Of a stretch of 55,172 nucleotides of DNA, positions 1 through 55,172 are shown piece by piece (the stretch's first letter is position 1; every line of letters begins with the position of its first letter). Below the pieces are notes generated by a model. It was given only the letters and a program-made list of their open reading frames with translations. It did not search any database and had not been told where the DNA came from. This stretch comes from Acidobacteriota bacterium (lineage in GTDB: Bacteria; Acidobacteriota; Thermoanaerobaculia; Multivoradales; J023). A program made the translations under genes and the position numbers. Location: NCBI GenBank assembly GCA_003697015.1, contig RFGL01000098.1, forward strand, positions 1-55,172. Direction: 5' to 3'.

Positions 1-945
1 GGCGCGGGCGGCGCTCACCGCTTCCCGGCGGCGTTCGACCGCACGCCGGCGCGCCGCGGACCGTGCCGCGACCCGCGACGCCAGGGACGAGCGACGCCGC
101 TCGGGGCTCTCCGCCCACGCCGCCAGCTCGGCCAGGGCCAGCTCGCGGGCGGTGATGCGTGCCGCGGCGCTGGTCGGCCGCTCCGTCGGACGGCGGTCGC
201 AGAGGGCATCGAGCAGGCGCGCGACGCCGGCGGCGAGTGGCGGTAGAGGGCCGGAGAGGGAGCCGGCGACGAGCGCTCGCGCGACGGCGCCGGCGGCGTA
301 GACGTCGGCCGCGGGGCTCAGGCGGCCGGCGTCGCCGGCGAGCTCGGGGGCCCCCCAGGGACCGGCCGGCGGGGCCCCGGTCCCGAACCAACCGGCCAGG
401 CCGACGTCGACCAGGCGCAGGCGCGGATCGCGGCTCGGGTCGGCGAGCAGCATCGCCGCGGTGCGCTCCGCCAACAGGATCGAGTCGGGGTGGATCCGAC
501 CGTGCACCAGGCCGCGCTCGTGGAGCGCGACCAGGGCGCCGAGCAGCTGGGTGAGGAGGGTGAGAACGAGCTGCGGCGGCACGCCGCGCCCTTCCGCCGC
601 CCGCAGCAGCTCGCCGGCGCTCACCCCCGCCACCCGCGGCCGGATCGCCACCGCGCGCCGGCGGTCGCGCTCGAGGATCAGCTCGCGGGCGGCCAGCAGG
701 TGCTCGTGGCGCAGGCGGGCGGCGGCCTGGAGCTCGTCGCGCAGGCGGGCGACGACGCGCCGCTGCCAGCCGCCGAGGGGCAGGATCCGCGCCACCCCCC
801 GCGCCCCCCGCTGGCGGTCTTCGACCTCGCAGAACGTGCCGAGGGCGTCGGCCGCGACGGCGACCACCCGCCAGCGACCGCAGAGCTCCCCCACCGGCGC
901 CCGAGGCGCCGCCGATCCGGCGATGCTGGGGCTTCGCGGTCTCAC
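1..945 (-). CDS. Ser/Thr protein kinase-like protein, probable pseudokinase (C-terminus beyond window)
   Basis: A continuous frame of 315 codons runs from a GTG at 945 to the window edge. It reads as a protein-kinase fold: a degenerate glycine loop around residues 20-40, the catalytic-loop equivalent LVHGRIHPDSILL at 146-158, the activation-segment start LVDVGLAGWFG at 178-188 and a GAPEL motif at 199-202 like the APE motif. The key residues are altered. The beta3 Lys position reads VARI (Arg53), HRD reads HGR (Asp replaced by Arg150), the loop Lys and Asn are His152 and Ser155, and DFG reads DVG. By family knowledge such a protein should not phosphorylate efficiently and may act as a scaffold. 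After about residue 265 the sequence is Arg/Ala/Glu-rich and perhaps helical. The GTG start is inferred from the lack of a better start and from a -10-like box just upstream. The kinase fold is fairly sure; the lack of activity is inference. Confidence 0.75.
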   Translation of the reverse strand, partial: MRPRSPSIAGSAAPRAPVGELCGRWRVVAVAADALGTFCEVEDRQRGARGVARILPLGGWQRRVVARLRDELQAAARLRHEHLLAARELILERDRRRAVAIRPRVAGVSAGELLRAAEGRGVPPQLVLTLLTQLLGALVALHERGLVHGRIHPDSILLAERTAAMLLADPSRDPRLRLVDVGLAGWFGTGAPPAGPWGAPELAGDAGRLSPAADVYAAGAVARALVAGSLSGPLPPLAAGVARLLDALCDRRPTERPTSAAARITARELALAELAAWAESPERRRSSLASRVAARSAARRRAVERRREAVSAARA

Positions 946-954
946 CTCACCAGC

Positions 955-960
955 ATAGTA
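955..960 (-). promoter_or_regulatory. -10-like box of the pseudokinase gene
   Basis: TACTAT on the minus strand matches 4 of 6 positions of the sigma70 -10 consensus. It ends 9 bases before the GTG at 945, so transcription would begin almost at the start codon (leaderless mRNA). No convincing -35 was seen. Confidence 0.3.
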
Positions 961-1277
961 CGTCGCCCCGGCTGGGGGTGGATCGAGCCACGGCCCTGGC
1001 GGCGGGAGACCCGATCCACCGCCGCAGTCGCTCGCCCCCGCCGCCGGCCGAGAACGAGGCCGCGGCGACCCGATCTCTGGATCGCGCGCCTTGTGGTGGA
1101 TGGCGCGCTCCGGACGACGTCTTTTCGTCGCATTGGGCTTGTTTAAAAATTTTATTCGGGCAGGCGAAAACCATGCTTAATGTAAAGGAAATCTATTAGT
1201 TTGCATATTCGCAGAATACGAAATTGGCGGCTATCGTGATCGAAATGCGGTCGGCGGAAAAAATCTTCCTGAACAGG

Positions 1278-1306
1278 TTGACAGGATTCCGGGCTCGTGC
1301 TAGCAA
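1278..1306 (+). promoter_or_regulatory. Candidate sigma70 promoter of the multicopper oxidase gene
   Basis: A perfect TTGACA -35 at 1278-1283 is followed after 17 bases by TAGCAA at 1301-1306, a weak -10 (3 of 6). It sits in the AT-rich segment and points toward the oxidase about 390 bases away. Confidence 0.35.
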
Positions 1307-1698
1307 TAGAGCTGTAAGGGGTCTTTTTCCGAGGGATTGTTTTTGATGTCGCTCGGCTCCCGCTCACGGGATGGCTGCGCTCTCCAGCGGTAGAGTGATC
1401 GCTCTGCCGCCGTGCAGCTCCGAGCACTGAGAGCCTTGCGAGGTCTGGGGCCGAAGCCCCGCCTTGTGGCTCCGGCATGGCGCGCCGTTTGCGGCGCAGG
1501 GAAACGTTGTGGGGTAACCTGCGCGGGGACGCGTGACGGCAGCGAGCCGTCGGCGGCCGCGATTGACGCCTGAGCTGTTCCTTGGGGGTACGCGATCGGA
1601 CATTGGGGGACCGCTCGCGCGGCTCGGCGTCGAGGAGGTAGGACGCCGCGATCTCGGTCGACGGCACGCGTCTCCGGGCTTCAAGAAAGGAGCTCGAG

Positions 1699-4600
1699 AT
1701 GCAACGACAGATGCCCGGTCTGATGGGGGTTGCGCTTCTCGCCTGCCTCGCGGCCGTCGCCGCGACGCCGGCGATCGCCCAACCTCCCACCTGCCATCGC
1801 ACCATCACCGCCGACGTGGTGGCACTCGATCAGGTCTTCTTCTGGAACCGTCTCGGGGCGGTCAACCCGGCGGGCATGATCTTCGCCCTGCGCGGCGACG
1901 TCGAGCCGATCGACCCGGCCGCCGGGTTGGTGCCCGGCAACGTGCAGCTGCGCATCGACAAACGCCCGCGGCCGCTGGTGCTGCGGATGAACGTCGGCGA
2001 CTGCCTGCAGATCTTCTTCCAGAATCTGCTCAATCCGGTGCCGGTGGACGACGAGCAGCCGGCGACCCGCCATGCCTCGATCCACGTCAACGGCCTGCAG
2101 CTGGTCAACGGCATCGGCGACGACGGCTCGAACGTCGGCACCAACCCCAGCAGCCTGGTGCCCCCCGGCGGCACCGCCGTCTACACCCTCTTCGCCGAGC
2201 GCGAGGGCCAGCATCTGCTCTACAGCGCCGGCGCCACCACCGGCGGCGAGGGCGACGGCGGCCAGCTCAACACCGGCCTCTTCGGCGCCGTCAACGTCGA
2301 GCCCGCCGGCGCCATCTGGCGGCGCAGCCAGGTGACCGAGGCCGACCTGGCCCTGGCGACCACCGGCACCACCCCGGACGGTCACCCGCTGATCGACTAC
2401 GACGCGGTCTACCCGCCGGGCCACCCGCGGGCCGGCTTGCCGATCCTGAACATGCTGCAGGGCAACGAGATCGTCCACTCCGACCTGACGGCGATGATCG
2501 TCGGCCCGCTGCCGGACGGCAGCTTCCCGACCGGCACCTATCCGCCCAACCCGATCTACCCGGACCGCGATCAGCCGTTCCGCGAGTTCACCATCATCTA
2601 CCACGACGAGATCATCGCCGTGCAGGCCTTCCCGCAATTCCAGGACGCGGTGCTGCAGCACACCCTGCACAGCGTGCGCGACGGCTTCGCGATCAACTAC
2701 GGTACCGGCGGCATCGGCGCCGAGATCCTCGCCAACCGCATCGGCGTCGGTCCGATGTGGAATTGCACCGAGTGCAAGTACGAGGAGTTCTTCCTCTCCT
2801 CCTGGACCGTAGGCGACCCGGCGATGGTGGTCGACGTGCCGGCCAACGCGCCCTGCACCACGGCGCAGCTCGAAGCCGGCCTGCCCTGCACCCCGGCCTC
2901 CGGCCCCAAGGCGACCGAGGCCTTCTACCCCGACGATCCGTCGAACGTCTACCACTCCTACCTGCGGGATCACGTCAAGTTCCGCATTCTCCACGGCGGC
3001 TCGAAGGAGCACCACATCCACCACCAGCACACCCACCAGTGGGTCTACGCCCCGGACAGCGACGAGTCGACCTACCTCGACAGTCAGGCGATCGGCCCCG
3101 GCGCCGCCTTCACCCTGGAGATGACCTACAACAGCAGCGGCAACCGCAACCAGGCGGTCGGCGACTCGATCTTCCACTGTCACTTCTATCCCCACTTCGC
3201 CCAGGGGATGTGGGCCCTGTGGCGGGTGCACGACGTCTTCGAGAGCGGCACCCCGCTCGACGCCGACGGCCGGCCCGCACCCGGCAGCCGGGCGCTGCCC
3301 GACGGCGAGATCGCCGCCGGCACGCCGATCCCGGCGGTGGTGCCCCTGCCCGGCCTGGCGATGGCGCCCCTGCCCGGCGCCGCGGTGCAGATCGTCGGCG
3401 GCCAGGCCCAGGTCAGCGGCACCGGCAATCCCGGCTTCCCCTTCTTCGTGCCGGGCATCGCCGGCCACCGGCCACCCCATCCGCCCCTCGACACCGTCGA
3501 CGACGGCGGCCTGCCGCGCCACGTCATCGCCGGCGGGGAGGCGATCCACGTCGAGACGCGGCTCGACTTCACCAAGGAGCTGGAGAGCGTCGAGGCGATC
3601 GAGTTGCCGGAGGCGGGGGCACCGGTGGAGCAGGCGGCGATGAATTTCCACGCCCAGCGCCTCCACCCCAGCTTCAAGCCCGACGGCACGCCGGCGAGCT
3701 TCATCGCCAACGGTCTGCCGGCGGTACCCGGGGCGCCGTACGCCGATCCCTGCATCGACGACGCCGGCAACGCCGTCGGCGTGCCGCGGATCTACAAGGC
3801 GGCGGACATCCAGCTCGACGCGGTCTTCAACAAGGCCGGCTGGCACTTCCCCCAGGAGCGCATCATCACCCTGTGGGACGACGTCCAGCCGAGCTTCGAC
3901 GGTACGCGGCCGCCCGAGCCCTTCTTCTTCCGCGCCAACACCAACGACTGCATCAGCTACTTCATGGTCAACCTGGTGCCCAACGTCTACGAGCTCGACG
4001 ACTTCCAGGTCCGCACCCCGACCGACATCCTCGGCCAGCACATCCACCTGGTGAAGTTCGACGTCACCTCCTCGGACGGAGCGGCCAACGGGTGGAACTA
4101 CGAGGACGGCACCTTCAGCCCGGACGAGGTGCGCGAGCGCCAGCACGCGATCCGCATCCACAACGGCTGCATCGGCGACGAAATCACCGGCGGCGACCCG
4201 CGGGACGGCACCTTCGAGTGCCCGATCGCCCAGCCCCACCCCTTCTTCGGCGCCGGGCCGGGGGGCAAGTTCCTCGGCGCCCAGACCACCGTCCAGCGCT
4301 GGTTCGCCGACGACGTGCTGAACCTCGCCGGCAAGGACCGCACCCTGCGCACGGTTTTTACCCACGACCACTTCGGCCCCTCGACCCACCAGCAGGCGGG
4401 GCTCTACGCCGGCCTGGTGATCGAGCCCGAGGGTTCGACCTGGCGTGATCCGGAGACCGGGGCGATCTACGGCACCCGCTTCGACGGCGGACCGACCAGC
4501 TGGCGCGCCGACATCCTCACCGGACCGGGGGGAGCCGACAGCTACCGCGAGTTCCTCTTCGAATTCCAGGACTTCGCCCTGGCCTACGAGGCCGGCAGCC

Positions 4601-6696
4601 ACCCGGCCCTACCCTACGCCGGCGGCCCGACCTTCCCGCTGCCGTGGAACGGCGTCGCCCGCCAGCCCGGCGAAGGCTTCGACAACCCGGCGGCGGCGAT
4701 CAATCCGCCGGCCAAGGAGGACGCCGGCCTGCCCTTCCTGCTCGCCAAGCTCGACGTCTGCCCCGGCGGCGTGCCCCTGCCCTGCCCGGAGGCCGTCTCC
4801 GCCGACGACCCGGGAACCATGGTGGTCAACTACCGCAACGAGCCGATCGCCACGCGGGTCTTCGACCCGGCCACCGGCGGCCAGGCGGCGGGCGCCGCCG
4901 GGAACCTCGCCGCGGCCTTCTCGTCGGACGTCACCCGCGCCGATCCGCTGATGAACGTGCAGCCGGCGTTCTACCCGCCGCTCACCCCCGACGTCGCGCC
5001 GGGGGATCCCTTCACCCCGCTGCTCCAGGGCTTCCAGCACGACAAGGTGCAGATCCGCATCCTGGTCGGCGCCCACGAGGAAGGCCACAACTTCAGCGTC
5101 AACGGCATGAAGTGGAAGTTCGAGCCCTCATGGGAGAACTCCGGCTACCGCAACTCGCAGATGATGGGCATCTCCGAGCACTTCGAGCTCGAGATCCCGC
5201 AGCTGGTGAAGAACTTCAAGCAGAACAGCCTCGACTACCTGTGGGCCGCGGGCTCGTCGACCGACGACCTGTGGAACGGCTTGTGGGGCCTCTTCCGGGT
5301 CTACAAGGGACACCGGCTGGACCTCTTGAACCTGCCCAACAACCCCAATGGCGGCAACGACCTCGCCCCGGGCCAGCGAGGGCTGTTCAACGGCGTCTGC
5401 CCGAAGAACGCCCCGGTGCGCTACTTCGACGTGGTCGCCGCCACCGCCCAGCAGCTGCTGCCCGGCGGCACCCTGGTCTACAACGAGCGGGTCGGTCCCA
5501 ACGGCTGGGGCCCGCTGCACGATCCGACGGCGATCCTCTACGTCCGCGCGGAGGACGTCGATCCCTACACCGGCCAGCTCTTTCCCTGGGTGCCGGTCGA
5601 GCCCCTGGTGCTGCGCGCCAACGCCGGCGACTGCCTCGAGGTCACCGTCTACAACGACCTCAACGGGCCGTTGCCCACCGCCGACGGCTTCAGCGCCCTG
5701 CCGATGCTGATCGAGAACTTCAACAACAACCAGCTCCAGACCTCGAAGCAGGTGGGGCTCCACCCGCAGCTGGTGTTCTACGATCCCAGCCGCAGCGACG
5801 GCAACAACGTCGGCCAGAACGCCCAGCAGACCGTCGGTCCCGGGGGGGCGATCTCCTACAAGTGGTACGCCGGCGACCTCTTCGTCCGCAGCGACGGCAT
5901 CGTCGACGTCACGCCGATCGAGTTCGGCGCCACCAACCTGATCCCGGCGGACCGCATCAAGCAGACCTCCAAGGGTTTGGGCGGGGCGCTGATCATCGAG
6001 CCCCAGGGCTCGTTCTGGCTCGAGGACAGCGACAATCCGTACTGCGGCCTGCCCGGCCAACCGCGGTGCTCGCGCGCCTCGGCGACGGTCTACAAACCCG
6101 ACGGCTCGCACTTCCGCGAGTTCGTCCTGGTGACCCAGGACGACGTCAACCTGCGCTGCAACGGCTGCGGCTCCGATCCGCTCGATCCGGACGCGGTACC
6201 CAACATCTTCGACTCCGACGACCCCGAGGACTCGGGCCAGAAGGCGTTCAACTACCGCACCGAGCCGATGTGGTTCCGCATGGGCTTCGCTCCCGACACG
6301 CCGCTCTCCATCACCCGCGGTTTCGACTTCTCGAACGTGTTGTCGAACAGCCAGGTGGGGGGCGATCCGGAGACCCCGCTCTTCCTCGCCCAGGCGGGCG
6401 AGGAGGTGCGCCTCCGGGTGGTCGAGCCCGGCGGCCATTCGCGCAACCACGTCTTCGCCGTGCACGGCCACGTCTGGCAGCACGAGCCCTACGTCAACGG
6501 CTCGACGGAGATCGGCGACAACCCGTTGTCGCTGGTCCAGGGTGCGCGCATGGGTCACGGCCCGACCAACCACTTCGACGCCGTGCTGAAGCACGCCGGC
6601 GGCGCCTTCGGCGTCACCGGCGACTACCTCTATCGCGACTTCGCGTCGTTCCTATTCGACGGCGGCCTCTGGGGCATCATGCGGGTGGTCCCGTAG
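1699..6696 (+). CDS. Giant secreted multicopper oxidase, permuted copper motifs (MnxG-like)
   Basis: The 1665-aa protein starts with a Sec signal peptide (hydrophobic stretch ending ATPAIAQ near residue 28) and an AAGGAGCTCGAG ribosome site before the ATG. Copper motifs are clear. HHIHHQHTH lies at 438-446 (HxxHxH), and HCHFYPHFAQGM at 493-504 is a perfect HCHxxxHxxxxM type 1/type 3 site with Cys494, His499 and Met504. The two remaining HxH motifs, normally near the N-terminus, come later: QHIHLVKF at 780-787 and THDHFGP at 888-894. This permuted order, with repeated cupredoxin-like blocks, is what I recall of MnxG-type Mn(II) oxidases of about 1200 aa; this one is longer, with another 700 residues carrying more cupredoxin-like segments such as HVFAVHGHVWQHEP. 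It likely works outside the cytoplasmic membrane. Its substrate (Mn(II), other metals or phenolics) cannot be told from sequence. The next gene, a beta-propeller protein, may be cotranscribed. Confidence 0.85.
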   Translation: MQRQMPGLMGVALLACLAAVAATPAIAQPPTCHRTITADVVALDQVFFWNRLGAVNPAGMIFALRGDVEPIDPAAGLVPGNVQLRIDKRPRPLVLRMNVGDCLQIFFQNLLNPVPVDDEQPATRHASIHVNGLQLVNGIGDDGSNVGTNPSSLVPPGGTAVYTLFAEREGQHLLYSAGATTGGEGDGGQLNTGLFGAVNVEPAGAIWRRSQVTEADLALATTGTTPDGHPLIDYDAVYPPGHPRAGLPILNMLQGNEIVHSDLTAMIVGPLPDGSFPTGTYPPNPIYPDRDQPFREFTIIYHDEIIAVQAFPQFQDAVLQHTLHSVRDGFAINYGTGGIGAEILANRIGVGPMWNCTECKYEEFFLSSWTVGDPAMVVDVPANAPCTTAQLEAGLPCTPASGPKATEAFYPDDPSNVYHSYLRDHVKFRILHGGSKEHHIHHQHTHQWVYAPDSDESTYLDSQAIGPGAAFTLEMTYNSSGNRNQAVGDSIFHCHFYPHFAQGMWALWRVHDVFESGTPLDADGRPAPGSRALPDGEIAAGTPIPAVVPLPGLAMAPLPGAAVQIVGGQAQVSGTGNPGFPFFVPGIAGHRPPHPPLDTVDDGGLPRHVIAGGEAIHVETRLDFTKELESVEAIELPEAGAPVEQAAMNFHAQRLHPSFKPDGTPASFIANGLPAVPGAPYADPCIDDAGNAVGVPRIYKAADIQLDAVFNKAGWHFPQERIITLWDDVQPSFDGTRPPEPFFFRANTNDCISYFMVNLVPNVYELDDFQVRTPTDILGQHIHLVKFDVTSSDGAANGWNYEDGTFSPDEVRERQHAIRIHNGCIGDEITGGDPRDGTFECPIAQPHPFFGAGPGGKFLGAQTTVQRWFADDVLNLAGKDRTLRTVFTHDHFGPSTHQQAGLYAGLVIEPEGSTWRDPETGAIYGTRFDGGPTSWRADILTGPGGADSYREFLFEFQDFALAYEAGSHPALPYAGGPTFPLPWNGVARQPGEGFDNPAAAINPPAKEDAGLPFLLAKLDVCPGGVPLPCPEAVSADDPGTMVVNYRNEPIATRVFDPATGGQAAGAAGNLAAAFSSDVTRADPLMNVQPAFYPPLTPDVAPGDPFTPLLQGFQHDKVQIRILVGAHEEGHNFSVNGMKWKFEPSWENSGYRNSQMMGISEHFELEIPQLVKNFKQNSLDYLWAAGSSTDDLWNGLWGLFRVYKGHRLDLLNLPNNPNGGNDLAPGQRGLFNGVCPKNAPVRYFDVVAATAQQLLPGGTLVYNERVGPNGWGPLHDPTAILYVRAEDVDPYTGQLFPWVPVEPLVLRANAGDCLEVTVYNDLNGPLPTADGFSALPMLIENFNNNQLQTSKQVGLHPQLVFYDPSRSDGNNVGQNAQQTVGPGGAISYKWYAGDLFVRSDGIVDVTPIEFGATNLIPADRIKQTSKGLGGALIIEPQGSFWLEDSDNPYCGLPGQPRCSRASATVYKPDGSHFREFVLVTQDDVNLRCNGCGSDPLDPDAVPNIFDSDDPEDSGQKAFNYRTEPMWFRMGFAPDTPLSITRGFDFSNVLSNSQVGGDPETPLFLAQAGEEVRLRVVEPGGHSRNHVFAVHGHVWQHEPYVNGSTEIGDNPLSLVQGARMGHGPTNHFDAVLKHAGGAFGVTGDYLYRDFASFLFDGGLWGIMRVVP

Positions 6697-6711
6697 CCGT
6701 CCTGGCGGCAC

Positions 6712-6797
6712 CCCCGCCGCCGGCCGAGCCGGCGGCGGGGCGCGTCGCTCGCCGTCTCAACGCCGCCCTGCCGCCGGCCGCTCCGCCGGCAGGGCGG
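6712..6797 (+). terminator. Two GC-rich hairpins after the oxidase gene
   Basis: CCCCGCCGCCGGC (6712-6724) pairs perfectly with 6728-6740 over a 3-base loop, a 13-bp stem 15 bases after the oxidase stop codon. A second 11-bp stem joins 6763-6773 with 6787-6797. Neither has a T-run, so they may be attenuating or mRNA-protecting stems rather than true terminators. Confidence 0.4.
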
Positions 6798-6832
6798 TCG
6801 TCCCGCATCCCGCGTCGCGGAGGATGAAGGTC

Positions 6833-8794
6833 ATGCACCAACCACGTTGCTTCTCTCTTTCCCGTACCGTCCGCCGGGCAGGACTCGGCTGCTGCCTCAT
6901 GCTGCTGCCCGCCCTCGCCGCCCTCGCCACCACCGGCGATCCGGCGCCGGACGAGCTGCGGGTCGTCCGCCAGGGCATCGCCGTCGAGGTCGAGCTGGAG
7001 AACCTGGCCCCGGGCCGCGACGCCGGCGAGCTGCGCGAGGGCGATCCGGTGCGTTTTCGCTTCACGATCACGGACACCGCCTCCGGCACGCCCTTGTCGA
7101 GCGTCTACCCCGCCGCCTGGATGGACCTCAAGCCGGCGGCGGAGAAGGTCGACGACGCCTGCCAGACCAAGATCGAGGCCTTCATCGGCGGCAGCCTGCT
7201 CACCCCGCCGGAGCTCGACCTCAACGTCTACTACGTGCTGGCGCTCAACGACGACCCGTCGATCACCGTCGTCGACCCGCTCTTCGGTTTCGGCAACACC
7301 AAACTGCTGGCGATGATCACCCTCGACAGCCCGGGGGAGGACTGGGCCCTGACCAACGACCAGGAGCACCTCTTCGTCGCCCTGCCGGCGAGCGATCGCC
7401 TGGCGGTGGCGGCCACCTCGTCGTGGGAGGTGGTCGACGAGCTGGCGGTCGGGCCGCAGCCGACGCGATTGGCCCTGCAACGCGACCAGCGCTTCCTGTG
7501 GGTGGGCCACGATCGCCCGGCGGCCGGCGCCGAGGCCTCCGGCGTGACGGTGATCGACGTCCAGAGCCTGGCGGTGGCCGGGGAGGTGGAAACCGGCCGC
7601 GGTCACCACGACCTGGCCTTGAGCGACGACGACCGCTGGCTCTTCGTCACCAACCGGGACGACGGTACCCTGTCGGTGATCGACGTCCGCACCCGGCGCA
7701 AGGTCGCCGACGTGCCGGTGGGCACGAAACCGATCTCGGTCGCCTACTCGTCGCTGGCGCGGGCGGCCTACGCGGTGGACGAAGCGGGGGCGATCACGGT
7801 CGTCGACGGCACCTCCCACGAGGTCGTGGCGCGCCTCGAGACCGAGCCCGGCCTGGGGCAGATCCGCTTCGCTCCCGGCGGCCGGCTGGGCTTCGTCGTC
7901 CACCCGCAGGCCGACGCCTTGCACATCGTCGACGCGGCCAAGAACCGCATCATCCAGACCGCCGACGTCGGCGACGAGCCCGACCAGCTGGCCTTTTCCG
8001 ACGAGCTGGCCTACGTCCGCCACGGCAGGAGCGAGACCGTGTTGATGATCCCCCTCGATCAGGTCGGCCAGGAGGGGCAGCCGGTGCCGGTGGTCGATTT
8101 CCCCGGCGGCCAGCGACCCTTCGGCGACGGCCCTCCCAGCCCGGCCGACAGCATCGTCCAGGCACCGGGGGCGACGGCGGTACTGGTGGCCAATCCGGCC
8201 GACCGGGCGATCTACTACTACAAAGAGGGGATGGCGGCACCGATGGGCCACTTCCAGAACTACGGCCATCGGCCGCGGGCGGTGGCGGTGGTCGACCGCA
8301 GCCTGCAGGAGCGTGAGCCCGGGGTCTACGAGACCACCGCTCTGTTGCGCAGCCCGGGGGAGTACGACCTCGCCTTCTTTCTCGATACCCCGCGCCTGAC
8401 CCACTGCTTCCCGGTGCGGGTGAAGCCCAACCCGGAGCTCGCCGCCGCCCGCGAGGCGGCGCTGCCGGCGCGCCTCGAGGCGGTCGAGGTGCCGCGGACC
8501 CTGCGCGCCGGCGATACCGCCAAACTGCGCTTCCGCCTGGTCGCGCCGCGCACCGGCGAAGGTCTGCGCGGCCTCGAGGACGTCAACGTGCTCAGCTTTC
8601 TCGCCCCCGGCCGGGACCAGCGACGGCAGTGGGCGGAGGAGGTCGGGGACGGGGTCTACGAGGTCGACTTCACCCCCCGGCGAGCGGGCGTCTACTTCGT
8701 CTTCGTGCAGTGCGAGTCGCTGGGCCTGGCCTACCAGCGATCGCCCTATCAGGTGATCGAGGTCAAGCCCGCCGGCGATGCCGCGGGCGGTTGA
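6833..8794 (+). CDS. Secreted YVTN-type beta-propeller protein
   Basis: This 653-aa protein has an N-terminal hydrophobic signal sequence (GCCLMLLPALAALA) and several repeats with the pattern of YVTN/40-residue propellers, for example VTVIDVQSLAVAGEVETG, LFVTNRDDGTLSVIDVRT and VDEAGAITVVDGTSHEVV, roughly residues 150-400. The last 150 residues look like an Ig-like or FixH-like beta-sandwich. An ATG at 6824 directly abuts GGAGG, which leaves no spacing, so the ATG at 6833, nine bases after GGAGG, is the better start. It follows the multicopper oxidase on the same strand and could be its periplasmic or outer-surface partner. No enzymatic residues are visible and its function is unknown. Confidence 0.75.
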   Translation: MHQPRCFSLSRTVRRAGLGCCLMLLPALAALATTGDPAPDELRVVRQGIAVEVELENLAPGRDAGELREGDPVRFRFTITDTASGTPLSSVYPAAWMDLKPAAEKVDDACQTKIEAFIGGSLLTPPELDLNVYYVLALNDDPSITVVDPLFGFGNTKLLAMITLDSPGEDWALTNDQEHLFVALPASDRLAVAATSSWEVVDELAVGPQPTRLALQRDQRFLWVGHDRPAAGAEASGVTVIDVQSLAVAGEVETGRGHHDLALSDDDRWLFVTNRDDGTLSVIDVRTRRKVADVPVGTKPISVAYSSLARAAYAVDEAGAITVVDGTSHEVVARLETEPGLGQIRFAPGGRLGFVVHPQADALHIVDAAKNRIIQTADVGDEPDQLAFSDELAYVRHGRSETVLMIPLDQVGQEGQPVPVVDFPGGQRPFGDGPPSPADSIVQAPGATAVLVANPADRAIYYYKEGMAAPMGHFQNYGHRPRAVAVVDRSLQEREPGVYETTALLRSPGEYDLAFFLDTPRLTHCFPVRVKPNPELAAAREAALPARLEAVEVPRTLRAGDTAKLRFRLVAPRTGEGLRGLEDVNVLSFLAPGRDQRRQWAEEVGDGVYEVDFTPRRAGVYFVFVQCESLGLAYQRSPYQVIEVKPAGDAAGG

Positions 8795-8810
8795 GCCGGA
8801 TCGTTCGCAC

Positions 8811-8868
8811 CGTAGAGACGACGCCTGCGTCGCCCCCGGTTTCGGGCGCGGCGGGCGTCGCCCCTACG
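8811..8868. repeat. Imperfect intergenic palindrome (REP-like)
   Basis: CGTAGAGACGACGCC at the left and GGCGTCGCCCCTACG at the right form the ends of an imperfect 25-bp inverted repeat with a short central loop. It lies between two convergent genes. Palindromes of the form GTAGGGGCGAC... are frequent dispersed intergenic elements in some high-GC bacteria. It may also end transcription from both sides. Only one copy was noticed in this window. Confidence 0.5.
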
Positions 8869-8875
8869 CCGCGGA

Positions 8876-9187
8876 TCAGCGCCCGGAACCTCGCGCTGGG
8901 CCTCGGCGCCCCTCCGAGCTCTCGACGGCGTCTTCGGGGGCTTGGCTCCGCGGGACGATCCGCCGCGCCCGGTAGGACTCGAAATTGGCCTGGCGCCAAC
9001 GCTCGCTCAGCTTCTCCGCCTCCTCGATCGAACGATGCTTGTAGACCCCGGGTGGGAATCGCGGCTCGAGGGTGCGGTGGGCGAAATCCCAGGTGGCACG
9101 GATCGCCTGCCGGAGCCGCGGGTCGCCGGGCTCGCGCCACGTGTTGCCTTCCATTTCGGCCACGTCGCGAAACTTCCGAACCGGCAT
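8876..9187 (-). CDS. Small partner of the nucleotidyltransferase (toxin-antitoxin-like)
   Basis: This charged, soluble 103-aa protein begins MPVRKFRDVAEMEGNTW and has a central segment FPPGVYKHRSIEEAEK. I do not recognise a named domain. The first 80 residues look folded and the last 20 are Arg/Gly-rich and disordered. It starts 2 bases after the stop of the upstream nucleotidyltransferase gene, so the two are almost certainly cotranslated. Small proteins next to such nucleotidyltransferases are often the other half of a toxin-antitoxin module; whether this one is toxin, antitoxin or neither is not known. Confidence 0.6.
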   Translation of the reverse strand: MPVRKFRDVAEMEGNTWREPGDPRLRQAIRATWDFAHRTLEPRFPPGVYKHRSIEEAEKLSERWRQANFESYRARRIVPRSQAPEDAVESSEGRRGPARGSGR

Positions 9188-9189
9188 CC

Positions 9190-9657
9190 TCAGTCCTCGA
9201 AACCGAAACGCCGGCGCAGTTGATCGGCGTCTCCCCAGTCTTTCGGCCGCACGGTATCTTTCTTCATCTCGTAGAGAGCCTTGGGCGTTACCACCGACAC
9301 TTCCACGCCGCCGAAATCCAGACGTTGAGACTCCAAACAGTCGAAGTCGAACGCCTCGCCGAGGCGGGTGAGGACGTCGATGTGGAAGTTGCCTTCCGGC
9401 GGAACGTACTGGACCGCGGGATAGTCGCCGAGCAGGTCGTCGGCGTCGATCTCGTCGATGTGCGGATCGTCGAAAACGGAGCGCAGAGCCTTGCGCAGCC
9501 GCGCGACGTTGTCCCGCTCGGGGGCAACGAAGACGTCGAGATCCTCAGTTGCCCGGGCCAAGCCGTGCAGATTCAACGCGACGGCACCGAAGATCTTGTA
9601 GCGCACGCCCTCGCGCTCCAGTGCGGCGAGAACCTCGCGGGTCGTATCGTAGTCCAC
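9190..9657 (-). CDS. Nucleotidyltransferase-fold protein (AbiEii/MNT-like)
   Basis: This 155-aa protein starts with GTG. It shows the pol-beta-type nucleotidyltransferase signature GAVALNLHGLARATEDLDVFV-like at about residues 24-44: a small-residue turn, then DLD as the metal-binding pair, with a possible third acid in FHIDVLT around 93. The length and motif fit the minimal nucleotidyltransferases and AbiEii-like proteins of toxin-antitoxin modules, which transfer nucleotides to tRNA or to a partner protein. It is the first gene of a two-gene operon with the 103-aa protein. A TATACT box lies 17 bases upstream. Substrate unknown. Confidence 0.7.
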   Translation of the reverse strand: MDYDTTREVLAALEREGVRYKIFGAVALNLHGLARATEDLDVFVAPERDNVARLRKALRSVFDDPHIDEIDADDLLGDYPAVQYVPPEGNFHIDVLTRLGEAFDFDCLESQRLDFGGVEVSVVTPKALYEMKKDTVRPKDWGDADQLRRRFGFED

Positions 9658-9674
9658 CGCTGATCTCCGATGGG

Positions 9675-9680
9675 AGTATA
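9675..9680 (-). promoter_or_regulatory. -10 box of the nucleotidyltransferase operon
   Basis: TATACT on the minus strand matches 5 of 6 consensus positions and lies 17 bases before the GTG at 9657. A GGAG between them could serve as ribosome site. No clear -35. Confidence 0.4.
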
Positions 9681-9740
9681 CCCGGCTCCCGCCACGGGAC
9701 TTCGCGCGTCAGGCCCCGCCCCGTCCGATCGGGCTCGGGC

Positions 9741-11213
9741 TCACGCCTCGACGTAGGCCCGCACCCGCTCGGCGGGCTCCGGGCGGGTCAGCAGGCTGAC
9801 GGCGACGAAGATCGGCACGTTGGCGGCGAGCCCCCAGATGCCTTCGTGCAGGCCGCGGATCGGCGACCATTCCGGGTGGAGGAGGAAGATGGTGTTGACC
9901 GTCAGGCCGGCGAGGAGACCGGCCAGGGCCCCCTTGCCGGTGGCCCGCGGCCAGTAGAAGGCGGCGAAGGCGAGGGGGAAGATCTGGGCCACGCCGCCGT
10001 AGGCGGCGAGAAGGAGCGCCACCAGGGACGCCTCGGTGCCGACGGCGTAGTAGAACGCGACCAGGCTGAGGGCGACCACCAGCAGGCGGATCGCCAGGCG
10101 CTCGCGGCGATCGTCGAGGCCGGCGGGCAGCAGCTTGGTGAGGCCGTCGCGGATGCCGATCGAGGCCGCGGCGTGGAGCAGGGCGTCGCCGCTCGACATC
10201 GACGCCGCCAGGGTGCCGGCGCAGACCAGGCCGACGAGGAACGGCGACAGATCGACCTGGGTGAGGAGGAAGGGGAGGATGGCGTCGGCGCGCTCGACGC
10301 CGGGAAAGGCGACGACGCCGGCAAAGCCGATCAGGAGGATCGGCACCAGGAAGAGCTGGAAGGTGGGATACATCACCACCGTCCAACGCAGGGCGCGGTC
10401 GCTCCGGGCGGCATAGGACTTCATGAAGAGGTGCGGCCACATGGAGAAGCCGATCGCCGACACCAGGATCGCCGAGCTGTACGCGGCCCAGGTCCACGGC
10501 TCGCCGGCACCGTCGAGGCCGGGGGGCGACAGCAGGGCGGCGCGATCGCCGGCCAGGATCTGATCGAACATCGCCCCCACCCCGCCGTAGAGCTTGATCG
10601 GCAGGTAGAGCCCCAGAAACCAGGCGATGACCATCATGAAGAGGCCCTGGAAGGTATTCGTCCACCCCACCCCCAAGACGCCGCTCGCCAGGACGTAGAT
10701 CAACACCACGCCGTAGGTCACCGCGGCGCCCAGCGCCTCGCTCACCCGGCCCTCGGTGATGGTCGAGAGGATCAGGCCGGCGCCCTTCATCTGCAGGGTG
10801 AGGTAGGGAATGAAGGCGCCGACGCTGGCCACCGCCAGAAGCACCGACAGCGCCCGGCTGCGGTAGCGGTGGGCGAGGAGCTCGGCCTGGGTGACGAAGC
10901 CGAAGCGCACCCCCAGGCGCCGGACGCGCGGGCCGAGAAAGTACGTCGGCACCATGCCGAGGACGCCGTAGGCGATGATGTAGAGCGCCGCCGCGCCGCG
11001 CGAGTAGGCCCAGCCCGGTCCGCCCAGGAAGGCGAAGGACGAGAAGATCGAGGCGCCGAGGACGAAGTAGAGCACCAGCGCTCCCATCGCCCGGTCGGCG
11101 GCGACGTAGCCGGCGACGCTGCGCGACACCCGCAGGCTGGGCAGCACCCCCATCACCAGCGTCGCCAGCAGGTAGCCGGCGCACACCAGGACGGCGACCA
11201 GCCAGGCCTCCAC
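9741..11213 (-). CDS. Sodium:solute symporter (SSS family)
   Basis: This integral membrane protein of about 490 residues has a dozen hydrophobic segments and the look of the sodium/solute symporter family (for example the stretch GYLLATLVMGVLPSLRVS at the start, then LGMVPTYFLGPRVRRLG and LTLQMKGAGLILSTITEG). The frame is open further upstream, but the residues there are Arg/Pro-rich and overlap the DUF3311 gene. The GTG at 11213, three bases past that gene's stop, gives the normal N-terminus VEAWLVAVLVCAGYLLATL. DUF3311 proteins commonly precede such symporters, so the pair is one transport unit. The transported solute (acetate/pyruvate, proline and others are known in the family) is not predictable here. 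Confidence 0.85.
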   Translation of the reverse strand: MEAWLVAVLVCAGYLLATLVMGVLPSLRVSRSVAGYVAADRAMGALVLYFVLGASIFSSFAFLGGPGWAYSRGAAALYIIAYGVLGMVPTYFLGPRVRRLGVRFGFVTQAELLAHRYRSRALSVLLAVASVGAFIPYLTLQMKGAGLILSTITEGRVSEALGAAVTYGVVLIYVLASGVLGVGWTNTFQGLFMMVIAWFLGLYLPIKLYGGVGAMFDQILAGDRAALLSPPGLDGAGEPWTWAAYSSAILVSAIGFSMWPHLFMKSYAARSDRALRWTVVMYPTFQLFLVPILLIGFAGVVAFPGVERADAILPFLLTQVDLSPFLVGLVCAGTLAASMSSGDALLHAAASIGIRDGLTKLLPAGLDDRRERLAIRLLVVALSLVAFYYAVGTEASLVALLLAAYGGVAQIFPLAFAAFYWPRATGKGALAGLLAGLTVNTIFLLHPEWSPIRGLHEGIWGLAANVPIFVAVSLLTRPEPAERVRAYVEA

Positions 11214-11215
11214 CG

Positions 11216-11515
11216 CTAGCCGTCCTCGGCCGCGCCGTCCGCTTCGTGACGGAAGAGGAGCAGCAGGTTGACGAACATCGCGATCAACGCCGCGACCACC
11301 CAGGCGAAGAAGAACGGCAGGCCGAAGATCTGGGGTTCGTAGGTCGCCACCAGCGGGTAGAAGGGCCACACCAGGGCGAGAGCGATCACGGCGCCGGCGA
11401 GGCAGAAGCGCCGGCGTCGCCGGCGGACGGCCGGCGGCGTCGCCGGGCGGAAGAAGACCGGGCCGGCACCGTAGGGCCAGCCGCCGTCCGTGCGATGGCG
11501 CGAGCCGTCGTCCAT
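11216..11515 (-). CDS. DUF3311 small membrane protein
   Basis: This 99-aa protein has two predicted transmembrane helices (around residues 38-58 and 65-90) with the family-type pattern WPFYPLVATYEPQIFGLPFF followed by FAWVVAALIAMFVNLLLLF. The soluble N-terminus is Arg-rich. It directly precedes and nearly overlaps the symporter gene, the usual arrangement for DUF3311, where the small protein is thought to be an accessory subunit. A TATGAT box lies 23 bases upstream of its ATG. Confidence 0.8.
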   Translation of the reverse strand: MDDGSRHRTDGGWPYGAGPVFFRPATPPAVRRRRRRFCLAGAVIALALVWPFYPLVATYEPQIFGLPFFFAWVVAALIAMFVNLLLLFRHEADGAAEDG

Positions 11516-11538
11516 GGCGCGATCACCCGAGCGGCGTG

Positions 11539-11544
11539 ATCATA
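11539..11544 (-). promoter_or_regulatory. -10 box of the DUF3311-symporter operon
   Basis: TATGAT on the minus strand (5 of 6) lies 23 bases before the ATG at 11515. The -35 position has no good match. Confidence 0.4.
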
Positions 11545-11598
11545 GCCCATCGCGCGCCGCCGGCGAACGCCGCCCCGCGTCCGTTCGCCCGCCACCGC

Positions 11599-11604
11599 TA
11601 GAAT
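11599..11604 (+). promoter_or_regulatory. -10 box just before the uracil-DNA glycosylase start
   Basis: TAGAAT (5 of 6) ends 8 bases before the ATG at 11613. There is no purine-rich ribosome site between them. This fits a leaderless transcript. Confidence 0.35.
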
Positions 11605-11612
11605 GCCTGCCG

Positions 11613-12341
11613 ATGACCCTCTACGACGTCTCCCGGCAGCTGGTCGCCGAGCTCGAGGGCATGCGCTTCTCGCCGCCGGTGGCCTGCGTCTACAATCCCC
11701 TGGTCTACGCCGAGGCGCTTCATCGCCAGTACCTGGAACGCTACGGGTCGGGGCCGAAGGAGGTGCTCTTCGTCGGCATGAATCCGGGGCCCTGGGGCAT
11801 GGCCCAGACCGGCGTGCCGTTCGGCGCGGTGGCAGCGGTGCGCGACTGGCTGGGGCTCGCGGGTGCGGTCGGCAAGCCGCCGCACGAGCATCCCAAACGG
11901 CCGGTCACCGGCCTCGACTGTCCGCGGGAGGAGGTGAGCGGCCGGCGCATCTGGGGCTGGGCACGCGACCTCTTCGGCACCCCGGAACGCTTCTTCGAGC
12001 GTTTCTTCGTCGGCAACTACGTCCCCTTCCTCTTCCTCGAGGCGAGCGGGCGCAACCTCACCCCCGACAAGCTCAAGGCCGAGGAGCGCCGGGCGCTCTA
12101 CGGCCCCTGCGACCGCGCCCTGCGACGCACCGCCGAGCTCCTCGGCGTCGAGCGGGTGATCGGCGTCGGCGGCTTCGCCGAGAAGCGGGCCCGCGCCGCC
12201 TTGGAGGGCCTCGGCCTGCGGGTCGACCGCATCCTCCATCCCAGCCCGGCGAGCCCCGCGGCCAACCGCGGCTGGGCCGCCGCCGCCAGCCGCCAGCTGC
12301 GCCGGCTCGGCGTCGACCTGCCGGACGGCGCGGCCGGCTAA
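11613..12341 (+). CDS. SMUG1-type uracil-DNA glycosylase
   Basis: This 242-aa protein removes uracil and oxidised pyrimidines from DNA to start base-excision repair. The diagnostic motif GMNPGPWGMAQTGVPFG lies at 55-71 (family motif 1, with the Asn that activates water), and HPSPASPAANRGW from His209 is the DNA-intercalating motif 2. The length is normal for the family. The open frame extends upstream, but the ATG at 11613 gives the standard N-terminus. A TAGAAT box lies only 8 bases before it. The 3' end overlaps the convergent AI-2E permease gene by 4 bases. Confidence 0.93.
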   Translation: MTLYDVSRQLVAELEGMRFSPPVACVYNPLVYAEALHRQYLERYGSGPKEVLFVGMNPGPWGMAQTGVPFGAVAAVRDWLGLAGAVGKPPHEHPKRPVTGLDCPREEVSGRRIWGWARDLFGTPERFFERFFVGNYVPFLFLEASGRNLTPDKLKAEERRALYGPCDRALRRTAELLGVERVIGVGGFAEKRARAALEGLGLRVDRILHPSPASPAANRGWAAAASRQLRRLGVDLPDGAAG

Positions 12342-13546
12342 TTCCCGGCGGCCTCGCCGTCCGGCGGCCGGACCGCCGGCGGCTCGGCGCGGGGTCGGGG
12401 TTGCGGCGCGGGGCTGGGGCCGAGGAGCTGCGCCACCCACCGCAGGTCGGAGGTGTTCTCCAGCATGATCTTGATCATCATCGTCAGGGGCACCGAGAGC
12501 AGCGCTCCCAGCGGCCCCCAGAGCCAGAACCAGAACACCAGGGAGAGGAAGACCACCAGGGTCGAGAGGCCGAAGCGACGGCCCATCAGCTGGGGCTCGA
12601 TCAGGTTGCCGATCACCACGTTGACCACCGCGTAGCCGACGACGACGAGCAACGCCTCGCCGACCCCGACGTCGACCCAGGCGAGGAGCACCGCCGGGAT
12701 CGAGGCGAGGATCGAGCCGAGGGTGGGGATGTAGTTGAGGAGGAAGGCGATCAGCCCCCAGAGCAGCGCGTAGTCGACCCCCAGGAGGGTCAGCCAGAGG
12801 GTGATGATCACCCCGGTCGCCAGGCTGACCGCGGTCTTGATGCCGAGGTAGTGCTGGATCTCGCGACGGATCTTGAGCAGCCGCTGGAGCTCCTCGTCGT
12901 GCCAGTTGAAGGCGCGCTGAAGCTTCGCCGGCAGGGTGGGGGCCTCGAGCAGGATGAAGATCATCGACAACAGGACGACGACCGTGTAGGACAGGACGTT
13001 GGCGACGCCGCGCAGGGTGGTGACGACGCCGCGCAGAGCGCTCGACAGGAGGTCGACCGAGGGGGCGATGCTGAGCTGCGGCCGATCGACGCCGGGCTCG
13101 GTGGCCGGCGGCCCGGCGGCCGGCGGCTCCCCGGCCGGCGGCAGCTCGTCCTCCGCATTGAGCCAGGCGAAGTCCGGCGTCTCGATGCCCAGCGCCGTCA
13201 GCCGCTCGGCGAGCTCGGCGGCGACGTCGACCGCCTTGTGCTCGACCGCGTCCTGATACCTCGGCCAGGAGCGGACGAAGGCGTTGACCGAGCCGCTGAC
13301 CAGCCAGACGATCGCTGCCAGGACGGCGAAGTTGGCCAGCACGGTGAGGATCACCGCCAGCCATTTCGGCACCCGCCGGCGCATCAGAGCGCCGAGCAGG
13401 GGAGCGCTCAGGATGGAGAGGAAAACGGCGACCAGAAGCGGCAGCAGCACCTGCGCGGCGGCGCGCAGGCCGGCGACCACCACGACCACGCTGGCGGCGG
13501 CGAGCAGGAAGCGGGCCCCGGGGTTGCGGTCCTTCGGCGAGCTCAT
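12338..13546 (-). CDS. AI-2E family transporter (PerM/YdiK type)
   Basis: This membrane protein of about 402 residues has two N-terminal helices, then a soluble segment (about residues 85-185), then a cluster of helices with the family-type PQLMGRRFGLSTLVVFLSLV and GALLSVPLTMMIKI. Family members export small molecules or ions (autoinducer-2, sodium, auxin); the substrate here is unknown. A start at 13570 is possible, but GGGAG lies 9 bases before the ATG at 13546, giving MSSPKDRN. A Pro/Ala-rich insertion near residues 135-155 (GEPPAAGPPATEPG) is longer than usual and probably disordered. Confidence 0.85.
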   Translation of the reverse strand: MSSPKDRNPGARFLLAAASVVVVVAGLRAAAQVLLPLLVAVFLSILSAPLLGALMRRRVPKWLAVILTVLANFAVLAAIVWLVSGSVNAFVRSWPRYQDAVEHKAVDVAAELAERLTALGIETPDFAWLNAEDELPPAGEPPAAGPPATEPGVDRPQLSIAPSVDLLSSALRGVVTTLRGVANVLSYTVVVLLSMIFILLEAPTLPAKLQRAFNWHDEELQRLLKIRREIQHYLGIKTAVSLATGVIITLWLTLLGVDYALLWGLIAFLLNYIPTLGSILASIPAVLLAWVDVGVGEALLVVVGYAVVNVVIGNLIEPQLMGRRFGLSTLVVFLSLVFWFWLWGPLGALLSVPLTMMIKIMLENTSDLRWVAQLLGPSPAPQPRPRAEPPAVRPPDGEAAGN

Positions 13547-13696
13547 GACGATCGACTCCCCGAGAACCATACCACCGGCCGGGCCGGACGGCGGCCGGGG
13601 GCGCTACGGCGGAAGGGGCGGGGAGACCGGCAGGCGGGGCGCCGGGAGAGGAGGGAGCCCGCCTGGCGTACGCCGCGGGCTCCTCGAGCAGCTCGG

Positions 13697-14023
13697 CTAC
13701 TCGGCCAGGTCCTTGAGGCCCTTGAGCACCCGCACCTTGACCACCCGGCGGGCGGGCTTGGCCTTGAAGATGGTCTCTTCGCCGGTGAAGGGGTTGATGC
13801 CCTTGCGCTCTTTGGTCGCCTTCTTCTTGACCACCGTGAACTTGCACAGGCCGGGCAGGGTGAAGACGCCGGCCGCGCGGCTCTTGAGGTGGCGGTGCAT
13901 GAGGTTCTTCAGCGATTCGAAGACCGCCGCGACTTCCTTCTTCGTCAGGCCGGTCTCCTCGGCGATGTGGCTATAAACCTTCGATTTGTTGTAGGGCTCG
14001 CGGATGGCGGTAGTCTTGCTCAT
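13697..14023 (-). CDS. HU/IHF-family DNA-binding protein
   Basis: This 108-aa histone-like protein is longer than typical HU (90 aa). It shows the HU N-terminal helices (VYSHIAEETGLTKKEVAAVF), the beta arm region with INPFTGEETIFKAKPAR, matching the HU signature around the DNA-bending tip, and a Lys-rich middle (TVVKKKATKERKG). It should bend and compact DNA as a dimer. GGAG lies 9 bases before the ATG at 14023, which is preferred to the in-frame ATG at 14038. It is monocistronic, and the long region upstream holds a candidate promoter. Confidence 0.9.
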   Translation of the reverse strand: MSKTTAIREPYNKSKVYSHIAEETGLTKKEVAAVFESLKNLMHRHLKSRAAGVFTLPGLCKFTVVKKKATKERKGINPFTGEETIFKAKPARRVVKVRVLKGLKDLAE

Positions 14024-14448
14024 CGGTCCATTCTCCACAGTTCGGTTGCAGACGTACGGGTGCCTCCTACCCGCTCGTCGCCCGCGGCTGGCGGATGCCC
14101 GTTCGGATGCGACGCCACGATGACGGCCTGGAGGCTCCTGGAAGTTGAGCGGCGGGCCACGGGCCCCCGCAGGCGGACGGCGTGCGCTGGCGGGCGGTCA
14201 GGCGGGCCAGCAACGTTACGGCGCCCGAGCCGCGCGGAGTTTAGCTTCTTCCCTGCCCGAGATCCAAGATCCGGAAGCAAAAAAGTCGAAGTTTTTCGCC
14301 GTTTCCCACCGCCAGCCCGGCACCGCGGGGGCGCGTACGCCGCCTCCGGCCCTCCGCCTTGCTTCGGCGCCCGGCGCCGTGGTCCAATGCCGGAATCGAT
14401 CCCCGTCATCCCGGCGTCGACCTCGCCGGCAACCCAGAGGAGACGGCC
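14024..14448. other. Divergent intergenic region between HU and dehydrogenase genes
   Basis: There is no gene in these 425 bases. They separate two divergent genes and should hold both promoters. One candidate for the HU gene is listed separately. I saw no convincing promoter for the dehydrogenase; its ribosome site AGAGGAG is at 14436-14442. The repeated ATCCAAGATCC element near 14262 is AT-richer than its surroundings. Confidence 0.5.
14238..14267 (-). promoter_or_regulatory. Candidate promoter of the HU gene
   Basis: On the minus strand TTGGAT (14267-14262) is followed after 18 bases by TAAACT (14243-14238), each matching 4 of 6 consensus positions. Transcription would begin about 210 bases before the HU start. 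Confidence 0.3.
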
Positions 14449-15873
14449 ATGGCCGCGCAGGCGATCAGCTTCTTCGACCAGGTCAACCGCAACTTCGACA
14501 AGGCGGCGGCCTTCACCGACCACGACCCCACCCTCCTGGCCCAGATCAAGGCGTGCAACGCGGTCTACTACATGAGCTTCCCGCTCAAGCGCGACGACGG
14601 CTCGATCCAGGTGGTCGAGGCCTGGCGCGCCGAGCACAGCCAGCACAAGCTGCCGACCAAGGGCGGCTTCCGCTACAGCTCGGCGGTCAGCGAAGACGAG
14701 GTCAAGGCCCTGGCGGCGCTGATGACCTACAAATGCGCCATCGTCAACGTGCCCTTCGGCGGCGCCAAGGGCGGGGTGAAGGTCTCGCGCCGCGATTTCT
14801 CCGAGGGCGAGCTCGAGCGCATCACCCGGCGCTACACCTACGAGCTGGCGCAGAAGCGCTTCATCGGCCCCGGCGTCGACGTGCCGGCGCCCGACTACGG
14901 CACCGGCGAGCGCGAGATGTCGTGGATGTGCGACACCTACACCGCCCTCGCCGCCGACAAGCTCGACGCCGTCGCCTGCGTCACCGGCAAGCCCCTGGCG
15001 CAAGGCGGCGTCCGCGGCCGCACCGAAGCCACCGGCCGCGGCGTCGCCCTCGGCATCCAGGAGGCCTGCAGCGTGACCGAGGACATGAGCGCCCTGGGGC
15101 TCGAACCGGGCATCGAGGGCAAGCGGGTGGTGGTGCAGGGCTTCGGCAACGTCGGCTACCACGCCGCCAAGTACCTGCACGAGGGCGGCGCCGTGATCGT
15201 CGGCGTGGCGGAGTACGACGGCGCCATCCACCAGCCCGCCGGCATCGACCCGGAGGAGCTTCACGCCCACCGCCTGGCGCACGCCGGCCGCGTCACCGAT
15301 TTCCCGGGAGCGGCGGAGGTGCTGGCGGATCCGAGGGACGGCCTCGCCCTGCCCTGCGACGTGCTGGTGCCGGCGGCGTTGGAGAATCAGATCACCATGG
15401 ACAACGCCGGCCGCATCCAGGCGCGGATCATCGCCGAGGCGGCCAACGGCCCGGTCACCGCCGACGCCAGCGAGCACCTGCAGCGGAAGGGCGTGATGAT
15501 CATTCCCGACGCCTACCTCAACGCCGGCGGGGTGGTGGTCTCCTACTTCGAGTGGGTCAAGAACCTCGCCCACGTGCGCCACGGCCGCCTGCAACGCCGC
15601 TGGCAGAGCAGCGTCTACAAGGACGTGCTGGCCAAGCTCGAGCGCATGACCGGCGAGCGCTTCCCGCTCGACGTCAAACGCAACTTCATCGACGGGCCGA
15701 GCGAGCTCGACCTGGTCAATTCCGGTCTCGAGGAGACCATGGCCGCCGCCTACCAGGAGATCCGCCAGGCCAAGGAAAGCCACGGCCCCGGCTGCGACCT
15801 GCGCAGCGCCGCCTTCGTCGTCGCCATCGACAAGATCGTCGCCGCCTACGAGAACCTGGGGATCTTTCCCTGA
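14449..15873 (+). CDS. Glu/Leu/Phe/Val dehydrogenase
   Basis: This 474-aa amino-acid dehydrogenase reversibly oxidises an L-amino acid (most likely glutamate) to the 2-oxoacid and ammonia with NAD(P). The substrate Lys lies in LPTKGGFRY (Lys71), a second Lys in FGGAKGG (Lys107), and the catalytic Asp in VDVPAPDYGTG (Asp149). The Rossmann loop QGFGNVGYHAA has GxGxxG at 231-236. Length and domain order are those of the glutamate dehydrogenase clade. The ATG at 14449 follows AGAGGAG by 6 bases; the in-frame extension upstream is not conserved-looking. It ends 2 bases from the convergent AmrS gene. Glutamate rather than leucine preference is an inference from size. Confidence 0.9.
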   Translation: MAAQAISFFDQVNRNFDKAAAFTDHDPTLLAQIKACNAVYYMSFPLKRDDGSIQVVEAWRAEHSQHKLPTKGGFRYSSAVSEDEVKALAALMTYKCAIVNVPFGGAKGGVKVSRRDFSEGELERITRRYTYELAQKRFIGPGVDVPAPDYGTGEREMSWMCDTYTALAADKLDAVACVTGKPLAQGGVRGRTEATGRGVALGIQEACSVTEDMSALGLEPGIEGKRVVVQGFGNVGYHAAKYLHEGGAVIVGVAEYDGAIHQPAGIDPEELHAHRLAHAGRVTDFPGAAEVLADPRDGLALPCDVLVPAALENQITMDNAGRIQARIIAEAANGPVTADASEHLQRKGVMIIPDAYLNAGGVVVSYFEWVKNLAHVRHGRLQRRWQSSVYKDVLAKLERMTGERFPLDVKRNFIDGPSELDLVNSGLEETMAAAYQEIRQAKESHGPGCDLRSAAFVVAIDKIVAAYENLGIFP

Positions 15874-15875
15874 CC

Positions 15876-16994
15876 TCAGGCGGCGCGGAACTCGGCCAGG
15901 CGGATCGGCTGGCGGCGGGCGCCCCAGCGGCCGGGGGGGCCGTCGAAGCGGCCGGCGCAGGGGGCGTCGCAGTTGCGGCAGCGGCCGTCGTCGGTGAGGT
16001 TCCAGGCGGTGATGACGTACCAGTCGCGGCCGATCAGTCGGGTGCCGCATGCGTGGCAGTAGGTGGAGCCGCCCTCCTCGTCGTGGACGTTGCCGGTGTA
16101 GGCATAGCGCACGCCGTTGGCGAGGGCGATGCTGCGCGCTCGACGGAGGGTCTGAGGCGGGGTCGGGGGGACGTCGAGCATCTTGTAGTCGGGGTGGAAG
16201 GCGGTGAAGTGCATCGGCACGTCCGGCCCCAGCTCCTCGACCACCCAGCGGGTCATGGCGTCGATCTCCTCGTCGGAGTCGTTATGGCCCGGGATCAGCA
16301 GGTTGGTGATCTCGAACCAGACGTCGGTCTCGCGCTTGAGATAGACCAGGGTATCGAGCACCGGTTGCAGGCTGGCGCCGCAGATCTTGCGGTAGAAGTC
16401 CTCGGTGAACGCCTTCAGGTCGACGTTGGCGGCGTCCATGGCGCGGAAGAATTCCCGCCGCGGCTCGGGGCAGATCTCCCCCGCGGTCACCGCCACCGTG
16501 TGGATGCCCCGCGCCCGGCAGGCGGCGGCGACGTCGACCGCGTACTCGAGGAAGATCACCGGATCGTTGTAGGTGAAGGCGACGCTGCGACACCCGGTGG
16601 CCTCGGCGGCGAGGGCGATGGTCTCGGGGTCGGCGGCGTCCGCCAGGGTGTCGATCTGCCGCGACTTGGAGATGTCCCAGTTCTGGCAGAAGCGGCAGGC
16701 CAGGTTGCAGCCGGCGGTACCGAAGGACAGCACCGGAGTGCCGGGGAGGAAGTGGTTCAGCGGCTTCTTCTCGATCGGGTCGACGCAGAAGCCGCTCGAG
16801 CGGCCGTAGGTGGCGAGAACCATCTCGTCGCCGCGGCGGGCGCGGACGAAGCACAAACCGCGCTGGCCGTCGCGCAGGCGGCAAAAGCGGGGGCACAGGT
16901 CGCATTGGATGCGGCCGTCCTCGAGCCGGTGCCAGTACCGCCCGGGGACGATCGCGGTCGGCTCGACCTCGGCGAGGCTCGACTGCGCGGGCAT
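15876..16994 (-). CDS. amrS: AmmeMemoRadiSam system radical SAM enzyme
   Basis: This 372-aa radical SAM protein has the cluster motif CNLACRFC with Cys96, Cys100 and Cys103. It begins with a Cys-rich segment CDLCPRFCRL (31-40) and Cys48 that is characteristic of this family (PflA-like, TIGR04337 type), followed by GFCVDPIEKKPLNHFLPG. The C-terminus has a ribbon of paired cysteines (YCHACG and CRNCDAPC). The family is co-distributed with Memo- and AMMECR1-like proteins, which are absent from this window; the reaction is not settled to my knowledge. The start codon overlaps the stop of the upstream small gene (TGATG), so the two are translationally coupled. Confidence 0.9.
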   Translation of the reverse strand: MPAQSSLAEVEPTAIVPGRYWHRLEDGRIQCDLCPRFCRLRDGQRGLCFVRARRGDEMVLATYGRSSGFCVDPIEKKPLNHFLPGTPVLSFGTAGCNLACRFCQNWDISKSRQIDTLADAADPETIALAAEATGCRSVAFTYNDPVIFLEYAVDVAAACRARGIHTVAVTAGEICPEPRREFFRAMDAANVDLKAFTEDFYRKICGASLQPVLDTLVYLKRETDVWFEITNLLIPGHNDSDEEIDAMTRWVVEELGPDVPMHFTAFHPDYKMLDVPPTPPQTLRRARSIALANGVRYAYTGNVHDEEGGSTYCHACGTRLIGRDWYVITAWNLTDDGRCRNCDAPCAGRFDGPPGRWGARRQPIRLAEFRAA

Positions 16995-17305
16995 CAGTCC
17001 AACTCCCAGGGGCGGGGCGGGGGCGCTCCGTCGTCCTCCTCCTTGGCGCGGCGCTTGGCCTCTTCGAACTTCTCCTCCAGCAACCGGTCGCGCTCTTTCA
17101 AGGCCGACATCTCGCGCGAGAAAATCTCGTCGGCCTTGGCCTTGGACTCGCCCAGGCCGGCGAGCAGGGCGTCGAAGTCCTTGCCGCCGGCGGGCGGCTC
17201 CTTGGCCTTCCGATGCGACAGGACCTCGCCGGTCTTGACGTCGACCAGCAGCTCGCAGCCGCAGTCGGGCACGGTGATGCGGAGCTTGCCGCCACCTTCG
17301 CTCAC
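16994..17305 (-). CDS. Small coiled-coil protein upstream of AmrS
   Basis: This acidic 103-aa protein of unknown function starts with GTG. Residues 8-30 form a short beta region with a CGC pair (VPDCGCELLVDVKTGEVL). Residues 50-95 are a likely coiled coil (LKERDRLLEEKFEEAKRRAK). It overlaps AmrS by one base and may be a partner of that enzyme. A TAGAAT box lies 6 bases before the start codon. Confidence 0.65.
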   Translation of the reverse strand: MSEGGGKLRITVPDCGCELLVDVKTGEVLSHRKAKEPPAGGKDFDALLAGLGESKAKADEIFSREMSALKERDRLLEEKFEEAKRRAKEEDDGAPPPRPWELD

Positions 17306-17311
17306 GCCCCT

Positions 17312-17317
17312 ATTCTA
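17312..17317 (-). promoter_or_regulatory. -10 box of the small protein-AmrS operon
   Basis: TAGAAT on the minus strand (5 of 6) ends 6 bases before the GTG at 17305, consistent with a leaderless transcript. No -35 match. Confidence 0.35.
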
Positions 17318-17443
17318 ACGCGACCGCGCGCCTGTGGCACACTTGGGGGGAGGGCGGACGTGCCCGCGGGCTCGATCGACGGCCCCGGCGGGCTCGATCT
17401 CAGATCCGAGGAGCCCTGAGCGCCGGCCCCAGAGAGGTGTACG

Positions 17444-18646
17444 ATGAGACGGATGAACGCGCACCCGCAATCGAAGCTCTTGCTCGTCACCGTTCTCCTC
17501 GTGCTGGCGGCGTCGCTCGCCGGCTGCAGCGAGAAGGTGGTCAAGATCGGCGTGCTGCTGCCCGAGACCGGCCACGCCGAGCCCTACGGCAGCTCCCTGC
17601 GCCAAGGCGTCGAGCTGGCCTACGAGGAGGTGGTGGCCGACCCGGCCTACCCGCTCACCATCGAGGCGAAGTTCTTCGACACCCGGAGCGATCCGGACCG
17701 CGCCCAGCAGCTGCTGGAAGAGGTCTACCGCGACGGCGCCCTGGTGGCGATCGGCGGCGCCACCTCGGACGAGGCCCTGGCGATGGTGCCGGTAGCCGAC
17801 CGCTTCGACCGCATCCTGCTGTCGCCCTCGGCCTCGACCCCGGAGCTGACCGGCATCTCGTCCAACTTCTTCCGCATCTTCCCCTCCGACCTGCTCGAGG
17901 CGACGCGCATGGCCAACTTCGCCAGCCAGACCCTCAAGCTCAACGAGGTGGTCATCGTCGCCGAGAAGCAGGCCTACGGCCGCAGCCTGGAGACGGTGTT
18001 CAAACAGGAGTTCGAGCGCTACGGCGGCACGGTCCCCGAAGTGGTCGAGTATCCCCCCGAGGCGGCGGACTTCTCCGGCCTGGTCGACTTCGTCGTCGGC
18101 ATCGATGCCGAGGCGGTCTACCTGGCGGGCTACGAGGAGGGCATCGCCAGCATGATCCAGGGGCTGAGGAAGAAGGGCTACCGCGGCAAGATCCTCACCA
18201 CCCACGCCTTCGCCACCCCCAACGCCCTGGTGCGCACCGGCTCGGCCGCCGAAGGGGTGCTGATGACCCAGTCGGTCTTCGACGTCGACAGCGACTACGC
18301 CCACATCAAGTCCTTCGTCACCGCCTTCGAGGAGCGCTACGGCAGCAAGCCCGACCTCTTCGCCGCCCACGGCTACGACGCCATGAAGCTCCTCGCCAAA
18401 GCCCTGGTCGATCGGCCGCTGATCCCCAACGAGGTACGCAAGGGCCTGCGCGCCATCAGCGACTTCCCCGGCGTCACCGGCAGCATCCAATTCGACGAGC
18501 AGGGCGACGTGAAGAAATTCCCGCGGGTCTACATCGTCAGCGACGACCTGGCGGTCTACAACTACGACAGCTACGTCGATGCTCAGAAGCGGGAGCTGAT
18601 GGCGCGGCTGGAAGAGTTGCGCAAGAAGGCGAAGCAGATCAACTGA
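17444..18646 (+). CDS. Branched-chain-type substrate-binding lipoprotein, copy 1
   Basis: This 400-aa protein has a lipoprotein signal (hydrophobic stretch ending LAASLAGC; lipidated Cys about residue 27). The rest has the type I periplasmic-binding fold of Leu/Ile/Val-binding and amide-binding proteins: IGVLLPETGHAEPYG at the start, SPSASTPELTGISSNFFRI in the ligand region, and AAHGYDAMKLLAKAL near the hinge. The last 25 residues are a short coiled coil. GAGAGG lies 6 bases before the ATG. No LivHMGF permease genes are near. The next gene, an ABC-2 permease, follows after 10 bases. A close paralogue lies after the ATPase gene. Ligand unknown; it could be a sensor for envelope or polymer precursors. 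Confidence 0.85.
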   Translation: MRRMNAHPQSKLLLVTVLLVLAASLAGCSEKVVKIGVLLPETGHAEPYGSSLRQGVELAYEEVVADPAYPLTIEAKFFDTRSDPDRAQQLLEEVYRDGALVAIGGATSDEALAMVPVADRFDRILLSPSASTPELTGISSNFFRIFPSDLLEATRMANFASQTLKLNEVVIVAEKQAYGRSLETVFKQEFERYGGTVPEVVEYPPEAADFSGLVDFVVGIDAEAVYLAGYEEGIASMIQGLRKKGYRGKILTTHAFATPNALVRTGSAAEGVLMTQSVFDVDSDYAHIKSFVTAFEERYGSKPDLFAAHGYDAMKLLAKALVDRPLIPNEVRKGLRAISDFPGVTGSIQFDEQGDVKKFPRVYIVSDDLAVYNYDSYVDAQKRELMARLEELRKKAKQIN

Positions 18647-18656
18647 GCCGGCAGCC

Positions 18657-19463
18657 ATGTGGAGAACGGCCCGCCGTCTGGTCCGCTACCGCGGGCTGCT
18701 CGCCATCCTCACCGTCCGCGAGCTCAAGGCACGCTATCGCGGCTCGGTGATGGGCTGGCTGTGGTCGCTGGTCAACCCGCTGGTGCTGCTGGCGGTCTAC
18801 ACCTTCGTCTTCGGCAAGATCTTCCATCCCCACGACGAGTCGATCAGCCAGCCCTATGCGCTCTTCCTGATCAGCGGCCTCTTCCCCTGGATCTGGCTGC
18901 AGTCGTCGCTGCTCGAGGGAGCCGCCTCGCTGCTGACCAACGCCGGGCTGATCCGCAAGGCGACGTTCCCCGCCGAGGTACTGCCGATGGTGCCGGTGCT
19001 GGCCAACCTCGTGCACCTGGCCCTCGCCCTGCCGGTGATCGCCGCCGCCGTCGTCGTCGCCCGCCACCTGGGCTACGACGTCGGCGGACCCGGCGCTCTC
19101 CTGATGCCCCTGGTGGTGCTCCTCCAGCTGCCCCTGATCGCCGGCCTGAGCCTCGGCCTGGCGGCGCTCAACGCCCACTTCAAGGACGTTCGCGACCTGC
19201 TGATGAACGTCCTCACCGTGCTCTTTTTCATGACCCCGATCCTCTACAGCATCCGGATGCTCGACCGACACGACGCGGTGCGCGCCCTGGTGGCCTACAA
19301 CCCCCTGACGCCGTTTATCCTCGCCTACCAGGAGACCCTCTTCTTCGGCCGCCTGCCGGGGCCCGCGTCGTGGCTCGCCATGGCGGCGATCAGCGCCGGG
19401 GCCTGGGCCCTCGGCACGGCCCTCTTCGGCCGCCTGAGCGACACCCTGGTGGAAGCGGTATGA
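18657..19463 (+). CDS. ABC-2 polysaccharide/polyol export permease (Wzm-like)
   Basis: This 268-aa permease has six predicted helices and the ABC-2 family N-terminus RELKARYRGSVMGWLWSLVNP, which is very characteristic of Wzm/TagG/KpsM-type proteins. A later segment FMTPILYSIRML and NPLTPFILAYQETLF also match. It should export an undecaprenyl-linked or lipid-linked glycan with the ATPase encoded next; the start of that gene overlaps this stop (ATGA). It lies between two substrate-binding lipoprotein genes. Confidence 0.9.
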   Translation: MWRTARRLVRYRGLLAILTVRELKARYRGSVMGWLWSLVNPLVLLAVYTFVFGKIFHPHDESISQPYALFLISGLFPWIWLQSSLLEGAASLLTNAGLIRKATFPAEVLPMVPVLANLVHLALALPVIAAAVVVARHLGYDVGGPGALLMPLVVLLQLPLIAGLSLGLAALNAHFKDVRDLLMNVLTVLFFMTPILYSIRMLDRHDAVRALVAYNPLTPFILAYQETLFFGRLPGPASWLAMAAISAGAWALGTALFGRLSDTLVEAV

Positions 19464-20812
19464 GCGCGGCGACGAACGACCCGCCGGAGGTGATCCGGGT
19501 CCGCGGCCTCAGCAAGCACTACCGTCGCACCGCCGCCGGCCACAAGCTGCGTACCCTGAAGAGCGCCTTGCTCGAGCGCAGTCTGATCCGCGGCCTGCGT
19601 CCGGAGGAGGCGATCCCGGCGCTGCAGGACCTGAGCTTCACGGTGCGGGCGGGGGAGGCGGTGGGGCTGATCGGCGCCAACGGCTCGGGCAAGTCGACCC
19701 TGCTCAAGGTGCTGGCGGGCATCCTGCGGCCGACCGCCGGCACGGTGGAGGTGGACGGCCGAGTGGCGGCGATGATCGAGCTCGGCGCCGGCTTTCACCC
19801 GGAGATCTCCGGCCGCGAGAACGTCTTCATCAACGGCGCCATCCTCGGCCTCAGCCGGCGGCAGATCGCCGAGCGCTACGACGACATCGTCGCCTTCGCC
19901 GGGCTGGAGGATTTCATCGAGGAACCGGTCAAGAACTACTCCTCCGGCATGTACGTGCGTCTCGGTTTCGCCGTCGCCATCCACACCGATCCGGAGATCC
20001 TGCTGGTCGACGAGGTGCTGTCGGTGGGCGACGAGGCCTTCGCCCACAAGTGCCTGCGGCGCATCGAGGAGTTCCTCGCCCGCGGCAAGACCCTGGTGCT
20101 GGTCAGCCACGCCCTGCCCCTGGTCGAGTCGGTGTGCGACCGGGCCCTGTGGCTGGAGCGTGGCCGGCTGCGCCTCGCCGGCCATCCGCGACGGGTGGCC
20201 GATGCCTACCGCCAGGCGGTGGCGGAGAGCGAGGGCGAAGCCCACCGCGCCGCCAAGATCCTGCGCGAGGACGAGTCCGCGGACGAGGCGACGCCGCCGC
20301 CCGAGCCGGCGGCGGAGGAGGAGGACGCGGACGCCGTCGAGGCGGCGGAGGTGCTGCGCTGGGGCTCGGGGGAAGCGCGGATCGAGCGCCTGCGGGTGCT
20401 GGCCGGGGGAGAGGAGCGCTACCACCTCCACTGCGGCGAGCGCGTCGGCTTCGAGGTCGAGGTCAACGCCGACCGCGACTTCACCGACTTCGTCTTCGGC
20501 ATCGCCATCCAGACGCCGCGCGGCGTCGAGTGCTGGGGCACCAACACCGACCTCGAGGGTTTCCAGCCCGAGCTGCTGCCGGCCGGCACCACCACCTTCA
20601 CCATCACCTGCCCGAGCCTGCGCCTGGCGCCGGGCGAGTACCTGGTCGACGTCGCGGTCCACGCCCGCGACGGCACCCCCTACGATTACCGCCGCAAGCT
20701 CGCCGGCTTCACCGTCACCGCTGCCGGCGGCGGCGTCGGGGTCTATTTCCCCGAGCACGCCTGGACCTTCCCCCCGTCGGTCCGCTGGCGGCGGCGCGGC
20801 GACGCCGGCTGA
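19460..20812 (+). CDS. ABC transporter ATPase with C-terminal glycan-binding domain (Wzt-like)
   Basis: This 450-aa ATPase has Walker A GANGSGKST at 72-80, signature YSSGM at 160-164, Walker B LLVDEVLS at 181-188 and the switch His217. An acidic linker (about 265-305, many Glu/Asp/Ala) leads to a C-terminal beta domain of roughly 140 residues like the Wzt carbohydrate-binding domain that recognises the end-modified O-polysaccharide before export. The ATG overlaps the permease stop by 4 bases. This is the energy-supplying half of an ABC glycan exporter; no glycosyltransferases lie beside it in this window. Confidence 0.9.
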   Translation: MSAATNDPPEVIRVRGLSKHYRRTAAGHKLRTLKSALLERSLIRGLRPEEAIPALQDLSFTVRAGEAVGLIGANGSGKSTLLKVLAGILRPTAGTVEVDGRVAAMIELGAGFHPEISGRENVFINGAILGLSRRQIAERYDDIVAFAGLEDFIEEPVKNYSSGMYVRLGFAVAIHTDPEILLVDEVLSVGDEAFAHKCLRRIEEFLARGKTLVLVSHALPLVESVCDRALWLERGRLRLAGHPRRVADAYRQAVAESEGEAHRAAKILREDESADEATPPPEPAAEEEDADAVEAAEVLRWGSGEARIERLRVLAGGEERYHLHCGERVGFEVEVNADRDFTDFVFGIAIQTPRGVECWGTNTDLEGFQPELLPAGTTTFTITCPSLRLAPGEYLVDVAVHARDGTPYDYRRKLAGFTVTAAGGGVGVYFPEHAWTFPPSVRWRRRGDAG

Positions 20813-20821
20813 GTCGGTACC

Positions 20822-20895
20822 GGAGGGGCGGAAGCCCCCCTCCTCCGCCGGCTCAGCGGACGGCGACGGCCGCCCGGGAACCAGATTCCGGGCGG
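20822..20895 (+). terminator. Two hairpins between the exporter and the second lipoprotein gene
   Basis: GGAGGGG (20822-20828) pairs with CCCCTCC (20837-20843) ten bases after the ATPase stop. CCGCCCGG (20870-20877) pairs with CCGGGCGG around 20888-20895. There is no T-run. The pair may reduce read-through into the following gene. Confidence 0.35.
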
Positions 20896-21038
20896 CGGAA
20901 GAAGGCCGTCAACCTGCCGCCGAGCGGCGGGCTGAGGCCGGCGGTGGAGCGGCGCGGCGAGTTCTGAGAGAATGGGCGCTCGCCGCCGCTCGAGCGGCCG
21001 GCGTCACCGACACCCACGCGACGAGAAGGGCAGGCATC

Positions 21039-22262
21039 ATGAGTCAACGCATTTCGAGCCCCGGCACGCTCCTGCTCGGCATTTCCGTGGCCGCCCTCGC
21101 GCTGATGACCGGAGGCTGCGGCGAGAAGATCGCTCACCTGGGGGTGATCGTGCCCGAGAGCGGCCAGTTCAAGACCTACGGCCAGGCGATCCGCAAGGGC
21201 ATCGAGCTGGCGGCCGACGAGATCCGCGCCGACCCGGGCTACCCGTTGAAGCTTCAGGTCGACTACGCCGACTCGCAGAGCGATCCGAAGAAGGCGGCGG
21301 AGCTGCTGGATCAGATGTACGACAACGGCGTGATCGTGGCGATCGGCGGCGCGGTCACCGGCGAAGCGTTGGAGATGGTCCAGGTCGCCGACCAGCACGA
21401 CCGCGTCCTGGTGTCGCCGACCGCTTCGAGCCCGGAGCTGACGCAGATCTCGAGCAACTTCTTCCGCATCTACCCCTCGGATTTTCTCGAGGCCAACAAG
21501 ATGGCGCTCTTCGCCCGCGAGACCTTGGGCCTCGACAAGATCGTCATCATGGCCGAGGAGCAGGACTACGCCACCGGCATCCAACAGATCTTCAAGCAGG
21601 AATTCGAGCGTCTCGGCGGCGAGGTGCTGGAGGTGGTCGAGTATCCCCCCTTCACCACCGACTTCTCCGGCCTGGCCGAATTCGTCAAGGGCTTCGATCC
21701 GCCCGGCGTCTACCTGGCGGGCTACGACACCAGCGTCGCCGAGATGATCCGCGCCCTGCGGGCGGTGGGGTGCAAGGGCAAGATCTTGACCACCGCCGCC
21801 TTCGCCACCCCGTCGGCCATCGCCCGCGCCGGCGAGGCGGCGGTCGGCGTGCTGTTGACCAAGGTGGTGTTCGAGGTCGACAGCGAGCACGCCCACATCA
21901 AGTCCTTCGTCGAGGCCTTCGAGAAGCGCTTCGGCGAGAAGCCCGACTGGCTCGCCGCCCACGGCTACGACGCCATGAAGGTGGTGGCGGAGGCGATCCG
22001 CGATCGGCCGCTGATCACCAGCGAGATCATCAAGGGCCTGCGTGCGATCAAGGATTTCCCGGGCGTCACCGGCAGCATCCAATTCGACGAGAAGGGCGAC
22101 GTGAAGAAGTTCCCCCGCGTCTACCTGGTGAGCAAAGACCTGACGCTCTACAACTACGACAGCCACGCCGAAGAGCAGCGCCGGCTGCTGTTGCAGAAAC
22201 GGCGCGAGCTCGAGGAACGCCTCAAACGGCTGCAACGCGAGGCCGAAGAAATCGGCGGCTGA
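21039..22262 (+). CDS. Branched-chain-type substrate-binding lipoprotein, copy 2
   Basis: This 407-aa lipoprotein (signal ending LMTGGC) is a clear paralogue of the gene at 17444. The two share long stretches, including SSPELT/STPELT, QISSNFFRIYPSD, IKSFVEAFE and DFPGVTGSIQFDE. It also has the type I periplasmic-binding fold and a C-terminal coiled coil that is longer and more charged here (about 35 residues). AGAAGGG lies 8 bases before the ATG. A 226-base gap with hairpins separates it from the ATPase gene, so it may have its own promoter. The duplicated pair flanking an exporter suggests a shared role, but none is known. Confidence 0.85.
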   Translation: MSQRISSPGTLLLGISVAALALMTGGCGEKIAHLGVIVPESGQFKTYGQAIRKGIELAADEIRADPGYPLKLQVDYADSQSDPKKAAELLDQMYDNGVIVAIGGAVTGEALEMVQVADQHDRVLVSPTASSPELTQISSNFFRIYPSDFLEANKMALFARETLGLDKIVIMAEEQDYATGIQQIFKQEFERLGGEVLEVVEYPPFTTDFSGLAEFVKGFDPPGVYLAGYDTSVAEMIRALRAVGCKGKILTTAAFATPSAIARAGEAAVGVLLTKVVFEVDSEHAHIKSFVEAFEKRFGEKPDWLAAHGYDAMKVVAEAIRDRPLITSEIIKGLRAIKDFPGVTGSIQFDEKGDVKKFPRVYLVSKDLTLYNYDSHAEEQRRLLLQKRRELEERLKRLQREAEEIGG

Positions 22263-22341
22263 GCATCCGCCCTGACCCCGGCGGTCGCAGCGAAGCGTCC
22301 GCCGGCGGCGGCCTGCGCCGCCGACGACCGGAGAGCCGAAC

Positions 22342-22626
22342 ATGGCAGATCCCGCTCCCAATCAGGAGCTCAACGTCAAGATCACCGACGACGAGCTGCG
22401 CGGCCGCTACGCCAATGCGGTCCGCGTCACCCACACCCGCGAGGAGTTCATCCTCGACTTCATCAACATGGTGCCGCCGCAGGGCGTGGTCACCGCCCGG
22501 GTGGTGACCAGTCCCGGCCACTTCAAGCGGCTGATCCGCGCCCTCGCCACCAACCTCGAGCTGTACGAGAAGCGCTTCGGCGAGATCGCCGACGCCGAGA
22601 GCTCGGCTCGCGATCCGATCAACTGA
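22342..22626 (+). CDS. DUF3467 family protein
   Basis: This 94-aa soluble protein matches the DUF3467 pattern: [20 protein letters not shown] followed by [17 protein letters not shown] and a helical tail containing [13 protein letters not shown]. The family is widespread and its function is unknown. It lies 46 bases before hppD on the same strand and is probably cotranscribed with it or with the preceding lipoprotein gene. Confidence 0.85.
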
Positions 22627-22672
22627 GCCACCCGGCTCGCGGCCGCCCGCGGCCCGGAGGAGAGACGTTACG

Positions 22673-23770
22673 ATGAGCGACAATCCCTTGCGCCTGCGCA
22701 AGATTCACCACGTCGAGATGTGGGTCGGCGACGCCAAGCAGGCAGCCTACTACTACCGTCACGCCTTCGGCTTCTCCCAGCTCGCCTACGCCGGGCTGGA
22801 GACCGGCTGGCGCGACGCCAGCGCCTACGTCCTGGGGCAGGGGCAGGCGCGTCTGGTGCTGAAGTCGCCCCTGCGCCCCGGCACCGAGATCGGCGAGCAC
22901 GTGGTCCGCCACGGCGACGGCGTCAAGGACATCGCCTTCCACGTCGCCGACGCCGACGCCGCCTTCGACGCCGCGGTCGCCCGCGGGGCGGAGATCGCTG
23001 CCGAGCCCCACGACCTGCACGACCGCCACGGCACGGTGCGGCGGGCGACGATCAAGACCTACGGCGAGACCGTCCACTCGTTCATCTCCACCCGCGACTA
23101 CCGCGGCCCCTTCCTGCCCGGCTACGAGGCGAACGAGATCCCGGTCCACGACGCCGGCCTGCTGCGCTTCGACCACATCGTCGGCAACGTCGAGCTCGGC
23201 AAGATGGAAGAGTGGGCGCGGTGGTACCACGAGGTGCTCGGCTTCAAGCGCATCCTCCACTTCGACGACCAGCAGATCTCCACCGAGTACAGCGCCCTGA
23301 TGAGCGTCGTCATGTCCGACGGCTCCTACTCGATCAAATTCCCGATCAACGAGCCCGCCAGCGGCCGCAACAAGAGCCAGATCGAGGAGTTCCTCGAGCA
23401 CTACGGCGGGCCCGGCGTGCAGCACCTGGCACTGCTCACCCGCGACGTCGTCAAGACCGTCGGCCGGCTGAAGATGCAGGGGGTCGACTTCCTCACCGTG
23501 CCCGACGCCTACTACGAGGAGCTGCCGCGGCGCGTCGGCCGGCTGGACGAGAAGCTCAGCTCCCTGCGCCGCCTCGGCATCCTCGCCGACCGCGATCACG
23601 AGGGGTATCTGCTGCAGATCTTCACCCAGCCGGTGGTCAGCCGGCCGACCCTCTTCTTCGAGATCATCCAGCGCAAAGGCAGCCGCGGCTTCGGCGAAGG
23701 CAACTTCAAGGCCCTCTTCGAGGCCCTCGAGCGCGAGCAGGCGCGCCGTGGCAACCTGGTGAGGGCCTGA
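22673..23770 (+). CDS. hppD: 4-hydroxyphenylpyruvate dioxygenase
   Basis: This 365-aa enzyme converts 4-hydroxyphenylpyruvate to homogentisate in tyrosine catabolism. The three Fe(II) ligands are visible: His168 in RFDHIVGNV, His251 in GVQHLALLT and Glu330 in LFFEIIQR. Two vicinal-oxygen-chelate halves are present (residues 10-140 and 165-340). Length is normal. GGAGGAGAG precedes the ATG by about 8 bases. The next gene, homogentisate dioxygenase, starts 4 bases after its stop and performs the following step. Confidence 0.95.
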
Positions 23771-23774
23771 GGCG

Positions 23775-24947
23775 ATGTACTACTACACGCTCGGCCGCAT
23801 CCCGCCCAAACGCCACACCCAGTTCCGCCAGGACGACGGCTCCCTCTTCCACGAGGAGGTGATGGGCATCCACGGTTTCGCCGGCATCCAGTCGATCCTC
23901 TACCACCGCCGGCCGCCGACCCGGGTGCGGCAGATCGAGCTGGTCGAACGAATCGAGATCCCCTACGAGGAGCAGGGACCCTTGCGCCACCGTGCCTTCC
24001 GCGCCGCCGCCGTGCCGCCGGGGGGCGACCCGGTCAGCGGCCGGGTGCCGCTGATGGGCAACCACCAAGTGCTGATCTCGGTGGTCCGGCCGACCGAGGC
24101 GATGGGGTACCACTACCGCTTCGCCCACGGCGACGAGGTGATCTTCGTCCACGACGGCAGCGGCGTGCTCGAGAGCCAGTTCGGCCTCCTGCGCTACCGC
24201 CCCGGCGACTACCTGGTCCTGCCGACGGGCGTGCTGTGGCGCCTGCTGCCGGACGACGGGGTCGAACAGCGCATGCTGGTGATCGAGGCCATGGGCCACG
24301 TCACGCCGCCGGAGCGCTACCTCAACCGCTACGGCCAGTTCCTCGAGCACTCGCCCTACTGCGAACGCGACCTGCGGCCGCCGGAGGAGCTGCGCACCTA
24401 CGACGAGGAAGGCGACTTCGAGGTGCGGGTCAAGGCCCGCGGCGGCATCTCCCGCCTGCGCTACGACCACCACCCCCTCGACGTCGTCGGCTGGGACGGC
24501 CATCTGTGGCCCTACGCCTTCAACGTCGCCGACTTCGAGCCGATCACCGGCCGCGTCCACCAGCCGCCGCCGGTGCACCAGACCTTCGCCGGGCCCGGCT
24601 TCGTCGTCTGCTCCTTCGTGCCGCGCCTCTTCGATTACCACCCGCAGGCGATCCCGGCGCCCTACAACCACTCAAACGTCGATTCGGACGAGGTGCTCTA
24701 CTACGTCGAGGGCGACTTCATGTCGCGCAAGGGGGTCGAGCGCGGCTCCTTCACCGTGCATCCCAACGGCATCCCCCACGGCCCCCACCCCGGCACCTAC
24801 GAAGCCTCGATCGGCAAGGACCGCACCGACGAGCTGGCGGTGATGATCGACACCTTCCACCCCCTGCGCATCACCACCCACGCCCTGGCGCTCGAGGACC
24901 CGGCCTACGCCTACAGCTGGCTCGAATCGGCACCGGCGGCGACCTGA
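23775..24947 (+). CDS. hmgA: Homogentisate 1,2-dioxygenase
   Basis: This 390-aa enzyme opens the homogentisate ring to maleylacetoacetate. The C-terminal cupin carries the iron site: His299 and Glu306 in NHSNVDSDE, and a further His in IPHGPHPG (335/338). The N-terminus HTQFRQDDGSLFHEEVMG is typical of the shorter bacterial form. It directly follows hppD. The next enzymes (maleylacetoacetate isomerase, fumarylacetoacetase) are not in this window. Confidence 0.93.
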   Translation: MYYYTLGRIPPKRHTQFRQDDGSLFHEEVMGIHGFAGIQSILYHRRPPTRVRQIELVERIEIPYEEQGPLRHRAFRAAAVPPGGDPVSGRVPLMGNHQVLISVVRPTEAMGYHYRFAHGDEVIFVHDGSGVLESQFGLLRYRPGDYLVLPTGVLWRLLPDDGVEQRMLVIEAMGHVTPPERYLNRYGQFLEHSPYCERDLRPPEELRTYDEEGDFEVRVKARGGISRLRYDHHPLDVVGWDGHLWPYAFNVADFEPITGRVHQPPPVHQTFAGPGFVVCSFVPRLFDYHPQAIPAPYNHSNVDSDEVLYYVEGDFMSRKGVERGSFTVHPNGIPHGPHPGTYEASIGKDRTDELAVMIDTFHPLRITTHALALEDPAYAYSWLESAPAAT

Positions 24948-24975
24948 CGCCGCCGCCTGTGCCCGCGCCACCGAC

Positions 24976-25635
24976 ATGCGCGTCTTCCTGATCCACGGCA
25001 TGGCTCGCACGCGGCTGTCGATGGCCGTCCTCGCCGGCCGGCTGTGGCGTGCCGGGCACCGTCCTTCGCTCTTCGGCTACAGCGTCCAGCGCCATACCCT
25101 GGAGCACATCGTCGAGCGCTTCGCCGACCGCATCGAGGAGGTGATGGCGGCCGCGCCGGGGGCGCCCTACGCGGTGGTCGGCCATTCCCTCGGCAACGTC
25201 ATCACCCGCCTCGCCAGCCCCCGGCTGCCGCCGGGCTTCGCCCGCTTCGTCATGCTGGCGCCGCCCAATCAGCCGCCGGCCCTGGCCCGCGCCCTGGGCG
25301 GCAACCCGATCTTCCGCCTCGCCTTCGGCGACGCCGGCGACAAGCTCAAGGACGACGGCTTCTTCGCCCGCATCCCGGTCCCTGAAGTGCCGTCGCTGAT
25401 CATCGCCGGCACCCGCGGGCCGCGGGCGTCCTGGCTGCCCTTCGGCGGCGCCGCCAACGACGCCATCCTGCGCCTCGAGGAGACCCGGCTCGGAGACCTG
25501 CCGCTGGTCACCGTGCACGCCGCCCACACTTTCCTGATGAACCGCCGCGAGGTCTTCGTCCTGGTGCGCGACTTCCTCGACCGCGGCCTGGAGGCGCCTT
25601 CCATCCGCCGGCGGCTCACCGCCCACCGGAGCTGA
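24976..25635 (+). CDS. Alpha/beta hydrolase
   Basis: This 219-aa protein has the fold's oxyanion motif FLIHGM at 5-9, the nucleophile elbow GHSLGN with Ser71, a possible acid Asp162 and His184 in AHTFLMN. It lacks a signal peptide. It resembles the small lipase-like or esterase proteins that act on acyl esters, but the substrate is unclear. It begins 28 bases after hmgA, so it might be part of that operon; nothing shows that it acts on homogentisate products. Confidence 0.8.
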   Translation: MRVFLIHGMARTRLSMAVLAGRLWRAGHRPSLFGYSVQRHTLEHIVERFADRIEEVMAAAPGAPYAVVGHSLGNVITRLASPRLPPGFARFVMLAPPNQPPALARALGGNPIFRLAFGDAGDKLKDDGFFARIPVPEVPSLIIAGTRGPRASWLPFGGAANDAILRLEETRLGDLPLVTVHAAHTFLMNRREVFVLVRDFLDRGLEAPSIRRRLTAHRS

Positions 25636-25703
25636 GAGCATTCCCCGCGGCCGGGGGGGATTGGTAGCATGGGTCGACGAGAGGGAGGGGCGGTCGGCTG
25701 GCC

Positions 25704-26432
25704 ATGGCCTACACCGTTGTCGACATCGAAGCTGGCAGCGTCGTCTTTGATCGCGGCGACGAAGGGGACGTCATGTACCTGGTGCAGGCCGGCGAGGTCG
25801 AGGTGCTGCGCGACCTCGACGACGATCCGCGGCCGCTGGCGGTCTTCGAGCGCGGCGATTTCTTCGGCGAGATGGCGATTCTCGAGCGCCAACCCCGCAC
25901 CCACGCGGTGCGGGCCCGCACCGACGCCAAGCTGGTGAAGATCGACGCCGGCGACTTCGCCCACATGCTGACCCGGAATCCCGAGATCGCGGTGCGGATG
26001 ATCCGCAAGCTGTCGCGGCGGTTGACGGCCACCGAGGAGAAGCTCTTCCGCGCCTGGCGCGGCGAGGACGCGCTGGGCGACGACACCCACGCCACCGGCC
26101 GCCGCCGGGCGCGCCTGGTGCACCTGGCCGAGGGCCGTCCCGGTGCGGTCTTCCCGCTCGGCGACGGGCCGGAGTCGACCGTCGGCCGGCTCGACCCGAT
26201 CAACGGCATCCACCCCGACGTCGACCTGACGGCGATCGACCAGCAGCTGTCGACCAGCCGCCGTCACGCCCGCTTCCTGCGCCGCGACGGCAAGCTGCTG
26301 CTGGTCGAAGACAAGGCGACCAACGGCACCTTCGTCAACGGCCGGCGGCTGGTGCCGACCGAGCCGGTGGAGCTGCACGGCGGCGAGGCGGTGACCTTCG
26401 GCGCCGTCCACATGCGCTTGCTGGTCGATTGA
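25704..26432 (+). CDS. Cyclic-nucleotide-binding/FHA domain fusion protein
   Basis: This 242-aa cytoplasmic protein has an N-terminal cNMP-binding domain (about 1-115, with FERGDFFGEMAILERQPRTH, matching the phosphate-binding cassette) and a C-terminal FHA domain (about 140-240: STVGRLDP, STSRRHARF, DKATNGTFVNGR), which binds phosphothreonine. The cassette has the conserved FGE and an Arg-Thr-like RQPRTHAVRA, so it may bind cAMP or cGMP. It could link cyclic nucleotide and Ser/Thr kinase signalling. A TAGCAT box and purine-rich GAGGGAGGGG lie upstream. Confidence 0.85.
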   Translation: MAYTVVDIEAGSVVFDRGDEGDVMYLVQAGEVEVLRDLDDDPRPLAVFERGDFFGEMAILERQPRTHAVRARTDAKLVKIDAGDFAHMLTRNPEIAVRMIRKLSRRLTATEEKLFRAWRGEDALGDDTHATGRRRARLVHLAEGRPGAVFPLGDGPESTVGRLDPINGIHPDVDLTAIDQQLSTSRRHARFLRRDGKLLLVEDKATNGTFVNGRRLVPTEPVELHGGEAVTFGAVHMRLLVD

Positions 26433-26557
26433 CCGCGGCGGAATCCCGGCCGCCCGTCCTCCCGTAGTAAAGTGCGGTGGTCGGGCGCCGCTCGCCTCGT
26501 CTCCGCGATCGCTCGCCGGCGCCGCCGACGGCTTACGACAGGAAGGACGCGAAACGA

Positions 26558-27718
26558 ATGCAGACGCTTCTCGACACCGAAAGCGCGGTCAAGAACCGCT
26601 ACGGCGAGGCGGCAGGGCGGCGCGCCCCCGATCTCTGCTGCCCGGTCGATTACGACCCCCGATACCTCGAAGCCATCCCCCAGGAAGTGCTCGAGCGCGA
26701 CTACGGCTGCGGCGATCCCAGCCGCTACCTCAACGCCGGCGAAACGGTGCTCGACCTGGGCAGCGGCACCGGCAAGATCTGCTTCATCGCCTCCCAGGTC
26801 GTGGGGCCGGAGGGATCGGTGATCGGCGTCGACATGACCCGCGAGATGCTCGAGGTGGCGCGCCGCAATGCGCCGCTGGTGGCGGAGCGGGTGGGCTACG
26901 CCAACGTCAGCTTCCGCCGCGGACGGATCCAGGACCTGGCCCTCGACCTCGACCTGCTCGACGCCGAGCTCGCCCGCCGGCCGGTGCAGGACGCCGAGGG
27001 CGCGCTCGCGCTCGAAGGCCTGATCGAGCGCCTGCGCCGCGAGTCGCCCCTGGTGGCCGACGATTCGGTCGACGTGGTGGTCTCCAACTGCGTCCTGAAC
27101 CTGGTGGCGGCGTCCTACAAGCGCCAGCTCTTCGCCGAGATCTACCGCGTCCTGCGGCGCGGTGGACGGGCGGTGATCTCCGACATCGCCAGCGACGAGC
27201 CGGTGCCCGAGCACCTGCGACAAGATCCGGAGCTGTGGAGCGGCTGCATCTCCGGCGCGCTGACCGAAGACGGCTTCCTCGAGGCCTTCGAGCAGGCCGG
27301 CTTCCATGGCATCCGCATCCTCGAGCGCCAGCGCGAACCCTGGAGAACGGTCGAGGGCATCGAGTTCCGCAGCTTGACCGTCGAGGCATTCAAGGGCAAA
27401 GAGGGCCCTTGCTGGGAACGCAACCAGGCGGTGATCTACCGCGGCCCGTTCAAGGAGGTGCTCGACGACGACGGCCACCGCATGGAGCGCGGCAAGCGCT
27501 ACGCGGTATGCGACAAGACCTTCAAGCTCTACCGGCAGGCCCCGTATCGCGAGCACTTCGACTTCGTCGAGCCGCGGCGGGAAATCCCCCTGGAGGACGC
27601 CAGGCCCTTCGACTGTACGCGCACCGCCCTGCGCCATCCGCGCGAGACCAAGGGCGAGGACTACGACGCCACCACCGAGGCGGCGGGGGAGTGCTGCGCG
27701 CCGGGCACCTGCTGCTGA
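26558..27718 (+). CDS. arsM: ArsM-type arsenite methyltransferase
   Basis: This 386-aa SAM-dependent methyltransferase has the SAM motif LDLGSGTGK at 65-73. The cysteines that bind and reduce arsenic in ArsM are all present: Cys27-Cys28 in LCCPVDYDP, Cys51 in DYGCGDP, Cys178 in SNCVLNL and Cys230 in SGCISGAL. The C-terminus ends in a Cys pair motif, ECCAPGTCC. An insertion of about 40 residues (roughly 127-168) interrupts the fold between the SAM motif and NCV. AGGAAGGA lies 10 bases before the ATG, which is preferred over an upstream GTG. No arsR, arsB or arsC is near; instead a radical SAM gene follows after 1 base. Methylation of arsenite is the family function; the coupling to a natural product is inference. 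Confidence 0.85.
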   Translation: MQTLLDTESAVKNRYGEAAGRRAPDLCCPVDYDPRYLEAIPQEVLERDYGCGDPSRYLNAGETVLDLGSGTGKICFIASQVVGPEGSVIGVDMTREMLEVARRNAPLVAERVGYANVSFRRGRIQDLALDLDLLDAELARRPVQDAEGALALEGLIERLRRESPLVADDSVDVVVSNCVLNLVAASYKRQLFAEIYRVLRRGGRAVISDIASDEPVPEHLRQDPELWSGCISGALTEDGFLEAFEQAGFHGIRILERQREPWRTVEGIEFRSLTVEAFKGKEGPCWERNQAVIYRGPFKEVLDDDGHRMERGKRYAVCDKTFKLYRQAPYREHFDFVEPRREIPLEDARPFDCTRTALRHPRETKGEDYDATTEAAGECCAPGTCC

Positions 27719-27719
27719 G

Positions 27720-28646
27720 ATGGCGGTGAGCAAGACCCTGCACCAAGCTGCCCGAGACGGCGGCGCCGCCGCCGGGGAGAGCGCCCGCGACGTGCCGAAG
27801 GTGGAGCTGCGCGCCCTCGACACCCTGTGGTTCCAGGTCGCCGGCACGGTGTGCAACCTGGCCTGCAGCCACTGCTTCATCTCCTGCTCGCCGACCAACC
27901 GCACCCACGAGCACATGCGCCTGGCGGACGTCTTGCCCTACCTCGAGGAGGCGCGCCGTCTGGGGGTCAAGGAGTACTACTTCACCGGCGGTGAGCCGTT
28001 CTTGAACCCCGACATGGAAGCCATCCTCGAGGCCACCCTGAAGCAGGGGCCGGCGACCGTGCTGACCAACGGCCTGCTGCTCGATGACGGGCGCTGCTCG
28101 CGGCTCGCCGCCCTCGCCGCCGGCAGCGACTACTCCCTCGACCTGCGCGTCTCTCTCGACGGCTACGATGCCGCGACCAACGATCCGATCCGCGGCGAAG
28201 GCACCTTCGAGCGCATCCTCCAGGGCATCGAGAACCTGGCGGCGGCAGGGCTCAATCCGGTGGTCACCGTCACCGAGGTGCACGCCGGCAACGCCACCGC
28301 CGAAGGACGCCGGCGGTTTCTCGACCTGCTGCGCGCCCACGGCGTCGCACAGCCGCGGCTCAAGATGCTGCCGCTCTTCCAACTCGGCGCCGAGGCCGAG
28401 CGCAGCGGCGCCTACGAGAGCTGGCAGCAGCTGCGACGCGGCGATGCGCCGCCGGAGGGCTGGGACCACCTGCAGTGCACCACCTGCCGCATGGTCACCG
28501 ACCAGGGGGTGTGGGTGTGCCCGATCCTGGTCAACGAGCCGGGCGGCAAAATGGGCCAACGGCTGGCCGACAGCCTCGGCGACTTCCCCCTCGACCATCC
28601 GGCCTGCTGGACCTGCCACGTCTACGGCGTGAGCTGCAAGACATGA
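27720..28646 (+). CDS. Radical SAM protein with C-terminal Cys-rich region
   Basis: This 308-aa protein has the radical SAM cluster CNLACSHC (Cys45, 49, 52), the GGEP motif in YYFTGGEPFLNPDM, and six C-terminal cysteines (253, 256, 267, 296, 299, 306) that look like one or more auxiliary iron-sulfur clusters (SPASM/twitch-like). I did not recognise a named subfamily: it is not obviously ArsS (DUF3641) nor is ArsL assignable. It lies 1 base after the methyltransferase stop and overlaps the next gene by ATGA. It probably acts on the arsenical produced by the neighbour, or modifies a ligand. Reaction unknown. Confidence 0.8.
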   Translation: MAVSKTLHQAARDGGAAAGESARDVPKVELRALDTLWFQVAGTVCNLACSHCFISCSPTNRTHEHMRLADVLPYLEEARRLGVKEYYFTGGEPFLNPDMEAILEATLKQGPATVLTNGLLLDDGRCSRLAALAAGSDYSLDLRVSLDGYDAATNDPIRGEGTFERILQGIENLAAAGLNPVVTVTEVHAGNATAEGRRRFLDLLRAHGVAQPRLKMLPLFQLGAEAERSGAYESWQQLRRGDAPPEGWDHLQCTTCRMVTDQGVWVCPILVNEPGGKMGQRLADSLGDFPLDHPACWTCHVYGVSCKT

Positions 28647-29659
28647 GCAACCGCATCCCGGAAGATCACCAGGCCAAGACCGCCAAGGCGTCGCGCAAGG
28701 CCAAGCTCACCGCCCATCGCGGCCTCGCCACCTGGGGCGAGAAACTGGTGCCGTTGGGCGAGTTTCGCCGCGCCGTCGACGGCGCCGGCCGCCGCCTGAG
28801 CGATGCGCAACGCGACGCCGCGATCGAGCGCTTCACCGCCCCTGTCGGCGACGGCGTGCCGGTCGAAGGGCCGTACCGCCGGGTGGCGGTGTGCGGCGGC
28901 GTCTACGCCAATGCCTACGCTCTCGAGGCCCTGCTCGACGACGCCCGGCGGCGCGGCGCCGAAGCGATCTACTGCCTCGGCGACCTCGGCGGCTTCGGCC
29001 CGCAGCCGGAGCGCGTCTGGCCGCTTCTGGTCAACGGCGGCGTGCGCACCATCCAGGGCAACTACGAGGCCTCCCTGGCCAGCGGCCGGGACGATTGCAA
29101 CTGCGGCTACGCCGACCCGCGCGACAATCACTACGCCGCCATCTCCTACCGCTACACCGCCCAGCACTCGTCGCCGGCGTTCAAGGCCTGGATGGGGGAG
29201 CTGCCCGAGCGCCGGCGGATCCGCGTCGGCGAGCGCGAGCTGCTGCTGGTTCACGGCTCGCCGCGGCGGATCAACGAATTCCTCTTCGCCTCCACCTCGC
29301 CGGTGGACTTCCTCGAGCTGCTGGTGGCGCAGAACCGCTGTCACGGCATCCTCTGCACCCACACCGGCCTCCACTGGCACCGGCGCCTGCCGTCGGGGGC
29401 GGACGTGATCAACGCCGGCGTCATCGGCCGGCCGGCCAACGACGGCCGTACCGCCGTGTGGTACGCCATGCTCGGCTGCGGCACCGACGGCACCCTCGAG
29501 GTCGAGCACGTGCCGCTTTCGTACGACCACCAGGCCCTGGCCCGCGACATGCGGCGGGAGGGTCTGCCCGAGCCCTTCGTCGAGACGGTGCTCACCGGCT
29601 GGTGGACCACCTGCCTGGAGATCCTGCCGGCGCGCGAACGCGCCGCCGGGCGCTTCTGA
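28643..29659 (+). CDS. Metallophosphoesterase-fold protein with altered metal site
   Basis: This 338-aa protein has calcineurin-like features: LGDLGGFGPQPE (Asp114), QGNYEASLAS in place of GNHD, LLVHGSPRRINEF and CTHTGLHW. But the first motif reads CGGVYANAYALEALL: the usual Asp-x-His-Gly-Asn is Gly86-Val-Tyr88-Ala-Asn90, so the two metal ligands of motif I are missing. Either it binds one metal or it no longer cleaves phosphoesters. An N-terminal 75-residue helical extension is present. It overlaps the radical SAM gene by 4 bases. Confidence 0.75.
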   Translation: MSNRIPEDHQAKTAKASRKAKLTAHRGLATWGEKLVPLGEFRRAVDGAGRRLSDAQRDAAIERFTAPVGDGVPVEGPYRRVAVCGGVYANAYALEALLDDARRRGAEAIYCLGDLGGFGPQPERVWPLLVNGGVRTIQGNYEASLASGRDDCNCGYADPRDNHYAAISYRYTAQHSSPAFKAWMGELPERRRIRVGERELLLVHGSPRRINEFLFASTSPVDFLELLVAQNRCHGILCTHTGLHWHRRLPSGADVINAGVIGRPANDGRTAVWYAMLGCGTDGTLEVEHVPLSYDHQALARDMRREGLPEPFVETVLTGWWTTCLEILPARERAAGRF

Positions 29660-29666
29660 TCCGCCG

Positions 29667-30869
29667 ATGCGCAGCCGCCGACCTCATCTCGCCATCCTCG
29701 GTGCCGGCCCCACCGGCCTCGACGCCGCCCTCGCCGCCGCCGAGGGTGGATTCCCCTTCACCGTCTACGAGGCCGCGCCCCGGGTCGCCGGCCACGTCGC
29801 CGACTGGCGCCACGTGCGGCTCTTCACCCCGTGGTCGATGAACGCCTCGCCGCGCATGCGCCGTCACCTCGCCGAGGCCGGGCGGCCGGTGCCCGACGAC
29901 GGCTCCTATCCCACCGGCGGCGAGCTGATCGACGCCCTGCTCCAGCCGCTGGCCGAGCTGCCGCCGCTGGCCGCTCATCTGCGCCTCGGCACGCGGGTGG
30001 TCGGGATCGGCCGCGAGGGCCTGCTCAAGCACGAGGAGATCGCCACCGAAGAGCGCGCCCGCCGGCGCTTCCGCCTGCTGCTGCGCGACGACCTGGGGCG
30101 CGAGCGCGTCGCCTATGCCGGCGCGGTGCTCGACTGCACCGGCGCCAGCCAGCCCAACGCCTTGGGCGACGGCGGCATCCCGGCCCCGGGGGAGGCCAGC
30201 GCGGCCGGCGTCATCCGCCACGACATCCCCGACTTCGCGGGCGAGAACGGCGCCTGGGCCGGGCGCACCGTGTTGCTGGTGGGCGGCGGCCATTCCGCCC
30301 AGACCGCGGCGCGCGACTTTCTCCAGCACGTTGCGTCGGCGCCCGGCTCGCGCCTGATCTGGGCGGTGAAGAGCGAGCATCCGACCTGGGGCGAGGTGGC
30401 GGACGACCCGCTGCCCGCCCGCGCCGAGCTCGCCGCCTTCGCCCGCCGCCTCGCCGCCTCGCCGCCGCCGGCGGTCGAGCTGCGCACCGCCGCGGTGGTC
30501 GAGGCCCTGGCGCCGAGCGAGGACGGCGTCGAGGTCGTCCTGCGGCGCCCCGGCGGCGCCGAGACCGTGCGCGCCGACCGCGTTCTGGCCCTGGTCGGCC
30601 GGGTCGGCGACCACCGGCTCTACCGCCAACTCCAGGTCCACGAGTGCTACGCCACCTGCAGTCCGATGAAACTCGCCGCCGCCCTCCTCGCCCAGAGTGG
30701 CGCCGGCGGCGACTGCCTGGCCCAGACCAGCCTGGGGCCGGAGACCCTGCGCAACCCCGAGCCCCGCTTCTTCATCCTCGGCATGAAGTCCTATGGCCGG
30801 CGCAACGACTACCTGATGCGGGTCGGCTTCGAGCAGGTGGACGAAGCCTTTCGGTTGCTGGAAGAATAG
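29667..30869 (+). CDS. FAD/NAD(P)-binding oxidoreductase
   Basis: This 400-aa flavoprotein has two Rossmann fingerprints: LGAGPTGLDAA (12-17 GxGxxG) for FAD, and LLVGGGHSAQTAARD in the middle for NAD(P). It resembles single-component flavin oxidoreductases or monooxygenases of the thioredoxin-reductase/flavin-monooxygenase superfamily; FTPWSMNASPRMRRHL follows the first sheet. It begins 7 bases after the metallophosphoesterase stop and is followed by hemH after 4 bases. A redox step on the arsenical or on a haem-related intermediate is possible. The substrate is not known. Confidence 0.75.
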   Translation: MRSRRPHLAILGAGPTGLDAALAAAEGGFPFTVYEAAPRVAGHVADWRHVRLFTPWSMNASPRMRRHLAEAGRPVPDDGSYPTGGELIDALLQPLAELPPLAAHLRLGTRVVGIGREGLLKHEEIATEERARRRFRLLLRDDLGRERVAYAGAVLDCTGASQPNALGDGGIPAPGEASAAGVIRHDIPDFAGENGAWAGRTVLLVGGGHSAQTAARDFLQHVASAPGSRLIWAVKSEHPTWGEVADDPLPARAELAAFARRLAASPPPAVELRTAAVVEALAPSEDGVEVVLRRPGGAETVRADRVLALVGRVGDHRLYRQLQVHECYATCSPMKLAAALLAQSGAGGDCLAQTSLGPETLRNPEPRFFILGMKSYGRRNDYLMRVGFEQVDEAFRLLEE

Positions 30870-30873
30870 CGCC

Positions 30874-32019
30874 GTGCCAAAGAACCTCTTCGAAGGCGAG
30901 CCGGGTTACCAGCACGGCGAGATCCCGGCGGTAGGGGTCCTGCTCGCCTTCCTCGGCACCCCGGAAGCGCCGACCGCCGCCGCTCTCAGGCCCTACCTGC
31001 GGCAATTCCTCTCCGATCCGCGGGTGATCGAGATGTCGCGCCCCGCGTGGTGGCTGATCCTCAACCTCTTCGTACTGCCCTTTCGACCGCGCAAGTCGGC
31101 GCAGCTGTACGCCAAGATCTGGACCGACGAGGGCTCGCCGCTCCTGGTCATCAGCCGGCGCCAGGCGGCAGCGATCGAGAAGCGGCTGAAGAGCGAGATC
31201 GGTACCCCGGTGCACGTCGCCCTCGGCGCCACCTACGGCCGGCCATCGATGCGCCAGGCGCTCGAATCCCTGCGGGCCAGAGGCTGCCGGCGGCTGCTCT
31301 TCTTTCCCCTCTTCGCCCACTATTCCTCGACGTCCACCGGCGCTGCGTTCGACGCTCTGACGGCGGTCCTCGGCCGCTGGCGCTGGCTGCCCGAGCTGCG
31401 CACCATCTTCAGCTACCACGACGAGCCGGCCTACGTCCGCGCCCTGGCGGCGGGCATCCGCCGGCGCTGGCGGGCCGAGGGCGAGCCGGAGAAGCTCGTC
31501 ATGTCGTTTCACGGCATCCCCCAGCGCTATCTGGAGAACGGCGATCCCTACCACTGCCAGTGCCTCAAGACCGGACGGCTGCTGGCCGACGAGCTGGGAC
31601 TGGCGGAGGACCGCTGGCTGGTCACCTTCCAGTCGCTCTTCGGTCGCGAGGAGTGGATCAAGCCCTACACCGACGTGACGCTCCAAGCGCTGGCGCGCGC
31701 CGGGGTCAAGCACGTCGACGTCGTCTGCCCGGGCTTCGCGGCCGATTGCCTGGAGACCCTGGAGGAGATCGAGGAGCAGAACCGCGAGTTCTTCCTCGCC
31801 GCCGGCGGCGAGACCTTCCGCTATCTGCCGGCGCTCAACGACCGTCCCGACCACATCGACCTGCTGGTCGACCTCATCCGCCGCAATCTGCACGGCTGGG
31901 TGGTGCCGAAGGAGGACTGGGACGCCGCCGCGGTGCAGGCCGAGGCCGAGGCCGTCCGCCGGCGGGCCGAGGCGCGAATGCGATCGCCGGCCCGTGCCGA
32001 CGGCGGCGGCGGGGGCTGA
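30874..32019 (+). CDS. hemH: Ferrochelatase
   Basis: This 381-aa enzyme inserts Fe(II) into protoporphyrin or coproporphyrin III to make haem. The catalytic His lies in MSFHGIPQRY (His213) and the Glu in CPGFAADCLETLEEI (Glu294). The start is GTG (MPKNLFEGEP). The C-terminus has a 30-residue Glu/Ala/Arg extension. It is the last gene of the methyltransferase operon; why haem synthesis is linked to it is not clear, and it may simply be cotranscribed. Confidence 0.92.
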   Translation: MPKNLFEGEPGYQHGEIPAVGVLLAFLGTPEAPTAAALRPYLRQFLSDPRVIEMSRPAWWLILNLFVLPFRPRKSAQLYAKIWTDEGSPLLVISRRQAAAIEKRLKSEIGTPVHVALGATYGRPSMRQALESLRARGCRRLLFFPLFAHYSSTSTGAAFDALTAVLGRWRWLPELRTIFSYHDEPAYVRALAAGIRRRWRAEGEPEKLVMSFHGIPQRYLENGDPYHCQCLKTGRLLADELGLAEDRWLVTFQSLFGREEWIKPYTDVTLQALARAGVKHVDVVCPGFAADCLETLEEIEEQNREFFLAAGGETFRYLPALNDRPDHIDLLVDLIRRNLHGWVVPKEDWDAAAVQAEAEAVRRRAEARMRSPARADGGGGG

Positions 32020-32177
32020 GGGGACGACGGCGACGGCGGGAGGCGCCTGGTCTTTCGTCGCCCGTTGTCATATCTTTCGGGAGATTCGATCGCCAACTGC
32101 CGGGGTGCCGGCCGGCGGCCAGGGCGGCGGCCGGCGGGCGGGGGCGCCTGCGGCACGAGATCACGGCAGCGCTGACG

Positions 32178-32705
32178 ATGCACGACGAGCGAGAACCGAT
32201 CCCCTACCTGATGGCACGGCTGCTGCCGGGCTTGCGCTCGACCCTCGCCCTGCCGCCGTCGATCGAGCCGCGGGACGTGGTGCAGGAGGCCCTCTTCCGC
32301 CTCGATTCGGCGGCCCCGGGCGGCGACGCGCAGCGGCTCGATCGGGCGCTGCGCCAGCGCCGCGCCCAACGCCACGTCTTCGGCCTGGTCGACCACACCA
32401 TCCGCGAGATCTTGGCCGACAGCGCCCTGCCGCGGCCGTTTCGCTCGCGCCTCCGCCGCGCGCTCGAATCGGTGATCGACGAGCTGCCGCCGCGCTACCG
32501 CAATCTGCTGCGCCTGCGCTACGGCCTCGACGTCACCACCGAGGAGCTCTCCCTGCGCCTGGGGACGCGCAAGGCCAGCCTCCACAAGCCGACGTCGAAC
32601 GGCCTGGCGCTCCTCGCCCGCGGTCTGCTGGCGCGCGGCCTCGAGGCCGCCGACAGGGCGGACGGCGGCGGCATTCGGTCGATCCAACCGTCGCCGACGG
32701 ATTGA
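32178..32705 (+). CDS. Small sigma70-like transcription factor
   Basis: This 175-aa protein resembles the sigma-70 family: a short region-2-like segment (RDVVQEALFRLDS around 36-48) and a region-4 helix-turn-helix (VIDELPPRYRNLLRLRYGLD around 101-120, then TTEELSLRLGTRKASLHK). The region-2 part is unusually short for an ECF factor, with little of region 2.4 visible, so it may be an atypical or anti-sigma-bound factor. An ATG at 32178 was chosen; longer in-frame starts exist. Its stop codon overlaps the -35 of the tRNA promoter. No anti-sigma gene is adjacent. Confidence 0.6.
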   Translation: MHDEREPIPYLMARLLPGLRSTLALPPSIEPRDVVQEALFRLDSAAPGGDAQRLDRALRQRRAQRHVFGLVDHTIREILADSALPRPFRSRLRRALESVIDELPPRYRNLLRLRYGLDVTTEELSLRLGTRKASLHKPTSNGLALLARGLLARGLEAADRADGGGIRSIQPSPTD

Positions 32706-32730
32706 CAAAAGGCCCTCCGGTGCCTACAAT
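32702..32730 (+). promoter_or_regulatory. sigma70 promoter of tRNA-Asn
   Basis: Perfect TTGACA at 32702-32707, exactly 17 bases, and TACAAT (5 of 6) at 32725-32730. Transcription would begin near 32737, about 24 bases before the tRNA. The -35 contains the stop codon of the sigma-like gene. Confidence 0.85.
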
Positions 32731-32760
32731 CGGCCCGCGACGAGCGATCCGCCGTCCGCT

Positions 32761-32835
32761 TCCTCGGTAGCTCAATGGTAGAGCAATCGGCTGTTAACCG
32801 ATGGGTTGGGGGTTCAAGTCCCTCCCGAGGAGCCA
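32761..32835 (+). tRNA. tRNA-Asn(GTT)
   Basis: A standard cloverleaf: acceptor TCCTCGG with CCGAGGA, D-stem GCTC/GAGC, anticodon stem ATCGG/CCGAT with loop CTGTTAA (anticodon GTT, 32793-32795), T-stem GGGGG/CCCTC and TTCAAGT loop, discriminator G at 32832 and encoded CCA at 32833-32835. No variable-arm expansion. Confidence 0.97.
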
Positions 32836-32989
32836 CCTTCCTCCATTCCCCCTCTCGGCCGTAAGAGTCTCGGCGGTGGCGCGCCGTCGGCGCGCCGTGC
32901 GATCTGATATCATCCGCCGACGCAGCACGACCCATGACCACGTCGCGCGGACGGCCTCCGGTCGCCGCCGTTTTGCTCCGGCAGGGACC

Positions 32990-34372
32990 ATGACACAGCA
33001 GCAGTCACCATCGCGCGGCCGCGGCCGGTGGGCCTGGCCACTGCTGGCGCTGGCGCTCGCCAGCCTGGCGGCGGAGCCGGCCGGCGCTGCCCGCCGTTTC
33101 CCCAACATCGCGATCATCACCGTCGACACCCTGCGCCTCGACCGCCTGTCGGGCTACGGCTACGAGCGCCCGACGTCGCCGAACGTCGACCGGCTGATGG
33201 CGCGCGGCGCCCGCTTCACCCAGGCGCGGGTGGTCGAGCCCCTGACCACCCCCTCCCTGTGCTCGATGCTCACCTCCCTCTACCCGCACGAGCACGCCGC
33301 CACCCGCAACGGCCTGGCGATGCGGCCCGGCCTGACCTCCCTGCCGACCATCCTCAAGCGCCGCCGCTACCAGACCGCCGCCTTCGTCGGCAACTGGACC
33401 CTGCGCGACCGGCTGTCGGGCCTCGGCGAGCACTTCGACGACTACCGCGAGGTCTTCACCCGCAAGCGCTGGCTCGGGCTTTTCAATGCCGAAGCGACCG
33501 CCGACGACCTCACCGCCCAGGCGGTGGCATGGCTCGACGACCTCGAGCAACCGCAGCGGGCGCCGTTTCTGATCTGGGTGCACTACGTCGAGCCCCATGC
33601 GCCCTACCGTTTCCACGCCGAGCACGCCGCCGCCCTGGGCATCGACGCCAGCAACGGCGGCGAGGCCTCGCCCCACGAGCGCTACGACACCGAAGTCGCG
33701 TTCGTCGACCGGGCGATCGGCGAGCTGCTCGAAGCGCTGCGGGCGCGGGTGCCGGCGGAGGATCTGTTGATCGTCTTCGTCGCCGACCACGGCGAGAGCC
33801 TCGGCGAACACGGCTACTGGGGCCACGGCCGGCACCTTTACGACGTCACCTTGCTGGTGCCGTTCGCCATCATCTGGGAGCCGCGGATCCCGCCCGGCAC
33901 CGTCGTCGACGCCCTGGCTTCCAACCTCGATCTCGGGCCGACGATCCTCGGCCTTCTCGGCCTGCCGAGCCCCGAATCCTTCCGCGGCCACGACTGGTCG
34001 GCGGTGCTCACCTCCGAGGCTGGCGGCGACGGGCCGAGGCGCACCTTCCATCAGGCCCACAAGGGCGCCATCCGCGGCAGCGGCGGCCAGCGTGCGCGCA
34101 AGAACGGGCTGCTCGAAGTGGGGATGGTGACGCCGGGGATCAAGCAGATTCTCAATCTGCGGCGGGCACAACGGCTACGTCGCTTCGACCTGAACGCCGA
34201 TCCCGGCGAAGTCTCCGACCTGGCGGCGGGAGACGGGGAGCTGCCGCCGGCCTTGCGGGCCTGGCTGGCAGAGGTACGTGCAGGGCTCGAGACCGCCGAT
34301 CTGCTGCCGGCACCGGCGCTCGACGAGGAAAGCGTCGAGAAGCTCAAGGCGCTGGGCTACATCGACGACTGA
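32990..34372 (+). CDS. Sulfatase-fold hydrolase with Thr at the nucleophile position
   Basis: This 460-aa secreted protein (signal peptide 1-33, ending AAEPAGA) of the alkaline phosphatase superfamily has IITVDTLRLDRLSGYGYERP at the N-terminus and FVADHGESLGEHGYWGHG near the metal site. The sulfatase signature C/S-x-P-S-R reads T-T-P-S-L (Thr86 to Leu90), so no formylglycine can form. A Thr nucleophile occurs in phosphoglycerol and phosphoethanolamine transferases such as LtaS, which argues for a phosphodiester or other phosphate substrate. The start is ATG 32990, preferred to open frames upstream that run through the tRNA. Confidence 0.75.
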   Translation: MTQQQSPSRGRGRWAWPLLALALASLAAEPAGAARRFPNIAIITVDTLRLDRLSGYGYERPTSPNVDRLMARGARFTQARVVEPLTTPSLCSMLTSLYPHEHAATRNGLAMRPGLTSLPTILKRRRYQTAAFVGNWTLRDRLSGLGEHFDDYREVFTRKRWLGLFNAEATADDLTAQAVAWLDDLEQPQRAPFLIWVHYVEPHAPYRFHAEHAAALGIDASNGGEASPHERYDTEVAFVDRAIGELLEALRARVPAEDLLIVFVADHGESLGEHGYWGHGRHLYDVTLLVPFAIIWEPRIPPGTVVDALASNLDLGPTILGLLGLPSPESFRGHDWSAVLTSEAGGDGPRRTFHQAHKGAIRGSGGQRARKNGLLEVGMVTPGIKQILNLRRAQRLRRFDLNADPGEVSDLAAGDGELPPALRAWLAEVRAGLETADLLPAPALDEESVEKLKALGYIDD

Positions 34373-34383
34373 GCGATCGCCCC

Positions 34384-34836
34384 TCAGGCCACCTTCTTGA
34401 GCTCGCGGCGGACGTCCGCCAGCTCGTCGCGGATCTGGCCCGCCTGGCGGAAATCGATCGCCTGAAAAGCCAGTCGCGCCTGCTCCAGCTTGCGCTCCGC
34501 CAGCTGGAAGCGGCCGGCGCGGCGGGCGAGGGAGCCTTCCAGCCACAGCAAGCGAGCCGACATCAGAGGGTCCTGCACCTGCTGGTAGAGCGGCTTGGCG
34601 CGCAGCAGGACCGCCCGCGCCAGCACCGTCAGACCGAGATGGGTGAGGAAGAGGGCCAGGTTGTGCAACGCGCACAGGGTCAGCCGCGGGTCGGCCTCGA
34701 CGTCGAGCAAGCTCAGGCCTTCGACCAGATTGAGCACCCCGCTCTCCATCTCGTTGCGACGCCCGCAGGCGAGGCCCCGGCGGACGAGAAGTACCCCGAC
34801 TTTGTGCTCGTCGATCATCTGCGTCTCCACGTTCAC
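34384..34836 (-). CDS. TPR-like protein, possibly the C-terminal remnant of a larger regulator
   Basis: This 150-aa protein starts with GTG (an ATG lies six codons on). It is helical, with TPR-type segments (ADPRLTLCALHNLALFLTHL, DPLMSARLLWLEGSLARRAG, RKLEQARLAFQAI). It resembles the C-terminal repeat region of HTH-TPR regulators but has no DNA-binding domain. A TACAAT box lies about 40 bases upstream, so it could be an expressed separate gene. A decayed copy of an HTH-TPR gene is the alternative. It sits 11 bases after the sulfatase stop, convergent. Confidence 0.55.
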   Translation of the reverse strand: MNVETQMIDEHKVGVLLVRRGLACGRRNEMESGVLNLVEGLSLLDVEADPRLTLCALHNLALFLTHLGLTVLARAVLLRAKPLYQQVQDPLMSARLLWLEGSLARRAGRFQLAERKLEQARLAFQAIDFRQAGQIRDELADVRRELKKVA

Positions 34837-35027
34837 GCCCCGGCGAGGGCGCTGGGGCCGGTCTCGTGGTGCGCTGATTGTACGAAGAACCGGACGGTCG
34901 TTCGGTTACCTTCTCGTTGGCCAAACTGAATCCTCGAGACCTTGCGTGACGTTCTTGTCCAAGAGCTTTGTTGGCCGGCGTGAATCCGTCCCTCCTCGGA
35001 AGAAATTTTGCCTTTTGACTAGGCATT

Positions 35028-35056
35028 TTGACTGCGTTGGGTTTATTGTGTACCTG
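35028..35056 (+). promoter_or_regulatory. Weak candidate promoter of the small peptide gene
   Basis: TTGACT at 35028-35033 is followed after 17 bases by TACCTG (weak). A second TTGACT lies at 35015-35020, and a small palindrome TGCGC-AA-GCGCA at 35055-35066 overlaps the start region. The pair is only suggestive. Confidence 0.25.
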
Positions 35057-35115
35057 CGCAAGCGCAATCTTCCACGGGGGAGGATCCGCAGCCTGCGCGA
35101 GGAAGGAGACTTACC

Positions 35116-35262
35116 ATGCTGCGTCGAACCACTCTTCGGACCGTCGTTACCCTGCTGATCACCGCCGCCATGATGATCGTCGCCTCGCCCCTGATGGCCA
35201 ACGACGAGCCGGATTCCGCCACCACCACCCAGATCAACACCCGCATCGATCCCGAGGGTTGA
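35116..35262 (+). CDS. Small secreted peptide
   Basis: This 48-codon gene reads MLRRTTLRTVVTLL... with a hydrophobic signal (residues 8-28) ending VASPLMA, then an acidic tail NDEPDSATTTQINTRIDPEG of about 20 residues. A strong GGAAGGAG lies 7 bases before the ATG, and the AT-rich region upstream (34837-35115) has TTGACT boxes. No known family. It lies between a TPR fragment and an AraC-type HTH/TPR regulator on the opposite strand. The mature tail could be a signalling peptide (RRNPP-like layout), a toxin or a structural peptide. Confidence 0.7.
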   Translation: MLRRTTLRTVVTLLITAAMMIVASPLMANDEPDSATTTQINTRIDPEG

Positions 35263-35323
35263 TACGGGTTGTGCAAGCACGGTGAAGCGATCGCTCCGCG
35301 GCGGCGACGTCGCGGAGAAAACG

Positions 35324-35354
35324 AAAAAGCCCGCAGCCTCCTCGGCTGCGGGCT
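35324..35354 (-). terminator. Intrinsic terminator of the HTH-TPR regulator gene
   Basis: A perfect 11-bp stem (AGCCCGCAGCC at 35328-35338 with GGCTGCGGGCT at 35344-35354, 5-base loop) is followed on the minus strand by TTTTTCGTTTT. This is a classic rho-independent terminator 27 bases after the regulator stop; it also separates that transcript from the convergent peptide gene. Confidence 0.9.
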
Positions 35355-35381
35355 CGGTGCCGGGGTCTGGACGGCGAGCGC

Positions 35382-37133
35382 TCAGGCCGAGGGCCGTGTC
35401 GGCCGCTCGCCGCGCAGGTGTTCGCTGGCGGCCCGCATCTGGCGCAACACCTCGGCGGTGATGGTGCCGGCCTGCACCGCCCGCCGGAAGATGCCCAATG
35501 CGACCATGGTCTCGTCGCGCATCTTGAGGGTGTCGAGCAGGGGCAGGATCTCCGCCGCCACTCGCGACGCCTGGAAGCTCTGGCCCTGCTCGGAGTAGAG
35601 CAGCGCCAGATCGAGGCCGGCGAGCACCGACACCGCCAGCCAGTTGGCCCGGATGAAGCCGTCGCGTACGGCCTCGAGCATGCCCTCCGCGATCTCGTGC
35701 TGGCCGCCGGCCTGGGCCATCAAGCCCTTGAGCCAGAGCAGGTAGAGGCCGAGTATGCGGCTCGGGCTCCGCTCCTGGATCGCCTCGAAGCGGGGCAGGA
35801 TGGCGGCCGCTTCACGGTACTTGCCCGAGCGCACGTAGACGTCGGCAAGACCCTGGTAGGCGGCGAGGCTCAGGTAGGCGTCTTCCTGGTCCTCGAGCAG
35901 CTCGGCCGCGTGCTGGAAATCGCGGATCGAGGCCTCGGCGCCCTCGATCTCGTAGACGACGTTGGCGCGCAGCAGCATCGCGCGGGCGAGTTGCCGCTTG
36001 CCACCGCTCTCCAGCAGCAGGGGCAGGGCCCGGTCGAGGAGCGCGTTCGCCTCCTCGAAACGGCGCTGATCCGAACGCAGCGCGGCCTTCTTCTGCAGCA
36101 ACTCGGCATAGGCCAGGGGGGCCTCCTCGGCCGGCGGCACCAGTTCCTCGGCCACCGAGAGCGCCTGCTCGGCGCCGGAGAAGTCGAGCGCCAGCCGGCG
36201 GGCGTTGGCGAGCCACGCCCAACCGCGCGCCTGGAGGCTGCTGTGGTCCACCGCCGGGCAGTCCGTGGCCTCGAGGGCGGCGAGAGCGAGCTCGGCGAGC
36301 TCGATGCCGCGCCGGCGATCGGCGCGGCCGGCGATCAGGCAGTGCTCACCCAACAGCTCGAAGAGCGCCGGGGTGCTGAAGCGGAGCTTCTCGGCGACGG
36401 CGCGGCGCTGCTCGGCGAAGGGCAGATCCTTGATCAGGCTCCAGACCGCTTCCGCCCGCACGCGCTCGACGTCCTCGCGGCCGAGCAGAGAGAGGCTCTC
36501 GCCGCCGGCAGGCTTCTTCTGCCGCACGGCGGCGGCGCGGGGCCCCGGGGCCGCCGCCGCGGCGGCCAGCTTCTCGGCGCTGCCCGGATAGAGGCTCACC
36601 AGGCGCTTGATCAGGAGCTGTGCCTCGGCGGCCTCGAGCTCCCCGGTGAGGGCCCGGCGCAGGGATTCGATCTCGAGCTGCCCGCTGCTCGCACCGAGCC
36701 CGGAGTCGCGCGCGACGCCCGCGGCCTTGCGACGGTGGCGCTTGCGGTAGACCGTCGGCCGCATGCCCGACCAGCGGGAGAAGGCGCGGCTGAAGACCTG
36801 GATGCTGGAGTAGCCGAGCAGATCGGCGATCTGCCAGACCTTGAGATCCGTGTCCTCGAGCAGCCGGCAGCCGGTCTTCAACCGGCACTCCTCCATGTAG
36901 GCATGGGGCGGCAGGCCGAGCTGTGCGTGGAACTGGATCGGGACGGAGTTGTCGCGCACGCCGCAGCGGCGCTTGAGCTGATTGACGTCGAGCCCTGGAT
37001 CGAAGAGGTGGCTTTCGATGTGCTCGAGCAGCGGCCTCAATCGCTGGTCGACGCGATCGCGATCGCGTCGAATCCGCGCGAGGACCTCCTCGGCTGCCAC
37101 CTGCAGGCTCTGTTGGGCTTGATAACCGAGCAC
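35382..37133 (-). CDS. AraC-type HTH regulator with C-terminal TPR domain
   Basis: This 583-aa protein starts with GTG. An AraC-like double HTH lies at about residues 30-132, with LLEDTDLKVWQIADLLGYSS and FSRAFSRWSGMRPTVYRKRH being the second helix-turn-helix and the family tail. A linker with Ala/Lys-rich residues follows, then from about 230 to 560 at least six TPR-like helical pairs (for example RALPLLLESGGKRQLARAML, SLAAYQGLADVYVRSGKYRE). It should sense a ligand or protein through the TPRs and control genes nearby. It is monocistronic, with a promoter and an inverted repeat upstream and a strong terminator downstream. Confidence 0.85.
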   Translation of the reverse strand: MLGYQAQQSLQVAAEEVLARIRRDRDRVDQRLRPLLEHIESHLFDPGLDVNQLKRRCGVRDNSVPIQFHAQLGLPPHAYMEECRLKTGCRLLEDTDLKVWQIADLLGYSSIQVFSRAFSRWSGMRPTVYRKRHRRKAAGVARDSGLGASSGQLEIESLRRALTGELEAAEAQLLIKRLVSLYPGSAEKLAAAAAAPGPRAAAVRQKKPAGGESLSLLGREDVERVRAEAVWSLIKDLPFAEQRRAVAEKLRFSTPALFELLGEHCLIAGRADRRRGIELAELALAALEATDCPAVDHSSLQARGWAWLANARRLALDFSGAEQALSVAEELVPPAEEAPLAYAELLQKKAALRSDQRRFEEANALLDRALPLLLESGGKRQLARAMLLRANVVYEIEGAEASIRDFQHAAELLEDQEDAYLSLAAYQGLADVYVRSGKYREAAAILPRFEAIQERSPSRILGLYLLWLKGLMAQAGGQHEIAEGMLEAVRDGFIRANWLAVSVLAGLDLALLYSEQGQSFQASRVAAEILPLLDTLKMRDETMVALGIFRRAVQAGTITAEVLRQMRAASEHLRGERPTRPSA

Positions 37134-37237
37134 TGAGCAGCGCCCCCACTTGATGGTTTGCGGATCGTTCCGGACAACTTCGGCCGGCCGGGCCCGATGC
37201 CTCGGACCGAATCTCGTTCGGAGCCTACGACCGACTG

Positions 37238-37266
37238 ATCATAACCATACCCGAATGGCGACGCAA
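37238..37266 (-). promoter_or_regulatory. Candidate promoter of the HTH-TPR regulator
   Basis: On the minus strand TTGCGT (37266-37261; 3 of 6) is followed after 17 bases by TATGAT (37243-37238; 5 of 6). Transcription would start about 100 bases before the GTG. Confidence 0.45.
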
Positions 37267-37280
37267 GGGCGACCCTTGCG
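37262..37280. promoter_or_regulatory. Inverted repeat overlapping the regulator's -35 (possible operator)
   Basis: CGCAAGGG-CGA-CCCTTGCG is a perfect 8-bp inverted repeat covering the -35. A second palindrome, GGTGCT-GGC-AGCACC at 37290-37304, lies next to it. They could be operator sites for autoregulation, or hairpins ending the upstream kinase-glycosidase transcript (stop at 37337). Confidence 0.4.
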
Positions 37281-37336
37281 GCGTATTTTGGTGCTGGCAG
37301 CACCAATTCGATCGGATTTCGCCGCTCCGAACCGCT

Positions 37337-39586
37337 TCATCGAGCGATCCGCGCGTATCGGATGGCCGGTTTTAGAACAATCTGGTCACCCTGCGGGGAC
37401 GTCGCCGGCGTGCCGTCCTGCTCCACCAGGGATTCGATCGGCGCCGGCAACGACGCCGGAATCGCCCCGTCGCGGCTCCAGCCGACGACGATCACGCCGT
37501 CGCGCGGATGCTCGAAGCGGTAGAGGAAAGCGCCGGCGGGGGCCGCCAGCCGGCCGACGAAACGCGAGCCCTCGAGCGTCCGCGCCAGGGTGGCGAAGGC
37601 GTCGTAGCTCGGACGCCGGCGCAATCGGCCATCGTCCCGCGGCGCGACCAGACCGTAGCCCCGCGCCACCAGCTGCCACCAGTAGACGCGCTCGACCAGG
37701 CCGGTGCTCAGGGCCAGCAGGTAGTACCGCGCCAGGTAGCTCGCCTGGGTCGCCTCGTCCACCGCCACGGCGCGGCCGGCGGGGGAGTGCGGGCCTTCCC
37801 ACAGGGGCCAGTTGACCTCGGTGATCCACGAACGCGGGGCGCAGCAGCGGGCGGTATCGGCGATCGCCCGGCACAGCACCACCTTGCCGACCGTGTCGAA
37901 GCCGAGTTGGCGGTTTTCCGGCGCGCCGCGACGATCGACGTAGAGCAGACTGGCGAGGGCGTCGAGGGGCACGCCGCCGGGCAGGTTGACCAGGGCGGCG
38001 GTGACGTGGAGCTCGAAGTCGATCACCGCCGGGCCGAGGATCTCGACGCCGGGCCGGCGACGCAGGATCTCCGCCGCCGCCGCCAGCAGCTCCAGGTACT
38101 CGCCGTAGCGCCACACCCCCCACTTGCTGCGGTTGACCGCCTGGCCGACCTGAAAACGCCGGCCGTAGGGCGCGAAACGCTCCCCGAGCTCCTCGACCGC
38201 AGCGCGCCAGCGGGCCGGATCGCGCACCAGCTCGCGGTTCTGGGGCAGGGCGAAGGTCAGGTCGTAGCCCTCCTCGGCGAGGGTTCGCGCCAGGGCTTCC
38301 TCGTCGTCGTGCCGTTCGGCCCAGGGGTGAAGCCGCAGCAGCACGTTGCGACAGCCGAGGTCGGCGATCGCTCGTCGCAGGGCCTCGGGATCAGCCGGCC
38401 AGGGGCGCACGGCGACGCCCATGCCGTCCCACGCCACCGGCCGGCGGTAGAGCTCCCGGCAGAGCTCCCGGTAACGCCGCCAGATGCGCGGCGTGGCGGC
38501 GGCGAAGGTGGTCAGCTGGCGCAGGTGACTGGGGGCGTCGGCGGTCCGCACCAGCAGCTTCTCCAGCCGCCCGGCGTGCTGGTGGGGCTGATCGGAGAGC
38601 GGATCCCAGACGCTCTTGTCGCGTGCCCGGGCGCCCGCGGGAGCGGACGGGATGTGGACGTGGGCGCGGCGCGGCGCGAGCGCCTGCCACAGCCTCTTGA
38701 CCGCGCCGCGCAGCCGCTTCTTGGCCGCGATCTTGAACCGGAAGCCATGGTGGTAGAGCAGGTACAGCAGCCAGCGGCGGCGGGTGAGGCCGTCGGCGCC
38801 CCAGTAGGCGCGGAGGAAGCGCCGCTGGTGAGGGCGCGTGAAGATCGCCAGGCGGCACAGGTCGCGCGTGCGCCGGGCGGCGGAAAGAGACCGCAGGCGG
38901 CGGCTGCGGTTGAGGTCGACGATGGCGATCTCCGGTGCCGCGACGGCGGCGGGCGGCGGCAGCAGCAGCACGTTGCCGATCGACAGGTCGCGGTGGAAGA
39001 GACCCGCCTCGTGCATCCGCCGCAGGGTTGCGCCGAGCGCCTCCAGGAAGGCTTCGAAATCGATCTCGGGGAAGGCCTCGCCGAAGGTGCCGGCGTTGGC
39101 GGCGCGCAGCAGATAACGGGCCTCGAGGGCCCCCGCCAGGTAGCGGCTGACGAAGAATGAGGGGCCGTCCGCCCGGCGGCTCTCGATCAGGGCGAGGGGG
39201 GCGGCGGTGGGGATGCCGGCGGCGGCGAAGGCGCGCGCCCCCAGCCAGCTGCGCCGCGCCTTCCCGGCCCCGCGCCGCCGGCGCCGCCGCTCCCGCCAGC
39301 CGTGGTTGCGGAACTGTTTGACCACCACCTCGAGGGGGCCGGCGGCGGTCTCCAGACGGGCGCGGTAGAGGTAGTTGCGGCCCCAGTGGACGGTGTCGAG
39401 GGCCGACGCCGGGTCGATCAGCCGGCGCAGCTCCGGCTCGAGGGTAGCGTCGTCCCAGTCGCCGGCCAGCTCCGCCGCGACCTCGCCGTAGAGATCGCCG
39501 AAATCGAAAGGCCGCCCGGCGTCGACCGGCGGCGGCGGCGCCGGCGCCGCCGCGACGGCGGCGAGTTCGATGGGGCCGGAGCTCAC
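37337..39586 (-). CDS. LPS-kinase-like domain fused to a glycosidase-like domain
   Basis: This 749-aa protein starts with GTG, 4 bases after the rng stop. Residues 60-300 resemble the Kdo/WaaP/InaA LPS kinases: Lys90, LFHRDLSIGNVLLL (His198-Arg-Asp200, Asn205) and IVDLNRSRR (Asp224). Residues about 385-740 look like a TIM-barrel glycosidase: SWITEVNWPLWEGP with Glu590 in the nucleophile position, and RYYLLALSTGLVERVYWWQL near the end. The acid/base loop usually reads GNEPN-like; here it is VGQAVNRSKWG (480-490) without a Glu. It is the last gene of the cell-shape operon. A role in lipid A or outer-surface glycan handling is an inference. Confidence 0.75.
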   Translation of the reverse strand: MSSGPIELAAVAAAPAPPPPVDAGRPFDFGDLYGEVAAELAGDWDDATLEPELRRLIDPASALDTVHWGRNYLYRARLETAAGPLEVVVKQFRNHGWRERRRRRRGAGKARRSWLGARAFAAAGIPTAAPLALIESRRADGPSFFVSRYLAGALEARYLLRAANAGTFGEAFPEIDFEAFLEALGATLRRMHEAGLFHRDLSIGNVLLLPPPAAVAAPEIAIVDLNRSRRLRSLSAARRTRDLCRLAIFTRPHQRRFLRAYWGADGLTRRRWLLYLLYHHGFRFKIAAKKRLRGAVKRLWQALAPRRAHVHIPSAPAGARARDKSVWDPLSDQPHQHAGRLEKLLVRTADAPSHLRQLTTFAAATPRIWRRYRELCRELYRRPVAWDGMGVAVRPWPADPEALRRAIADLGCRNVLLRLHPWAERHDDEEALARTLAEEGYDLTFALPQNRELVRDPARWRAAVEELGERFAPYGRRFQVGQAVNRSKWGVWRYGEYLELLAAAAEILRRRPGVEILGPAVIDFELHVTAALVNLPGGVPLDALASLLYVDRRGAPENRQLGFDTVGKVVLCRAIADTARCCAPRSWITEVNWPLWEGPHSPAGRAVAVDEATQASYLARYYLLALSTGLVERVYWWQLVARGYGLVAPRDDGRLRRRPSYDAFATLARTLEGSRFVGRLAAPAGAFLYRFEHPRDGVIVVGWSRDGAIPASLPAPIESLVEQDGTPATSPQGDQIVLKPAIRYARIAR

Positions 39587-39590
39587 GTCG

Positions 39591-41060
39591 TCAGGCCTCG
39601 AGGATCTCGAACGATTCCTGGTGCAGCGCGCTGTCGCTCTGCAGCAGGATCTCGCCGTCGAGCGCCGCCTCCAGCTCGTCGAGGATGGCGCGCTCGGCGT
39701 GCTGCAGGGTACTGGCGATCTCCGGGTGGACGCGCAGCAGCACCTCGCGCCCCCGCAGCCGCCGGCGGTCGATCAGCACCTGCCGTCGCAGCTCGAGGCA
39801 GACCGTCGACTGGGAGCGGATGCGGCCGGTGCCGTCGCAGTAGGGGCAGCGCCGGGTGAGCTGGCGGTCGAGGCTCGGCCGGCTGCGCTTGCGGGTCAGC
39901 TGCACCAGGCCGAAATCGGAGATCTCCAGCAGCTTGGTCTTCGCCCGATCCTTCTTCAGCTCCTCGCAGAGGGCATCGAAGACCTGCTGGCGATGCTCCG
40001 GGTTTTCCATGTCGATCAGGTCGATGACGATGATGCCGCCGAGGTTGCGCAGGCGGATCTGGCGCACGACCTCCCGCACCGCCTCGAGGTTGGTGGTCAG
40101 CACCGTCTCTTCCAGGTTGTTGCGGCCGACGTAGCGGCCGGTGTTGACGTCGATCGCCACCAGCGCCTCGGTCGGATTGATCACGATCGAGCCCCCCGAG
40201 CGCAGGGAGACCTGGGGCTTGAGCGCTTCCTCGACCGCGGCGGCGATGCCGAAGCGCTCGAAGAGGGCCGAATCGTAGTCGTCGAGCTTGACCCGATCGA
40301 CCAGCGCCGGCGCCAGCGCTTCGAGGTAGGCGCGGATGCGCTGGAAGGTCTTCTCCCCCGCCACCCGCAGGACGGAGAACTCCTCGGTCAGGTAGTCGCG
40401 CACCACCCGTTCGGCCAGATCGAGCTCGCGGTGGATCAGGGTCGGCGCGGAGACCGAGTGGCCGTGACGCCGGATGCGCTGCCAGCGGCTCTCCAGCAGG
40501 CGCAGGTCGTGGGCCAGGGCGTCGCGCCCGTGGCCGATGCTGGCGGTGCGCACGATCAGACCCGCGCCGTCGAGCCGGATGTCCTCGACCAGCCGGCTCA
40601 GGCGCTCGCGCTCCTCCTCGTCTTCGATCCGGCGGGAGATCCCGAGGTGGGTCGAGCCGGGCAGGAGCACCAGGTAGCGGCCGGGGAGGGTGATCTGGGT
40701 GCTGATCCGCGCTCCCTTGTTGGGCAGGGCGTCCTTCAGCACCTGCACGATCAGCTCTTGGCCCGGCTTGAGCAGTTGGCCGATCGACGGCGTCTCCGCC
40801 CCCATCAAGTCGTCGTAGCTCGACAGGGGATCGACGGCGTCGTCGACGTAGAGGAAGGCGTCGCGCTCCAAGCCGATGTCGACGAAGGCCGCCTGCATGC
40901 CCGGCAGTACCCGATTGACCCGCCCCTTGTAGATGTTGCCGACCAGGCCGCGCTGCTCCGGGCGCTCGATGAAGAGCTCCGTCAGCCGGTCGTTCTCCAG
41001 CACCGCGATCCGCGTCTGGTGAGGGTCGCTCTCGATGAGCATGGCCTTGTTCTGTTTCAC
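39591..41060 (-). CDS. rng: Ribonuclease G/E family endoribonuclease
   Basis: This 489-aa RNase E/G family member cuts single-stranded AU-rich RNA and matures rRNA. It has the S1 domain (about 38-120, NIYKGRVNRVLPGMQAAFVDIG), the DNase-I-like catalytic region with metal-binding Asp304 (VAIDVNTGR) and Asp347 (IIVIDLIDM), and the zinc-link CPYC (405-408). The length is that of RNase G, with no long C-terminal scaffold. It belongs to the mre/rod operon, a common association in which RNase G was first linked to cell shape (CafA). Confidence 0.93.
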   Translation of the reverse strand: MKQNKAMLIESDPHQTRIAVLENDRLTELFIERPEQRGLVGNIYKGRVNRVLPGMQAAFVDIGLERDAFLYVDDAVDPLSSYDDLMGAETPSIGQLLKPGQELIVQVLKDALPNKGARISTQITLPGRYLVLLPGSTHLGISRRIEDEEERERLSRLVEDIRLDGAGLIVRTASIGHGRDALAHDLRLLESRWQRIRRHGHSVSAPTLIHRELDLAERVVRDYLTEEFSVLRVAGEKTFQRIRAYLEALAPALVDRVKLDDYDSALFERFGIAAAVEEALKPQVSLRSGGSIVINPTEALVAIDVNTGRYVGRNNLEETVLTTNLEAVREVVRQIRLRNLGGIIVIDLIDMENPEHRQQVFDALCEELKKDRAKTKLLEISDFGLVQLTRKRSRPSLDRQLTRRCPYCDGTGRIRSQSTVCLELRRQVLIDRRRLRGREVLLRVHPEIASTLQHAERAILDELEAALDGEILLQSDSALHQESFEILEA

Positions 41061-41081
41061 CGCCGCTCGATCCCCGTCGGA

Positions 41082-42224
41082 TCACCGGTTGACGTAACGC
41101 CGGTAGTCGACGTTGAGCACCAAGCCGGTGATCAGGAAGTTGGCCAGCATGAAGGAGCCACCATACGACAGAAACGGCAACGGGATGCCGGTGATCGGCA
41201 TCAGACCGATCACCATCGCCGTGTTGTAGAGCACGTGGAAGGCGACCAGCGCCACCAGCCCGGTGACCATCAGGATGCCGGCGCGGTCGCGGCTGCGCGC
41301 CGCCACCTGGACGCAGGACGCGAGGTAGAGGCTGTAGAGGGCGAGCACCGCCATGACGCCGGCGAACCCCCACTCCTCCGCCAGCACCGCCATGATGAAG
41401 TCGGTGTGCCGGGCGGGCAGGAAACGCAGCTGGCTCTGGGTGCCCTGGCCGTAGCCGCGTCCCCACCAGTGGCCCGAGCCGACCGCGATCTTGCTCTGCC
41501 GCACCTGATACCCCGCGCCCAGAGGGTCGCTCTCCGGCGACACGAAGCTGGCGATGCGCTGGCGCTGGTAGTCGCGCAGGCCGAAGCTCCAGACGCCGGC
41601 GCCGGCCACCGCCGCCAGCAGCAGGAGGACCGCCAGCAAGCGCAGGCGAACCCCCGCCACCAGCACCACCGCCGCCGCCATCGGCACGAACATCAGGGCG
41701 CTGCCGAGATCGCCCTCGAGCACCACCAGGAGCATCGGCACGCCGACCAGGACGCCGACCACGGTCAGCTGGAGGATGCTCAGGTGGGGCCGCTGAACCC
41801 GCCCCAGATAGCGCGCCAAGAGCAGCGCGGTCGCCGGTTTGGCCAGCTCCGACGGCTGGCCGCCGACGGGGCCGAGGGCCAGCCAGCTGCGGTGACCGGC
41901 GACGTCGCGGCCGACGATCAGCACCGCGACGAGCAGCAAGAGGGTGATGCCGTAGAAGATCGGCGCCAGGTCGACGGCCACGTGGTAGTCGACGGCGAAG
42001 GCCAGCACCAGGAGCATCAGCCCGAGGGCGATCCACAGCGCCTGGCGCGGCATGAAGTCGACCGCCAGCTCGGAGCTGGCGCTGTGCACCGTCGCCAGGC
42101 CGATCGCTGCCAGCAGCAAGGCGGCGACCAGCGGCCCCCAGTGCAGGTTGCCCAGCCGCCGCAGCGGGCGCGCCTCGTCAGGCAGCGGTGCGATGCGCGA
42201 GATCGGCGTCGAAAAACGTCTCAT
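41082..42224 (-). CDS. rodA: Rod shape-determining glycosyltransferase RodA
   Basis: This 380-aa SEDS-family protein polymerises peptidoglycan glycan strands together with the class B transpeptidase. It has about ten hydrophobic segments, with LIVGRDVAGHRSWLALGPVGGQPSELAKP, the SEDS signature region (quoted here in part), VVLEGDLGSALMFVP around the catalytic Asp, and GIPLPFLSYGGSFML near the C-terminus. The ATG at 42224 overlaps the mrdA 3' end by 47 bases; no better start lies downstream, since the next possible ones would cut the first helix. Confidence 0.92.
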   Translation of the reverse strand: MRRFSTPISRIAPLPDEARPLRRLGNLHWGPLVAALLLAAIGLATVHSASSELAVDFMPRQALWIALGLMLLVLAFAVDYHVAVDLAPIFYGITLLLLVAVLIVGRDVAGHRSWLALGPVGGQPSELAKPATALLLARYLGRVQRPHLSILQLTVVGVLVGVPMLLVVLEGDLGSALMFVPMAAAVVLVAGVRLRLLAVLLLLAAVAGAGVWSFGLRDYQRQRIASFVSPESDPLGAGYQVRQSKIAVGSGHWWGRGYGQGTQSQLRFLPARHTDFIMAVLAEEWGFAGVMAVLALYSLYLASCVQVAARSRDRAGILMVTGLVALVAFHVLYNTAMVIGLMPITGIPLPFLSYGGSFMLANFLITGLVLNVDYRRYVNR

Positions 42225-43971
42225 AGAGCAATCTGGCGAGGGGCGCCGCGGCCTCCGACCCGGCGCCGCCGTGCTCGACGAAGACCACCACCACCAGCTG
42301 CGGGTCGTCGGCCGGGGCGAAGGAGGCGAACCAGGCGTGGTCGCGTTGCTCGGGCGGCAGCTCCTCGTTGGCGGTCCAGGTCTCCTGGGTCACCACCTGG
42401 GCGGTGCCGGTCTTGCCGGCGACCACCAGCTGCTCGAGCCGCGCCGCACGGCCGGTCGCCCGCGGCTCGTTGACCACCGCCTTGAGCGCGTCGCGTACCC
42501 GTTCGAGGGCTGCCGGATCGAGGGGCGGCAGGTGGGCGGGCGGCGGCGGCGGGCGGTCGCGCCACAGTCGGGGGCGGACCAACCGGCCGCCGTTGGCCAC
42601 CGCCGCCATCATCACCGCCACCTGCAGCGGCGTCACCAGGATCGGCCCTTGGCCGGTGGCGACGGAGATGGTCTCGCCCGGGAACCACGGGGTGCCGCGC
42701 ACCGCCAGGCTCCAGCGGCCGTCCGGCACCAGCCCCCGCTGTTCCCCCTCCAGGTCGATGCCCGTCGCCTGGCCGAGGCCGAAACGGCGGGCGTAGCGGG
42801 CGATGGTCTCGATGCCGAGACGCTGCCCGAGTTGGTGGAAGTAGACGTTGCAGGAGTACTTGAGCGCATCGCGCAGGTCGACCCAGCCGTGTCCCGACGA
42901 GCGCCAGCAGCGATACCGGTGGTTGTAGATCTTCGAGTAGCCGCGGCAGTAGACCTTCTCCCGCGGATCGAAGTCGAGCTGCTCGAGCGCGGCGAAGGCC
43001 ATCACGATCTTGAAGACCGAGCCCGGAGGATAGCGGTTCTGGATCGTCCGATTCTGCAGCGGGTGATGGGGGTGCTCGAGCAGCTGGCGGAATTGCCGCT
43101 GCCCCAGCCGGCGGCTGAACTGATTGGGATCGAAGGAGGGGGAGGAGACCAGGGCCAGGACGTCGCCGCTGCGCGGATCGAGAGCGACGACGGCGCCGGT
43201 CTTGTCCTCCATCAACTCGGCCGCCCGCTGCTGCAACGCCAGGTCGATGGTCAGCACCAGGTCGGAGCCCGGCCGCGCCGGCAGGCGCTCGATCTCCTCG
43301 ATCCACCTCCCCTTGCTGTCGACCACCACCACGCGCTCGCCGTCGGCCCCGCGCAGCCGTTCGTCGTAGACCTTCTCGATGCCGCGCCGGCCGATGCGGT
43401 CGCCGACCCGGTAGAGGTCCGGGTGGCGGGCCAGGTCCTCCGCCGACACCTCGCCGAGGTAGCCCAGCAGGTGGGCGGTCTGGTGGGCGGCGCGATAGAG
43501 CCGCCGGTGGACGACGCCGATCTCCAGCTCGGGGTGCTCCAGGCGCTCGACGGAGAATCGCGCCACCGCCTCGAACCCCAGGCCTTCGGCCAGGGTCACC
43601 GGTTTGAAGCTCGGCGTGCCGCGCAACGCCTCGAGGCGCCCCTCGAGCTCGGCGACGGGCAGGCCGAGGATGCCGGCGGCGAAGTCGAGAGCGCTGTGGC
43701 GGTCGTGGCTCAGGCTGCGGTCGAGCTCGAGGTTGTACCGCGGCACGTTCTCCGCCAGGGCGCGACCGTAGCGGTCGAGAATGCGGCCGCGGGGAGCTTC
43801 GATCGCCACCTTGCGCAGCCGGTTCTCGTCGGCCAGGGAGCGGAAATGGGCGCCTTCCAGCACCTGCACCTTGCCGTAGCCCAGGGCGACCAGCACCAAC
43901 ACCACCTGCATCAGCCCCCCCAGCAGGCTGAGGCGGCGGGCCAGTACGCTGCGATGGTAGCGATCGTTCAT
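42178..43971 (-). CDS. mrdA: Penicillin-binding protein 2
   Basis: This 597-aa class B PBP cross-links peptidoglycan in the elongasome. It has one N-terminal membrane helix (about 13-32), a dimerisation region from 50, and the transpeptidase motifs Ser318-x-x-Lys321 (PGSVFK), Ser373-Cys-Asn375 and Lys520-Thr-Gly522 (AGKTGTAQ). Pedestal motif RGRILDRYGRALAEN lies at 61-75. It overlaps rodA by 47 bases and starts 9 bases after mreD. Target of mecillinam-type beta-lactams in other species. Confidence 0.94.
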   Translation of the reverse strand: MNDRYHRSVLARRLSLLGGLMQVVLVLVALGYGKVQVLEGAHFRSLADENRLRKVAIEAPRGRILDRYGRALAENVPRYNLELDRSLSHDRHSALDFAAGILGLPVAELEGRLEALRGTPSFKPVTLAEGLGFEAVARFSVERLEHPELEIGVVHRRLYRAAHQTAHLLGYLGEVSAEDLARHPDLYRVGDRIGRRGIEKVYDERLRGADGERVVVVDSKGRWIEEIERLPARPGSDLVLTIDLALQQRAAELMEDKTGAVVALDPRSGDVLALVSSPSFDPNQFSRRLGQRQFRQLLEHPHHPLQNRTIQNRYPPGSVFKIVMAFAALEQLDFDPREKVYCRGYSKIYNHRYRCWRSSGHGWVDLRDALKYSCNVYFHQLGQRLGIETIARYARRFGLGQATGIDLEGEQRGLVPDGRWSLAVRGTPWFPGETISVATGQGPILVTPLQVAVMMAAVANGGRLVRPRLWRDRPPPPPAHLPPLDPAALERVRDALKAVVNEPRATGRAARLEQLVVAGKTGTAQVVTQETWTANEELPPEQRDHAWFASFAPADDPQLVVVVFVEHGGAGSEAAAPLARLLYETFFDADLAHRTAA

Positions 43972-43980
43972 CCCGGGTCC

Positions 43981-44502
43981 TCAGCGAGTACCGATCGTCA
44001 GCCGGCGCCGGCGGCGCTCGCGCCAGCGACCGCCCTCGGCCCGCAAGCGGGTGGCGACGACGTAGACCAGCGAGCCGAGCAGGCCGGTCGACGCCGACTT
44101 GGCGAGCACCGACCAGGGTGGCACCAACTCGGCGTCGGCGACGAGCAGAAACTGCACCGCCGCCAGCACGGTCTGCTGCACCAGGGCGAGGAGGGCGAAG
44201 AGCACCGCCAGCCGCCACGGCCGTTGGATCACCAGTTGCTGGCGCAGCCGCGCCGTGACGTACGCCACCACGGTGTTGGAGAAGCCGAACTGGCCGTAGG
44301 CGCCACCGCCCAGGGCATCGCGCACCAGGCCGGCGACCGCACCCCCCAGAATATCCCAGCCGGGGCGGGACGCGAGGCTATGGTAGAGCACCAGGATCAG
44401 GATCGGATCGACCCACAGAGAGAAACTCGGCAGACCGCGCAGGCCGAGGACCTGCGCTGCGACCGCCGCCGCCAGGCCGAGGCCGAATCTAAGGAGGTGC
44501 AT
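43981..44502 (-). CDS. mreD: Rod shape-determining protein MreD
   Basis: This 173-aa membrane protein has four to five hydrophobic helices and the MreD-type segments LWVDPILILVLYHSLA and GAVAGLVRDALGGGAYGQ-like. It joins MreC in the elongation complex. The start overlaps mreC by 14 bases. A basic tail (RWRERRRRRLTIGTR) ends the protein. Confidence 0.88.
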   Translation of the reverse strand: MHLLRFGLGLAAAVAAQVLGLRGLPSFSLWVDPILILVLYHSLASRPGWDILGGAVAGLVRDALGGGAYGQFGFSNTVVAYVTARLRQQLVIQRPWRLAVLFALLALVQQTVLAAVQFLLVADAELVPPWSVLAKSASTGLLGSLVYVVATRLRAEGGRWRERRRRRLTIGTR

Positions 44503-45328
44503 CCGCCTCCCCTTCGGCCATCGCCGGCGGCAAGGGCCCGCCGGCCAGCACGTAGACCTGCTCGAGCAGGCTGAAGTCGATCGCCGGGCGCACCACGATG
44601 CGGCGGAAGAGCCCGCTGACCGGGCCGACCGTCACCACCTCGCCGATCGGGATGCCGCGTTCGTAGATCCCGTCGATGCCGGCGGTCACCACCCGGTCCC
44701 CGGGCCGCACGTCCGCCTGCTCGGGCATGAAGTGCAGCTCCAGTCCCCCGGTGCCGGCGCCGCGCACGATGCCCTTGCGCCGGGTGCGCTCGATCATCGC
44801 GCTGACCGCCGACGCGCGGTCGGTGATCAGCTGCACCTTGGCGTAGTGACCGGCGGTGAGGATGATGCGCCCGACCAGGCCCTGGGGGGTGCGGACGACC
44901 TGGTTGCGGCGCAGCTCGGCGTTGCCGGAGAAGAGCACCAGGGTGCGCAGGCCGGAGGCCTGGTCGAGGTAGACCACGTCGGCGACGAAGAAGTCGCCCG
45001 CCGGATGCTCGCGGGTGTAGTCGAGGATCCGCGACAGGCGCCGCAGCTCCTCCTCGGCGTCCGCCAGCCGCATGAGCTCGCGACGGGCCTCTTCGAGCTG
45101 CTGGCGGAGCACCGCGTTGTCGGCTCGCAGGGCGCGGTTGCTGCGCAGGGCGGCAACGAGCTCGCCGACCTGGTTGCCAACCGCGCCGACGCCGTGGGCG
45201 AAGGGGCCCAGGACCCACAGCAGGCCGCGTTCCAGCCGGCTGCTCCGCGCCCGCTCATCCGCCGCCAGCAGCAACAGCTGCCCGAGCAGCAGGGCGATCA
45301 GCAGGGCGTGGTACCAGCGTCCGTTCAC
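44489..45328 (-). CDS. mreC: Rod shape-determining protein MreC
   Basis: This 279-aa periplasmic protein is anchored by a helix near 7-22, followed by a coiled coil (about 60-100, LVAALRSNRALRADNAVLRQ) and the double beta-barrel with VVRTPQGLVGRIILTAGHYA and VVTAGIDGIYERGIPIGEV. It organises PBP2/RodA with MreB and MreD. It begins 3 bases after mreB. Confidence 0.92.
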   Translation of the reverse strand: MNGRWYHALLIALLLGQLLLLAADERARSSRLERGLLWVLGPFAHGVGAVGNQVGELVAALRSNRALRADNAVLRQQLEEARRELMRLADAEEELRRLSRILDYTREHPAGDFFVADVVYLDQASGLRTLVLFSGNAELRRNQVVRTPQGLVGRIILTAGHYAKVQLITDRASAVSAMIERTRRKGIVRGAGTGGLELHFMPEQADVRPGDRVVTAGIDGIYERGIPIGEVVTVGPVSGLFRRIVVRPAIDFSLLEQVYVLAGGPLPPAMAEGEADAPP

Positions 45329-45331
45329 CGC

Positions 45332-46357
<1,026 letters not shown>

Positions 46358-46450
46358 AGGCTGCTCTCGTCCTCAGCGGACGCCTTCGGCGCCCGCGCTG
46401 TCGTCCGTCACGGGTGGCTGCCGGCGGCGGGCCGCCGTCGCCGGTGCGCG

Positions 46451-47884
46451 TCAGAACCCTTCGATGTGAACGCGCCCTCGCTTGCGGGTCTCGTTGCCGG
46501 CGGCGTCGGTGGCGACGATCTCGACGGTGGCCCAGCCTTCCCGCTTGATCTGGATGGTCTTGTCGAAGGCGCCGTCGAGGCCGACGAGGGCCTGCTCGTC
46601 GTCGACCCGGACCCTGGCGCCGGGCTCGGTGCGGCCCTTGACGATCACCAAGCTGCCATAGGTCTGGATCTCCTCCACCTCGAGAGGCGGCGGCACGTCG
46701 TCGGCCACCAGGCCGACGCTCGACAGTGCGGCGACGCGGAAGGCCCGCGGCTCGCTCCACGGTCCGTGCTCGCCGTTGGAGCCGATGCCCGCCACCTGCC
46801 AGTAGAAGCTCCCTTCCCGGCGCAGGCCGAGCGTAGCGCTGGTCTTGCGCCGGTTCCTGTCCTCGATCACGTTGCTGGCGAAGAGGCGGTTCTCCGACAC
46901 CCGCAGGTGGTACCGCGCGGCCCGCGGCGCCGGTTGCCAGGCGAGGGTCAGCCGCTGCACCGCGTCGAGATCGACCTCCTGATCGTCGACGGGATTGAGC
47001 AGCTGCGGCGGCGCGGGCAGCGCCTTGGTCGGCCCCAGGCGGTCGGCGACCTGCTCGACCTGTTGCAGAGGGCCGATCGTCTGCACCTCACCGTCCGTGC
47101 TCCGAACCTCGATCTCTTCCCCCTTGAAGAGGGCGAAACGGGCTCGCTGGGCATCGCGATCGTAGAAGATGCTGGCCTGCGAGTCGCGGCTCACCCGGGC
47201 CTGCGCCTGCGGCGTCGCGACGCGGCTGGCCCGCGCCGCGGTGCTCAGGTCGACGAGGCCGAATTCGACCACCGTGCTGACGCCCTCGCCGCCGCCGCGC
47301 TCCGTCGCCTTGTCGCCGCCCAGGAGGATCATGGTGTTGGGTCGCACGGTGTAGGTCGAGCCGTCGCCGAGCAGGATCTCGGCGGTGCCGTCGCTGCCGG
47401 TCTTGACCCAGTCTCCGGGATCGAGGACGCTCACCTCCCGCGCCCGCTTCCAGGCGCCGCGCTCCCCCCGCCGGTACTCGACGTTGCCGGCGACGGTCAT
47501 GAAGCGGATCGAGCCTTCGCCTTTCTGCAGGATCCCCTGCAGCTGCCGGACGCTGGCGCTGCCGCGGTCGAGCGCCAGCGCGTAGTCGCCGTCGATCAAG
47601 GCCTGCCGGGCTTTGTCGAGGTTCTCCCAGGCCGCCAGGTTGTCGGCCCGCAGCAGGGCGGAGTCCTCCCGCTCCTCGATCTCCTCGATCAGCTGCTCGC
47701 CCTGCTCGACGGCGCGGACGGCGCGCATCTGAAGGTCGTACTTCTGCCACTGGCGGAGGACCAGGAACGCCACCCCGGCGAAAACCAAGAGCGCGCCGAG
47801 CACCAGCCAGCGGCGCATGGCGGCGACCGAGATGCTGTACCAGTCGCGGTAGTCGCGGCGGCTGGAAGAGGAAGGCTTGTTCAC
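46451..47884 (-). CDS. FecR-domain membrane protein with Ig-like C-terminus
   Basis: This 477-aa protein (GTG start, VNKPSSSS) has a short cytoplasmic N-terminus, one membrane helix (26-43), a helical stretch 50-120, a FecR domain at about 125-265 (AGNVEYRRGERGAWKRAREV, LLGDGSTYTVRPNTMILLGG) and two beta-sandwich, Ig/fibronectin-like domains. Longer open starts exist upstream, but those residues lie in the intergenic region and look non-coding. FecR domains occur in envelope sensors and structural proteins. No sigma factor or TonB receptor is next to it. Being just upstream of mreB it might be cotranscribed and linked to the envelope. Confidence 0.75.
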   Translation of the reverse strand: MNKPSSSSRRDYRDWYSISVAAMRRWLVLGALLVFAGVAFLVLRQWQKYDLQMRAVRAVEQGEQLIEEIEEREDSALLRADNLAAWENLDKARQALIDGDYALALDRGSASVRQLQGILQKGEGSIRFMTVAGNVEYRRGERGAWKRAREVSVLDPGDWVKTGSDGTAEILLGDGSTYTVRPNTMILLGGDKATERGGGEGVSTVVEFGLVDLSTAARASRVATPQAQARVSRDSQASIFYDRDAQRARFALFKGEEIEVRSTDGEVQTIGPLQQVEQVADRLGPTKALPAPPQLLNPVDDQEVDLDAVQRLTLAWQPAPRAARYHLRVSENRLFASNVIEDRNRRKTSATLGLRREGSFYWQVAGIGSNGEHGPWSEPRAFRVAALSSVGLVADDVPPPLEVEEIQTYGSLVIVKGRTEPGARVRVDDEQALVGLDGAFDKTIQIKREGWATVEIVATDAAGNETRKRGRVHIEGF

Positions 47885-48195
47885 GTCTCGTCGGGACCCG
47901 TCTGAACGGTCTGCTTCGGGCGACGGCTCGGCGACGGCCGGCCGCACAGCTGGAAATGTACCACAAGACCGCTGGTTTTCGGGGCTTTGCTCGCCCGATG
48001 CGGGCGGGGCTTCGCAGCGACGGCGGGGCGAGGATGGTTGCCGCTCGCGCCGCCGCCGTTGTAGAGTCGAAGGTCCTGCGCCTGCACCACGCCGGCGCGG
48101 CGAACCTCGGCCGCTATCGCGCGGCGGCTTCCGAGCCCAGACGCTCGTCCCGCCCGCGTTCATTTCGGCGGAATTCTCACGAAGGAGCAGCAGTC
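47885..48195. other. Divergent 311-base region between FecR-domain and foldase genes
   Basis: There is no gene. It must hold promoters for both sides. For the right side TTGCCG (48038-48043) and TAGAGT (48062-48067) are 18 bases apart, a weak pair about 125 bases before the foldase start. For the left side I found no convincing pair. AAGGAG at 48182-48187 is the foldase ribosome site. Confidence 0.4.
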
Positions 48196-50142
48196 ATGGC
48201 GCTTCGGGCGATGCGGGAGAACATGAAGTACCTCAAGTGGGTCCTGTGGCTGGTGATCGCCGCATTCGTGGCCCTCTTCGGCAGCGACTGGAGCGGGCTC
48301 AATCCCAACGCCAACCCCCAGGTCGCCGCCATCGTCGGCGGCGAGCCGGTGAAGACCGACGAGGTGCGAATCGTCTACCGCAACCTCGACGCCTACTACC
48401 GCCAGGTGCTCGGCGAACGCTACACCGACGAGACGGCGCGCCAGCTCAACGTGATGGGCCAGGCCCTGCAGCAGACCGTCCAGCGCAAGATCCTGCAGCG
48501 CGAAGCGCACGCGCTCGGCCTCGCCGTCACCGACGCCGAGTTGCGCGAGGCGATCCTCTCCAATCCCCTGTTCCAGGACGACAGCGGCAACTTCGTCGGC
48601 GCCGAGGAGTACCAGCAGCGCCTGCGGCGGTACTACCGCACCCGAATCGAGGATTTCGAGCAGGAGCTGCGCCGGGACCTGGAGCTGCTCAAGCTCAACG
48701 ACATCCTGCGCCAGACGATCTACGTGTCGGATCGGGAAATCGAGGAGATCTACCGCCGGCAGGCCGAGAAGGCCAAGATCCGCTACCTCCAGCTGCCCGC
48801 CACCAAGATCGGCGAGGTGGAGGTCACCGAGGACGAGATCGCGGCCTACTACGAGAGCCACAAGGAGGACTTCGCCCTGCCCGAGCGACGGGTGGTCGAC
48901 TACATCCTGGTCGATCCCCTGAAACTGCGCGGCGAAATCGAGATCCCGGAGGACGAGCTGCGCGCCTACTACGACGACCACCAGGACGAATTCACCGCCG
49001 AAGAACAGGTCCTGGCACGTCACATCCTGCTGCGGGTGTCGCCGGAACGCAGCGCCGAGGAGGCCAAAGCCACCCTCGCCGACCTGAAGCGGCGGATCGA
49101 GAACGGCGAGGACTTCGCCCAGCTGGCACGCCAGTACTCCGAGGAGCCGGAGAGCGCCCAGCGCGGCGGCAGCCTGGGCTTCTTCGGCCGCAATGCCTGG
49201 GGGGAGGACTTCACCGAGGCCGTTTTCGGCGCCGAGGTCGGCCAGCTGGTCGGCCCGGTGGAGACCCAGTACGGCGTCCACCTGATCGAGGTCCAGGACC
49301 ACCGCCCGGGGGGCCTGCGCCCCTTCGAGCAGGTCCGCGCCCAGATCGAGGCACGGCTGCTCACCGACCGCGCCAACGAGCTGGCGGAAAGCCGCGCCCG
49401 CGAGCTGGCGCAGCGCCTCGAGGGCGAAGATCTGACCGGCGAGGAAGCGTTCAAAGAAGCCGGTGCGGCGGCGGGGTACGAAGTCCGGACCAGTCCGCCG
49501 TTCGGCCGTGAGGACGCGGTCCCCGGCATCGGGCGCGGCCTCTTCCCCGAGACCGCCTTCGGCCTCCAGCCGGGGGAGGTCTCGGAGCTGATCAAGGTGC
49601 CGCGCGGCTGGGCCATCCTGCGGCTGAAAGAGATCCAGCCGCCGCGGGTGCCGCCGGTGGAGGAGGTCGCCGACCGCATCCGCCCGCGGGTGCAGCTGGA
49701 GAAGCAGAAAGCGCTGGTCCGCAGCCGTCTCGAAGAGGCCCGGGCCCGCCTCGAGGCGGGGGAGATCACCCTCGACCAGCTCGCCGCCGAGCTCGGCGTC
49801 GAGCCGCAGGAGACCCCCGAGTTTGGCGCCGGCGGCTTCATCCCCGGCCTGGGCAGCAATCCCGAGGCGGTCACCGCCGCCCTCGCCGCCGCGCCCGGCG
49901 ACGTCGCCGGCCCCTTTGACACCGCTCAGGGGGCGATGGTCTTCGAGGTCGTCGAACGCAAGACCTTCGACCCGGCGGAGCTCGAGGCCCAGCGCGACGC
50001 CCTGCGCACCGCCGAGGAGCAGAAGCGTCTCGACGCCTTGCAGCGCTCGATCATCGAGCGCCGCATGCGCGAGCTCGACGTGCGCTACGTCGACCAGACC
50101 CTGCGCGATCTCGGCATCGAGGGCGATCTGGCGCAGGGGTAG
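48196..50142 (+). CDS. PpiD/SurA-type periplasmic peptidyl-prolyl isomerase
   Basis: This 648-aa foldase has a single N-terminal membrane anchor (about 11-30, YLKWVLWLVIAAFVALFG), a SurA/PpiD N-terminal chaperone region to about 270, a parvulin domain at roughly 272-366 (LARHILLRVSPE, GGSLGFFGRNAWGEDF, YGVHLIEVQDHR) and a second, weaker parvulin-like/PpiC C-terminal region. It should help outer-membrane and periplasmic proteins fold. AAGGAG lies 8 bases before the ATG. Confidence 0.9.
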   Translation: MALRAMRENMKYLKWVLWLVIAAFVALFGSDWSGLNPNANPQVAAIVGGEPVKTDEVRIVYRNLDAYYRQVLGERYTDETARQLNVMGQALQQTVQRKILQREAHALGLAVTDAELREAILSNPLFQDDSGNFVGAEEYQQRLRRYYRTRIEDFEQELRRDLELLKLNDILRQTIYVSDREIEEIYRRQAEKAKIRYLQLPATKIGEVEVTEDEIAAYYESHKEDFALPERRVVDYILVDPLKLRGEIEIPEDELRAYYDDHQDEFTAEEQVLARHILLRVSPERSAEEAKATLADLKRRIENGEDFAQLARQYSEEPESAQRGGSLGFFGRNAWGEDFTEAVFGAEVGQLVGPVETQYGVHLIEVQDHRPGGLRPFEQVRAQIEARLLTDRANELAESRARELAQRLEGEDLTGEEAFKEAGAAAGYEVRTSPPFGREDAVPGIGRGLFPETAFGLQPGEVSELIKVPRGWAILRLKEIQPPRVPPVEEVADRIRPRVQLEKQKALVRSRLEEARARLEAGEITLDQLAAELGVEPQETPEFGAGGFIPGLGSNPEAVTAALAAAPGDVAGPFDTAQGAMVFEVVERKTFDPAELEAQRDALRTAEEQKRLDALQRSIIERRMRELDVRYVDQTLRDLGIEGDLAQG

Positions 50143-50160
50143 GCGACGGGGAAGGCGTCG

Positions 50161-50757
50161 ATGATCGGCCACCTGCGCGGCACGGTGCTGCGCGCCCTGC
50201 CCGAACGGGTGCTGCTGGAGGTCGGCGGCGTCGGGTACGAGCTGCACATCCCCCTCACCACCTACTACGAGCTCGAGAAGCTCGCCCCCGGCACCCCCGT
50301 CGCCCTCCACGTCCACACCCACGTGCGCGACGACGCGCTGCTGCTCTACGGCTTCTGGAGCGAGCAGGAACGGCAGCTCTTCGAGCGCCTGATCGCGGTG
50401 TCGGGCATCGGCCCGCGCCTGGCCCAGACCATCCTCTCGGGCATCCCGCCGGCGGAGCTGGGGGCGGCGATCGCCGGCGGCGACCTGGCGCGTCTGGTCG
50501 CCATCCCGGGAGTGGGCAAGAAGACCGCCGAGCGCCTGCTGCTCGAGCTGCGCGACAAGGTCGCCGAGCTGGCGGCGCCGGCCGGCGCGCCCGCCGCCCG
50601 CTCCGCCGCCGCCGACGACGTCCTCGCCGCCCTGCTCAATCTCGGCTACCGGCGGGCCCAGGCCGAGCGCGCCATCGCCCGCACCCTCGCCGACGACCCC
50701 GAGCTCGGCGTCCCCGAGCTCCTGCGCCGGAGCCTCAAACGCCTGTCGCGGGCGTGA
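50161..50757 (+). CDS. ruvA: Holliday junction branch-migration protein RuvA
   Basis: This 198-aa protein binds four-way junctions as a tetramer and loads the RuvB motor. The N-terminal OB-fold (MIGHLRGTVL... VLLEVGGVGYELHIPLTTYY), two helix-hairpin-helix motifs (LIAVSGIGPRLAQTIL and LVAIPGVGKKTAERLLLEL) and the C-terminal RuvB-binding helices (DDVLAALLNLGYRRAQAERA) are all there. It begins 18 bases after the foldase stop. ruvB and ruvC are not in the window. Confidence 0.96.
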   Translation: MIGHLRGTVLRALPERVLLEVGGVGYELHIPLTTYYELEKLAPGTPVALHVHTHVRDDALLLYGFWSEQERQLFERLIAVSGIGPRLAQTILSGIPPAELGAAIAGGDLARLVAIPGVGKKTAERLLLELRDKVAELAAPAGAPAARSAAADDVLAALLNLGYRRAQAERAIARTLADDPELGVPELLRRSLKRLSRA

Positions 50758-50818
50758 CGAGCGCCCGGCCCCAGACCGCTTCGACCGCGCTGCCGGCGGC
50801 CGATCTCCCCACCGTCCG

Positions 50819-51679
50819 CTAGCGGACGGTGATCCACAGCACCATCAGCGCCCACAGCAGCAGGTTGATCAGGGACGGCGGATCGGTGACCACCGTCTCG
50901 GTGGGATTGCGCGCTTCCTGGCGCTGGTAGACCAGGTAGAGGTAGCGGAAGATGCCGAAGAGGACCAGCGGCACGGTCCACACCAACCGGTCCGAGCCGA
51001 AACGCGCCACCGTGGCGTCGTCGACCGCGTAGAGGGCGTAGGACACCACCGCCGAGGCGGTGACGACGTTGATCATCTGGTCGAGGAAGGCCGGGCTGTA
51101 GTGGCTCAGCACCGCCCGCTGCCCGCCGTCGTTGAGCAGCAGCTCGTGGCGGCGCTTGGAGAAGACCAGGAAGAGGGCGAGGAAGAGGGTGCAGAGGAGA
51201 AGCCAGCTGGAGACCGCGACCGGGATCGCCTGGGCACCGGCGACGACGCGGATCAGGTAGCCGCTGGCCACCGCCATGACGTCGACGATCACCAGCCGCT
51301 TGAGCCAGCGCGAGTAGAGCAGGTTGATCCCCAGATAGACCGCGACCAGAGCGAGGACGGCGTCGCCCAGCCGCCAGGCGGCGGCCAGCGCCAGGGCGCC
51401 GAGCAGACCCGCGGCGGCGGCGGCGAGCGCCGGCGGCACGACGCCGGCGGCGATCGGCCGGTGGCGTTTCAGGGGGTGGCGCCGGTCCTCTTCGCGATCG
51501 CGCAGGTCGTTCCACAGATAGACCGCGCTGGCGGCGGCGCAGAAGACGGCGAAGGCGAGGGCGGCGCGGCCGAGGGCGGCGACGTCGGCGAGACGCTGGG
51601 CGAAAACCACCGGCGCCAGCACGAAGACGTTCTTGATCCACTGCACCGGTCGCAGAGCGCGGATGAAGGCGGCGAGCAT
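50819..51679 (-). CDS. UbiA-family prenyltransferase (decaprenyl-phosphate phosphoribosyltransferase-like)
   Basis: This 286-aa membrane enzyme has nine hydrophobic segments. The Mg-binding motif NDLRDREEDRRHPLKRHRP lies at 57-75 and the second motif YSRWLKRLVIVDV about 50 residues on. The N-terminus RPVQWIKNVFVLAPVVFAQR is typical of the clade that transfers ribose-5-phosphate from PRPP to decaprenyl phosphate (first step to the arabinose donor of cell-wall glycans), found outside actinobacteria too. Ubiquinone or menaquinone synthesis is the alternative. A TATACT box ends 8 bases before the ATG. Confidence 0.85.
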   Translation of the reverse strand: MLAAFIRALRPVQWIKNVFVLAPVVFAQRLADVAALGRAALAFAVFCAAASAVYLWNDLRDREEDRRHPLKRHRPIAAGVVPPALAAAAAGLLGALALAAAWRLGDAVLALVAVYLGINLLYSRWLKRLVIVDVMAVASGYLIRVVAGAQAIPVAVSSWLLLCTLFLALFLVFSKRRHELLLNDGGQRAVLSHYSPAFLDQMINVVTASAVVSYALYAVDDATVARFGSDRLVWTVPLVLFGIFRYLYLVYQRQEARNPTETVVTDPPSLINLLLWALMVLWITVR

Positions 51680-51687
51680 CGGGGCGT

Positions 51688-51693
51688 AGTATA
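51688..51693 (-). promoter_or_regulatory. -10 box of the UbiA-family gene
   Basis: TATACT on the minus strand (5 of 6) ends 8 bases before the ATG at 51679, so the transcript should be almost leaderless. No clear -35. Confidence 0.4.
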
Positions 51694-51712
51694 GGCGCCG
51701 CGATCGCTGCTC

Positions 51713-54061
51713 ATGAAACGCTTCGTCCTCCTCTACGTCGCCCCCGTCCTCCTCCTCCTGGGGGTGGTGGTGCTGCCCCTCGCTCTCGGCCAGCGGACCC
51801 TCTTCCTGCGCGACGTCTCGAACGCCCACTACCAGATGAAGCACGCCCAGGCGCTCGTCATGCGCGCCGGCCACCTGCCCCTGGTCGACCCCTACCGCGG
51901 CTACCGGCCGCTGCTGGGAAACCTCAACGCCGTGCCCCTCTACCCCGACAACCTGCTCTACCTCGTCGCCTCCCCCCGTTGGGCACTCAACGCCCACTTC
52001 TGGCTCCACCTGCTGCTCGCCCCCTTCGCCATGGCGTGGCTCGCCCGGGCCTGGGGGTTGGGACGCGAGGCGACGTGGGCGGCGGGGACGTGCTACGCCA
52101 CCAGCGGCTTCTTCCTCTCCCAGCTCAATCTCTACAACCTCATCGCCGGGGCGGCGCTGATCCCCGCCTTCGCCGCTGCCCTGATCCGTGCCTGGCCGGC
52201 GGCGGACGGGCGGCGAACGACCTGGCGGCTGGCGGCACCGGCCCTGACCTGGACCCTGCTGCTCCTGGCCGGGGATCCGCTGAGCGCGGCTCTCGGCCTG
52301 GCCCTGGGTGTGAGCGCGGCGGCCGCGCGTCACGGCTGGCGGCCGCCGGCCGCGGGCAGCCTGGCCGCCGCTCTCGCTTGCGGCACGGTCGTCGCCGCAC
52401 CGCAGCTGGTGGCCACGTGGCAGATCCTGCCGGCGTCCTATCGCGGCTTTTGGGGGTACTCGGCGGCCAGCGTCCTGGCCCAGAGCTGGGACCCCCGCAC
52501 CGCCCTCGAGTGGCTCGTACCGTTCGTCTACGGCCGCCCCAATCTGGCCTTCTGGGGACAGGAATTCTACGGCGGCAACGAGCCCCTCTACCTGACCCTC
52601 TACCCCGGCCTGCTCGCCCTGGTGCTGGTGATCACCGCCGGCCGGCCGCGGCACGACGCCGGCCTGTGGGCCTGGGGGGCGGTGGCGGTCGGCCTGTTCC
52701 TCGCTCTCGGCGGCTTCAACCCGCTGGTCCGCGCCCTGGCGGCGGCTCCCGGAGGCGGTCTGTTGCGCTATCCGATCAAGGTCTGGCCGCTGGTGGCGGT
52801 GGGGGCATCGCTGCTCTGCGGCCTGGGCTGGCAGCGCTTCATCCTCGACGACGACGGCCGCCGGAGGCTGTTCCGCGTCGCCGGTGCACTCGCTTTGCTC
52901 TACGGCGCCGGGCTGGTGCTCCTCACTCACCCCCCGGCGGCTCTGGTGGCGCGCTGGCGCGCCCATCTCCCGCCGCCGATGCTGGCCGAGGAACCGGTGC
53001 GGTGGGCCGCCCTCTGCCTCCTCGACCTGGTGCTGGCGATCCTGGTCCTCGCCCTGGCCTGGACGGCGCGGCGGCGAGCCGGCGCCGCCCCGGCTCTGCT
53101 CGCCCTGCACGCGGCGTCGCAGCTTTTTCTGCTGCAGCCCGCCCGCGCCACCGACGACGTCGCCCCCTATCGCACGCCGCCCGCTCAGCTGCTCGAGGTG
53201 GTGCCGCCGGAGGCGCTGGTCGTCCACGGCCGGGTCGGCGACCTCTTCGGCCCCGAACGGGCGTCGCCGCGGCCGTATTTCCCCGACGCCGACGCCCGCT
53301 GGGCCGAGCGCCTGCGCTTCGCCGAGCTCTTCCCCCAGGCCGGGGTGACCTGGGGCCGGCGCTACGACTTCGACCGCTCCCCCGAGGGCCTCGACCCGTT
53401 CTTGAGCATCGCCGTCGGCCAGGCGATCAAGACGATGAGCGACCACCAGCGGCTGCGGGTGCTGGCCGCCTCCGGCGTCGACACCCTGATCCTCGACCGC
53501 CCGCTCGACGAGGACGCGCGCAGCAAGGCTTCCCTGCGCCTGCGCCGCCCCAGCGTCGGCCGCGACCTGTGGGTCTACCACCTCTTCGACGCCGCCCCGC
53601 CGATCGCCCTGGCGAGCCAGGTGCGCACCGTCGCCGACGAACGCCAGGCCCTGTCGCGAGTGCTCGAGCCGGACTTCGACCCGTCGCGGATGGTGGTGCT
53701 GCCGGGCGGCGGCCCCGACCGCCGCCCGGCGCCCGGCGAGCTGACGGTGCTCGCCAGCGGCCCCGACGGCGTCGTCGCCGAGGTCAGCTCCCCCGAAGGC
53801 GCGGTGCTGGTCGTCCAGCGCGCCTACCTGCCGATCTACCGCGCCACCATCGACCGGCGGCCGGCGCCGGTGCTCCCCGCCAATGCCCACCGCCTCGCCG
53901 TCGAGATCCCCCCCGGCCACCACCGCGTCCACCTCGCCGCCGACCGCCGCCCCTTCCACGCCGCCTGCCTCGCCGCCGCCCTCGCCTTCGGCGCCCTCCT
54001 CGTCCTCGCCGTCAAAGGGACCAGAACGGACGCTACCGTCGCCCGCCAGCCTGTGCTATAG
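51713..54061 (+). CDS. YfhO-like polytopic membrane protein
   Basis: This 782-aa membrane protein has about a dozen hydrophobic helices (first at 5-27) and then a soluble region of about 270 residues with beta structure from around 500 on. The segment FLRDVSNAHYQMKHAQALVM, followed by YPDNLLYLVASPRWALNAHFWLHL, is the YfhO/glycosyltransferase-C-like start, probably with the acidic FLRD as the sugar-lipid site. Such proteins glycosylate lipoteichoic or other surface polymers. It diverges from the UbiA-family gene by 33 bases; the two could share a lipid-linked sugar pathway. Confidence 0.8.
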   Translation: MKRFVLLYVAPVLLLLGVVVLPLALGQRTLFLRDVSNAHYQMKHAQALVMRAGHLPLVDPYRGYRPLLGNLNAVPLYPDNLLYLVASPRWALNAHFWLHLLLAPFAMAWLARAWGLGREATWAAGTCYATSGFFLSQLNLYNLIAGAALIPAFAAALIRAWPAADGRRTTWRLAAPALTWTLLLLAGDPLSAALGLALGVSAAAARHGWRPPAAGSLAAALACGTVVAAPQLVATWQILPASYRGFWGYSAASVLAQSWDPRTALEWLVPFVYGRPNLAFWGQEFYGGNEPLYLTLYPGLLALVLVITAGRPRHDAGLWAWGAVAVGLFLALGGFNPLVRALAAAPGGGLLRYPIKVWPLVAVGASLLCGLGWQRFILDDDGRRRLFRVAGALALLYGAGLVLLTHPPAALVARWRAHLPPPMLAEEPVRWAALCLLDLVLAILVLALAWTARRRAGAAPALLALHAASQLFLLQPARATDDVAPYRTPPAQLLEVVPPEALVVHGRVGDLFGPERASPRPYFPDADARWAERLRFAELFPQAGVTWGRRYDFDRSPEGLDPFLSIAVGQAIKTMSDHQRLRVLAASGVDTLILDRPLDEDARSKASLRLRRPSVGRDLWVYHLFDAAPPIALASQVRTVADERQALSRVLEPDFDPSRMVVLPGGGPDRRPAPGELTVLASGPDGVVAEVSSPEGAVLVVQRAYLPIYRATIDRRPAPVLPANAHRLAVEIPPGHHRVHLAADRRPFHAACLAAALAFGALLVLAVKGTRTDATVARQPVL

Positions 54062-54134
54062 TCCAGATGCCAGCCCGGATCGCAGAGAACAAAAGGAGCG
54101 ATCCGAGCGTAGTCATGGAGGAAGGAGGAACGCC

Positions 54135-54164
54135 ATGACCTTCAGCAAGACCCACGTCGGCTGA
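54135..54164 (+). CDS. 9-codon ORF with a very strong ribosome binding site
   Basis: ATG-ACC-TTC-AGC-AAG-ACC-CAC-GTC-GGC-TGA (MTFSKTHVG) follows GGAGGAAGGAGGAACGCC, an exceptional ribosome site for so short a frame, and a TATAGT box lies at 54055-54060. It may be a leader peptide, the truncated remnant of a longer gene, or a coincidence. The downstream codons read on without further stops for nine residues (LPSAATLTL). Confidence 0.3.
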   Translation: MTFSKTHVG

Positions 54165-54188
54165 CTGCCCTCTGCCGCTACCCTGACC

Positions 54189-55172
54189 CTAGCAGGGGGC
54201 GTTCCACAGCTTCGCCCGCCGCAACCGCTTGAGATCCGGATCGCCCTCGGCCATCTGCCAGAAGTTTCCGTAGGCCCGGATCCCGCAGAGTAGCTCTTTG
54301 GCCTCCTTCAAGTTTGCCCTCCCGCCTTTTTTCGACAGCACGCAGGCCAGGTTGTAGCGGATCAGGTGACGCGGTTCGCCGCCCGACGTCGCGACGTCCT
54401 GCTCGTCGAGCACGATCGCCTTGCGGTACTCCGAGAGCGCCTCCTCCAGCTGCCCTCTCTCGTCATAAATCCAGGCGCGGTAGTGCGGGCCGTCGGCCCG
54501 TCGCTCAAGGCCGAGCCTCTCGGCTTCTTCGAGCTCTTCTAGAGCCTCATCGAGCATCTGCTCTTTCTTGTCTCCGGCTGGCAGACTGAAGCTCCAGGCG
54601 CACAACGTCTTGACCAGGTCCAGCCTCGCGTTACTGCTCCCTGGATCTAAGACGATGGCTCGTCGATCGCGAGCACAGGCCCGCACATGCTGCTTCGTCG
54701 CGCGCCAATACCGCGCCAGGTCAACCAGTTGCTTCGCCCTTTGTTTGGGGTCTGACGGCACATTGAGCCGATCCGCCACCATCAGGAAGGTGTCGTAGTC
54801 CTGCCAGGCCTGGGCTTCGTCGTCCGGTACCTCCAACGCCTGGCCGGCGAGAAAGTGCTGATCCAGGCGGCGAAGAAGTGGCGAGGCTTCCTCTTCGATC
54901 TCGCGCCATGCGTTTTCGGCGCCCTCGCGCATCTCGCGGATCGGCTTGAGGGCCTCGTCGGCGAGCTGCTGGGCTTTCTTCGCGTCCGCAACCGCGTCCT
55001 CCGCAACGGCCGCCGCGACCCCGACGCTCTTGCTGACTTTGGCGATCTGCTCCTCAGCGTCCCTGCCGATCTTGTCGACCCGACGGACGCTGAAGAAGCC
55101 CCAGGCGATGATCGCGGTGAGCAGCAGGGCGAAGACGCCGAGGCTTACTTGCAGGATGGTGCCGAGGGTGGA
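54189..55172 (-). CDS. TPR membrane protein (N-terminus beyond window)
   Basis: The frame is open to the window edge for 328 codons. It shows a hydrophobic helix near the start (VFALLLTAIIAWGFF), a coiled-coil region (VDKIGRDAEEQIAKVSKSVG to about DEALKPIREM), then TPR-like helical pairs (TKQHVRACARDRRAIVLDP, PHYRAWIYDERGQLEEALSE, IRYNLACVLSKKGGRANL). It is probably a membrane-anchored protein with a TPR domain for protein contacts. The upstream domains are not seen, so function is open. Confidence 0.7.
   Translation of the reverse strand, partial: STLGTILQVSLGVFALLLTAIIAWGFFSVRRVDKIGRDAEEQIAKVSKSVGVAAAVAEDAVADAKKAQQLADEALKPIREMREGAENAWREIEEEASPLLRRLDQHFLAGQALEVPDDEAQAWQDYDTFLMVADRLNVPSDPKQRAKQLVDLARYWRATKQHVRACARDRRAIVLDPGSSNARLDLVKTLCAWSFSLPAGDKKEQMLDEALEELEEAERLGLERRADGPHYRAWIYDERGQLEEALSEYRKAIVLDEQDVATSGGEPRHLIRYNLACVLSKKGGRANLKEAKELLCGIRAYGNFWQMAEGDPDLKRLRRAKLWNAPC

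Follow-up and report, generated by a model that had tools for sequence, protein, structure and literature searches.

How radical SAM enzymes join carbon to arsenic is known, in the sources that we searched, from two enzymes, ArsS and ArsL. The first adenosylates arsenic; the second transfers a 3-amino-3-carboxypropyl radical (PMC12159101, PMC8552651). The model for ArsS, TIGR04167, is listed in PMC13188914, and ArsL has only three conserved cysteines, C194, C198 and C201 (PMC8552651). Here, we describe an operon in the window, the whole 55,172-nucleotide stretch of DNA that was analyzed, from an Acidobacteriota genome whose host is a soil-type bacterium. The operon pairs an ArsM-type methyltransferase with a radical SAM protein (rSAM) and a degenerate protein of the metallophosphoesterase fold (MPE). 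On balance, we lean toward the reading that it encodes an arsenosugar-like organoarsenical pathway in which the rSAM-MPE module replaces ArsS.

The operon and its methyltransferase

The operon contains five genes (Table 1) separated by gaps of 1, -4 (an ATGA overlap), 7 and 4 bases, and the open reading frame coordinates agree exactly with the tight arrangement reported in a first-pass annotation of this DNA. The order ArsM-rSAM-MPE, with or without the flavoprotein, recurs in many independent genomes, and thus the arrangement is not due to chance. The gene just upstream of the operon encodes a protein with cNMP-binding and FHA domains. We note that a homolog likewise lies upstream of the module at three other loci (L085, L087 and L094); the protein is probably outside the pathway.

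Table 1. Positions in the window of the five operon genes and the gene just upstream
Feature	Length (aa)	Coordinates	Strand	Remarks
cNMP-binding + FHA domain protein		25704..26432	+	just upstream of ArsM operon
ArsM-type SAM methyltransferase	386	26558..27718	+	cysteines C51, C177, C228; C-terminal CCAPGTCC
radical SAM protein (rSAM)	308	27720..28646	+	CxxxCxxC + five conserved C-terminal cysteines
degenerate metallophosphoesterase (MPE)-fold protein	338	28643..29659	+	site 1 lost, site 2 kept
FAD/NAD(P)-binding oxidoreductase (flavoprotein)	400	29667..30869	+	Pyr_redox_2 type, unnamed subfamily
ferrochelatase HemH		30874..32019	+	GTG start; TIGR00109 match

By sequence, gene 1 is an ArsM-type methyltransferase. 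In alignment with arsenite methyltransferases of solved structure (4KW7/4FR0 chains), its cysteines C51, C177 and C228 fall on those of the YGCG, SNCV(C/L)NL and LxxxC(L/I)xGAL motifs, and the protein therefore has the three As(III)-binding cysteines that the first-pass annotation had recognized. All of its top matches are ArsM models, and none reaches its cut-off: the best is the arsinothricin-type ArsM model NF040538 (341.8 bits; cut-off, 500), followed by NF008823 (203 bits; cut-off, 263) and NF038099 (129 bits; cut-off, 400). Orthologs in relatives are 55 to 77% identical, and we treat gene 1 as a separate ArsM subfamily. The possibility raised earlier, that the methyltransferase might group with enzymes unrelated to arsenic, is not what the scores indicate, as the best-scoring model whose name refers neither to arsenic nor to an ArsM-like selenoprotein reaches 68 bits, far below the arsenic models.

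The ferrochelatase gene appears to be a lodger. HemH matches TIGR00109 with 296.6 bits (cut-off, 124.6) and is a ferrochelatase, it is the sole copy in the window genome, and it is present at 10 of 93 unique module loci, outside this genome only in some close relatives. As the genome's only ferrochelatase, HemH is probably a housekeeping enzyme that joined the operon in this lineage and takes no part in the pathway. The proposal that it was an unusual pathway partner is not supported, given its single copy and its restriction to some close relatives.

Whether the operon serves simple detoxification can be judged largely from its surroundings. An ArsM by itself usually serves detoxification, HemH is best seen as a housekeeping passenger, and the genes downstream of ArsM could in principle all be unrelated to it. 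Nonetheless, Pfam scans of 10 genes on each side found no ArsR, ArsB/Acr3 or ArsC, in agreement with the earlier annotation; a genome-wide search for Acr3 alone found none in the window genome; and Acr3 is rare among genomes with the module (2 of 19). Moreover, arsenate/phosphate importers lie within the operons of relatives, and the adjacency of ArsM, rSAM and MPE is conserved across families. We consider detoxification by methylation very improbable.

The radical SAM protein and its metallophosphoesterase-fold partner

The rSAM is not an ArsS, although it may work like one. Its CxxxCxxC motif comprises C45, C49 and C52, and five further cysteines are invariant (C253, C267, C296, C299 and C306). 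Against the ArsS model TIGR04167 it scores 57.1 bits, when the cut-off is 300, and Pfam reports PF04055 alone and not the DUF3641 domain of ArsS; searching with TIGR04167 found no ArsS match elsewhere in the window genome either. When the rSAM and ArsS profiles were forced into end-to-end alignment, all eight cysteines paired. The Rv1681-family, ScmF and mycofactocin models outscore ArsS on the rSAM, however, and the shared cysteine layout is therefore not evidence of ArsS membership. ArsL is defined by a CX3CX2C motif around position 194, with no more than three conserved cysteines, a layout that the rSAM lacks. Scores and motifs thus rule out both ArsS and ArsL, a firmer verdict than the first-pass annotation, in which the rSAM was not clearly either one. 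Among proteins of solved structure, BlsE (7VOB) and SkfB (6EFN) are its nearest relatives in both sequence and fold.

The MPE retains the fold of a metallophosphoesterase and has lost one of its metal sites. It passes PF12850 (Metallophos_2) with 30.3 bits (gathering threshold, 27), and its predicted structure (pLDDT, 91) matches the Ap4A hydrolase SapH (3QFM) in Foldseek with an E value of 4e-17, with further matches to 3RQZ and other phosphoesterases. An N-terminal extension of approximately 75 residues is also present. In all 49 aligned homologs, motif I changes from DxH to GxY and GHTH becomes THTG, such that the three site 1 ligands are replaced (D by G86, H by Y88 and H by G242). The site 2 ligands D114, N140, H204 and H240 are invariant in the same 49 sequences. 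The complete two-metal signature (DxH, GD, GN, H, GHxH) is therefore broken in the MPE, whereas six canonical relatives within the phylum retain SD(I/V)H(G/A)N and GHTH. The first-pass annotation was correct about the fold, but the protein is a degenerate member and not a normal one. From these substitutions, we infer a one-metal or noncatalytic role.

Distribution of the module and its link with arsenic

The rSAM and MPE form a conserved unit, commonly joined by the flavoprotein and, in certain clades, frequently by ArsM. When the MPE was searched against 297 Acidobacteriota genomes, 19 close homologs emerged, including the window's own, and in every sufficiently long stretch the rSAM lay directly before or overlapped the MPE, often with the flavoprotein there too. 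When 84,980 genomes were scanned with an rSAM alignment, at least 80 loci were kept, and more exist. Among 93 unique loci, the neighbors of the rSAM included the MPE at 82, the flavoprotein at 48, ArsM at 23, a divergent TIGR04282 homolog at about 21 and a TIGR04169-like protein at 7. Hosts of the module include Acidobacteriota, Myxococcota, Planctomycetota, Calditrichota, Fibrobacteres, Ktedonobacterales and others. The rSAM, the MPE and the flavoprotein all fall outside the families of NCBIfam, and we found no description of the rSAM-MPE module in the open-access literature (papers behind subscription were mostly beyond the search). We conclude that the module is real, conserved and unnamed. 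Current annotation misses it, and if the arsenic reading is true, the module would serve as a genomic marker of arsenic metabolism.

Why we connect the module to arsenic rests first on the company that ArsM keeps. The gene 1 subfamily (P0001 type, called at E < 1e-100) occurs in 17 of the 297 Acidobacteriota genomes, and the module is found in 8 of those 17 versus 11 of the 280 others (Fisher p = 9.8e-7). Of the 17 genomes with this ArsM, the 8 that have the module all lack ArsS, and 7 of the 9 others have it (Fisher p = 0.0023). These tests ignore relatedness; the eight module genomes represent seven families, and the seven ArsS genomes represent six. This ArsM and ArsS are immediate neighbors in five genomes, and in a tree the ArsS-linked and module-linked ArsMs interleave, which forces several changes of partner. 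Moreover, the module's partner at two Calditrichota loci (L130 and L155) is an ArsM of another, distant lineage. Judged from their sequences, two unrelated ArsM lineages were recruited to the module independently.

Some apparent support was set aside. Exclusion of ArsS by the module does not hold as a statistical statement across the whole phylum, where ArsS is found in 1 of 19 genomes with the module versus 44 of 278 others (p = 0.18), and genomes that hold both systems count against replacement: G345 combines the module with an ArsM-ArsS operon, and G266 carries ArsS alongside the module. Canonical ArsM exceeds its cut-off in 150 of the 297 Acidobacteriota genomes, so its presence in module genomes otherwise without ArsM is not enrichment, and we dropped it as support. 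Likewise, TIGR04282 exceeds its cut-off in 95 of the 297 (about a third) and is too common genome-wide to be informative. Thus, its presence in a genome was dropped as support, and only its position beside the module counts. Also counting against the arsenosugar-like reading, the sole TIGR04282 gene of the window genome lies on a different contig, and TIGR04169 is missing from the genome.

Neighboring genes also suggest arsenosugar-like chemistry. An Elusimicrobia locus (L106) encodes TIGR04282 and TIGR04283 proteins that both exceed their cut-offs and, by eye, DUF547-like and TVP38-like proteins of kinds seen in ArsS operons too. The seven loci with TIGR04169-like proteins lack ArsM, and the proteins score 113 to 118 bits where scored (cut-off, 120); other TIGR04169 matches over the cut-off lie mostly right beside ArsS. 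We note that the NCBIfam "arsenosugar biosynthesis" names of TIGR04282, TIGR04283 and TIGR04169 rest on guilt by association.

The transporters beside the module are importers. One locus (L031) has a contiguous nine-gene run, GT-rSAM-MPE-ArsM-PstS-PstC-PstA-PstB-flavoprotein; at two others (L079 and L081) PstSCAB genes lie between ArsM and the rSAM; and another (L174) reads GT-ArsM-PstSCAB-flavoprotein. A PiT transporter is found near ArsM in L033, and between the rSAM and MPE in L155; four ArsM-ArsS operons (L157, L158, L160 and L173) have one as well. The ArsM-less locus L042 has an aminoethylphosphonate-type ABC importer, with homologous genes in L046 and L101, and MFS transporters are found at L106, L115 and L131. 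Import of an arsenate analog beside ArsM would fit use of arsenic better than defense against it.

Proposed pathway, rival readings and known systems

How the operon might work can be sketched, with arsenic as the putative substrate and each catalytic step as a proposal. Arsenate would enter through phosphate-type importers and be reduced to arsenite, which ArsM would methylate. The rSAM, through its [4Fe-4S] cluster and a putative auxiliary cluster near the C terminus, may then add a SAM-derived or other carbon fragment to the methylated As(III). The MPE-fold protein, with at most one metal, may bind or present substrate or product and would not act as a normal two-metal phosphoesterase. The flavoprotein could set the redox state of arsenic or supply electrons, and TIGR04282 and TIGR04283 glycosyltransferases could complete the sugar part in relatives. 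The methylated organoarsenical pathway proposed in the first-pass annotation thus keeps its kind of ArsM, its view of the rSAM and the support of neighbors in relatives, and loses the ferrochelatase as a partner.

A broader claim is possible but more tentative, namely, that the widespread module of rSAM and pseudo-metallophosphoesterase forms carbon-arsenic bonds of a new class across Acidobacteriota, Myxococcota, Planctomycetota, Calditrichota and other phyla, replacing ArsS in an arsenosugar-like pathway and using inorganic or imported arsenic where ArsM is absent. If true, this would be a third radical SAM route to a carbon-arsenic bond, found in many phyla and involving a phosphatase-fold protein from which one metal site is gone, and known organoarsenical biology would widen.

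The principal rival is that the core of rSAM, MPE and often flavoprotein has nothing to do with arsenic and performs, for example, a phosphorus, nucleotide or cofactor reaction, to which ArsM and arsenosugar-like genes were joined for linked regulation or transport. Loci without ArsM beside the module are about three quarters of the total (70 of 93), and in Myxococcota, Planctomycetota and Ktedonobacterales the core is found with no arsenic gene nearby. One locus with no ArsM close to the module is L123, in the cultured bacterium Lujinxingia vulgaris. Several near-complete module genomes also lack a recognizable ArsM: both ArsM searches failed to find a convincing ArsM of either type in G278, G055, G137 and G050, each at least 96% complete. 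Moreover, some of the importers are of phosphate, phosphonate or MFS type, and the MPE fold is of phosphoesterase descent. The first-pass annotation had named occurrence of the rSAM subfamily without ArsM as grounds for doubt, and that doubt is borne out in part, as some ArsM-less loci still carry arsenosugar-annotated genes. Against a non-arsenic core stand those TIGR04169- and TIGR04283-type genes in ArsM-less module operons, the recruitment of two unrelated ArsM lineages and, in the Acidobacteriota sample, the pairing of the same ArsM with either ArsS or the module. We regard a non-arsenic core as unlikely, if worth keeping in mind.

Alternatively, the operon might import and break down organoarsenicals such as arsenosugars or arsonates, with the rSAM, MPE and flavoprotein cutting or reworking the carbon-arsenic bond or the sugar part. 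Breakdown would make sense of the ArsM-less loci and of the importers (PstSCAB, PiT, aminoethylphosphonate-type ABC and MFS) that accompany the module in place of efflux pumps. ArsM and the two families of glycosyltransferase, however, are enzymes of a biosynthetic type, and the same partners appear in ArsS operons, whose pathway is biosynthetic (PMC12159101). We consider breakdown improbable. A role for selenium or some other soft element in place of arsenic is barely credible: ArsM-like enzymes can act on other soft metalloids and ArsS can be a selenoprotein, but all close methyltransferase models are arsenic ones, phosphate-type importers suit arsenate and not selenium, and we noticed no gene of selenium metabolism in the operons that we inspected.

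We return to the arsenosugar-like pathway and compare its parts with known systems. The rSAM resembles the SPASM/twitch-type enzymes BlsE and SkfB in sequence and fold, but identity is 18 to 22% and no NCBIfam cut-off is reached. The MPE has the fold of SapH-type metallophosphoesterases (asymmetric Ap4A hydrolase, 3QFM) and shares a CxCxY segment and the site 2 ligands with its canonical relatives, but differs by the G, Y, G replacement at site 1. Like the arsinothricin cluster arsQML, the operon has an ArsM nearest NF040538 and an adjoining radical SAM gene, but it lacks ArsQ, and the rSAM carries its motif at C45/49/52 along with five C-terminal cysteines. The ArsM-ArsS arsenosugar pathway (TIGR04167) shares the ArsM subfamily, the kinds of partner and importer and the eight-cysteine layout of the radical SAM protein; it differs in the rSAM score (57 bits versus 300, with no DUF3641 reported) and in the MPE-fold partner, which is absent from the ArsS operons inspected. 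Ultimately, the module is probably a variant route to arsenosugar-like compounds and may be a second, unrecognized bacterial way to build carbon-arsenic natural products.

Genes outside the operon

The window holds a further radical SAM protein, which is not part of the operon of ArsM, radical SAM protein (rSAM) and metallophosphoesterase-fold protein (MPE). Elsewhere in the window, a pair of glyoxalase/dioxygenase-like and homogentisate-dioxygenase-like proteins suggests tyrosine catabolism.

Coordinates of features in the window and at loci from other genomes
Locus	Positions	Strand	Feature
Window	15876-16991	minus	radical SAM protein
Window	17453-24947		two periplasmic binding proteins (ANF-receptor type), ABC-2/Wzt-like exporter, DUF3467 protein, two-domain glyoxalase/dioxygenase-like protein, homogentisate-dioxygenase-like protein
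Window	28643-28870		MPE N-terminal extension (~75 aa)
L042	1356-5107		2-aminoethylphosphonate transporter-like ABC importer, flanked by TIGR04282-like gene and rSAM-MPE
L127	10660-11819		ArsM in two reading frames, downstream of rSAM-MPE
L160 (G142)	8288-15284		one operon: ArsM-ArsS, PiT, TVP38-like, MerA-like flavoprotein, TIGR04283, methylthioadenosine phosphorylase
L162 (G001)	7933-10043		ArsM directly 5' of radical SAM gene

The rSAM-MPE module and its carriers

The MPE N-terminal extension, its structure predicted with confidence over most of its length, is present in the Thermoanaerobaculia clade, where ArsM usually adjoins, and is missing from shorter homologues. The importer of L042 also occurs, with the same kinds of genes on either side, at L046 and L101; the three genomes are without ArsM, and arsonates could be its cargo. 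The split ArsM of L127, a MAG, reflects either a frameshift or an assembly error. Two carriers would be handy organisms for tests of the module: Lujinxingia vulgaris TMQ2, a named strain with no ArsM nearby (L123), and Acidobacteria bacterium Mor1 (L097; near-complete chromosome, CP011806), which has ArsM, PiT and a TIGR04282-like gene.

ArsM with other radical SAM proteins

The methylthioadenosine phosphorylase of the ArsM-ArsS operon is a plausible candidate for stripping adenine off an adenosylated arsenical. The ArsM of L162 belongs to the window's subfamily (70% identity), and no close MPE homologue accompanies its pair. The adjoining radical SAM protein is of a third kind, distinct from both the window rSAM and ArsS. 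It shares 32% identity with the window rSAM and scores best with the model of the Rv1681 family, at 99 bits, and with that of ArsS, at 67 bits.
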